Shown: positions 1 through 34,623, counted from the first letter of the stretch. The stretch is DNA of 34,623 nucleotides from a virus (IMGVR_UViG_3300005561_000001:1-34623), one strand, 5' to 3'. Notes: generated by a model from the letters alone, not told the origin. A program made the numbers and translations.

Positions 1-60
1 ATTTGATTAAATACGTCGAAGATGTCTGTAATGGTATTGTCTTTTATGATGATGCGCAGA
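1..60. repeat. Terminal direct repeat, left copy (identical to 34564-34623)
   Basis: The first 60 bases are identical to the last 60 bases of the window. The resolvase gene continues in frame across the join, so this is best read as the overlap of a circular or circularly permuted assembly rather than a real short terminal repeat. The unique genome length would be 34,563 bp. Confidence 0.95.
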
Positions 61-134
61 TTGTGGAGATTGTGGCATCTAAAATCTATGATGAGATCCC
101 GCGAACCGAATTCGAAATAATTCCCCTCGCATAA
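1..134 (+). CDS. rusA: RusA-type Holliday junction resolvase, 3' part (gene starts at 34299)
   Basis: This is the C-terminal part of a 132-aa protein whose start lies at the other end of the window (34299). Codons run from base 3 in this frame to the TAA at 132-134. RusA enzymes are small homodimeric nucleases that cut Holliday junctions made during recombination and replication. This piece carries the end of the conserved core (KYVEDVCNG, then the acidic pair YDDAQIV) and an IPRTEFEI tail. The terminase small subunit gene follows closely. The role fits a genome that also carries an ERF annealing protein. See the 34299 entry for the N-terminal half and for a substitution at one expected acidic position. 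Confidence 0.85.
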   Translation, partial: LIKYVEDVCNGIVFYDDAQIVEIVASKIYDEIPRTEFEIIPLA

Positions 135-185
135 AAATTATGTTATATGTGTCAAAAAAGGGCATTATTAAAGACGGTAATTAAT

Positions 186-644
186 ATGGCTAAAAAATCC
201 GCTCAATTTGAAAATAGAAACAAGACTCAGACAAAGGAAGTGGTAACGATATTTCGCCATCAATATTATCCGACTGAAAAAGAAATTAATGAATTTGCTC
301 TTGAAATGGTTCAATGGATTGAAGAGCATGAAAAATGTTGGAAGCTCAGTTATTTTTTAAGACACAAGAAAATATCACGGGCGACATTTTATGGTTGGCT
401 TAAAAAATATCCATCAGTTCAAGATGCTCATGAGATGGCTCATTATATTATTGCCGAGCGAAGAGAGCGAGTTGGAATTGAGGGTAAATATCCGCCTATG
501 TTTACTTATATGGCTATGTTTGATCCTGATTATAAAGACTATGCTGCATGGCGGGCATCATTACAAAAAGACAAAGAACCCGAAGCTAAGCAGGTTGTGG
601 TTATTGAACGTTTTGCGCCTATTAGAGAAGAATGTAAGTCGTGA
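186..644 (+). CDS. Terminase small subunit (putative)
   Basis: A 152-aa protein just upstream of the terminase large subunit. Residues about 53-80 form a helix-turn-helix (KISRATFYGWLKKYPSVQ), as expected for a small terminase subunit that recognises the packaging site and recruits the motor. The C-terminal part (from about residue 100, KYPPMFTYM, DYKDYAAW) is typical of phage TerS proteins of this length. An in-frame ATG at 147 would add 13 residues, but neither start has a strong ribosome site; I chose 186 for its MAKK start. The last codons overlap the next gene as GTGA, so translation is probably coupled. The call rests on context and the HTH, not on a unique motif. Confidence 0.7.
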   Translation: MAKKSAQFENRNKTQTKEVVTIFRHQYYPTEKEINEFALEMVQWIEEHEKCWKLSYFLRHKKISRATFYGWLKKYPSVQDAHEMAHYIIAERRERVGIEGKYPPMFTYMAMFDPDYKDYAAWRASLQKDKEPEAKQVVVIERFAPIREECKS

Positions 645-847
645 GTACTACACTATGCACCAAGATAAACTGTAAAGAATTAGAAGATGTTAAGATGGGG
701 CTTCGCCGCGTTATTGAATGCGTGCCCGCGCATAGCCATGAGGCGAAGTCGGGTAGTTGTGAACGAACACCTATTCAACAAGAATGCATTGATACTTTTG
801 TGAAAAATGCGCTTGCATATATTGGCCATCCTGGCGAAAAATTATGA
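641..847 (+). CDS. Small protein between the terminase subunits
   Basis: A 68-aa protein starting with GTG inside the stop of the upstream gene (GTGA overlap) and ending inside the start of the large terminase gene (ATGA overlap). I do not recognise a family. It contains three cysteines in the first half and an alpha-helical C-terminus (IDTFVKNALAYIGHPG). Its middle (about 700-747) is encoded by DNA that contains an inverted version of the GGCTTCGC/GCTATG repeat found elsewhere in this genome, which may mean part of the protein arose from the repeat. The tight packing between terminase genes supports a real gene, possibly a packaging accessory factor. Confidence 0.6.
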   Translation: MSTTLCTKINCKELEDVKMGLRRVIECVPAHSHEAKSGSCERTPIQQECIDTFVKNALAYIGHPGEKL

Positions 848-2214
848 ATATAGAAAGCCAAATACATCTCAATCGTTTTAAGCCCAGACCATACCAGATC
901 AAATCGTGTATTGCATTTGAAGAGGGTAAATTTAAGAAGTTTATCGATATCGAACCGCGCCGTTCCGGTAAAGACTTTAAATGGTGGAATTTAATTATTC
1001 GCGAATGTTTTAGACGTCCCGGTCTTTATCTTTATTGCTTACCCACTTTCAGCCAAGCACGATCGGTTATCTGGGAAGGCAAGGCAAACGATGGCCGCAA
1101 CTTTATAGACGAGATCCCCAAAGAACTCATAAGCAAGATCCGTAACGATACCATGACGATTAACTTAACCAATGGCTCAATTATCCGTCTTGTGGGTTCT
1201 GATTCATATAACACGTCAATCATCGGCTCAAACCCTGTTGGTATTGTTTTTAGTGAATATGCGCTTTGTGATGAGAACGCTTACAAACTGGCAGCCATGC
1301 CGATTATGAAAGCAAATGGAGGGTTTGTGGCGCTTATAAGCACGCCACGTGGCAAGAACCATCTTTATGAACTCTATCAAATTGCATCAAACTCAGACGA
1401 CTGGTTTACTGAATTCTTAACGATAGACGACACACAGCACATCTCAGCCGAAGAGGTCAAACGCGAAATAGATTCGGGTGAAATCTCAGAAGATCTAGCT
1501 TTACAAGAATACTGGTGCAGTTTCGAAATGGGGCAAGAAGGCTCTTATTATGCCAAATATCTTGATAAAATGCGGTTACGTGGCCAAATTGGTACTGTCT
1601 CATGGGAGCCGTATCATAAAGTTTATACTGCGTGGGATCTAGGGATCAAAGATCCAACCGTTATCATCTTCTTTCAGGTAATCGGTGAAACCGTTCGTAT
1701 CTTTGATTATTATGAAGCGGCTGATAAGCCCATGTCTCACTTTGCGCAGATTATTAATCAAAAAGCAGAAGATGGTTATCTTTATGCAAAACACTTCCCG
1801 CCTCATGATATAATGCAGCGTGAATCCGCACGAGGATTAACCAAGCGCGAACTTTATGCCGAACTAGGGGTAAAGTTCACCGAACCGGTTCTCATTGAAA
1901 TTGAGGACGGAATTGAGCTAGTTCGTAAAACTTTTTCTAAAATCTGGATAGATGAAGTGAAATGTCGCAAATTAATTAAGTCACTTGAGGGATATAGAGA
2001 AGAATTCGATATCAAGCGCAAAGTCTATAAAGGCAGACCTCTTCATGATCATTGCAGCCACGGAGCGGACGCTTTACGTTACCTCTGTGCTGCATTACCT
2101 AAAACTAGAACATCAACTGGTGCTGATGAACTTGAAAAACGTTATCGGGAAGCGTATTATGGAGAACAGTCAAGCTTACCATCCGTCTTCAGAACAGACC
2201 TTCCTGACTATTGA
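844..2214 (+). CDS. terL: Terminase large subunit
   Basis: A 456-aa packaging motor with ATPase and nuclease domains. In the ATPase half I see a Walker A-like loop (EPRRSGKD, residues 37-44), a Walker B-like strand with its acidic residue (GIVFSEYA, 133-140) and the coupling motif STPRGKNHLYE (166-176). In the RNase H-like nuclease half are AWDLGIKDPT (D265), the HFPPHD region near 317-322, and the C-terminal HGADALRYL (D409). These are the usual metal-binding acidic positions of large terminases. The enzyme cuts concatemeric DNA and pumps it through the portal. The start overlaps the preceding gene (ATGA). The stop overlaps a promoter for the HNH gene downstream. Confidence 0.95.
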   Translation: MNIESQIHLNRFKPRPYQIKSCIAFEEGKFKKFIDIEPRRSGKDFKWWNLIIRECFRRPGLYLYCLPTFSQARSVIWEGKANDGRNFIDEIPKELISKIRNDTMTINLTNGSIIRLVGSDSYNTSIIGSNPVGIVFSEYALCDENAYKLAAMPIMKANGGFVALISTPRGKNHLYELYQIASNSDDWFTEFLTIDDTQHISAEEVKREIDSGEISEDLALQEYWCSFEMGQEGSYYAKYLDKMRLRGQIGTVSWEPYHKVYTAWDLGIKDPTVIIFFQVIGETVRIFDYYEAADKPMSHFAQIINQKAEDGYLYAKHFPPHDIMQRESARGLTKRELYAELGVKFTEPVLIEIEDGIELVRKTFSKIWIDEVKCRKLIKSLEGYREEFDIKRKVYKGRPLHDHCSHGADALRYLCAALPKTRTSTGADELEKRYREAYYGEQSSLPSVFRTDLPDY

Positions 2215-2238
2215 AATAGTATTTAGAGATGATATAAT
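2211..2238 (+). promoter_or_regulatory. Sigma-70-type promoter for the HNH gene
   Basis: TTGAAA (2211-2216), a 16-bp spacer and a perfect TATAAT (2233-2238). It overlaps the terL stop codon. Expected transcription start is about 2245, only a few bases before the ATG at 2248, and there is no Shine-Dalgarno sequence, so the message may be nearly leaderless. Confidence 0.55.
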
Positions 2239-2247
2239 TATATTATT

Positions 2248-2754
2248 ATGAAATTTAATAAATTAACCATTATTTCAAAAGCCGGCAAAGATAAATGGGG
2301 ATCTTTGCTAGTTAATTGCGTTTGCGATTGCGGAAAAGAAGTCGTTACAAGGTTTTCAGATATAAAAGTAAATAAGACATTACAATGCCGTGAGTGTGGA
2401 TATAAATATAAACGAAAGGGCATTCCTGTTTTAAAATCTCCAATAGCGGGTAAGGGAAATAATTATAGACATGGTTTATGTAAAACAAAAACCTATGCTA
2501 CATGGTCAAAAATGATTGACAGGTGTAATGCACCAATCGAATCAAAAGATTATCGATGGTATGGTTCACGCAATATAACTGTTTGTCAAAGATGGTTAAA
2601 GTTTGAAAATTTTTATGAAGATATGGGAATTAAGCCATCAAAAATGTATTTAGATAGAATAAATAACGATCTTGGATATTTTAAAGAAAATTGTCGATGG
2701 GTTGATGCTAAAACAAATAGTAGAAATAGGAGATGTGTTAAAAATAATGAATGA
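2248..2754 (+). CDS. HNH homing endonuclease with N-terminal zinc ribbon
   Basis: A 168-aa protein. Residues 24-50 carry a zinc-ribbon pattern (CVCDCG ... CREC). The rest matches the widespread phage HNH endonuclease pattern: RHGLCKTKTYATW (74-86), DRCN (91-94), YGSRNITVCQRW (105-116), YLDRINND (134-141) and ENCRW (147-151). Such free-standing nucleases spread by cutting DNA lacking them. It sits between terL and small genes, has its own promoter, and lacks a ribosome site, which suits a selfish insertion. Codons are more AT-rich than those of terL. It could also act in DNA packaging, as some phage HNH proteins beside terminases do, but the fold and position favour a homing element. Confidence 0.85.
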   Translation: MKFNKLTIISKAGKDKWGSLLVNCVCDCGKEVVTRFSDIKVNKTLQCRECGYKYKRKGIPVLKSPIAGKGNNYRHGLCKTKTYATWSKMIDRCNAPIESKDYRWYGSRNITVCQRWLKFENFYEDMGIKPSKMYLDRINNDLGYFKENCRWVDAKTNSRNRRCVKNNE

Positions 2755-2760
2755 AATAAC

Positions 2761-2919
2761 ATGAGTAAAAAATTACAGAAAAATAAGCAAAAACTTGCCC
2801 GTGAATATGGCAAAAAACAACCACTATCGCCCAAAGAAACCGAAGCTTTTGATGCATTTATTACCAAGCTTATTCAGCAGATGAAAGCGACGGCGGAGAA
2901 AAATGAATCTGTTTCTTAA
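2761..2919 (+). CDS. Small charged protein, unknown
   Basis: A 52-aa lysine/glutamine-rich protein (starts MSKKLQKNKQK, ends ATAEKNESVS), probably helical. It follows the HNH gene by six bases and has no clear ribosome site, perhaps because the HNH gene was inserted upstream. Its 3' end overlaps the next gene by 17 bases and carries that gene's ribosome site (GGAG), which supports both being real. No family recognised. Confidence 0.55.
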   Translation: MSKKLQKNKQKLAREYGKKQPLSPKETEAFDAFITKLIQQMKATAEKNESVS

Positions 2920-3100
2920 TATCTTTATTGCATTATCTTGGATATTAATGCTCGCACTTTTATTGACTTTATGTCGCCAATCACAAGAAATACGTACAAT
3001 AATAATTGAACAAACACACCACAAAGAAGAATATCCCAAGAAAGTTATAGTTAATCCGGCAATTGTGCCAGTTGCGGCATATCGCGCAAGAGTTGTATAA
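2903..3100 (+). CDS. Small single-span membrane protein
   Basis: A 65-aa protein with one N-terminal hydrophobic segment (about residues 3-23, LFLNIFIALSWILMLALLL) followed by a polar tail. A GGAG ribosome site lies just upstream of the ATG, inside the preceding gene. The single span and short soluble tail would fit a membrane-acting accessory or lysis protein (holin- or spanin-like), but nothing sequence-specific shows this. It is the last gene before the tRNA-like element and the portal gene. Confidence 0.6.
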   Translation: MNLFLNIFIALSWILMLALLLTLCRQSQEIRTIIIEQTHHKEEYPKKVIVNPAIVPVAAYRARVV

Positions 3101-3123
3101 ACCCCTTTTTTAAACACTTGTTA

Positions 3124-3151
3124 TTACAGCTACTACTTAGTACGCTAAAAT
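3124..3151 (+). promoter_or_regulatory. Possible promoter before the tRNA-like element and portal
   Basis: TTACAG (3124-3129), a 16-bp spacer and TAAAAT (3146-3151). The -10 is one mismatch from consensus and the -35 is weaker. It would start a transcript at about 3158, just ahead of the tRNA-like element, reading on into the portal operon. Confidence 0.35.
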
Positions 3152-3163
3152 CAGACCTCATAA

Positions 3164-3231
3164 GGAGAGTAGCTCAGTGGTAGAGTTCCGGATTGTATCG
3201 GAAGGTCGTTGGTTCGATTCCAGCCTCCAAA
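3164..3231 (+). tRNA. Degenerate tRNA-like element (anticodon uncertain, TGT or GTA)
   Basis: The D-arm (TAGCTCAGTGGTAGAG, 3170-3185) and T-arm (GTTGG-TTCGATT-CCAGC, 3208-3224) match the two internal tRNA consensus boxes closely. The anticodon arm has a perfect 5-bp stem TTCCG/CGGAA (3186-3190, 3199-3203) but an eight-base loop GATTGTAT; TGT (Thr) gives the best placing of U33 and A37, GTA (Tyr) is the alternative. The acceptor stem does not close: with D-arm spacing held normal only three of seven pairs form, while GGAG (3164-3167) pairs with CTCC (3225-3228) in a shifted register. No normal CCA end is visible. It is either a decayed tRNA gene or a tRNA mimic. Confidence 0.4.
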
Positions 3232-3250
3232 CCTGGTGGGGTCGTGACCT

Positions 3251-3272
3251 AGGCTTCGCTTTTAGCTATGCC
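3251..3272 (+). repeat. GGCTTCGC-N5-GCTATGCC repeat, copy 1
   Basis: The unit AGGCTTCGC then TTTTA then GCTATGCC lies between the tRNA-like element and the portal gene. Its two halves are imperfect inverted repeats (6 of 8 pairs). Related copies occur at 5293-5316 and 13429-13449, a degenerate reversed copy at 6888-6908, and pieces at 699-747. Confidence 0.7.
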
Positions 3273-3307
3273 AGGTATAGTAAATTACACTTTCAGGGGA
3301 TGTAGTA

Positions 3308-5308
3308 ATGATTTTCCCGGAGCTTGGCCCATCATATTATAACGAACGCGATAAAGGTATATTGGCTCGCATGGAAGCATTCTATGCCGAGGCTATAACC
3401 ACTAACCTGTCGTTCTGGACAGAGGCAGATCTTGATACCCGTTTTTTTGCTGGTGATCAGTCTGTTTTTTCAGATATTTATTACGGCAATATGGCCCCAC
3501 AACGACGACGACAATTTCAATTCAACCGCATCATGCGCATTATCAACATGATCGGTGGCCATCAGCGGAGAAACCGTAAATCAACCATCGTAGTACCCAT
3601 TGAAAACGGTGACGATCTTACCGCTGATCAATTCACTAAAATATTCATGTGGATAGAGCAGCAAGAAAATTACCTAGAGACGATATCTGAATCATTTCAT
3701 GGCGCATTGGTTACTGGTATGAACTTGATGCAAGTTTGGATGGATTATCGCAATGATCCAGTTTCGGGTAATATTCGCATTAATAACTGTTCATACAATA
3801 CCTTTCTTATTGATCCTTTCTTTAAGAAACCAGACCTCTCAGATTGTAATTCAATATGGAAGCGCAGCTTTTTAACTAAGCGCGAATGTATCTCTTTGAT
3901 GCCAGAATTCCAAGAAGAGATACTCGGACTCTATTCAAATGAATCAGGAACGGGCCGAGACGCAAAGTTCCAGTTCACTCCCGAATCATATGGATACTCG
4001 TACAAGAATCTTTTAACATACGATGAATTTTATTACCGTGACTTCCGTTCCCAGAAAATGCTTATTGACACCCAGACTGGCGAAACCATGGAATGGCGTG
4101 TTGATGATGAAGAGAAATTAAAGTTATATTTGCAGACCTATCCTACCGTGAAACTTATTGAACAAGATGTGCCAACCGTTAATTTGGCAATCGTTATTCA
4201 GGGCAAAGTTTTCTATAACGGTGCCAATCCCCTTGGCATCGATCAATACCCCTTCGTTCCGGTGTTTGCTTATTATACACCGGAACTACCTTATTGGCCG
4301 CAAAGAATTCAAGGCGTTGTTCGTGGTTTGCGTGATGCTCAATATCTTTACAATCGCCGACGAGTTATTGAACTTGATATCTTTGAGTCTCAAATTAATT
4401 CCGGTTGGGTCTATAAAGAAAATGCGCTCGTTAATCCAAAAGATGTCTTTCTTTCGGGTCAAGGTCGTGGTTTGGCGCTTAAAGAAGAAGCACAAATGAC
4501 GGATGTCCAACAGGTGCAGCCACCGCGTATTGATCCATCTATGATCCAAATATCAGAGCTTCTCGCCAAAGAGCCCGAACAAATTAGCGGTATTAATGAA
4601 GAATTGCTGGGCTCTGCTGTTGATGACAAAGCTGGTGTATTATCCATGTTACGCCAAGGAGCTGGCCTTACCACACTTCAACGACTTTTTGATCAACTTG
4701 ATTCATCACAACGCATGTTGGGTAAGATTATGATCGATCTAATACAGACAAACTTTACACCTGGTAAAATTAAAAAGATCTTAGAAGCTGAGCCATCAGA
4801 TCAGTTCTATAACAAGAACTTTGGTCGATATGATGCTGCCGTTGAAGAGGGATTAAATACGACCACACAAAAACAGATGCAATTTGCCCAGCTCTTACAC
4901 CTGCGTGAAGCTGGTGTTCCTATACCCGATGAAAACTTATTAGAAGCAGCTACTATACAAAACAAAAAACAACTTATTGAATCGATTAAAAATGCCCAAC
5001 AACAACAAGCGCAAATGCAATTGCAGCAATCCCAACTTGCGATGCAAGAGCTTGCAGCAAAAACTGAGTTGGCTCAGGCAAGGGCGGAAGCTGACCGCGG
5101 CCTGGGCCTTGAACGTGCAAGCCGTGTGCAAGAAAACCAAGCACTTGCGGTTGAACGCCGTGCAGCAGCAGTTCGTGATGAAGAAGCTGGTATGTTAGAT
5201 ATGGTAAAAGCATTGAAAGAACTTGAAGGGCTAGATCTTGCACATCTTGAAAAACTGGTAGCACTTCATCATATAATTAAAGAGAAAGAATCAGGCTTCG
5301 CTCAATGA
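3308..5308 (+). CDS. Portal protein (P22 type)
   Basis: A 666-aa protein in the size range of P22-type portals, which form the 12-subunit ring at one capsid vertex through which DNA enters and leaves. The N-terminal half has the usual portal core (FWTEADLDTRFFAGDQ near residues 38-53; NRIMRIINMIGGHQRRNR near 74-91). The C-terminal part from about residue 555 is glutamine- and alanine-rich and strongly coiled-coil (NAQQQQAQMQLQQSQLAMQE and on), as in the barrel of P22-like portals, which reaches into the capsid. The ribosome site is AGGGG, about nine bases before ATG. The last codons and stop are encoded by a copy of the GGCTTCGC repeat, so the final SGFAQ residues may have been added by it. 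Confidence 0.88.
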   Translation: MIFPELGPSYYNERDKGILARMEAFYAEAITTNLSFWTEADLDTRFFAGDQSVFSDIYYGNMAPQRRRQFQFNRIMRIINMIGGHQRRNRKSTIVVPIENGDDLTADQFTKIFMWIEQQENYLETISESFHGALVTGMNLMQVWMDYRNDPVSGNIRINNCSYNTFLIDPFFKKPDLSDCNSIWKRSFLTKRECISLMPEFQEEILGLYSNESGTGRDAKFQFTPESYGYSYKNLLTYDEFYYRDFRSQKMLIDTQTGETMEWRVDDEEKLKLYLQTYPTVKLIEQDVPTVNLAIVIQGKVFYNGANPLGIDQYPFVPVFAYYTPELPYWPQRIQGVVRGLRDAQYLYNRRRVIELDIFESQINSGWVYKENALVNPKDVFLSGQGRGLALKEEAQMTDVQQVQPPRIDPSMIQISELLAKEPEQISGINEELLGSAVDDKAGVLSMLRQGAGLTTLQRLFDQLDSSQRMLGKIMIDLIQTNFTPGKIKKILEAEPSDQFYNKNFGRYDAAVEEGLNTTTQKQMQFAQLLHLREAGVPIPDENLLEAATIQNKKQLIESIKNAQQQQAQMQLQQSQLAMQELAAKTELAQARAEADRGLGLERASRVQENQALAVERRAAAVRDEEAGMLDMVKALKELEGLDLAHLEKLVALHHIIKEKESGFAQ

Positions 5309-5316
5309 GCTATGCC
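5293..5316 (+). repeat. GGCTTCGC-N7-GCTATGCC repeat, copy 2
   Basis: AGGCTTCGC, seven bases, then GCTATGCC. It overlaps the last codons and the stop (5306-5308) of the portal gene. The following bases (to about 5345) contain another GC-rich inverted stretch, GCTATAGCGCATAG. Confidence 0.7.
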
Positions 5317-5367
5317 CGACACGTCTGCTATAGCGCATAGTGCGTAATAGTTAGAGGTAATCACCTT

Positions 5368-5393
5368 GCTGAGTTGCCGAGACAACTGCCAGC
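5368..5393 (+). promoter_or_regulatory. Leader hairpin before gene 5413
   Basis: GCTGAGTTG (5368-5376) pairs with CAACT-gc-CAGC (5383-5393), giving a nine-pair stem with a two-base bulge and the loop CCGAGA. It ends about 20 bases before the ATG at 5413. There is no T-tract, so it is more likely an mRNA structure than a terminator. Confidence 0.35.
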
Positions 5394-5412
5394 AGTTACT
5401 ATGGGAGCCATC

Positions 5413-5844
5413 ATGGCAAAACGTTACTATCAATCAAATAAAGACCGTAAAGATGAAAGCCGTGGTATGAGATATCACGAAGAACGCGTTCATAATCCTG
5501 GCATCAATCATGAACCTGATAAATTTAATGATGAAAAACGCCGCGATAAAGATCGTAAAGATGGTGCAATGGGATTTGATAATCGTCTAGCAATTGCTGC
5601 TAATCGTAATGAATTCTATGCAGGTATGGAGCCACGTCGACGCCAAGAACTTGAAGATGCTGGCATGATACATGAAGATCACCGTGCCATTGCAAACTTG
5701 CCACAAGAAGTCATGATCAAGCCTTATCCAATGACTGGACCATATATGCCAGAAGGCTTAGATGACACCATCCGTGGCGTTGATATGCAAATGGACTACG
5801 ATGACGAACAACGTCGCGAACACTTCTATCCTAAAAAAGTTTAA
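5413..5844 (+). CDS. Charged virion-operon protein, paralogue of 5862
   Basis: A 143-aa, very charged protein of unknown function. The core EFYAGMEPRRRQELEDAGMI (residues 71-90) then EDHRAIANLP is closely matched in the next gene, as are the later DDTIRGV and the FYPKKV end. The first 60 residues are lysine/arginine/aspartate-rich and probably disordered. The start at 5413 has a GGGAG ribosome site seven bases upstream; an in-frame start at 5374 lies inside the leader hairpin and is less likely. It sits in the portal operon, so a minor head or packaging role is plausible but not shown. Confidence 0.75.
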   Translation: MAKRYYQSNKDRKDESRGMRYHEERVHNPGINHEPDKFNDEKRRDKDRKDGAMGFDNRLAIAANRNEFYAGMEPRRRQELEDAGMIHEDHRAIANLPQEVMIKPYPMTGPYMPEGLDDTIRGVDMQMDYDDEQRREHFYPKKV

Positions 5845-5861
5845 CTCTTGAAGGGCTGAAG

Positions 5862-6326
5862 ATGGCCAAAGTTAAAAAAGAGCGTGACTTTAATAAACCC
5901 ATACGAAATCGTGGGGAAGATATCGGCGAAGCCGCTGGCGGACCTTATGATTTTCGCCCACAAAACCAATATCTGGATGAAAGCCAAGAGCGCTTTATCA
6001 TGCGTAAAGAAGTTCGCAACGTTACCAACGAAATGTATCGTGACGAACAACGACGCGATGAGCGAGCATTTCAACGACTTAAAGAAATTGGCCAAGAATT
6101 TTATGCTGGCTTAGATCCAAGACGACGACAAGAGGTTGCTGATTCGGGTATGATCCAAGAAGATCACACACAAATGGCTAATTTACCACGACAAGCACGC
6201 CACTTTGAATATCCAAAATCAGAATACTATTCAACGCCTTATATTGCAGATTCATTGCGCGGCATTGAATTAGATAGAGATGATGATGGTTATAATATGC
6301 GTCGTTATCGGCCGGAAAAGGTATAG
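5862..6326 (+). CDS. Charged virion-operon protein, paralogue of 5413
   Basis: A 154-aa protein following its paralogue by 17 bases. The shared block is EFYAGLDPRRRQEVADSGMI, then QEDHTQMANLP, with a later DSLRGIELD and a YRPEKV end. The N-terminal 80 residues differ from the paralogue but are equally charged and helical (RRDERAFQRLKEIG). The conserved YAGxxPRRRQE block suggests a binding surface, for DNA or for a portal or capsid partner. I do not know a named family. A ribosome site (GAAGGG) lies about ten bases upstream of the ATG. Confidence 0.75.
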   Translation: MAKVKKERDFNKPIRNRGEDIGEAAGGPYDFRPQNQYLDESQERFIMRKEVRNVTNEMYRDEQRRDERAFQRLKEIGQEFYAGLDPRRRQEVADSGMIQEDHTQMANLPRQARHFEYPKSEYYSTPYIADSLRGIELDRDDDGYNMRRYRPEKV

Positions 6327-6327
6327 C

Positions 6328-6477
6328 ATGCCTATTATGAAGCGTTCTAACAAACTTGCTCAGAAGATTGCTTTTAAGATATTGGGCACTCCAGCAAATA
6401 TGCAAAATCGCAATACCAAAAATGCATTATATTTGCGAAAAAAATTGCAATATCAGGGCACATCTTGGGTGAAATAG
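6328..6477 (+). CDS. Small basic protein
   Basis: A 49-aa lysine/arginine-rich protein (MPIMKRSNKLAQKIAF ... KKLQYQGTSWVK). The ATG lies one base after the upstream stop, with AAAAGG as the likely ribosome site inside the upstream gene. A longer in-frame reading from 6280 would overlap the upstream gene and is unlikely. It ends with TAG, one base before the next start. No family recognised; it belongs to the portal operon. Confidence 0.55.
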   Translation: MPIMKRSNKLAQKIAFKILGTPANMQNRNTKNALYLRKKLQYQGTSWVK

Positions 6478-6478
6478 C

Positions 6479-6613
6479 ATGAGCGATATTAGTGATCGGC
6501 TTGATAAGATTAAAAAAGATATTAGCATATTGGCGGAAACACAACTTGAAATTCGAGAAATTCTGTTGGATATTCAAGACTTATTAGAATGTATAGAAAT
6601 AATGGAGGTATGA
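6479..6613 (+). CDS. Small coiled-coil protein
   Basis: A 44-aa, almost entirely helical protein with heptad-like hydrophobic spacing (ISDRLDKIKKDISILAETQ, then LEIREILLDIQDLLECIEIM). It is likely a short coiled-coil oligomer. It starts one base after the preceding stop, and its end (ATGGAGGTATGA) carries the ribosome site of the following gene, so the three genes 6328, 6479 and 6615 are tightly coupled. Function unknown. Confidence 0.6.
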   Translation: MSDISDRLDKIKKDISILAETQLEIREILLDIQDLLECIEIMEV

Positions 6614-6614
6614 T

Positions 6615-6812
6615 ATGGCAAAGAAAAAATTGAAAAAGAAAAAAGATGGTAAGGTTGAAAAAGTTATGCATGAATTCAAAGAAGGAAAATTGCATAGCGG
6701 TTCCAAAAAAGGACCCGAAGTAACTAACCCCAAACAAGCCGTCGCTATAGCGCTCTCAGAAGCTCGCAAAGCTGGCGAAAAGATTAAACCAAAAAAGAAA
6801 AAGAAGAAGTAG
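6615..6812 (+). CDS. DUF6496-like small basic protein
   Basis: A 65-aa protein with lysine-rich ends (MAKKKLKKKK and KPKKKKKK) around a conserved core: VMHEFKEGKLHSGSKKGP (residues 17-34), then KQAVAIALSEARKAG (40-54). This core is typical of the DUF6496 family found in phages and bacteria; function is unknown, but the charge suggests nucleic-acid binding. The ribosome site is GGAGG seven bases before the ATG. It is the last gene of the portal operon, followed by a strong terminator. Confidence 0.8.
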   Translation: MAKKKLKKKKDGKVEKVMHEFKEGKLHSGSKKGPEVTNPKQAVAIALSEARKAGEKIKPKKKKKK

Positions 6813-6841
6813 TAAGATATTCCTCGACTCCTCTTTGTTTT

Positions 6842-6872
6842 ACCCCCCTGCCGTTTCACAGGGGGGTTTTTA
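6842..6872 (+). terminator. Rho-independent terminator of the portal operon
   Basis: A nine-pair stem ACCCCCCTG/CAGGGGGGT (6842-6850, 6859-6867), loop CCGTTTCA, then TTTTTATTTT. It closes the terminase-portal transcription unit before the accessory island. Confidence 0.9.
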
Positions 6873-6887
6873 TTTTACCGCGGGAGA

Positions 6888-6908
6888 CATAGTCTTTAGG
6901 CAAAGCCT
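6888..6908 (-). repeat. Degenerate GGCTTCGC/GCTATG repeat, reversed
   Basis: On the minus strand this reads AGGCTTTGCC, TAAAG, ACTATG, a diverged copy of the unit at 3251. It lies at the left edge of the accessory island and touches the stop codon of gene 6908-7210. Confidence 0.35.
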
Positions 6909-7210
6909 CACAATCTGCTTAATGATAATCGAGGCATAACATAAAATTTATTATTTTGCTTGGTAACCGCTATATAATAATGCTCAAGAACTTTTCGTAA
7001 TTGATTGTTGGTACATTTGCGTAAAATCGGATCAACATGTCGAGATTCAACGATATATTTAGTGCCTTCATGATGAACATGGAATCCAGTACGAGAATGA
7101 TAAAGCCTAACATCACCAAGAGAGGGGGAAACAAACAAATTGTCTTCAGGTATTTCAAATTGTGTAGAAAAAACACCAAAGGGGATTAATAATAAATACT
7201 TCATAAGCAT
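6908..7210 (-). CDS. Small exported protein, unknown
   Basis: A 100-aa protein with an N-terminal signal-peptide-like segment (MLMKYLLLIPFGVFSTQF) followed by a soluble, histidine-rich domain (YHSRTGFHVHHEGTKYIVES). The ribosome site AAGGA lies five bases before the ATG at 7210; a second ATG two codons in is also usable. The C-terminal part (YYIAVTKQNNKFYVMPRLSLSRL) looks like a small beta fold. I recognise no family. It is one of six mostly exported small proteins in this accessory island, so it may act on the host envelope, for example in superinfection exclusion or lysis. That is inference. Confidence 0.6.
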   Translation of the reverse strand: MLMKYLLLIPFGVFSTQFEIPEDNLFVSPSLGDVRLYHSRTGFHVHHEGTKYIVESRHVDPILRKCTNNQLRKVLEHYYIAVTKQNNKFYVMPRLSLSRL

Positions 7211-7260
7211 TCTATTCCTTTTTATTTGAATAATTATGACAAACCAGCTTCAATTATACC

Positions 7261-7332
7261 AAAAAAAACCGGCCTATCCACAAAATACAGGTATAGACAC
7301 TGCAAAATGCCTAAGAGGAGCGGATAGGCCGG
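7261..7332 (-). terminator. Long-loop terminator, minus strand
   Basis: An 11-bp perfect inverted repeat, CCGGCCTATCC (7269-7279) and GGATAGGCCGG (7322-7332), with 42 bases between the arms. On the minus strand the second arm is followed by eight Ts. It lies just downstream of the stop of gene 7341-7580, so it likely ends that two-gene unit. A TATAAT-like box immediately after it on the minus strand may help transcribe gene 6908-7210. Confidence 0.6.
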
Positions 7333-7340
7333 AACTTATT

Positions 7341-7580
7341 CTATTTCTTGGTTGATTTACGGATAGGAACAAGGTTTCCTTTTTCCCAATGCCATTCTTC
7401 TACCCCTTTTTGTTTCAGGAGTTTTTCATAGTCGTTGTGAAAGGCAATCTGTTCTTCTAGTCCACCATCCATTAATATATCCCCGCTATAGCGCAATATT
7501 TCTACGCCGTCTGACATTTCTCGCCAGATTCTTGCAGATAAACTTGCCGTTATACAGAGTATGAGAAATAGTTTTTTCAT
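7341..7580 (-). CDS. Small exported protein, unknown
   Basis: A 79-aa protein with a clear signal-peptide-like start (MKKLFLILCITASLSA) and a charged, helical mature part (EEQIAFHNDYEKLLKQKG). It begins two bases after the stop of the upstream gene and lacks a good ribosome site, so translation is probably coupled. The terminator at 7261-7332 follows. No family recognised; the mature domain is only about 60 residues. Confidence 0.6.
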   Translation of the reverse strand: MKKLFLILCITASLSARIWREMSDGVEILRYSGDILMDGGLEEQIAFHNDYEKLLKQKGVEEWHWEKGNLVPIRKSTKK

Positions 7581-7582
7581 AA

Positions 7583-7900
7583 TTATTGTTCGTCGTTATT
7601 ATCCGTGCTGTGCTCAATTTGCGCCATTTCAGCACTAATACTGTTAATATGTGACATATCGGTAGAGCGATCTACAGTGGTTTGCGCATCGTCCCACGAA
7701 GAAGAATAGTCGTTATCCCAATTATTATGATGCGTATCTTCGTAGTTAGTATTGTCATTATTTGAGGTTGTATCAGAACCACAATGGCTGTCATCGACAC
7801 ACCATGCATTGTCGGTATTATTCCACTGATTGGAAGCACCATACATCCCCAAGAGCCCTGCGGATGTTACTGCCATTAAACTCAATAATGTTTTTTTCAT
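7583..7900 (-). CDS. Exported Asn/Asp/Ser-rich low-complexity protein
   Basis: A 105-aa protein with a signal-peptide-like start (MKKTLLSLMAVTSAGLLGM) and a mature part very rich in Asn, Asp, Ser, Thr and His (for example TTSNNDNTNYEDTHHNNWDN). It contains two cysteines (CVDDSHC), which may form a disulphide outside the cytoplasm. The ATG at 7900 has AAGGA six bases upstream; an in-frame ATG at 7954 has none. The low-complexity acidic composition is unlike any other gene here. Function unknown; it may coat or mask the envelope or bind metal ions. Confidence 0.6.
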   Translation of the reverse strand: MKKTLLSLMAVTSAGLLGMYGASNQWNNTDNAWCVDDSHCGSDTTSNNDNTNYEDTHHNNWDNDYSSSWDDAQTTVDRSTDMSHINSISAEMAQIEHSTDNNDEQ

Positions 7901-7968
7901 TATTGTTCCTTCTGTAATATTGGTTGTTAAAATAATCTCTATCTTATTGCCCATTACTACACACTTTT

Positions 7969-7996
7969 ATTCTACCAGAATATTATATAATGTCAA
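7969..7996 (-). promoter_or_regulatory. Sigma-70-type promoter for genes 7900 and 7580
   Basis: On the minus strand: perfect TTGACA (7996-7991), a 16-bp spacer, and TAGAAT (7974-7969), with TG one base before the -10 (extended -10). The start would be near 7962, about 60 bases ahead of the ATG at 7900. This is one of the best promoters in the window, so the exported-protein pair is probably well transcribed on its own. Confidence 0.7.
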
Positions 7997-8053
7997 TATT
8001 GTTAAATTTTTAATTATAATTATGCTGGAATGGTGTTCATTGTTCATATAGTG

Positions 8054-8098
8054 CGCATGTAGCAAGTGTCTGGGTAGAAATGGCGCAGGTTACATGCG
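8054..8098 (+). other. Inverted repeat upstream of gene 8126
   Basis: CGCATGTA (8054-8061) and TACATGCG (8091-8098) are perfect inverted 8-mers separated by 29 bases, in the non-coding stretch before gene 8126. The downstream side is T-rich (TATTATTTTTATCTTTT), so it could be a weak terminator or a regulatory leader. Confidence 0.3.
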
Positions 8099-8125
8099 TA
8101 TTATTTTTATCTTTTAAGGAAATAT

Positions 8126-8317
8126 ATGTTTATACTTCTGGTTTTATTGAGCCCTATTTTTATGGTTGCGGAAAATAAGAAATTGACACAGATTATTACC
8201 TTACCTCGTATTATTAAATTAACCGCCGAAGGTAAGCTTATTGAATGGTCAAGATCGACAAATCGTGCCAATATTAGGCGCGCATTTCCGGTAAAGCCTA
8301 CAATTGTCGAATTATAA
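8126..8317 (+). CDS. Small protein with N-terminal signal/anchor
   Basis: A 63-aa protein with a hydrophobic start (MFILLVLLSPIFMVAE) and a basic remainder (IEWSRSTNRANIRRAFPVKP). The ribosome site AAGGA is five bases before the ATG. It may be exported or membrane-anchored. Function unknown. It forms a plus-strand pair with gene 8333, in the same accessory island as the minus-strand exported proteins. Confidence 0.55.
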   Translation: MFILLVLLSPIFMVAENKKLTQIITLPRIIKLTAEGKLIEWSRSTNRANIRRAFPVKPTIVEL

Positions 8318-8332
8318 TCGGTTAGAGTAGTA

Positions 8333-8605
8333 ATGATGCTTAAAATAATACTATTTTTGTTTTTTTCTCAAGCGCATTCAAGATCATTATTTTGTGAAGA
8401 GGGTGCATATGTTTGTAATGATAGCGAGGTTTTTGGATTCCGTGATAGCCCTCTTATTTTTATTCCTGTTGAGCCAAAGTCGACCGGTTTTTATTTTAAT
8501 ATTAAAGCATTACTTGAAGAATATTATGCCGACTTTTTCTTTATGAGTAATGGTAAATCTGATTGGTTATGGTTACAGCAGCAGTTATTGAGGCGCCAAC
8601 AATAG
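8333..8605 (+). CDS. Small exported protein, unknown
   Basis: A 90-aa protein with a signal-peptide-like start (MMLKIILFLFFSQAHSRS), two nearby cysteines (FCEEGAYVCND) and an aromatic-rich helical C-terminus. It follows gene 8126 by 15 bases with only a weak ribosome site. Its last 65 bases overlap the oppositely transcribed gene 8541-8795. The paired cysteines suggest an extracytoplasmic disulphide. No family recognised. Confidence 0.55.
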   Translation: MMLKIILFLFFSQAHSRSLFCEEGAYVCNDSEVFGFRDSPLIFIPVEPKSTGFYFNIKALLEEYYADFFFMSNGKSDWLWLQQQLLRRQQ

Positions 8606-8795
8606 CACTTCCAGCTGCAATAATTGCTATTTTTTTTCTTTCACGCATTTTTCTTATGGGCTCCGGTGTTCCGATCTCTATATCCCGTGCTTGTTCGATG
8701 TGAATAATAACGGTTTCGCATTCCGGACAGGTAATTTGTTTTGCTGGTTGCATCGCCTGTAAATAAATACTCAAACATATGATTAATCTTCTCAT
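8541..8795 (-). CDS. Small exported protein with CPEC motif and C-terminal membrane span
   Basis: An 84-aa protein with an excellent ribosome site (AGGAGG, seven bases before ATG), a hydrophobic N-terminus (MRRLIICLSIYLQAM), a CPEC pair at residues 23-26, and a C-terminal membrane span (KIAIIAAGSAIVGASITAAV). Between them is a charged helix. A signal plus a C-terminal span is also seen in some phage spanin- or exclusion-type proteins; CPEC might bind zinc or act in redox. It is convergent with and overlaps gene 8333-8605. Function unknown. Confidence 0.6.
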   Translation of the reverse strand: MRRLIICLSIYLQAMQPAKQITCPECETVIIHIEQARDIEIGTPEPIRKMRERKKIAIIAAGSAIVGASITAAVTITNQIYHYS

Positions 8796-8817
8796 AATAG
8801 TCCCTCCTTACTATAAT
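8789..8817 (+). promoter_or_regulatory. Possible promoter of the head-gene operon
   Basis: TTCTCA (8789-8794), a 17-bp spacer and a perfect TATAAT (8812-8817), reading toward gene 8865. A bulged inverted repeat (GATAGAGATT ... AATCTATC, about 8835-8856) lies between it and the gene and could be an operator or leader hairpin. Confidence 0.4.
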
Positions 8818-8864
8818 TCTAATGAAAACTATGATAGAGATTAAATAATCTATCTAGGAGTAAT

Positions 8865-9341
8865 ATGAAGCGAGATACAGTAGGCAAGATATCGCTTGCC
8901 CTTTCAGAAAAACAGCCAGAAACCAGAGATCCCATTGAAATTGAGCGAGAAGTCCATAAAGATTATGAAAAACATATTCATGATTGCATTCAACGACATT
9001 TAACAGCGCTTGACGGCAATTTTTATGTTGAAGTAATTACTAAAAAAGAACGCTTAATGCCAAATGTCTTACGCAATTACTTCTTTGCGACACAAGCCTG
9101 TCCAACACCTACCTGGGATCAGACCATATACAAATATCATCGCGCTCAAGATTTTATTGAATTTTTGTGGGTAGTTCCGTCTAAAGATACGGTCGAGTTA
9201 TTCTTACAAAACGCATTACAAATAACTGATAATGAAAAAGAATTATTACAATTTATTTTAAAATTTACTGATGGATCATTATTGAAACTAGCCAAGAAAT
9301 TAAATGGGGAAATGGAAGATTCACCACTTTTAAATAATTAA
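8865..9341 (+). CDS. Conserved-type head-operon protein, unknown
   Basis: A 158-aa protein that opens the head operon, directly upstream of the scaffold-like gene. It has a good ribosome site (AGGAG, five bases before ATG). It appears to be a compact mixed alpha/beta domain (NFYVEVITKKERLMPNVLRN, then AQDFIEFLWVVPSKDTVELF) with a helical C-terminus. I do not recognise a named family. The position suggests a role in assembly or a head-tail accessory function. Confidence 0.7.
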   Translation: MKRDTVGKISLALSEKQPETRDPIEIEREVHKDYEKHIHDCIQRHLTALDGNFYVEVITKKERLMPNVLRNYFFATQACPTPTWDQTIYKYHRAQDFIEFLWVVPSKDTVELFLQNALQITDNEKELLQFILKFTDGSLLKLAKKLNGEMEDSPLLNN

Positions 9342-9351
9342 TAGGAGAGTA

Positions 9352-10122
9352 ATGTTAGATGATACTATTTATGAAGTACACCCGGATATAGCAGCTGCGT
9401 TGCCCAAAGCAGAAGAAGTACCGCAACCAGAACAACAACCACAAATAGAGCAAGTTCAAGGGCAGCAAGTAGCTCCTGAGCCAATTGCAGAAACCACATC
9501 GGCAACCGAAACGCCTCAACAACTTAGATTTAAAGATATGAGGGATCGTGCTGAGCGAGCAGAACGGGAACGTGAACAGTTACTTAAATTAGTAGAACAG
9601 CATTTACCCAAAGAGCAAAAACCACAAAAGCAGACATATAGTAAGAGAAACTTGGGTAAAGATGATATTGTTGAAGGTAAAGATTTAGATCCCATTGAAC
9701 AGGAATTACGTGAGATCAAAGAAGAACTCAACCATTACAAACAACAAAATACCAACTATTCGGCGGAAACCAGACTCAAAGCTCAATATCCAGACTTTGA
9801 TCGTGTTTGTAGTAAAGAAAATTTGGAAACCTTTAGTTATGCGTATCCAGAATTGGCGGCGACCTTAAGAAATTCACAAGATATTTACGCCATGGGGGTA
9901 TCTGCATATACACTGATAAAGAAGTTTAATATCGAAAAATCAATGGGTGTAGATATGGAACGAACTGAAAAAAACCTAGCTAAACCAAAACCAACAAATG
10001 CAATCAATCCTCAAAAAGGTGATCATCCTTTGTCTCGTGCTAATGCCTTTGCTGAGGGCCTTACTGAGGACGTTAAGAAACAACTCCTTAAAGAAATGAA
10101 CGACGCACGGCGTGGTTATTAA
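9352..10122 (+). CDS. Scaffolding-like protein
   Basis: A 256-aa protein immediately upstream of the major capsid gene. The N-terminal 60 residues are rich in Pro, Gln and Glu and likely disordered. Residues about 60-85 (KDMRDRAERAEREREQLLKL) and 115-135 (EQELREIKEELNHYKQQ) are coiled-coil, and a helical domain follows. The C-terminus is basic (EDVKKQLLKEMNDARRGY), as often seen in scaffolds that bind the capsid protein through a basic C-terminal helix. Scaffolding proteins guide procapsid assembly and then leave. The call rests on position, composition and coiled coil, since scaffolds are poorly conserved in sequence. Confidence 0.72.
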   Translation: MLDDTIYEVHPDIAAALPKAEEVPQPEQQPQIEQVQGQQVAPEPIAETTSATETPQQLRFKDMRDRAERAEREREQLLKLVEQHLPKEQKPQKQTYSKRNLGKDDIVEGKDLDPIEQELREIKEELNHYKQQNTNYSAETRLKAQYPDFDRVCSKENLETFSYAYPELAATLRNSQDIYAMGVSAYTLIKKFNIEKSMGVDMERTEKNLAKPKPTNAINPQKGDHPLSRANAFAEGLTEDVKKQLLKEMNDARRGY

Positions 10123-10176
10123 CCTATCATTTTAGCCATCATTATAGGTACTTGCCAAAGTACACTACTTTTTTTT

Positions 10177-10208
10177 ACCCCCAGAGATTTTGACTTTGCT
10201 CTGGGGGT
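10177..10208 (+). terminator. Terminator-like hairpin between scaffold and capsid genes
   Basis: A ten-pair perfect stem ACCCCCAGAG/CTCTGGGGGT (10177-10186, 10199-10208) with a 12-base loop, followed by a moderately T-rich stretch. It could partly stop transcription so that capsid mRNA comes from a separate promoter downstream. Confidence 0.75.
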
Positions 10209-10226
10209 TATTATATCTTAAGAATG

Positions 10227-10310
10227 GCGTATAAAGGGAATCGCTAACCCATCGCGTATATTGGGCCTCGCAAACCCTGACGTATAAATCGTAAACAAGT
10301 CTCGTCAACC
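10227..10310 (+). repeat. Imperfect 27-bp tandem repeat upstream of the capsid gene
   Basis: Two units of exactly 27 bp (10227-10253, 10254-10280) share 19 positions: GCGTATA, GGG, TCGC and AACCC in the same places. A more diverged third unit follows to about 10310 (CGTATAAATCG ... CTCGTCAACC). Each unit begins with a -10-like TATAAA, TATATT or TATAAA. This is consistent with an array of promoter or activator sites controlling the capsid gene, or with repeated small hairpins in its leader. Confidence 0.6.
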
Positions 10311-10346
10311 TGTTGTTATAGTTCTTTCTTTTTATTAGGAAGTAGT

Positions 10347-11297
10347 ATGGCAATAACAACTACCAGTATTCTTCCTGCACCAGTTCAACAGTCTTTTAGT
10401 TATAAACTGTTGTCGGTGCCGGTTCCGAATATGATCCATAAAATTCCTGCGATGAAGAAGAATATGCCCCGTAATGGTGGTAGAACTCTTCGTATGCGCA
10501 GATATAATCCGTTAAATACCGCAATGGTTCCACTTGGAAATTCGGGTTTAACGCCTCCAGCTCAAAACTTAACCGCAATCGATATCGATGCGACTATAAG
10601 TTTTTATGGTACCTATGTGATATTGAACGAACAGGTCACTTTACAAAACCAAGATCCAGTATTAAACGAATGCGCAGCACGTCTTGGTGTTTCTCTTCGT
10701 CAAACTGAAGATCAATTAACGCGTGATATGTTGGCCTCTACTGCATCATTTATTAACGCAACTGGCGGTGTAAATGGTGACGTTCCAACTGAAATAACTC
10801 GCTCAGATGTTGATGTTGTGGTGCGTTCATTGCTTAATAACAATGCATACACCATCATGGATAATATCGAAGGTGAAGATAAATTCGGTACCGCTCCAGT
10901 TCGGGATGCTTATTTTGCATTATGCTCAACTCAGTTAACCGGTAATCTTGATAACGTTGCTGGATTCATTCATAAGAACCAATATCCAGCTCCAATGAAC
11001 GCTCTTCGTTCTGAATGGGGTGCAATTGGTAACTTGAGATTCTTAGTATCTTCCATTGGATCGGTTTCTCCAAACGCTTCTTCTCTTGGTGCAGATGTAT
11101 TCAATATTTTCTGCGTTGGTATGGAAGCATATGCATGTATTGAACAAGATGGCTATAGCGCAAGCTTTATCTATCGTCCGCCAATATATGATGGCCCATT
11201 GGCTCTGAATGCATCGGTTGGTTATAAGTTTGCTGAAGTCCCAAGAATCACCAATGATTTATGGGTCATCAACTTACGCGCAACATTAGCTGTATAA
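10347..11297 (+). CDS. Major capsid protein (N4-gp56 type)
   Basis: A 316-aa protein that fits the N4 gp56-like HK97-fold capsid family: an N-terminal basic stretch (KNMPRNGGRTLRMRRYNPL, residues 38-56), then GLTPPAQN, a beta-rich segment (ISFYGTYVILNEQV), and a conserved helical part with LGVSLRQTEDQLTRDML. The later EWGAIGNLRFLVS and the C-terminal TNDLWVINLRATLAV are typical of the family. Hundreds of copies would form the icosahedral shell. The ribosome site is AGGA upstream of ATG. It sits behind a terminator-like hairpin and the 27-bp repeats, so it probably has its own promoter for high expression. Confidence 0.9.
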   Translation: MAITTTSILPAPVQQSFSYKLLSVPVPNMIHKIPAMKKNMPRNGGRTLRMRRYNPLNTAMVPLGNSGLTPPAQNLTAIDIDATISFYGTYVILNEQVTLQNQDPVLNECAARLGVSLRQTEDQLTRDMLASTASFINATGGVNGDVPTEITRSDVDVVVRSLLNNNAYTIMDNIEGEDKFGTAPVRDAYFALCSTQLTGNLDNVAGFIHKNQYPAPMNALRSEWGAIGNLRFLVSSIGSVSPNASSLGADVFNIFCVGMEAYACIEQDGYSASFIYRPPIYDGPLALNASVGYKFAEVPRITNDLWVINLRATLAV

Positions 11298-11306
11298 GGA
11301 GATACT

Positions 11307-12512
11307 ATGTCATTTTATGGTTCAGTCTTACAACAAGGCTCCTTTACTGCAATGCCTGTTGGGGCAAGCGGACTTGGCGCTATTCCTACTATGGGAAGCC
11401 CGGTAATTATTCAAGTACCCGCCGGTATTGATTGGTTATTGGTTAAAAACTATAGTAAAGCTGGTGCCAATGGTAATAGCGGTACTAATTTTAATGGCAC
11501 GGCCAATGCTTTTATCGGTGTTAATTTCTATTGGCAACGTGGCATGGCTCCTGGTACGGGCGTTGTAATGTATAAATCAAATGGTGCATCAACGCTTAAT
11601 GAAGATACCTTGGTTTCTGGTGGTTTCACTCTCTATGACCCATCGGGACAAACAGCCGGTGCACAACCAATTATATCTGCTCCTGTGGCAACGACTGCTT
11701 CTACCAATGCAACGCGACCAGTTGTTTCAACAGCGAATACCGCCGGGCTTATAGCGGGATGTAGTGTGGTTCGTATGAGCAATACCGCACAAACCGATGT
11801 TAATGGCATCGATATGGTGGTTGGTGCTGTAACTAACAATGTTAGCTTTACGCTCTTAACGGCAACTAATGCTTTGGCTACTGCTCCTGGTGCTATTGGT
11901 GGTGCTGGATTCTATCGAATTGTAAATGTAGATCCATTATTCTATCCGCGTCGTCGTTTTGTGGTTAATATCACGCAAGCGGTTAATGCCCAGGTAAGCA
12001 CCTCAGTGCCACACCAATATGTCCCCGGACAGGCAGTAAGATTTAATATTCCAACTGTTTCTGGAATGATCCAATTAAATCCAACTTCTGCAAATAATTA
12101 TCTTGAAGCTAATATTGTATCCGTCGTGGATACATTTAATTTCACGATTGATGTTGATACTACGGCATTTACAGCCTTTACATGGCCAACTATTGCACAA
12201 CAGCCAAGTTCGTTTCCAGAGGTCACCCCTATTGGTGAAGATACGGCGTTATCATTAATAACTCCTGCTTCACAAGTACCGGTTGATTGTAATGGAAATG
12301 TTATCAATGCAGTTCAAAGTGGTTTATTGTCTGATGCAACTGTTAATACTGGATTCCTAGGTATGATCTTGGGTTCTGGTGGCAATGGTCTTGCTCTGAC
12401 GACACCAATTCTTGGGCCTGCGGGTGGTGGTACAACAAGCAATGCTGGTGTAGTAAGTGCTCCAGATACTGTTTACTGGCTTGCCGGTAAATCAGCATTT
12501 GGCGGTCTATAA
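11307..12512 (+). CDS. Probable head decoration or minor virion protein
   Basis: A 401-aa Gly/Ala/Thr/Asn-rich, beta-sheet-type protein immediately after the capsid gene (AGGAG ribosome site). A domain from about residue 215 to 295 (QAVNAQVSTSVPHQYVPGQA, then TFNFTIDVDTTAF) resembles the small beta domain known in phage proteins as E1-FCCH-like, also seen in gene 13014. The N-terminal region (GSPVIIQVPAGIDWLLVKNY) looks like a jelly-roll strand set. Placement straight after the capsid gene suits a decoration or head-fibre protein. No catalytic motif seen. Confidence 0.65.
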   Translation: MSFYGSVLQQGSFTAMPVGASGLGAIPTMGSPVIIQVPAGIDWLLVKNYSKAGANGNSGTNFNGTANAFIGVNFYWQRGMAPGTGVVMYKSNGASTLNEDTLVSGGFTLYDPSGQTAGAQPIISAPVATTASTNATRPVVSTANTAGLIAGCSVVRMSNTAQTDVNGIDMVVGAVTNNVSFTLLTATNALATAPGAIGGAGFYRIVNVDPLFYPRRRFVVNITQAVNAQVSTSVPHQYVPGQAVRFNIPTVSGMIQLNPTSANNYLEANIVSVVDTFNFTIDVDTTAFTAFTWPTIAQQPSSFPEVTPIGEDTALSLITPASQVPVDCNGNVINAVQSGLLSDATVNTGFLGMILGSGGNGLALTTPILGPAGGGTTSNAGVVSAPDTVYWLAGKSAFGGL

Positions 12513-12528
12513 TATTCTGTTTTGAGGT

Positions 12529-12544
12529 GGGCGGAAGGCCGCCC
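12529..12544 (+). promoter_or_regulatory. GC-rich intergenic hairpin
   Basis: GGGCGG-AAGG-CCGCCC, a perfect six-pair stem with a tetraloop, between genes 11307 and 12565. There is no T-tract after it, so an mRNA-stability or processing role fits better than termination. Confidence 0.45.
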
Positions 12545-12564
12545 TCTCCAATTTGAGAGAAGTC

Positions 12565-13011
12565 ATGTCAGAAGTAAAAAATACAAAAAAAGCACCGGCA
12601 AAGGGACAAGGCCATCGTTGGGAACGCGATCGTGATCGTGAGAAAGTTCGTGGCAAATTTATATTCCATGAAGTACCAGGTGGTTCTATGAGCTTTGTCT
12701 TTAAGCATTACAAAGAAGATCCGGTTGAACGTTTCGATATGATAGATGGCGAAACATATACCATACCACTTGGTGTCGCTAAACATTTAAATAAAAATGG
12801 TTGGTATCCAGAATATTCTTTTATAGCTGGAGACAAGAATACACAGAATGCCTATGCACCCTCAATCGGTAGTTCAGCGCCAAATATCATGCGAGTAGGG
12901 AAAAAAATTAGACGCTTTTCGTTTCAAAGCTTAGAATTTACTGATATTGAAGATTTATCTTCACATGCAGCTCCAGCACAAGAATTGGTGACTGTAGAAC
13001 AGGTCGTGTAA
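12565..13011 (+). CDS. Conserved-type head-tail region protein, unknown
   Basis: A 148-aa protein with a basic N-terminus (KKAPAKGQGHRWERDRDREK) and a compact domain FIFHEVPGGSMSFVFKHYKE (residues 35-54), then IPLGVAKHLNKNGWYPEY and KIRRFSFQSLEFTDIEDL. The pattern looks like a protein that travels with N4-gp56-type capsid genes in uncultured podophages; that is from memory and no function is known to me. The ATG at 12565 has GAGAGAAG as ribosome site; the TTG at 12553 would place the start inside that site. Confidence 0.72.
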   Translation: MSEVKNTKKAPAKGQGHRWERDRDREKVRGKFIFHEVPGGSMSFVFKHYKEDPVERFDMIDGETYTIPLGVAKHLNKNGWYPEYSFIAGDKNTQNAYAPSIGSSAPNIMRVGKKIRRFSFQSLEFTDIEDLSSHAAPAQELVTVEQVV

Positions 13012-13013
13012 TC

Positions 13014-13391
13014 GTGGTAGCGTATATTCCAAGTTATGCTAATCCATTACCAACATTCCAGCCGGCTATGAGAGTGATAGCTGGCATTTCAAATACTAGT
13101 CCTGTGCTGATCACAACGACCTTTGCACATCAATATATAACCAATACGATCGTTAGGCTAGATATTCCACTTGGATTTGGGATGCAGGCACTTAATCAAC
13201 AATTTGGTCCAATCACTGTTATATCACCAACCACCTTCACGATGCCAATAGACACTACTAACCTAGAGCCATTCGTGTTGCCAAGCGGCTTTCCGCCAGG
13301 CTATCAAGATGCTCAAGTGGTGCCTATTGCAGAAGCAAATTCAATTTTAACAGCGGCAACACAAAACGTTCTTCCCTATTCGGCAACTTAG
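13014..13391 (+). CDS. Small beta-domain virion protein (E1-FCCH-like)
   Basis: A 125-aa protein starting at GTG, two bases after the upstream stop. Residues about 25-95 (PVLITTTFAHQYITNTIVRL, then SPTTFTMPIDTTNLEPF) follow the same pattern as the domain in gene 11307: Ser/Thr-rich strand, HQY, a hydrophobic strand, GMQ(A)LN, then TFTxxIDT. It is therefore probably a stand-alone copy of that domain, acting as a small virion component near the head-tail junction. No strong ribosome site; coupled translation from the preceding gene is likely. Confidence 0.65.
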   Translation: MVAYIPSYANPLPTFQPAMRVIAGISNTSPVLITTTFAHQYITNTIVRLDIPLGFGMQALNQQFGPITVISPTTFTMPIDTTNLEPFVLPSGFPPGYQDAQVVPIAEANSILTAATQNVLPYSAT

Positions 13392-13428
13392 GTGCTAGGA
13401 TAAAAACGTACTTGGATTATTAGGACCC

Positions 13429-13449
13429 AGGCTTCGCCAAGGCTATGCC
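13429..13449 (+). repeat. GGCTTCGC-N4-GCTATGCC repeat, copy 3
   Basis: AGGCTTCGC, CAAG, GCTATGCC in the intergenic region just before gene 13464. It ends a few bases before that gene's ribosome site (AAGGAG). Confidence 0.7.
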
Positions 13450-13463
13450 GGGCAAGGAGAATT

Positions 13464-14642
13464 ATGTCGAATCCCACTTTACCATCACCAACGCCGACGG
13501 TGGCCAATACGTTTCAACAGCCACCTGTTTTAACGCAAATACAGACAAAAGTACGACGACTGACACGATCTCCATCAGAAGCACAATTAACCACGGCCGA
13601 TCTTAATAATTATATCAATACCTTTGTGGTCTATGATTTTCCTGAACAATTAAGAACATTTAACTTGCGATCACAATTCACGTTTTTCACAAACCCAGGT
13701 CAAGATGTTTATCAAACCGATATTGCCTCATTTGCTGGAGCAGTTAATAACCCGCTCTACAACTTCCAAAACTTATACATCTCGGTTCATCAACCATTTT
13801 ATGTTGCTGGCTTTCAGACCTATTTTTCTCAGAACAGACAGCAGTTTTTTGGTATCTATCCCTTTGTTAATAATATCTCATCTATCGGTGTGACGGGCAA
13901 CGGAACCCCTGGCCCGTTCACCGGTGTCATTAATTCACAACAAGCATTGGTACCACCTGGAACCGTACAACAGATAAACCTGCTACAAAATCAAGTTCTT
14001 TTCAGTGCAATTGGAACTCCTGGAACGGGAGAAGTTCTAGGTATGTCGATGGTTGATGTTCCCTTAGTGGATGGGTCGACCGGTTTTAAATTAAATTTCG
14101 GGAACTTGTATGATCCAAATAGCGCTGCTTATAACGCTGCTCTTGCTAATCCCCCGACAGTTGTCGATCCTAATAATAATATCAACTATATTACAGGTGC
14201 TTATGTAGTTAATTTCCCCATGAATACCATTGCGGGAACTGCTATTAATAGTGAAACGGTACCCGTGGCATTAGCACGACCACAGGCGGTTATGTATTAC
14301 CAAAATGAATTTACCGTAAGACCGGTACCCGATCAATCATACCGTGTTGATTTTGATGTTTATCAACGACCAACTGCTTTATTGGCTTCTGGACAAACAC
14401 CTGAACTTGAAGAGTATTGGCAGCTTATTTCATATGGCGCCGCCCGTAAGATATTCCAAGATCGTATGGACTTGGATAGCGTTCAACTTATAGAACCAGA
14501 ATTTAATTTACAGCTCCGCTTATGTCTACGCAAAACCATTGTTCAACAAACCAATGAACGTGTGGCGACGATTTATACCGAGCAGACGAATAATTCAGGG
14601 GGATGGGGTTGGTGGGGTAATACAGGTAGTGGAACATTTTAA
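13464..14642 (+). CDS. Head-to-tail adaptor protein (putative)
   Basis: A 392-aa protein. The N-terminal part VRRLTRSPSEAQLTTADLNN (residues 30-49), then YDFPEQLR, and a later helical stretch (ELEEYWQLISYGAARKIFQD) are typical of adaptor proteins that attach below the portal in short-tailed phages (T7 gp11- or P22 gp4-like role). Between these lie Gly/Asn-rich beta loops. The C-terminal tail ends with a Gly/Trp-rich run (GGWGWWGNTGSGTF). Strong AAGGAG ribosome site. The tail nozzle gene follows two genes later, as expected. Sequence similarity is by pattern only. Confidence 0.65.
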   Translation: MSNPTLPSPTPTVANTFQQPPVLTQIQTKVRRLTRSPSEAQLTTADLNNYINTFVVYDFPEQLRTFNLRSQFTFFTNPGQDVYQTDIASFAGAVNNPLYNFQNLYISVHQPFYVAGFQTYFSQNRQQFFGIYPFVNNISSIGVTGNGTPGPFTGVINSQQALVPPGTVQQINLLQNQVLFSAIGTPGTGEVLGMSMVDVPLVDGSTGFKLNFGNLYDPNSAAYNAALANPPTVVDPNNNINYITGAYVVNFPMNTIAGTAINSETVPVALARPQAVMYYQNEFTVRPVPDQSYRVDFDVYQRPTALLASGQTPELEEYWQLISYGAARKIFQDRMDLDSVQLIEPEFNLQLRLCLRKTIVQQTNERVATIYTEQTNNSGGWGWWGNTGSGTF

Positions 14643-14713
14643 GGAATAATATGAGTTATTGCATGTCTTTCCAGTCTATATTAATATCATACCTAAATCT
14701 TTTAGGAGTTGAT

Positions 14714-15211
14714 ATGAAAAACTGTATTGTATGCAATAAAGAATTTTACGCCAGGCACCGTGCAAAATCTTGTTCATTAAAATGCAAGATATTAGAAGGT
14801 ATTGAAAAACAAGAAAATGGATGTTGGCTTTATAAAAATACTTCTTCCGGTATGTATTCAAAGATTCGTTGGCAAATGAAATGGTATTCGGCCCATCGTA
14901 TCTCATATCAAGAATTTGTTGGAGATATTCCGAAAGATAAATTAGTTTGCCATAAATGCGATACTCCAAAATGTGTTAATCCTGAGCATCTATTTATTGG
15001 CACGCATCAAGATAATCGCAAGGATTGCGCAGCAAAAAAACGTGCACCAATCGGAGAAAATAATCATTTTTCTTGGTATACCAATGATCAAATTAAAGAA
15101 ATTAGATTATTAAAACAAGAAGGATTCACTTATGAAAGAATAAGTAGAATCTTTAATTGCAGTTTTTCGTATATTTATGAAATATTAAAAAATAATTACA
15201 GAAAGGAATGA
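14714..15211 (+). CDS. HNH homing endonuclease with C-terminal HTH
   Basis: A 165-aa protein. The N-terminal zinc ribbon is CIVC ... CSLKC (residues 4-24). The HNH core includes AHRISYQ (60-66), VCHKCDTPKCVNPEHLF (78-94) with catalytic-type His and Asn, and GTHQDNRKD. The C-terminal part (residues 123-160, TNDQIKEIRLLKQEGFTYER and on) is a helix-turn-helix DNA-binding domain, as in intron- or intergene-borne phage endonucleases. The start at 14714 has AGGAG; an in-frame ATG at 14651 lies next to the upstream gene's end but is less likely. It separates two tail genes and is flanked by AAGGAATRAT repeats, consistent with a mobile insertion. Confidence 0.88.
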   Translation: MKNCIVCNKEFYARHRAKSCSLKCKILEGIEKQENGCWLYKNTSSGMYSKIRWQMKWYSAHRISYQEFVGDIPKDKLVCHKCDTPKCVNPEHLFIGTHQDNRKDCAAKKRAPIGENNHFSWYTNDQIKEIRLLKQEGFTYERISRIFNCSFSYIYEILKNNYRKE

Positions 15212-15852
15212 TCTTGGCTTTTTTGAGTAACATTCCCCAACCCACTGATCAACTTTCGATATCACAAGGTAATATATTAAATAACTTTACTATCCTGGGT
15301 GCAATTGCTGGAAATACCAATGCCTCGAGTGCCAGTATTAATGCAACCTCTGGATTTAATTGGATATATTTACCACCTCAAGGAGCAATACCCCCTGCCG
15401 GTGCTGCATTTACCGCAGGTAATATTGGACTATATTCTGCATCTAATCCAACAACAACTAAAAATGAACTCTATATTAATAAAACCAATCAAGTGACCGT
15501 AGTTCAGATACCTAGTACGGCATCAACGCTTAGTGTTAATTCTGCTCCCGCAGCATTTTCATCAGGGTTTACTTACTTACCTTCTGGATTGATTCTTAAA
15601 TGGGGCCATCAAAATGGTAATGGTTTAACTAACGTACAAGTTAATGGATTAGCTAATCAGCCCAATTTTGCTGGTATGATCATGGCGTGGGCAAGCCCTG
15701 AGTCAGCTTTGGCTACTGATGCCAATAATGCCGTTAGAATTGTGGGTGGCTGGAATATCCCGGTCAATAATTTCTTTCAGGTATTTTGCTCGCCGCGAAT
15801 AACGACTGGCGCTGGTAATGCTGGAATATGTTGGTTAGCTTTGGGATATTAA
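15208..15852 (+). CDS. Tail appendage or fibre-type beta protein
   Basis: A 214-aa protein, beta-rich (SASINATSGFNWIYLPPQG), with a C-terminus ending in ITTGAGNAGICWLALGY. Endings of the form WxAxGY are common in phage tail-fibre and appendage domains. It lies between the adaptor and nozzle genes. The ATG at 15208 overlaps the HNH stop; a TTG at 15214 has better spacing to the AAAGGA ribosome site and may be the real start (MAFLSNIPQ). The homing gene's insertion probably changed this start region. A tail component is likely, but the exact part is not clear. Confidence 0.65.
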   Translation: MILAFLSNIPQPTDQLSISQGNILNNFTILGAIAGNTNASSASINATSGFNWIYLPPQGAIPPAGAAFTAGNIGLYSASNPTTTKNELYINKTNQVTVVQIPSTASTLSVNSAPAAFSSGFTYLPSGLILKWGHQNGNGLTNVQVNGLANQPNFAGMIMAWASPESALATDANNAVRIVGGWNIPVNNFFQVFCSPRITTGAGNAGICWLALGY

Positions 15853-15853
15853 C

Positions 15854-18304
15854 ATGCCTATGGATCGTTTTCTTATAGCTCCCTATAAAACTGGTGTTGA
15901 AACAGATGAGCGCAGTTGGCTATTAACTGAGGATGCGTTTACTGAACTTCAAAATGCTTATGTTTTTCGTGGACGTGTAAGAAAAAGATTCGGCACAAAA
16001 CTTATGGGCGTTAGCCAGCTTATTTCCCGATTAAGAGCAAGTTTAGCTGCGGGCGGTGCTGGTATTGGGATTACTGATGTGACTGGTGCGGCAGCGGGAA
16101 ATGTGCGAACTATTCTTGGCGATGCAACATTGCCATTGGCAGTCGGACAAATGTTTTCTATTGGTATGGCCATATATACGGTAATTAGTAATGCTGCTGG
16201 TGCTCAACCAATGCTGGCGACTCAGGGATCGGCAACATTTAATATAACAAATGGCGATTTTACTATAACTGGTGGGCCGGCTTTAACCACGATATTCTTC
16301 TATCCGGGTTTTCCTGTTATGGGATTAACCCAATATGAGTCTGGAGCTATAAATAATCACCCTACATATGCATTTGATACCAGATATGCTTATTTCTTTA
16401 CACCAAATGTTGGCTGGGATAGATCTGATGCTGCGGTTTGGCATGGAACCGATCTTAATTTCTTTTGGGCGACTAACTGGCAAGGTGTTGCAGGTGCTCC
16501 TGTCTTATTTGTAAGTAACTTTAACGCAACCGTTCCAACGCCAGCTGCAACCGATGATCCAATTTGGTATATGGTGCCGGCAAACACATGGACTGCTGCA
16601 AGTGGTGCTAATGCATTCTATTTTTTGCCCAATAATGGCGCAATTCACACTGGCCCGTTTGTTCAAACAGCTCGTATAATTTTACCCTTTAAGAATCGTT
16701 TACTCTTACTGAATACGGTTGAAAATGATAATTCTGGTGGCGCTGGCGTTAATACTGCTTATGTTAACCGTGTGCGCTATTCATTTAATGGTAGTCCTTT
16801 TGCTCGTAATGCTTGGTATGAACCAAATCAGATTGATTCATCTGGTGGTGTGGTCAATAATAATAATATTGCTGCTGGAGCTGGTTTTATAGATGCGAGC
16901 ACTGAAGAACAGATAATTAGTGCCGAATTTATTAAAGATCGACTTATTGTATACTTTGAGCGCTCTACGTGGGAGCTGGTATACAATGGCAATGAAATAT
17001 TACCTTTTTATTGGCAGAAAATTAATACTGAGCTTGGATCACAGGCAACCTTTTCGACCGTTCCTTTTGACTTAGCGGTACTAACAGTTGGTAATACCGG
17101 AATCCATGCTTGTACTGGCACAGAAGTTGCGCGTATAGATAATAAGATACCCGATGTTATATTTGAATTTGAAACGGATAATAATGCCACGTTTAGAACC
17201 GTTGGTATACGTGATTATGTAACAGAACTTGTATATTGGACCTATGTCTCTGTATTTGAACAACAAGATCCGACTGTAACACAGACATACCCCGATCAAA
17301 TACTTATTTATAATTATAAGAATGGCACATGGGCACATAACGATGATTGTTTTACCATGTTTGGGTATTTAGAGCAGTCTTCGGATACCACATGGGCATC
17401 ATCAACACCGCTCATATGGCAGCAAGCAAATCAGACATGGATAGATGATGTTCTTCAGGCAAACCAGCGTCAAATTATAGCCGGCAACCAAGAAGGTTGG
17501 GTATTAATTATCGCCTCGGGTGGAACATTTAGTGAAGCCATTACGCGTAACGCGCCATCTCTACAGATAACACAGATTAAGGGATCTGTTGTTGCTGTTG
17601 CTCCAGCCTTTACTTCACCGACAGGAATCTTAACGCTCACCATTATTAACCATAATTTGACCATGAATCCAACATGGCAGCCCTATGATCAAGATTTTAT
17701 ATTAATAGAGAATATAAGTGCCATAGCGGATACCGCTACAGCTACTTATTTAAATGGCCGCATATATCCAGTATTTTCCGTAGTTGATGCAAATACAATC
17801 ACTATTAATACTCAAAATGATTTGGATTCAAACGGCAATCCAACCGGTGGTTTATTGGCTGGAACTTATAGTGGCGGCGGCACAGTTGCGCGCGTGTCTA
17901 ATATTCAATTAACCACCAAGCGCTTTAATCCATACATTACGCAAAATCAAAACGTCTTTATTCAAAAGATAGATTTTGGTGTACAGAAAACTGTTTCTGG
18001 TGAAATTACCGTGGATTATTTCCCATCATCGACTGAAGTATCAATGATTCAAGGTGGCGTTGCATCTGGAGCCATTATGGGTTCCAGTATTTTAGAAACA
18101 AAACCATATAGCATTACCTTTTATCCATTAGAACAATATCAAGAATTATTATGGCACACCTTATATTTTGATTCTTATGGAGAATATCTTAAATTTTCGT
18201 TGTATTTTAATCCAAGTCAGATGATAAATCCCAACATCTCACTTGCTGGATTCGAACTTGAAGGCATGACATTGTATGCCCAACCCGTGGGGAGATTACA
18301 ATAA
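15854..18304 (+). CDS. Tail nozzle protein (T7 gp12 / P22 gp10-like)
   Basis: An 816-aa protein. The N-terminus FLIAPYKTGVETDERSWLLT followed by EDAFTELQNAYVFRGRVRKR (residues 6-44) is the usual start of nozzle or DNA-stabilisation proteins, and the central RLIVYFERSTWELVYNGNEI, then WQKINTELGSQATFSTVPFD is a common core block. A large beta-rich region follows; residues near 575-680 (SPTGILTLTIINHNLTMNPT and on) look like an inserted domain. It forms the lower tail tube that closes the portal channel. It starts one base after the upstream stop. It is one of the largest genes, as expected. Confidence 0.75.
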   Translation: MPMDRFLIAPYKTGVETDERSWLLTEDAFTELQNAYVFRGRVRKRFGTKLMGVSQLISRLRASLAAGGAGIGITDVTGAAAGNVRTILGDATLPLAVGQMFSIGMAIYTVISNAAGAQPMLATQGSATFNITNGDFTITGGPALTTIFFYPGFPVMGLTQYESGAINNHPTYAFDTRYAYFFTPNVGWDRSDAAVWHGTDLNFFWATNWQGVAGAPVLFVSNFNATVPTPAATDDPIWYMVPANTWTAASGANAFYFLPNNGAIHTGPFVQTARIILPFKNRLLLLNTVENDNSGGAGVNTAYVNRVRYSFNGSPFARNAWYEPNQIDSSGGVVNNNNIAAGAGFIDASTEEQIISAEFIKDRLIVYFERSTWELVYNGNEILPFYWQKINTELGSQATFSTVPFDLAVLTVGNTGIHACTGTEVARIDNKIPDVIFEFETDNNATFRTVGIRDYVTELVYWTYVSVFEQQDPTVTQTYPDQILIYNYKNGTWAHNDDCFTMFGYLEQSSDTTWASSTPLIWQQANQTWIDDVLQANQRQIIAGNQEGWVLIIASGGTFSEAITRNAPSLQITQIKGSVVAVAPAFTSPTGILTLTIINHNLTMNPTWQPYDQDFILIENISAIADTATATYLNGRIYPVFSVVDANTITINTQNDLDSNGNPTGGLLAGTYSGGGTVARVSNIQLTTKRFNPYITQNQNVFIQKIDFGVQKTVSGEITVDYFPSSTEVSMIQGGVASGAIMGSSILETKPYSITFYPLEQYQELLWHTLYFDSYGEYLKFSLYFNPSQMINPNISLAGFELEGMTLYAQPVGRLQ

Positions 18305-18847
18305 ATGGCCACATCCAATCAATTTGGTGCCTTTGTTACGACGACTAATGTCTGGGAAATACAGCAGATAGAATCAAGTAATCTAGATCCACAACTCAAA
18401 AAACTTTTAGTTCGTTTGTACCAAGATATAAATAGTATATCGATTGTATTGAACTTCAAAGACACGGGCATGTATCCCATCACCGAATATGTTAATGGTC
18501 AATTATGGTTCTCTAATCCCAATAACAGTTCAGCTACAACAGCAGCAGCAAATCCGATACAACGTCAGGTTTTACGCAAAGTTATTAATTTTGAAGCATT
18601 GCCTAATACCGCCACCAAAAGCGTAGCGCATGGCATAACCTGTACCGCTGCAACGAGCTTTACCAGAATCTATGCAACCGCTACCGATCCCGTGAATAAA
18701 TTATATATTCCCATCCCTTATGCATCACCTGTTCTTGCAAACAATATTGAAATTAATGTCGATGCAACTAACGTTAATATAATAACCGGATCGAATAGAA
18801 CTGCGTTTACGATATGTTACGTTGTCCTTGAATATATACAGAGTTGA
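18305..18847 (+). CDS. Tail protein, unknown
   Basis: A 180-aa protein starting at the base after the nozzle stop, so coupled to it. The first 60 residues are helical (NLDPQLKKLLVRLYQDINSI) and the rest is a beta domain (QVLRKVINFEALPNTATKSV, HGITCTAATSFTRIYAT, ending CYVVLEYIQS). This two-part layout is usual for small tail proteins of short-tailed phages that follow the nozzle gene; the helical part could attach to the tail and the beta part present a surface. No specific family recognised. Confidence 0.65.
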   Translation: MATSNQFGAFVTTTNVWEIQQIESSNLDPQLKKLLVRLYQDINSISIVLNFKDTGMYPITEYVNGQLWFSNPNNSSATTAAANPIQRQVLRKVINFEALPNTATKSVAHGITCTAATSFTRIYATATDPVNKLYIPIPYASPVLANNIEINVDATNVNIITGSNRTAFTICYVVLEYIQS

Positions 18848-18879
18848 TATAAAATCTCTTTATTTATTAAGGAGATAGA

Positions 18880-19518
18880 ATGGCTAAAAAGAAGAGTTCT
18901 TCAAGCTTTACAGTAAAAAATTTACCCAATAAAACAATTACAATAGATGATGGAGTTTATAACTGTAAAGATTTTCCATTGTTGATGTCATTATTTAATG
19001 CTGCATTAGCAAATAAATTATCATATGAAGAATGGTTAAAATCGTTGCCAAGAAAATTATTAGAAAAAATAGTAATAGCCGATTTTATAAAAGAATTACA
19101 TACAACAGAAGAGGGTAAAGAAATGCCCCATGATGCTGAATTTGAAGACATCATGGCTACTATTTTATATTTAATGGTTTATCGTAAGAATAGTCCAAAA
19201 ATTACATTTGATAATGATGATGTTTTATTAGAAAAAATAAGTGAAGAAGTAATAGTTCTCCAAGGGCACGCTCTTCTTGAGGCACATCGGCGCGATGGAA
19301 GACTTGAATATTCAATTGAAATAAAATCAGACAATAAGTGGAATTGGGATACAACGCAAATGATTCCTAATGAAAAGTTTTTTGAATATAGTCTTCAAGT
19401 ATCTCATGATCCTCTTTTTGCTAAACATAATAATATGACAGAAGCAGAGGTAAAATTATGGCAAAAAAATACAGAAGAAATGTTAAAGGATATGGCTTCG
19501 AAAAAAATGGATAAATAA
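18880..19518 (+). CDS. Unknown helical protein of the tail operon
   Basis: A 212-aa charged protein with a strong AAGGAGA ribosome site. The N-terminal part (FTVKNLPNKTITIDDGVYNC) is beta-like and the rest helical (SYEEWLKSLPRKLLEKIVIA). It is more AT- and lysine-rich than the neighbouring structural genes and has no glycine-rich repeats, so it may be an assembly helper rather than a virion surface part. I do not recognise it. Confidence 0.65.
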   Translation: MAKKKSSSSFTVKNLPNKTITIDDGVYNCKDFPLLMSLFNAALANKLSYEEWLKSLPRKLLEKIVIADFIKELHTTEEGKEMPHDAEFEDIMATILYLMVYRKNSPKITFDNDDVLLEKISEEVIVLQGHALLEAHRRDGRLEYSIEIKSDNKWNWDTTQMIPNEKFFEYSLQVSHDPLFAKHNNMTEAEVKLWQKNTEEMLKDMASKKMDK

Positions 19519-19606
19519 TGGTAGATGAGCCAAGTACATTAAAACTCTACCCATCACAAATCATTTGATCTAAGCTGAAAATAGTTAAAAATTATTGGGA
19601 GAGATC

Positions 19607-20251
19607 ATGGCTTCATGGATGGATTGGTTAAAAAAACCCGCAGGCATGGCACAGGATATTTTTGGTAGTCAGAAATATGGAATATTGAATCCAGATTACG
19701 GATTATTTCCTACGTTAAAAAATCCTAGTAAAACGATGAATGAAATGGGATCTGATATAAGTAAGGGTGCTGGTGCTGTTAATGCTGCATTGGGAGGTAA
19801 ACCTGATGAACAGCTACCCACGTATTCTGAAGATGTTCAAAAAGCTCTTGATCAAATAATGCCCCATATTATACGAAATCTTATTGGACAGCGTGGTGAA
19901 TTTGGCCCAATTGAAGATGAAGCTCGGGCTAATTTTGCATCACAAACCATTCCTGGGCTGGCTGAAAGATTTACTGCCTTAGGTAGTGGTGGATCTCAAC
20001 GTTCAAGTGCCTTTCAGGGCGCCCTAGGTTCTGCGGGATCTAGTCTCGAACGCTCATTAGCAACGCTTAAATCACAACATGGCTTACAACAGCAAGAATT
20101 GGCTGGTAGGCTTTTCCAATCCCTACTTGGAACGTCAAGGCCTGATGTGGTGCGGCATCCTGGTATTCTTGAATCGGCGGGACCAGGTGTTGCAGATCTT
20201 GCGGGAAAATTTGCTTTATTAAAATCTTTTGGCTACTTAGGTCTTTTGTAG
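19607..20251 (+). CDS. Internal virion / ejection protein (putative)
   Basis: A 214-aa protein, first of three consecutive genes that resemble the internal proteins ejected with the DNA. It has a Trp-containing N-terminus (MASWMDWLKKP), a central block ANFASQTIPGLAERFTALGS (residues 106-125) followed by GGSQRSSAFQGALG, and a hydrophobic C-terminus (AGKFALLKSFGYLGLL). The GLAERFTALG...QRSSAF block looks like a pattern I have seen in tail-operon proteins of uncultured podophages. The ATG at 19607 follows GGGAGAG; an in-frame TTG at 19595 would overlap this site. Confidence 0.65.
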   Translation: MASWMDWLKKPAGMAQDIFGSQKYGILNPDYGLFPTLKNPSKTMNEMGSDISKGAGAVNAALGGKPDEQLPTYSEDVQKALDQIMPHIIRNLIGQRGEFGPIEDEARANFASQTIPGLAERFTALGSGGSQRSSAFQGALGSAGSSLERSLATLKSQHGLQQQELAGRLFQSLLGTSRPDVVRHPGILESAGPGVADLAGKFALLKSFGYLGLL

Positions 20252-20260
20252 GGAGTTATT

Positions 20261-21220
20261 ATGGCTTTAATTTATGAACCAACGATTGGTGCAAAACTTG
20301 CTGGTGGATTGACCCAGGGCTTTGGTTCTGGGTTGCAATCATTAATGGATATGAAATTAAATAAGATGATTCAAAAAAAGCAATTACGCACTGGATTGCA
20401 AGCGCTTTTGCCAGGATTAGAACCAGAAAGATATGATCAATTATCTGAAGCACCTATGGAATTATTACAGCCCTATTTAAAACAAGAATTAAAACGACCA
20501 CAAGAAGAAGCATTTGCCCGAGCTATAGGTGGACAGGGTGCACAACCAGGAGATCGATTATCTGGAGAACAAGCTCTTAAGCTCTCTGAGCATAAAATGA
20601 AACAACAAAAAGCTATAAATGAAGAAAATAAACTCTATGTTAATCCCATCATTGAGTCTTATCAACCATCTGTAGAACTTGAAAAAAAGATTGATGAAGC
20701 AATAAATCTTGTTCGGTCTGGCCAATTATCCTCAGGTATTAGCGGTCGATTACAATCAGCGGCTGGTTTATATAATACGGATGCAAGTCAGCGATATGAC
20801 ACGGTTATTAATGATATTATTAATGCTCAGGCCCAATTTGAAAAGGGAAATCCTGGAAAATTCAGACTTGATGCAATTCGTGCCGGTAAAGCGGGATTAA
20901 ATCAAAGTGATGAAAATAAGTTAAAATATCTTAATTCCGTTAAAGAAAGAGCAAGACATGCTCAAGATGAATATAATGCCCTTCAGGATGTCATAAAAGA
21001 ACATGGCGATAATCAGCCAAAAAATATAAATAAATATATAAAAGCAAAAGTTAAACAGAATGATAAAACATCAAAAGAGCTTGAAAAACGATTGGGCGCA
21101 CCGCAAGAAGATGGTACCGTGGTTGAAGATAATGGTGAATATTTTATGTCGATGGGTGGAGAATGGGAATCAATAGCACAAGATGATCCACGCCTTCTCA
21201 AATTATTACAAGGCGCATAA
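20261..21220 (+). CDS. Internal virion / ejection protein (putative)
   Basis: A 319-aa, largely helical protein. It starts with a Gly-rich amphipathic segment (IGAKLAGGLTQGFGSGLQSL), followed by charged helices and a long coiled-coil-prone region (YLNSVKERARHAQDEYNALQ). The C-terminal GEYFMSMGGEWESIAQDD is a small separate piece. Glycine-rich amphipathic starts followed by long helices are common in phage ejection proteins that form a channel across the envelope. It overlaps the next gene by one base (TAATG), so the two are translated together. Confidence 0.6.
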   Translation: MALIYEPTIGAKLAGGLTQGFGSGLQSLMDMKLNKMIQKKQLRTGLQALLPGLEPERYDQLSEAPMELLQPYLKQELKRPQEEAFARAIGGQGAQPGDRLSGEQALKLSEHKMKQQKAINEENKLYVNPIIESYQPSVELEKKIDEAINLVRSGQLSSGISGRLQSAAGLYNTDASQRYDTVINDIINAQAQFEKGNPGKFRLDAIRAGKAGLNQSDENKLKYLNSVKERARHAQDEYNALQDVIKEHGDNQPKNINKYIKAKVKQNDKTSKELEKRLGAPQEDGTVVEDNGEYFMSMGGEWESIAQDDPRLLKLLQGA

Positions 21221-22509
21221 TGGTTAAGATACTGGGCAAACTAGAGCCAAAATTACCATCGACCGGATTCTCACAAACAAAACAACAGGACTCAAATTTC
21301 ACCGATATTGCACGAAATATCATAAGCCCAGCACTTACAGCAGGTGAGTCAGTTTTGGGTGCTCCTGGAAACCTTTTGCAAGCAGCTTCAAATATTCTAG
21401 GTATAGAGCAGGCTCCGGGCCAACCAGCACAAGTTCCATTTAGCTCTCAAGGATTACGTAAAAACATTCGTGAACCATTATCAAAATACTTTGGAACCGA
21501 ACGATTAACGCTTCCCCAGGGTGAATTGGAAGAACGGTTTAATGATTTTGTTGGAGATGCGGCTTCAATATTTAGTGCTAATAAAGATCCTAGAAAAGCA
21601 TTAAAAGTTGCTGGATTAGGTAATTTGGCTGGCTATATGTCCCATCAATTAGGTGCAACACCTGGAGAAGAGGGGATTGCAAAAGTAGGAACCATGTTAC
21701 TTTCAAGTTTACACGGTGGCCGCGCAAAATTAGCAGCAGATGCAGATCAAAAATATAAATCTGTCGAATCTGCACTTAAAGATAAATCAATAACTACAAA
21801 AAATACCGTTAAAGATCTTGATAATTTAAAAAGCAAACTTTCTTCTGGTGGATCAACTCCTGCTAAAAAACTTGCCGAGGAACAAGTAGATAAACTGCTT
21901 GGTCAGTTTTATGGCAATAATGAAATCAAAGCAGAGAATCTGTGGGACTTTAAAAAAGATATGAATGAAATTTTACAGGGTCTCAGAAAAAATTCTCCTG
22001 AAAAAAAATATATAGAACAATTGGTAGGAATCGCAAAGAATGGCTTAAAAGAAGTAGGTCCTAATATTTACGGTCAATTAAGCGCTGCTGATGAAATATT
22101 CGGATCATTGGCCGCAAGTGATAAAATTGGCTCTTTTATAAAGAAAAAATTAAATATCGATACCATTAAGACCCCATATATTAGAACAGCGCTAACTAAT
22201 CTTACCAGCATTGGTTCATTGGGTGGTGCAGCAAAATTTGGTAGCTATTTAACCGGAATACCAACGTCAGGAATTCTTTTGGGTGCTGGTGGAGCGGGGG
22301 CACTTGCTAATGAAGGATTCAAGTTTATGAATCTGTTGCAACGAAGCCCAATAGCACGTGAAACATATATAAATTTATTGATGGACGGTCTTAGTGGTAG
22401 CTCTCAAGCCGCATTAAGAAATATTTCAAAATTAGATAAAATTGCTTCTAATTTTGAAGAAAAACAACCAGCGCAAAATAGAGTTCGGATTATAGGAAAA
22501 ATCCAATAA
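21220..22509 (+). CDS. Internal virion / ejection protein with hydrophobic C-terminal segment
   Basis: A 429-aa helical protein overlapping the previous stop by one base. It carries an amphipathic N-terminal region (ALTAGESVLGAPGNLLQAAS), a long charged helical middle, and near residues 340-370 a Gly/Ala-rich hydrophobic segment (TGIPTSGILLGAGGAGALAN) that could cross a membrane. Together with the two genes upstream it probably forms the ejection set that carries DNA across the envelope. No murein-hydrolase motif is visible, unlike in many podophage ejection proteins. It is the last plus-strand gene before the cluster of tiny genes. Confidence 0.6.
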   Translation: MVKILGKLEPKLPSTGFSQTKQQDSNFTDIARNIISPALTAGESVLGAPGNLLQAASNILGIEQAPGQPAQVPFSSQGLRKNIREPLSKYFGTERLTLPQGELEERFNDFVGDAASIFSANKDPRKALKVAGLGNLAGYMSHQLGATPGEEGIAKVGTMLLSSLHGGRAKLAADADQKYKSVESALKDKSITTKNTVKDLDNLKSKLSSGGSTPAKKLAEEQVDKLLGQFYGNNEIKAENLWDFKKDMNEILQGLRKNSPEKKYIEQLVGIAKNGLKEVGPNIYGQLSAADEIFGSLAASDKIGSFIKKKLNIDTIKTPYIRTALTNLTSIGSLGGAAKFGSYLTGIPTSGILLGAGGAGALANEGFKFMNLLQRSPIARETYINLLMDGLSGSSQAALRNISKLDKIASNFEEKQPAQNRVRIIGKIQ

Positions 22510-22510
22510 T

Positions 22511-22582
22511 TTATTTATCCAATAAAACCAAAAATATCATTAATAATAGTCCGGCTATATTCCATAAAAGAAATTCAATCAT
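22511..22582 (-). CDS. 23-aa single-span membrane peptide
   Basis: A 23-residue peptide (starts MIEFLLWNIAG, ends MIFLVLLDK), almost entirely hydrophobic. Its ATG overlaps the last base of the stop of the zinc-ribbon gene (TAATG), so it would be translated by coupling. It ends one base from the stop of gene 21220, which runs the other way. It is very short, so the call rests on the overlap and composition and on the same arrangement at 22932/22925. Confidence 0.45.
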   Translation of the reverse strand: MIEFLLWNIAGLLLMIFLVLLDK

Positions 22583-22725
22583 TATCTTCTACTTTCAGCT
22601 AGCATTTCACAATAAGCCACACAATTATCACACCACAATCCATCTTCATCGACATACTGATAATCTTTCCAATTATCCGTAGTCATTTCTGTTTCGCATC
22701 TTCTGCAATAATTCTTTTCTTCCAT
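22582..22725 (-). CDS. Small zinc-ribbon protein
   Basis: A 47-aa acidic protein with two cysteine pairs: YCRRC (residues 6-10) and WCDNCVAYC (31-39). Spacing of about 22 residues between CxxC pairs is typical of a zinc ribbon, which usually mediates protein or nucleic-acid contacts. The ribosome site is AGGGA, four bases before ATG. Coupled by TAATG to the membrane peptide downstream. Phages often carry such small zinc proteins to bind host RNA polymerase or other host factors, but the target here is unknown. Confidence 0.6.
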   Translation of the reverse strand: MEEKNYCRRCETEMTTDNWKDYQYVDEDGLWCDNCVAYCEMLAESRR

Positions 22726-22772
22726 TGTGTCCCTAATTAAAAATACCTTACCCTAAATACGAAGGAGCCATT

Positions 22773-22874
22773 ATGATTCACTTCGGTTATCTTTTAGCCT
22801 TTTATGTTGGCATATTGTTATTTCTGGCTGCTCTATGCATCACAATCGATATAGGCAGTAACAACAAGCAATAA
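22773..22874 (+). CDS. 33-aa single-span membrane peptide
   Basis: A 33-residue peptide (MIHFGYLLAFYVGILLFLAA ... IGSNNKQ) with one membrane span and a short polar tail. The ribosome site GAAGGAG is ideally placed five bases before the ATG, making this the best supported of the tiny membrane genes. Its 3' end overlaps the antisense gene 22840-22932 by 35 bases. A holin-like or regulatory role is possible but not shown. Confidence 0.6.
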   Translation: MIHFGYLLAFYVGILLFLAALCITIDIGSNNKQ

Positions 22875-22932
22875 GCAGTAAAACAATGCCGGCTATCATA
22901 TAGTTCAAGAATATGTCATTAAAGTCATTCAT
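22840..22932 (-). CDS. 30-aa single-span membrane peptide
   Basis: A 30-residue peptide (MNDFNDIFLNYMIAGIVLLL then IACCYCLYRL) whose start lies eight bases inside the RHH repressor gene. It has one membrane span and a Cys-rich end. It overlaps the opposing gene 22773-22874. It repeats the soluble-protein-plus-overlapping-membrane-peptide layout of the neighbouring zinc-ribbon pair. Confidence 0.45.
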   Translation of the reverse strand: MNDFNDIFLNYMIAGIVLLLIACCYCLYRL

Positions 22933-23071
22933 TTACTTTCTCATCCCTATTTAATGCTTCTATGATTGCCTGCAAAATATAAACCGTCATTGATACATTT
23001 TTCCATGCCGCCATCTGTTTTATGCGTGTATGAATCGCCAGCGGTATATCCGCTATTAATCTTTTTTTCAT
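22925..23071 (-). CDS. Ribbon-helix-helix (Arc-type) repressor
   Basis: A 48-aa protein: beta strand KKRLIADIPLAIH (residues 2-14), first helix TRIKQMAAWKN, the turn VSMTVYILQAII (second helix), then ALNRDEK. This matches the ribbon-helix-helix fold of Arc-like regulators, which bind palindromic operators as dimers of dimers. The ribosome site AGGTG is four bases before ATG. Its own promoter carries a 14-bp palindrome over the -10 box, so autorepression is likely. It could also repress the divergent fibre operon that begins about 100 bp away. Confidence 0.78.
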   Translation of the reverse strand: MKKRLIADIPLAIHTRIKQMAAWKNVSMTVYILQAIIEALNRDEKVNE

Positions 23072-23081
23072 AGTACACCTA

Positions 23082-23115
23082 TGTATAAATATACAGGAAT
23101 TTAAAGTAATTGCAA
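23082..23115 (-). promoter_or_regulatory. Promoter and palindromic operator of the RHH gene
   Basis: On the minus strand: TTGCAA (23115-23110), a 16-bp spacer, TATATT (23093-23088). The -10 box lies within the perfect palindrome TGTATA-AA-TATACA (23082-23095). Palindromes of this kind are typical Arc/RHH binding sites, so the repressor would block its own promoter. Confidence 0.6.
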
Positions 23116-23175
23116 GTCCCTTTTGGAATATGTTTAGCTGGAATAAATAACTTACATTCCTTTAAGGGAGAGATA

Positions 23176-24522
23176 ATGGCAGGTCAAACAAGAAGTAAAG
23201 TAGCTTATGGCTTATCTGAAGCATTACCAGTAATGCCGCCATCGCCAATTGTGGCAAAAAGAGCACCAACGAGTGCTGATAAGGCACCTTTAGGAACTTT
23301 GTGGATTGAACCGGTCGATAGTTCTGGGGTAGCAGTTAATAAATCATGGGTCTTAACCTCTATAATTAGCAATTTAGCTACCTGGAATCTTTTGGAAGCA
23401 TCGGGCGCCGCTGGTGTTTTTTCGACACTTACTTCGACTGGGGCTACCACATTAGCCACAGCCGGCGCATCTGTTAACACCTTCGGTAATACAACTGGCG
23501 CAACTAGCTTATCGCTTTTAGTTGGAACGGGAAATTTTTCGCTCGACGGCGTTGCCGGCTCGACATATACCATTGGCGCATCAACCACAACCGGCACAAT
23601 AACCATTGGTGGTACTGCTCAAAGTGGCGCGATTACATTGGGATCTTCAACTGCTGGTAATACGCTTATTATCGCTGGCGGTTCCGGCGCAGGCGTGGTA
23701 ACGATTGCCGATGTCCAAACTGGTGGTTCGGTTTCAATTGGTGCCGGCATGACAACTGGTACAATATCCATTGGCGGAACCGGTCTCCAAGTTGGCAACT
23801 TTGATTTAGCACCAGGAACAGGTGCACAACAAGTCACCCTTGCAAATGGCTCTGGAATTAAATCAATTCTTATTGGTAATGGCGTTTCTGGTAATACCAT
23901 ATCAATTGGTAATGGCATAAATACTGGCGCTCAAATCGTAAATATAGCCAATGGTGCAGCTGCTGCAAACTCAACGGTTAATATTCTTTCCGGGATTGCT
24001 ACTGCTGGTACACAGACATTGAATCTGGGTGCTGGTGCATTTGCAAAGGTTATTAATATTGGTACCGGCTCAGCAGTAGCTAATAATATTAATATCGGTG
24101 GTACGGGTAATAACGTAATCGCTCTCGGTAATCTACAAGTTGGCGGATCGATCTCAATTGGCACCGCATTAACAACGGGGACTATTCAAATTGGTTCTGT
24201 ACTTTCTGGTCTTGTTACTATGCCCGGACCATCCGTTTCTGCGGCTGCAACGACCGTGGTTAACAATGTTAATGTTGGACAAGCTATTTCTACCGGTAAT
24301 GTGACTGCTTCCGGTGCAACATTGGTTTTAACACTCACTAATTCATTTATTACCACGACCTGTAAGATGCTTATGACCATTTCAAATGGTGGTACTAATG
24401 ATGCTCAGATGACCGTCCAAAGAATTCAAAAGAATGCCGGCTCTGCAACCATTACCTTAAAGAATAATGGTGCTGCTGCATTGAACGGTGATGTTCACAT
24501 TGATTTCCACGTCTTCAACTAA
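23176..24522 (+). CDS. Tail fibre protein 1, glycine/threonine-rich repeats
   Basis: A 448-aa protein. An N-terminal domain (residues 29-72; RAPTSADKAPLGTLWIEPVD, then WVLTSIISNLATWNL) is shared in pattern with the N-terminus of gene 29025 and is probably the virion-attachment part. It is followed by a repetitive Gly/Thr/Ile region with units such as TIGASTTTGTITIGGTAQSG, typical of trimeric beta-helical fibre shafts, and a C-terminal beta domain (TLKNNGAAALNGDVHIDFHV). The start at 23176 has AAGGGAG upstream; a longer in-frame start at 23110 would overlap the RHH promoter. Strong terminator follows at 24537. Confidence 0.8.
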   Translation: MAGQTRSKVAYGLSEALPVMPPSPIVAKRAPTSADKAPLGTLWIEPVDSSGVAVNKSWVLTSIISNLATWNLLEASGAAGVFSTLTSTGATTLATAGASVNTFGNTTGATSLSLLVGTGNFSLDGVAGSTYTIGASTTTGTITIGGTAQSGAITLGSSTAGNTLIIAGGSGAGVVTIADVQTGGSVSIGAGMTTGTISIGGTGLQVGNFDLAPGTGAQQVTLANGSGIKSILIGNGVSGNTISIGNGINTGAQIVNIANGAAAANSTVNILSGIATAGTQTLNLGAGAFAKVINIGTGSAVANNINIGGTGNNVIALGNLQVGGSISIGTALTTGTIQIGSVLSGLVTMPGPSVSAAATTVVNNVNVGQAISTGNVTASGATLVLTLTNSFITTTCKMLMTISNGGTNDAQMTVQRIQKNAGSATITLKNNGAAALNGDVHIDFHVFN

Positions 24523-24536
24523 TTAAATATTTGTGT

Positions 24537-24566
24537 AAAAGTTGAGTGAATAACGCTCAACTTTTT
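24537..24566 (+). terminator. Rho-independent terminator after fibre gene 1
   Basis: A 12-pair stem AAAAGTTGAGTG/CGCTCAACTTTT (24537-24548, 24554-24565) with loop AATAA and a T-run at the 3' side. The A-run on the 5' side may let it work in both directions. It separates fibre gene 1 from the following fibre operon. Confidence 0.9.
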
Positions 24567-24583
24567 ACCTGATTGGAGAAGTC

Positions 24584-24787
24584 ATGGATTTAATCGGTTA
24601 TGTAATCATGCCAATACAAAAGAATGGTCGCAGCTATCTCTTTAATATTCCCATGGGATCACCTTATGCTGATGTTAAAGAAGTTTGTGCAGAAATTCTG
24701 GCAAATATTAATCAAATGGAAGCCGATGCAGCCGCAGCTGATAAAAAAGCAGCAGATGAATCGATAATTCCCGAACTGGTGGAATAA
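24584..24787 (+). CDS. Small protein at the head of the fibre operon
   Basis: A 67-aa protein with a beta-like start (DLIGYVIMPIQKNGRSYLFN) and an Ala/Asp-rich helix (MEADAAAADKKAADES). GGAG ribosome site. Its stop overlaps the next start (TAATG). It may be a small tail-associated or chaperone-like protein for the fibres; no family recognised. Confidence 0.65.
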   Translation: MDLIGYVIMPIQKNGRSYLFNIPMGSPYADVKEVCAEILANINQMEADAAAADKKAADESIIPELVE

Positions 24788-25128
24788 TGGCAAAAAATAG
24801 TATTGCACCTATACCCCTTACGTCGATCGATTCGGCGACCTTTACTGGTGCATATCAATTATTATCAGGAGCAGGCGGCTTAACAAACGCCTGCTTTTTA
24901 ATACGTATTATTAATAATTCTAATAAAGATGTGACCATAAGTTATGATGGAAGCCATGATCATGACTTTGTTCCATTAGGCAAAGAAATTCAATTGCCTT
25001 TTCAAACAAATAAAGCACCAAGTGGCATGGTTGCCAATATAGCCCAAGGTACAAAAATTTATGTGAAGGGCGCTGCAGGCGCCGGGTTGGTATATCTTTC
25101 TGGATATTTTTCACCGGTCGGTGGCTAA
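24787..25128 (+). CDS. Small beta-sandwich virion protein, paralogue of 25141
   Basis: A 113-aa protein, all-beta by appearance (ACFLIRIINNSNKDVTISYD), ending IAQGTKIYVKGAAGAGLVYL then SGYFSPVGG. The neighbour gene 25141 has the same length and the same C-terminal block. Such small beta proteins often sit at fibre bases or cap the capsid. It is coupled by TAATG to the gene upstream. Confidence 0.7.
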   Translation: MAKNSIAPIPLTSIDSATFTGAYQLLSGAGGLTNACFLIRIINNSNKDVTISYDGSHDHDFVPLGKEIQLPFQTNKAPSGMVANIAQGTKIYVKGAAGAGLVYLSGYFSPVGG

Positions 25129-25140
25129 AGGAGAGTAATT

Positions 25141-25482
25141 ATGAGCACATCTTTAGCAATACGATTGCTAGCAGAAACTCTCAGAACATTGGCTTTTGGC
25201 TCAATATCTGGAACTTATGCCGCATTGGGTTCAGCATTAGCGAATCCCTGCCGTATTTTGTACATAGTAAATAATACTGACGCATTGCTCACTTTCAGTT
25301 TTGATGGTGTTAATGATCATTTTGTGATTCCCTCGATGAGTTTTATGATTCTTGATGTAACCAGTAATATGTCAATTCCCGGAGGTTGGTTAACCATAGC
25401 TCAAGGTACAAAAATTTATGTTAAAGGTTCGCCTGGTGCGGGTTCTGTTTACCTTTCAGTCTTTTATGGGGGTAATGGATAA
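25141..25482 (+). CDS. Small beta-sandwich virion protein, paralogue of 24787
   Basis: A 113-aa protein, equal in length to gene 24787, with matching landmarks: PCRILYIVNNTDALLTFSFD aligns with the paralogue's strand pair, then IAQGTKIYVKGSPGAGSVYL. The N-terminal 30 residues have diverged. The pair is a tandem duplication. AGGAG ribosome site. Its stop overlaps the next start (TAATG). Confidence 0.7.
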   Translation: MSTSLAIRLLAETLRTLAFGSISGTYAALGSALANPCRILYIVNNTDALLTFSFDGVNDHFVIPSMSFMILDVTSNMSIPGGWLTIAQGTKIYVKGSPGAGSVYLSVFYGGNG

Positions 25483-26774
25483 TGTCACAACTTTCTCGCT
25501 TAATACCGACGTCAGGTCCGGGTTCAGGTACAGTAACGAGTATTTCCGCCGGCACCGGTATAACGCTCACTCCCAATCCCATCACTACAACTGGCACCGT
25601 GGCCCTGACTGTGCCGGTGGCGATTGCTAATGGTGGAACAAATGCAATAACGTTTGCCACCACCGATGGCACAGTCTATTATGATGGCACTCGATTAGTG
25701 ACGACAGCAACTGGATCTGCCGGACAAGTTTTAACTAGTAATGGTGTTGGTCTTGCTCCAACTTACCAAACTTCACCAGCAAGCGTAACTTCCATTACAG
25801 GTAATACGGGAGGTGCTCAAACTGGAGCAATTACTCTTATTACTGCCAATGCAACGCCTATATTTGCAGGTGTTGCTGGTACCATAACATTAGACTTTAA
25901 TAAATCGAACTTAATTCTGGGCAATAACGGATCTACTATAACCATTGGTGCGGCCAATGACGGATTTGGATCTGGAGTTCTTCAGAATATAACATCCGGC
26001 ACTAGTAATAGTGCTTTTGGTAATGCCAGCCTTCAGAATGTTATTGGTGGCTCTCAAAACAGTGCCTATGGCGCCAGCTCTGGCACTGCTTTAAATAGTG
26101 GTGGGAACAACACACTTATTGGCTATCAATCTGGATTATTGCTTCAATCTGGTAATAGTAACGTTGCTCTCGGTTATCAATCCGGTAGTGCATGGGGCGC
26201 GGCAGTTTCTAATAACATTTCTATTGGTACCATTGGTTCTGTTGCTGATTCAGCCAGAATTCGTATTGGTACTAATGGTGTTCATACCACGTTCTTTGCG
26301 GCTGGAATCGATGGCGTTAACGTTGGATCTGTGGCCAAAGTACTTACCATGGCTAGCGATCAATTGGGAACAGCTACGATCACTGGGGGTTCTGGTATAA
26401 CGGTTAATCCTGGAGCCAATACGATAACTATATCATCTACCGGTGGCATTACCTGGTCAGTTATAACGGTAAATCAAACGGCTGCGGTTGATAATGGTTA
26501 TATTTGTAATAAGGCCGGTACCTTATCTTTATTATTACCGGCGACGTCTGCTGTAGGAGACATGATACGAGTGACTGGCATTAATACTGCTCTCGGATGG
26601 CAAATAACTCAAGCAGCCGGTCAACAAGTATTCTTTGGTACTTCTTCAACGACATTAGGAGCTGGGGGTAGTTTAACATCTTCGGCTACAAGAGATGCGA
26701 TAGAAATTGTTTGTATAGCTGCTAATACGACATGGCAAGTTCTTTCTAGTATTGGCAATATAACGGTGGTGTAA
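25482..26774 (+). CDS. Tail fibre protein 2 with YadA-head-like repeats
   Basis: A 430-aa protein. The N-terminus (TVTSISAGTGITLTPNPITT then GGTNAITF) is typical of phage and bacterial fibre modules. Residues about 165-235 carry repeats of the trimeric-adhesin head type (NSAFGNASLQN, NSAYGASSG, NTLIGYQSG, NVALGYQSG), which form left-handed beta rolls. A motif GQVLTSNGVGLAPTYQ recurs in the other two large fibres. The C-terminal part ends LSSIGNITVV. It probably binds a host receptor as a trimer. Overlaps the next gene by one base (TAATG). Confidence 0.8.
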   Translation: MSQLSRLIPTSGPGSGTVTSISAGTGITLTPNPITTTGTVALTVPVAIANGGTNAITFATTDGTVYYDGTRLVTTATGSAGQVLTSNGVGLAPTYQTSPASVTSITGNTGGAQTGAITLITANATPIFAGVAGTITLDFNKSNLILGNNGSTITIGAANDGFGSGVLQNITSGTSNSAFGNASLQNVIGGSQNSAYGASSGTALNSGGNNTLIGYQSGLLLQSGNSNVALGYQSGSAWGAAVSNNISIGTIGSVADSARIRIGTNGVHTTFFAAGIDGVNVGSVAKVLTMASDQLGTATITGGSGITVNPGANTITISSTGGITWSVITVNQTAAVDNGYICNKAGTLSLLLPATSAVGDMIRVTGINTALGWQITQAAGQQVFFGTSSTTLGAGGSLTSSATRDAIEIVCIAANTTWQVLSSIGNITVV

Positions 26775-29014
26775 TGGCAACAAATAATGCATGGAATTCA
26801 AGTGATCCTGCGGAAGTGGCAAAAGGTGGAACTGGTAATGCTACGTTAACAAATCATGGAGTTTTGATCGGTGCTGGAACAAGTGCTATAACACAATTGT
26901 CAGTTGCCTCAACTGGTACAGTAATGATTGGCAACACCGGTGCTGATCCATCATTTAGCGCAACTCCAACAGTCACAAGTATTACAATTTCAAATGCGCC
27001 GGTAGTGGGAACTGATGGTACTAATAAAACATATGTCGATACTATTGCTGCTGGATTTGAATTTAAAAGCGCTTGTTATGCAGCAACTACGGCAAATCTT
27101 ACTGCTACTTATAATAATGGTGCTGCTGGTATTGGTGCATTTTTACTTAATACGGGTGCATTAGCAGCATTTTCGGTAGACGGAACAACTCCCCCAATAA
27201 ATTCTCGCATTTTAGTTAAAAATCAAACGAGTCAATTAGAAAATGGTATTTATACCTTAACAACGGTCGGATCTGGTGCTATTGCCTGGGTGTTAACTCG
27301 TGCCACTGATTATGATCAACCATCTGAAATCCAATCAGGTGATATAGTTCCAGTTATAAACGGAACAGCTAATGCCGATACTTTATGGTTAGAAACTGCA
27401 ACTGTTACAACAATTGGCGTTGATTCAATTATATTTGTTAAATTTCTTGGTCAAGGTATAACTACGATAACTGGCGATACCGGTGGTGCGCTAAGCGGTT
27501 CTAATATTACTTTTGCCGGTGGAACTACGGGATTATCTTTTGGTGGATCTGGAACAACTGAAACTCTCACTTTTGCCGGTATAACTGCCAACGGTGGAAC
27601 CGTTTCATTGGCTACTGATGCGACCACGAGCACGATTAATGTGGGAACCGGAGCAGGAGTAAAAACATCTACGTTCGGTTCTACTAACTCAACGAGTGCC
27701 ACTACCATGCAATCAGGTTCTGGAGCTCTTGCAATAACCTCAACTAATGGAACTCTCACAATAAATAGTGGCACAGGAGCATTGGGTATATCTACCGATG
27801 CATCAGCCACAACAGTCAGTTTTGCGACAGGCGCCGCAGTTAAGGGTGTGACGCTCGGGTCAACAAATAGTACTTCAGCGACTACTGTTCAATCTGGTAG
27901 CGGCGCTTTAAATGTGACCGCAACAAATGGTGCGTTAACTATAAATTCTGGGACTGGGGCACTTGGCATATCGACCGACTCTAGTAATACCACTATTAGT
28001 TTTGGAACAGGTGCCGCAGCTAAATTGGTAACCATTGGTAGTACTAATGGTGCATCTTCTTTAACTGAAAAAGTTGGTACTGGAAATTATGTTCTTGATG
28101 GTGTAACCAATTCGACTTATACGATTGGCGCATCTACAACGACCGGATCATACACACTTGGTGGCACAGCGCAAACTGGCACCATTACACTGGGTTCTTC
28201 TTCGGGGACCAATATAGTCGCCATCGGCGCAGGCACCGGTGCAACTACGGTTAATATTGCTGGTGGCGCAACAAATGCCAAAACGGTAAATATTGCTACA
28301 GGAGCGGTAGCAAATATAACTACTATCGGAACAACGACTGCATCTTCAACGTTAACGTTGAATGCCCCTGCAGCAGGACTTAAAATAGGCGGCTTTGCAG
28401 AAGGCGCTCTTGTTACGTCCAGTGCTGGTGCAGTTTCTACGGTTACTGGAACAGCCGGATTTGTATTAACAGCAAACGCTGCCGGTACAGCTCCCAGCTT
28501 CCAGACTTTACCGGCAAGTTCAAGTGCATTAACTCTTATATCAACTCAAACCGCGTCAGCATCGAGCTCTATAACATTTACAACAGGTATTAGTTCATCA
28601 AATGACGCCTATCTATTGATATGTAAGAAAGTTGTGCTAGAAGCAGCTGCTGCTTCTGCCAACACGCTAGAAATGCAAATTTCTACAGATGGAGGAAGCA
28701 CTTGGAAAACTACAAGTTACAACACCCCAAGTGGGATTACGACTGGATTTGATTTGGGAATGACTACTAAAAATGCAGCACAAACAGTCACCTGGAATGG
28801 TCAAATCCAACTTTTTAATTTTACAGGATCAACTAATATACCAATGATAACTGGATTAACTACTTATTCGGTAACATCTACGTTAGCAACTGGACAAGGA
28901 ACACCGGGATTTGCTTATCAAGGTGGCACTGTTGCGGTTAATGCACTCAAAATATTAATGACGGACGCTAGCAACTTTTCTGGCGTTTTTTCATTATATT
29001 CATACAGTCAATAA
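26774..29014 (+). CDS. Tail fibre protein 3, long repetitive shaft
   Basis: A 746-aa protein. Its N-terminus (VAKGGTGNATLTNHGVLIGA) is a common fibre start. Residues about 90-220 (RILVKNQTSQLENGIYTLTT ... TRATDYDQPSEIQSGDIVPV) form a domain known in many phage baseplate and fibre proteins. Two 60-residue repeats (299-358, 359-418; 47 of 60 identical) follow, and a block near 435-478 that matches fibre 1 (STYTIGASTTTG). The C-terminal domain (LISTQTASASSSITFTTGIS onward) is a jelly-roll-like tip. It is the longest fibre gene and likely a trimeric receptor-binding fibre. Confidence 0.82.
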   Translation: MATNNAWNSSDPAEVAKGGTGNATLTNHGVLIGAGTSAITQLSVASTGTVMIGNTGADPSFSATPTVTSITISNAPVVGTDGTNKTYVDTIAAGFEFKSACYAATTANLTATYNNGAAGIGAFLLNTGALAAFSVDGTTPPINSRILVKNQTSQLENGIYTLTTVGSGAIAWVLTRATDYDQPSEIQSGDIVPVINGTANADTLWLETATVTTIGVDSIIFVKFLGQGITTITGDTGGALSGSNITFAGGTTGLSFGGSGTTETLTFAGITANGGTVSLATDATTSTINVGTGAGVKTSTFGSTNSTSATTMQSGSGALAITSTNGTLTINSGTGALGISTDASATTVSFATGAAVKGVTLGSTNSTSATTVQSGSGALNVTATNGALTINSGTGALGISTDSSNTTISFGTGAAAKLVTIGSTNGASSLTEKVGTGNYVLDGVTNSTYTIGASTTTGSYTLGGTAQTGTITLGSSSGTNIVAIGAGTGATTVNIAGGATNAKTVNIATGAVANITTIGTTTASSTLTLNAPAAGLKIGGFAEGALVTSSAGAVSTVTGTAGFVLTANAAGTAPSFQTLPASSSALTLISTQTASASSSITFTTGISSSNDAYLLICKKVVLEAAAASANTLEMQISTDGGSTWKTTSYNTPSGITTGFDLGMTTKNAAQTVTWNGQIQLFNFTGSTNIPMITGLTTYSVTSTLATGQGTPGFAYQGGTVAVNALKILMTDASNFSGVFSLYSYSQ

Positions 29015-29024
29015 ATGGAGTAAT

Positions 29025-30482
29025 ATGGCAAACAAAAGAAGAGAAAATCGCCTTAATGGCTTATTCCCGCTTTCATATGTTGGGGTAATACCCACAAGTC
29101 CACAGAATTTTATACAAGACACCCGGGCCCCAACATCTTCTGATTCACATAATTTTTATATTGGTGATATTTGGCTCGATTTTTCCAGTGACACAGCGGC
29201 TGGCGGATATGTTAAGCCAACAATCAATAATATCTGGATATTGGTCTCTCTTGATGGTGGTTCAGCTACTTGGATAAATTTTGGTGGTAGTGGTGTTCTT
29301 GTTGAAACATTAACGGGTAATGATGGTTTAGCTGCCACGCCATTGGTTAATAATATTAATGTTAAGGGCGATGGTACGCTAATTAATATAACAAGAAGCC
29401 CCGACGTCCATAGTTTGTTAGTTAGTTTAGGTGGAACGGTTGCGATTTCATTTCCAACGGATTCGGGGACAGCTATACCATCATCTGGTTCTTTGAATAT
29501 TATTACGGGACTTTCAACAAATGCAGCCGGTATCACAACTTTATTTACCGGATCTGGCAATACGGTTCAATTTAAAAACACAGATGCTAATGGTAACGTC
29601 GCATTTGGTAAAAGCTCTGGCAAATCGGGTATGTCTGGTTTACGCAATAGTGCATTTGGACAAAATACATTAACCGCTATTACATCTGGTAGTGATAATA
29701 CTGCTCTTGGTTTTGCGGCATTAAATGCGATTACCACACCATCAGATAATGTTGCTATTGGTTCAGCAGCGTTATTAAATTTAGTAACAGGATCACAGAA
29801 TATTGCTGTTGGTTTTGATTCTGGTGATAATTACACCGGCGCCGAATCAAGCAATATTATTATCGGTAATCTTGGTGTTCTTGGCGAAAACAATGTTATT
29901 CGCATTGGAACAAATGGTGGCGGAGCTGGCCAACAAAGCTCATGTTTTGTAGCTGGTATAAATGGTGTGACAGTTGCGAATGCTGATCAAGTTGTTCTGG
30001 TAAATGTATCAAACCAATTAAGTGCCGTAGCACACGGTACAACTGGACAAGTATTCACTAGCCAAGGAGCTGGAGTAAATCCGATATGGGCAACTCCGGC
30101 TGCTGGTAATTCACGTAGTATTATTGGGGTGTCAAATGTCACATTGGGAACAACGGGTGGAGTAAGATGGGCTGATCCATATAGCCCAGGAGCTACAGCC
30201 GGACAAGCAGATTCTGAATTTATTGTGCCGGTTGCGTGTACTTTAAGCAAACTATATGTAAATGTAACTTCAAATGCGAGCACGACCAATGGAACCGTTA
30301 CTTTAAATAAAAATGGGGTACATACAGCCGTTACAGTTACTTTAACTGCACTAACTACGGGAACATTTACAGATCTTGTTAATTCAGTTTCATTTGTTGC
30401 GGGTGATTTGATGCAATGGGAAATGGCGCAAACGACAACTGGAGGTATAACTGGAAGTGTTAGTATGCAAGTATTGGCTTAA
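29025..30482 (+). CDS. Tail fibre protein 4 with YadA-head-like repeats
   Basis: A 485-aa protein. The N-terminal domain (residues 34-86; RAPTSSDSHNFYIGDIWLDF, then SATWINFGG) is shared in pattern with fibre 1. Repeats of the trimeric-adhesin head type lie near residues 185-285 (NVAFGKSSG, NSAFGQNTL, NTALGFAAL, NVAIGSAAL, NIAVGFDSG). The block GQVFTSQGAGVNPIWATP matches the motif in fibres 2 and 3. A C-terminal beta domain (LYVNVTSNASTTNGTVTLNK) ends the protein. It thus combines the fibre-1 anchor with fibre-2-like repeats. GGAG ribosome site. Confidence 0.8.
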   Translation: MANKRRENRLNGLFPLSYVGVIPTSPQNFIQDTRAPTSSDSHNFYIGDIWLDFSSDTAAGGYVKPTINNIWILVSLDGGSATWINFGGSGVLVETLTGNDGLAATPLVNNINVKGDGTLINITRSPDVHSLLVSLGGTVAISFPTDSGTAIPSSGSLNIITGLSTNAAGITTLFTGSGNTVQFKNTDANGNVAFGKSSGKSGMSGLRNSAFGQNTLTAITSGSDNTALGFAALNAITTPSDNVAIGSAALLNLVTGSQNIAVGFDSGDNYTGAESSNIIIGNLGVLGENNVIRIGTNGGGAGQQSSCFVAGINGVTVANADQVVLVNVSNQLSAVAHGTTGQVFTSQGAGVNPIWATPAAGNSRSIIGVSNVTLGTTGGVRWADPYSPGATAGQADSEFIVPVACTLSKLYVNVTSNASTTNGTVTLNKNGVHTAVTVTLTALTTGTFTDLVNSVSFVAGDLMQWEMAQTTTGGITGSVSMQVLA

Positions 30483-30519
30483 TGACTTTACAAAAAAAAT
30501 ATGACATAATCTCATGGAC

Positions 30520-30596
30520 CCCAAAAGTGAATTAGATACTCCTTTAAGGGTCAGAACTTTTGGGAATCATGTAAAAAGTGATTCCCGTTCTTTTTA
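30520..30596 (+). terminator. Terminator of the fibre operon with overlapping alternative hairpin
   Basis: The terminator stem is GGGAATCA/TGATTCCC (30562-30569, 30579-30586) with a T-run at 30591-30595; flanking AGAAC and GTTCT can extend it. Upstream, CCCAAAAGT (30520-30528) can pair instead with ACTTTTGGG (30556-30564), which would use the GGG of the terminator stem. The two folds exclude each other. The stretch 30483-30824 has no gene: it holds these hairpins, a GTGACA/TGTCAC hairpin at 30629-30643, and the features at 30699-30779. Confidence 0.7.
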
Positions 30597-30698
30597 ATAC
30601 AATTTCAGTTGCCTCGGCAGATCAAACCGTGACATTCTGTCACACTTTCATTAAAATAGTCCCATTAGTGAGTATTAGTACACACTAGCATTAAAACA

Positions 30699-30720
30699 CC
30701 CCCCGCTGTTACACGGGGGG
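30699..30720 (-). terminator. Terminator of the leftward early operon
   Basis: A seven-pair stem CCCCCCG/CGGGGGG (30699-30705, 30714-30720) with loop CTGTTACA. On the minus strand it is followed by TGTTTTAATG, so it suits the leftward ERF operon. It resembles the portal-operon terminator at 6842 (G/C-only arms and a similar loop). Confidence 0.6.
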
Positions 30721-30736
30721 CAGTTCAACCAACCAA

Positions 30737-30779
30737 GGTGATTAGGAGTCACCAGAGTAGAAGGCCAGAGTTGTCTGGC
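30737..30779. other. Two small hairpins downstream of the leftward operon
   Basis: GGTGA/TCACC (30737-30741, 30749-30753) and GCCAGA/TCTGGC (30764-30769, 30774-30779, loop GTTG). They lie between the last leftward gene (stop at 30825) and its terminator, forming a structured 3' untranslated region. A protein-binding or mRNA-protection role is possible. Confidence 0.4.
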
Positions 30780-30824
30780 AATAAGCAGGGTTTTACATTT
30801 AGTTACAAGCAGTTTCTTTACGCG

Positions 30825-31010
30825 CTAGGCGTCAATACGTTCCCAGCGGGGATGTTCTTCATCTTTACTGCACTGCATATAAGAATCTATTTTCTGGCCA
30901 AATCCGTTAATTACGTCACAAAGTGATCCGTAAGGTGCTTGATCAAATTTGCCTGGAGCACTGTAGCGAACAACACTCTTTACAGCAGAATTGTTCTGTT
31001 CCTGATTCAT
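30825..31010 (-). CDS. Small protein overlapping gene 30943-31173
   Basis: A 61-aa soluble protein (MNQEQNNSAVKSVVRYSAPG ... HPRWERIDA). The ATG at 31010 has a strong GGAGGAG ribosome site about ten bases upstream, inside the overlapping gene 30943-31173, which it shares in another frame for 68 bases. A longer in-frame reading upstream to 31067 lacks such a site. It is the last gene of the leftward operon. Function unknown. Confidence 0.55.
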   Translation of the reverse strand: MNQEQNNSAVKSVVRYSAPGKFDQAPYGSLCDVINGFGQKIDSYMQCSKDEEHPRWERIDA

Positions 31011-31173
31011 GTAAATCAAACTCCTCCATAATGGCATCAAGTTCATCTTGACTGATATACTCGTCAAATATCAAGGGATCGATACGATTACAAAATTGAT
31101 CAAATTGTTGTAATTCCCAAGTAACTGGAGACATTATGGCGAGCAATATTAAATTAGCTAGCGCTGGATTCAT
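30943..31173 (-). CDS. Small protein with hydrophobic N-terminus and Cys-rich end
   Basis: A 76-aa protein with a hydrophobic start (MNPALANLILLAIMSP), an acidic middle (EYISQDELDAIMEEFDLHES) and a cysteine-rich tail (CCKECCSLQC). The AGGGA ribosome site lies inside the end of the ERF gene, which it overlaps by 20 bases. The Cys-rich tail lies where it overlaps gene 30825-31010 in another frame, so its cysteines may partly reflect that constraint. Function unknown. Confidence 0.5.
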   Translation of the reverse strand: MNPALANLILLAIMSPVTWELQQFDQFCNRIDPLIFDEYISQDELDAIMEEFDLHESGTEQFCCKECCSLQCSRQI

Positions 31174-31936
31174 TGTTTTTCCCTAAATTGGTTGGCGTGT
31201 TTCTGTTTAATTTTCTTTCACGAACTCTGGTGATAATAAATTTAAATCGAGAGCGTGGTAAATCAGCAATGGTTCTCACATCATATGCTTTCATAATATC
31301 TTCAACCAATTCCGGATAAGCATCAAGTTCATCTTCTAATTGTTCAATTTCGGTCTTAGTAAGCGTTTCTAATGATTCTGGTGGTTTCTGTTGGTGGTTA
31401 ATAGCGGTGCCTTTTTCAAACTGTTTTCTTTGTTCTCTCATCACCTCTTCGCCATCATCATCTTCATCACCAGTAACCACACCAACCAATGATGCAAATG
31501 CAATACGCTTCATGTAGGTATTATATCCTGCAAGTGAATGCATATCGGTCTTTGGTGGAATTATCTTGATTCTGGATTCAAGCCATTGACCGGAAATATG
31601 CATTAATAAAGTAAATAAATATAAAGTACCAAGATCGTCGTATACCAAATTTTGAGAAACCGCTAAATTATTTTTTGATAATGCCGGTCGGGCTGCTTCA
31701 ACAACAGCTGCAAGATCTGCATAATTGCTTTTGTAGAATGGATTAGACTTATTCATCCCAGCCATCGTAATTTCGCTTTGGGCCTTTGAAAGAGCTTGCG
31801 CAACCTCGTTGATCGACTCTGATCGATAACTTCGCTCTTTCGGTATTTTTTGTAGCTCCAAAGCAATAGCTAGTTTTTCTTTATCTGCATAAAGTTGTTT
31901 AACGTGTTCTAGAAGTTTAACGACATCATTTTCCAT
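31154..31936 (-). CDS. erf: ERF-family single-strand DNA annealing protein
   Basis: A 260-aa protein with the ERF signature: KSNPFYKSNYADLAAVVEAA (residues 63-82), RPALSKNNLAVSQ, then SGQWLESRIKI (115-125) and AGYNTYMKRIAFASLVGVVT (136-155) followed by GDEDDDGEE. The P22 Erf protein and relatives anneal single strands for recombination and circularisation of the genome after entry. The C-terminal part (from about residue 165) is linker and helical. AAGGA ribosome site. It is the third gene of the leftward operon. With RusA it provides a complete anneal-and-resolve pathway, consistent with a circularly permuted genome. Confidence 0.9.
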   Translation of the reverse strand: MENDVVKLLEHVKQLYADKEKLAIALELQKIPKERSYRSESINEVAQALSKAQSEITMAGMNKSNPFYKSNYADLAAVVEAARPALSKNNLAVSQNLVYDDLGTLYLFTLLMHISGQWLESRIKIIPPKTDMHSLAGYNTYMKRIAFASLVGVVTGDEDDDGEEVMREQRKQFEKGTAINHQQKPPESLETLTKTEIEQLEDELDAYPELVEDIMKAYDVRTIADLPRSRFKFIITRVRERKLNRNTPTNLGKNNESSAS

Positions 31937-32162
31937 CTTTTTCCTTGGTGGATTCTATGGGAATTTCCTTTTTTGGGTTCTTTAATTTTTCAAGAATATT
32001 AAAAATACGTATTACATTGGTTTTCGTTTGATCAATATCATGATTGGTATCCTGAGCGAATTTCATGTAATGCTTCCATAATACGGAATATTTATATGCT
32101 AAATAAATGATCATGCCGGTGTTAAAATATGCCAGAAAACATAAGATATTTACTAGTGTCAT
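31926..32162 (-). CDS. Small membrane protein of the early operon
   Basis: A 78-aa protein with one N-terminal membrane span (residues 2-24, TLVNILCFLAYFNTGMIIYL) and a long charged helix in the cytoplasm or periplasm. The start at 32162 has GGAG six bases upstream and overlaps the stop of gene 32299 (ATGA). Its 3' end overlaps the ERF start by 11 bases. It may tether DNA metabolism to the membrane or act in exclusion; no family recognised. Confidence 0.65.
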   Translation of the reverse strand: MTLVNILCFLAYFNTGMIIYLAYKYSVLWKHYMKFAQDTNHDIDQTKTNVIRIFNILEKLKNPKKEIPIESTKEKDGK

Positions 32163-32299
32163 AAATTCTCCAGATCGCATCCGGTTACATGGTTACAATA
32201 TTTATTTGTTTTGCAATCATGTCTTCTTTTCTTGATATACCATTTTAAGCGCCACCATAAATATTTAATAGCGCGAAGTTGTGATTTTAAATAAGGCAT
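32159..32299 (-). CDS. 46-aa basic Cys/His protein, first gene of the leftward operon
   Basis: A 46-residue protein (MPYLKSQLRAIKYLWWRLKW, YIKKRRHDCKTNKYCNHVTG, CDLENL). It is strongly basic, with three cysteines and a histidine (C29, C35, H37, C41) that could bind one zinc ion. The ribosome site GGAGA is close to the ATG, and its stop overlaps the next start (ATGA). It is the first gene after the leftward promoter, about 20 bases downstream of the predicted start. It may bind nucleic acid. The overlap and ribosome site make it convincing. Confidence 0.6.
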   Translation of the reverse strand: MPYLKSQLRAIKYLWWRLKWYIKKRRHDCKTNKYCNHVTGCDLENL

Positions 32300-32317
32300 A
32301 CATCTCCAATAATTTAG

Positions 32318-32354
32318 TTGCTATTTATCATAACAAATTGTATACTTTTGTCAA
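32318..32354. promoter_or_regulatory. Overlapping divergent early promoters with central operator
   Basis: Rightward: TTGCTA (32318-32323), 17 bp, TATACT (32341-32346). Leftward: TTGACA (32354-32349 on the minus strand), 16 bp, TATGAT (32332-32327). The two promoters occupy the same 37 bp. Between and over them, ACAAA (32333-32337) and TTTGT (32347-32351) form an inverted repeat with a nine-base centre containing GTATAC. Only one polymerase could bind at a time, and a dimeric repressor on this site would control both operons. Confidence 0.65.
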
Positions 32355-32371
32355 TTTATTATGGAGATAAA

Positions 32372-32590
32372 ATGTATTCAGAGCTTGATTTTGATGAATT
32401 AAGAAAACGTTTTTTTATGGTTATGAAAAAGAGTGCGAAAACATATGCCCAACTTGCTCGAGAAAGTGGTGTATCTAAACAAGTATTGCATTTATGGGCC
32501 ACAAGTGCGCAGCGTGGGATGTATCCCAGCAATGCATATAAATTAATTAATTATATTGAAGCAAAAGAAAAAGATTTGGGATTAGAATGA
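32372..32590 (+). CDS. Cro-like helix-turn-helix regulator
   Basis: A 72-aa protein with a helix-turn-helix at residues 24-43 (TYAQLARESGVSKQVLHLWA) followed by a loop and helix (RGMYPSNAYKLINYIEAKEK). Size and layout match small Cro-type DNA-binding proteins. The ATG at 32372 has GGAG six bases upstream; the longer reading from 32318 would cover the promoter. It is the first gene right of the divergent promoters, so it most likely binds the operator between them and acts as the switch between leftward and rightward early transcription. Its stop overlaps the next start (ATGA). Confidence 0.78.
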   Translation: MYSELDFDELRKRFFMVMKKSAKTYAQLARESGVSKQVLHLWATSAQRGMYPSNAYKLINYIEAKEKDLGLE

Positions 32591-32730
32591 GCGATGTTTT
32601 AATGTTAGCACTATTCGGCAATATATTTCTTGGTGTTTGTGTAATTGGATTATTGATTATTAACAGATTGTGGAAGCGTATGTATTTTGAAAAAGTTAGA
32701 GAATTGAAGAAAAAAGCCTCGACAAATTAA
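32587..32730 (+). CDS. 47-aa single-span membrane protein
   Basis: A 47-residue protein with an N-terminal span (residues 4-26, VLMLALFGNIFLGVCVIGLL) and a basic tail (RLWKRMYFEKVRELKKKAST). Its ATG overlaps the regulator's stop (ATGA). The basic inside-tail is common in small phage membrane proteins that affect the host envelope or exclude other phages. It is the second gene of the rightward early operon, and a partner of the regulator by coupling. Confidence 0.6.
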   Translation: MSDVLMLALFGNIFLGVCVIGLLIINRLWKRMYFEKVRELKKKASTN

Positions 32731-32742
32731 TTATCGAAGCTT
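32714..32742 (+). promoter_or_regulatory. Hairpin at the end of gene 32587
   Basis: AAGCCTCGA (32714-32722) pairs with TCGAAGCTT (32734-32742), eight of nine pairs, loop of 11 bases. The following sequence (ATAATCTTTAAAAATTT) is only weakly T-rich. It may be a weak terminator or an attenuator ahead of the replication gene. Confidence 0.35.
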
Positions 32743-32838
32743 ATAATCTTTAAAAATTTATTTTGAATTCGGTTGCGTCCGCCAAGATGTTTAACCGATC
32801 AAAACAACACCGTTTTATACCAAAGAATACAAAACAAT

Positions 32839-34296
32839 ATGTCAAAGATTACCAGCAAAAATCACAAAAATCAAGCCCCGATCGACATAATTTCTTATGT
32901 TATTGAAGCACATAAAATCAAACGGGCAGTAATTAATGCGTTTGTAGAATTGTCTCATAGATTTAAAGATATTTACGCCCGACAAGAAACGATAGCAAAA
33001 TTAGTAGGCATATCCAGACAGCATTGCAATAAGATAATTGCTGAATTACATGCGGATGGTTTTTTGTGGAAAGTTGGTCGGCACAAAACATCCTGTTTTT
33101 ACCGATTGCCAGCTTCTTTGTTTAAATATCAATCTCAATTACGAAATATCCTCCCCGCCTTAGGGTTTATGTCTATATGGCTACTGTTTCCTTGCCAAAG
33201 AGAATTAGATGACACTAGATATAATAGTTTATTTAAAAAACACAGACACAACACAGACAGAGTCACAAACAACACTAACACTATTACGCGCGATGCGCGG
33301 GAGAAAGTCCAAGAACCTAAAGAGCATTTCAATCTGAAATACAATGGCACAAACTCGTATCGAGATAAAAAAGAGAGTGAGTTAATGAGCGAAGTAATGA
33401 GCACGGCGCGTTCCGCCGCTATACCCGAATATTTACATAACCTGAAAAGTGTCGTGTTAACAACTGCAGGAAAGGTGTGGTTGTGTGGTTTTGAAGAAAA
33501 ATCTGTGAAGGTGGGTGATGATGCATTGTGTCGAAAACTATCGAGTGTTTCTGATCCCTTTCGGTATCTGTTTGCTGTCGCAAAAAAACATAGCGATGAA
33601 AATGGTCTGAAAATAGATTGGACCAGGCGAATGAAACTTGCTCAGGAATTACAAGTCACAGATGTGATGCCAATGATTGAAAGAGTCAAATCACAAACAG
33701 AACAGAAATCAAATAAAGAAAACAGAGAATCGACAAATCAGAAAACATCGTCTGATAACACCCATCAATCTAAGCAAAAACCATCATACGATATCCCCTT
33801 GATGGAAGAATATTTAGCCAGATTCAGAGCTGAATTGGATTACCAAGACCTAGATGTCGCATTGGGTAAAAAGGGATTTTCGCATTCACAAGCTTATCGT
33901 GCGGCCCGAGATATATATCGCGAAGAAGAGAGTGATGTAAAAAAAGTAACGCGGTTAAATACACGGTTAAATAATCCGGATTTGAAGAAATTTGCTTCAG
34001 CACAGGGAACATGGGAAGGTTTAAAAAATCAAATCGAACGTGAATTAGCAGAAGTTCAAGGCAAAATAGCGCCATCGCCAGTTAATAATCCATTTTATGA
34101 TTCTAATAAGCCGATTTTTGTAAGCAAAGAAGCCGAACTAATGCATGAATGTGAACCAGGATGTATCTGTGGTAAAATAACAATGGCGCAATCAGCTCCA
34201 GACACCGATGATTCGTTTTCTACTTCGGGACTGGGTTGGACATTTGATGATAATTTACCGTATGATAAAAACGGAGAATTTAGTGAAGTGTTCTGA
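32839..34296 (+). CDS. Replication initiation-type protein with N-terminal winged helix
   Basis: A 485-aa protein from the ATG at 32839. Residues 28-80 form a winged-helix DNA-binding domain (RAVINAFVELSHRF, ETIAKLVGISRQHCNKIIAE, LHADGFLWKVGRHK). The rest is charged and largely helical, with a disordered Ser/Lys/Gln-rich linker (residues about 290-330) and a Cys-rich patch (CEPGCICGK) near the C-terminus. Proteins with this layout start replication or organise the replisome in phages and plasmids. There is no helicase or primase signature. The start is uncertain: a TTG at 32773 would add 22 residues, and another frame at 32787-32906 also looks protein-like. It precedes rusA by two bases. Confidence 0.65.
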   Translation: MSKITSKNHKNQAPIDIISYVIEAHKIKRAVINAFVELSHRFKDIYARQETIAKLVGISRQHCNKIIAELHADGFLWKVGRHKTSCFYRLPASLFKYQSQLRNILPALGFMSIWLLFPCQRELDDTRYNSLFKKHRHNTDRVTNNTNTITRDAREKVQEPKEHFNLKYNGTNSYRDKKESELMSEVMSTARSAAIPEYLHNLKSVVLTTAGKVWLCGFEEKSVKVGDDALCRKLSSVSDPFRYLFAVAKKHSDENGLKIDWTRRMKLAQELQVTDVMPMIERVKSQTEQKSNKENRESTNQKTSSDNTHQSKQKPSYDIPLMEEYLARFRAELDYQDLDVALGKKGFSHSQAYRAARDIYREEESDVKKVTRLNTRLNNPDLKKFASAQGTWEGLKNQIERELAEVQGKIAPSPVNNPFYDSNKPIFVSKEAELMHECEPGCICGKITMAQSAPDTDDSFSTSGLGWTFDDNLPYDKNGEFSEVF

Positions 34297-34298
34297 TT

Positions 34299-34623
34299 AT
34301 GATTTATACGCTTTCTGGAAATCCCATTCCTCTCGCCCGACCACGTCTTGGCCAACATGGTATCGTATATGATTGCCAAACACAGGCGAAAGAATCTCAT
34401 CGTTTAGAATTAATGTTCCAACACAGATCACGAACAATTTATGATAAAACCATTCCACTTATTTTTAAAGTAAAATTCTATATGCAGATAGCAGATAGTT
34501 ATTCTGCTAAGCGCAAATCTCAATTACTAAATAAACCACATTTTAAAAGACCAGATCTTTCAAATTTGATTAAATACGTCGAAGATGTCTGTAATGGTAT
34601 TGTCTTTTATGATGATGCGCAGA
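34299..34623 (+). CDS. rusA: RusA-type Holliday junction resolvase, 5' part
   Basis: The N-terminal 108 residues and the first base of the next codon; the rest is at 1-134, giving 132 aa, close to the usual 120. The start is MIYTLSGNPIPLARPRLGQH, typical of RusA (short strand, then xxPRP). The core is KRPDLSNLIKYVEDVCNGIV (residues 83-102) then FYDDAQIV (103-110). In E. coli RusA the acidic residues D70, D72 and D91 are needed; here the second position (S88) is serine, which is unusual. It follows the replication gene by two bases, so both are likely expressed together. The gene is split by the window's ends only because the molecule is circular. Confidence 0.85.
   Translation, partial: MIYTLSGNPIPLARPRLGQHGIVYDCQTQAKESHRLELMFQHRSRTIYDKTIPLIFKVKFYMQIADSYSAKRKSQLLNKPHFKRPDLSNLIKYVEDVCNGIVFYDDAQ
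34564..34623. repeat. Terminal direct repeat, right copy (identical to 1-60)
   Basis: Exact copy of the first 60 bases, in the same orientation. See the entry at 1-60. Confidence 0.95.

Follow-up and report, generated by a model that had tools for sequence, protein, structure and literature searches.

Related systems

The immC region of the lambda/P22 type comprises divergent PL and PR operons, with cro at the head of PR and erf within PL. P22 has a further regulatory site among its late genes, where gene 16 is followed by three genes of opposite orientation (sieA, orf59a and mnt), and then by arc-ant and gene 9. This region, the "ant moron", is variable and mostly independently expressed, and carries RHH repressor genes together with genes of unknown function (PMC2629481, PMC8022706). 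Ant morons of P22-like phages are in rapid flux, and several of them have no ant gene (PMC2629481).

The DNA analysed here (the window) comprises 34,623 bases and comes from IMG/VR, where it is a linear virus record. A sequence-only reading of it had described four cases, at two distant loci, in which a short soluble protein is followed, with overlapping stop and start codons, by a single-span membrane protein, and had suggested a shared design. In the current study the pairs were found to sit at two different kinds of site, an antisense island among the late genes (site A) and a divergent early-promoter region (site B), and their layout is a variant of known phage regulatory and moron layouts.

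Genome context and relatives

The window carries terminase, portal (phrog_156), major head protein (phrog_1357), tail and Erf genes in P22-like order, and is predicted to belong to a short-tailed phage. No DNA match to the 21–34.6 kb part was found among GenBank phages. A terminase search of viral contigs recovered relatives at 88, 82, 79, 68–66 and 54–49% identity, and lower. In the closest relative, L062, the replication gene is followed by a 168-aa gene of RusA-like appearance, an 80-aa gene and the terminase genes, and since L062 continues in this way, the window is probably a nearly complete genome that has been cut open. An integrase gene was found neither in the window nor in the relatives.

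Table 1. Features of sites A and B and of their flanking genes in the window
Feature	Position (nt)	Strand	Remarks
429-aa presumed ejection-type protein gene	21220–22509	+	flanks island; relative in G013; role from position
Site A antisense island	22511–23071	-	between last presumed ejection-protein gene and tail-fibre gene
23-aa single-span membrane microprotein	22511–22582	-	TAATG, 1-nt overlap with stop of zinc protein
47-aa zinc-ribbon-like protein (CxxC...CxxC)	22582–22725	-	relatives in G006, G011 and, weakly, G017
33-aa membrane micro-ORF	22773–22874	+	late strand; AAGGAG upstream; 3' end antisense to 30-aa ORF
30-aa single-span membrane microprotein	22840–22932	-	8-nt overlap with RHH gene
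48-aa RHH (Arc-like) protein, putative DNA-binding	22925–23071	-	phrog_582 (Arc-like repressor) match
Promoter-like site of RHH gene	23088–23115	-	TTGCAA-16-TATATT; such sites in the region not above shuffles
Tail-fibre-like protein gene	23176–24522	+	other flank of island; N-terminal motif common to family
Erf-type single-strand annealing protein	31154–31936	-	PF04404, E=9e-19; phrog_2324, E=4e-32
Site B	31926–32730	divergent	Erf operon left; HTH regulator and replication gene right
78-aa membrane protein, Erf operon	31926–32162	-	ATGA, 4-nt overlap with 46-aa gene; 11-nt with Erf
46-aa basic Cys/His protein	32159–32299	-	heads leftward (Erf) operon; no family match
Rightward promoter-like site	32318–32346	+	TTGCTA-17-TATACT; 9/12 matches
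Leftward promoter-like site	32327–32354	-	TTGACA-16-TATGAT; 11/12 matches
72-aa HTH regulator	32372–32590	+	Cro-like position; 36% identical to L062 protein; weak assignment
47-aa membrane microprotein	32587–32730	+	ATGA, 4-nt overlap with HTH gene
O-like replication protein (weak)	32839–34296	+	phrog_270, E=2e-4; next gene of rightward operon; has relatives

Overlapping gene pairs

All four pairs of the sequence-only reading are present, with overlaps of 1, 8, 4 and 4 nt (Table 1). The membrane members are single-span proteins of 23–84 aa, and three of the four pass a strict cut (Kyte-Doolittle 17-residue mean of at least 2.2). The 78-aa ORF is moderately hydrophobic (1.85); read from an upstream ATG it has 84 aa and a 22-nt overlap.

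Chance occurrence was assessed by counting coupled membrane ORFs after the DNA that follows each stop had been shuffled. For the three strong window pairs these arose in 0.1–0.5% of trials (0.5% for the 23-aa ORF, hydrophobicity 2.66; 0.2% for the 30-aa ORF, 2.53), and across the tested sites in 0.05–3%, with 3% the maximum. Background was counted in the window together with 17 stretches from relatives. A coupled membrane ORF followed only 3 of 334 genes of at least 100 aa there, compared with 7 of 21 small genes for RHH, zinc or HTH proteins. The comparison is an imperfect one, the 21 having been chosen by hand and the 334 all being longer, with some mechanical ORFs among them. With the window left out, 4/17 small regulator or zinc genes still carried such an ORF (Fisher p = 1e-4). 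Given the shuffles and these counts, chance is a poor explanation; it is very probable that the small frames are genes, and the pairs are genuine small operons, densely packed and located at regulatory sites like those of P22.

Site A: an antisense island among the late genes

Six of the eight RHH proteins of the family (the window and seven relatives, see below) match the Arc-like repressors of phrog_582 (E down to 7.6e-5), and a profile of the RHH protein matches Arc/Mnt at E=4e-4 but with a probability of only 36%, which together suggest a weak to moderate link to Arc and Mnt. An AlphaFold model from the single sequence gave one helix and was uninformative. The RHH protein had no match among GenBank phages, and palindromes upstream of the RHH genes were not above shuffles or chance, so no palindromic operator was evident there. 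In the zinc protein, CxxC and WC..C motifs are shared by four genomes with all four cysteines invariant. A scan of viral contigs with the zinc alignment returned nothing beyond the already known G011 contig, the zinc protein of which had no match among GenBank phages. Sequence relatives of the 23-aa microprotein were not found.

A fifth membrane micro-ORF (22773–22874, hydrophobicity 2.81), absent from the list of the sequence-only reading, lies on the late strand within the same interval. No similarly placed late-strand frame with such a ribosome site was seen in the relatives.

An RHH protein occurs at site A in all seven relatives that cover this place (G002, G006, G011, G012, G013, G016 and G017), and was not found in the more distant contigs searched. 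In 8/8 genomes its gene is antisense, with a tail-fibre-type gene on one side, sharing the N-terminal motif PI..KRAPT..D.A..GT.W, and a gene for a presumed ejection protein of 404–651 aa on the other; the stretch between the RHH gene and the ejection gene measures 100–604 bp. The ejection-side flanking genes are partly related to each other across the family, and a viral-contig scan with the 429-aa protein gave no relatives.

What lies within the island varies. The window has, in order, RHH, 30-aa membrane, zinc and 23-aa membrane genes. RHH is followed by a 36-aa membrane gene (TAATG) in G012, by a 40-aa membrane gene in G016, by a zinc gene and then a 51-aa membrane gene (TGATG) in G006, and by a Cys/His gene and a membrane ORF of 26–46 aa, depending on the start chosen, in G013. 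In these four and the window, the start of a membrane microprotein overlaps, or lies within 1 nt of, the RHH or zinc stop. G017 has, after RHH, a single 105-aa zinc protein with a membrane span at its end. G002 encodes a 112-aa protein and, after a 30-nt gap and without overlap, a 48-aa membrane ORF, and the start of its RHH gene is overlapped by another membrane ORF; G011 has RHH, HTH and zinc genes, and a clear membrane ORF was not seen. Because of these gene contents across the eight genomes, the architecture of site A is judged to be largely kept, despite the change in the sequences themselves.

Like the immI/ant moron of P22, site A is inserted in the late operon, in the slot between the last ejection gene and the tailspike or fibre gene. 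It also resembles the mnt-orf59a-sieA branch in its antisense direction, in the RHH regulator that heads it, in the small soluble gene, and in the membrane-protein gene that adjoins the ejection gene. The arc-ant branch, on the other hand, was not seen in the window, where the island holds no ant-sized frame. The RHH protein has 48 aa in the window, whereas Mnt of P22 has 83. The correspondence to P22 is one of position, because the 429-aa flanking protein has no BLASTP similarity to gp16.

The membrane products also differ from SieA. They share with it the antisense location at the same site, but have one span and 23–51 aa and overlap the preceding gene, whereas SieA, with about 162 aa and three predicted spans, is at least three times as long. 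In addition, sieA of P22 is transcribed from a separate promoter that follows a terminator, with no coupling to a regulator. Family searches gave no similarity of the microproteins to SieA. Membership of the SieA family was rejected, as the membrane proteins have 23–84 aa and one span and their translations lack the motif FxRYPxEAxxFNK of that protein of about 160 aa.

Site B: a divergent early region

Site B is an early control region of the lambda/P22 type without a cI gene between its operons. As in immC, two promoter-like sites stand face to face, here within the 72 bp that separate the divergent start codons, with Erf to the left and, to the right, a small HTH gene first and an O-like replication gene behind it (both on weak matches). 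It is unlike immC in lacking an integrase, in having a membrane microprotein after the HTH gene, and in having no cI/c2 repressor gene between PL and PR, only 72 bp being present there.

The sequence-only reading had called two of the soluble partners clear DNA-binding folds. Both assignments are reasonable. The AlphaFold model of the HTH regulator has four helices, and its closest fold matches, to HipB, XRE and 434 Cro, are not significant. A viral-contig scan with this protein found no relatives. Small HTH-like frames occupy the same place in L062, G016, G017 and G021, and Pfam detected no domain in them; those of G016, G017 and G021 have no coupled membrane partner. The HTH/47-aa pair was found in the closest relative, L062, only, where it is kept complete with the 4-nt ATGA overlap. 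The 47-aa protein is better conserved there than the regulator (45% against 36% identity), and the segment RLWKRxY adjoining its membrane span is retained. This conservation is the best evidence that one of the microproteins is a real, constrained gene.

The leftward pair behaves differently. The 46/78-aa pair is absent from L062, which has a Cys-rich protein of 49 aa ahead of Erf instead, and no relative of the 78-aa protein was found. Erf of G017 is preceded by genes for a zinc-type protein of 34 aa and a membrane protein of 35 aa, which overlap by 28 nt. The overlaps of this operon also run on, by 11 nt into Erf and by 20 nt into a 76-aa gene, an observation absent from the sequence-only reading.

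A search for the same coupled pairs in related genomes, as that reading had proposed, recovered the HTH/47-aa pair and the site A layouts but not the 46/78-aa pair in L062. Its suggestion of a shared design is borne out as a recurrence in relatives above background, not as four copies of one system. A single origin of all four pairs was rejected because the membrane partners, as the reading had already remarked, are unrelated in sequence, and because the pairs are conserved differently.

Possible functions

In the explanation that we prefer, and to which we would give about an even chance, site A is a P22-like antisense moron island and site B a divergent early region, with membrane products that likely reside at the host inner membrane and exclusion as the best guess at their function. 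The RHH protein would control its own promoter and head a short operon that also encodes a zinc-ribbon protein and one or two membrane microproteins, and the HTH protein, similarly, most likely controls its own operon. A ribosome finishing the regulator or zinc gene probably restarts at the overlapping start codon, so that both proteins would be made together. The inner membrane of the host is the most likely place of action of the membrane products. Where a zinc protein is present the microprotein probably holds it at the membrane, since both features occur in one protein in G017. At site A the products might interfere with the entry of a second phage, as SieA, encoded at this place in P22, does.

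The best guess at a function is superinfection exclusion (for site A by analogy with P22) or some other role in the envelope, with a membrane toxin and lysis as rivals. Exclusion would fit the position of the island, where P22 has mnt, orf59a and sieA (PMC8022706, PMC2629481). As no integrase was found, a role in exclusion by a prophage or lysogen is doubtful; the missing integrase does not speak against exclusion during lytic infection. Two of the relatives count against the explanation, G011 in having no clear membrane ORF and G002 in having one that does not overlap.

The main alternative, possible though somewhat doubtful, is plain genome compaction, by which early and moron genes are short, packed and overlapping, small membrane proteins are frequent among them, and nothing joins the members of a pair in function. 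In the leftward operon (46-78-Erf-76) all neighbouring genes overlap, so that an overlap there does not set a pair apart, and the membrane partners, unrelated in sequence, are gained and lost between relatives, much as ant morons of P22-like phages are in flux (PMC2629481). Compaction does not readily account for coupled membrane micro-ORFs being far commoner after small regulator and zinc genes (the comparison genes all having at least 100 aa), for the conservation of the HTH/47-aa pair with its overlap, or for the union of zinc and membrane parts in one protein of G017.

A further, and rather unlikely, reading would see a two-part module in which a small zinc-ribbon or Cys/His protein is translationally coupled to a single membrane span (fused in one relative). 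Such a module would serve, at the moron site as well as the early one, to modify the envelope of infected cells, in a lineage of tailed phages without a recognised endolysin, the hosts of which may include environmental Chlamydiae.

Improbable, in our view, is that the pairs are toxin-antitoxin-like units, with the RHH or HTH protein as the repressor, and perhaps the binding partner, of a small toxin that depolarises the membrane. Hydrophobic single-span peptides of 23–47 aa do have the size of membrane toxins, and RHH antitoxin families (ParD, CopG, HicB and FitA) appear among the weak Pfam matches. As in type II systems with RHH antitoxins (ParD, CopG, FitA), a small RHH gene overlaps the next short gene, but the partner in the window is a single membrane span or a zinc protein, with no known toxin family downstream. 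Neither PADLOC nor NCBIfam gave a toxin-antitoxin match, no ParE-, RelE- or PIN-type toxin gene was recognised, and RHH repressors without toxins (Arc, Mnt) are classic at this site of P22. Membership of the type II systems was rejected, no toxin match being found beside the RHH gene with Pfam, PHROGs, PADLOC or NCBIfam.

Least probable, and indeed very unlikely, is rupture of the host envelope by membrane microproteins in phages without a recognised lysis cassette: although the domains Phage_lysozyme, Amidase_2 and SLT were not found in 11 contigs, nor any lysis family among the scanned window proteins, and the 33-aa ORF on the late strand has a strong ribosome site, that ORF has no similarly placed counterpart in the relatives, the four pairs are all antisense to late genes or in early operons and so have the wrong timing for lysis, and, many proteins having no family match, an unrecognised endolysin is easily possible.

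Significance

The layout is worth testing because it combines a conserved slot, coupled membrane genes and, in one relative, a zinc protein with a membrane span of its own. Membrane proteins of 23–84 aa with a conserved gene order make up a short list of candidates for exclusion or envelope functions, and microproteins of this kind are likely to be missed by gene callers with length limits. A P22-like slot, with an RHH regulator and fast-changing membrane genes, has been kept in a lineage that has no relative by DNA among GenBank phages, which suggests that the "ant moron" site may be much older than the enterobacterial phages in which it was defined.

Small genes within and outside the antisense island

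The antisense island, which lies between the presumed ejection-protein and tail-fibre genes, also contains a membrane micro-ORF of the late strand, and this overlaps the end of the 30-aa membrane microprotein ORF on the opposite strand. In G017, a relative genome covering the island, zinc and membrane features are combined in a single chain, whereas they are carried by separate genes in the window.

Coordinates of small or inserted genes in the window and related contigs
Feature	Sequence	Position	Strand	Remark
33-aa membrane micro-ORF	window	22773-22874	+ (late)	AAGGAG ribosome site
105-aa zinc-type protein	L139 (G017)	11294-11611		C-terminal membrane span
80-aa protein	L062	5058-5300		
small-protein cluster	window	6908-8795	both, mainly -	between portal and head genes
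putative HNH-type frame	window	2248-2754		
putative HNH-type frame	window	14651-15211		

In L062, the closest relative contig, an 80-aa gene is flanked by RusA-like and small-terminase genes; judged by eye, its product looks like a further RHH protein, and it has no PHROG match. Elsewhere in the window, the clustered small proteins have signal-peptide-like N-termini and no functional match in Pfam or PHROG. Two frames inserted among structural genes resemble, by eye, HNH-type homing endonucleases; that at 2248-2754 has no Pfam match.

Lysis genes, integration and possible host

Searches of the window (1-34623) and 10 relatives for Phage_lysozyme, Amidase_2 and SLT domains gave no match, nor was an integrase found in them. 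Among bacterial genomes, the terminase nearest to that of the window (45% identity) is on L151 (PMZB01000021.1), a small phage-like contig of 5.5 kb in which a similar portal gene adjoins the terminase. This contig was binned with a Chlamydiia MAG, and by that binning, the sole basis of the link, it may belong to Chlamydiia. If true, the possession of tailed phages by Chlamydiae would be noteworthy.
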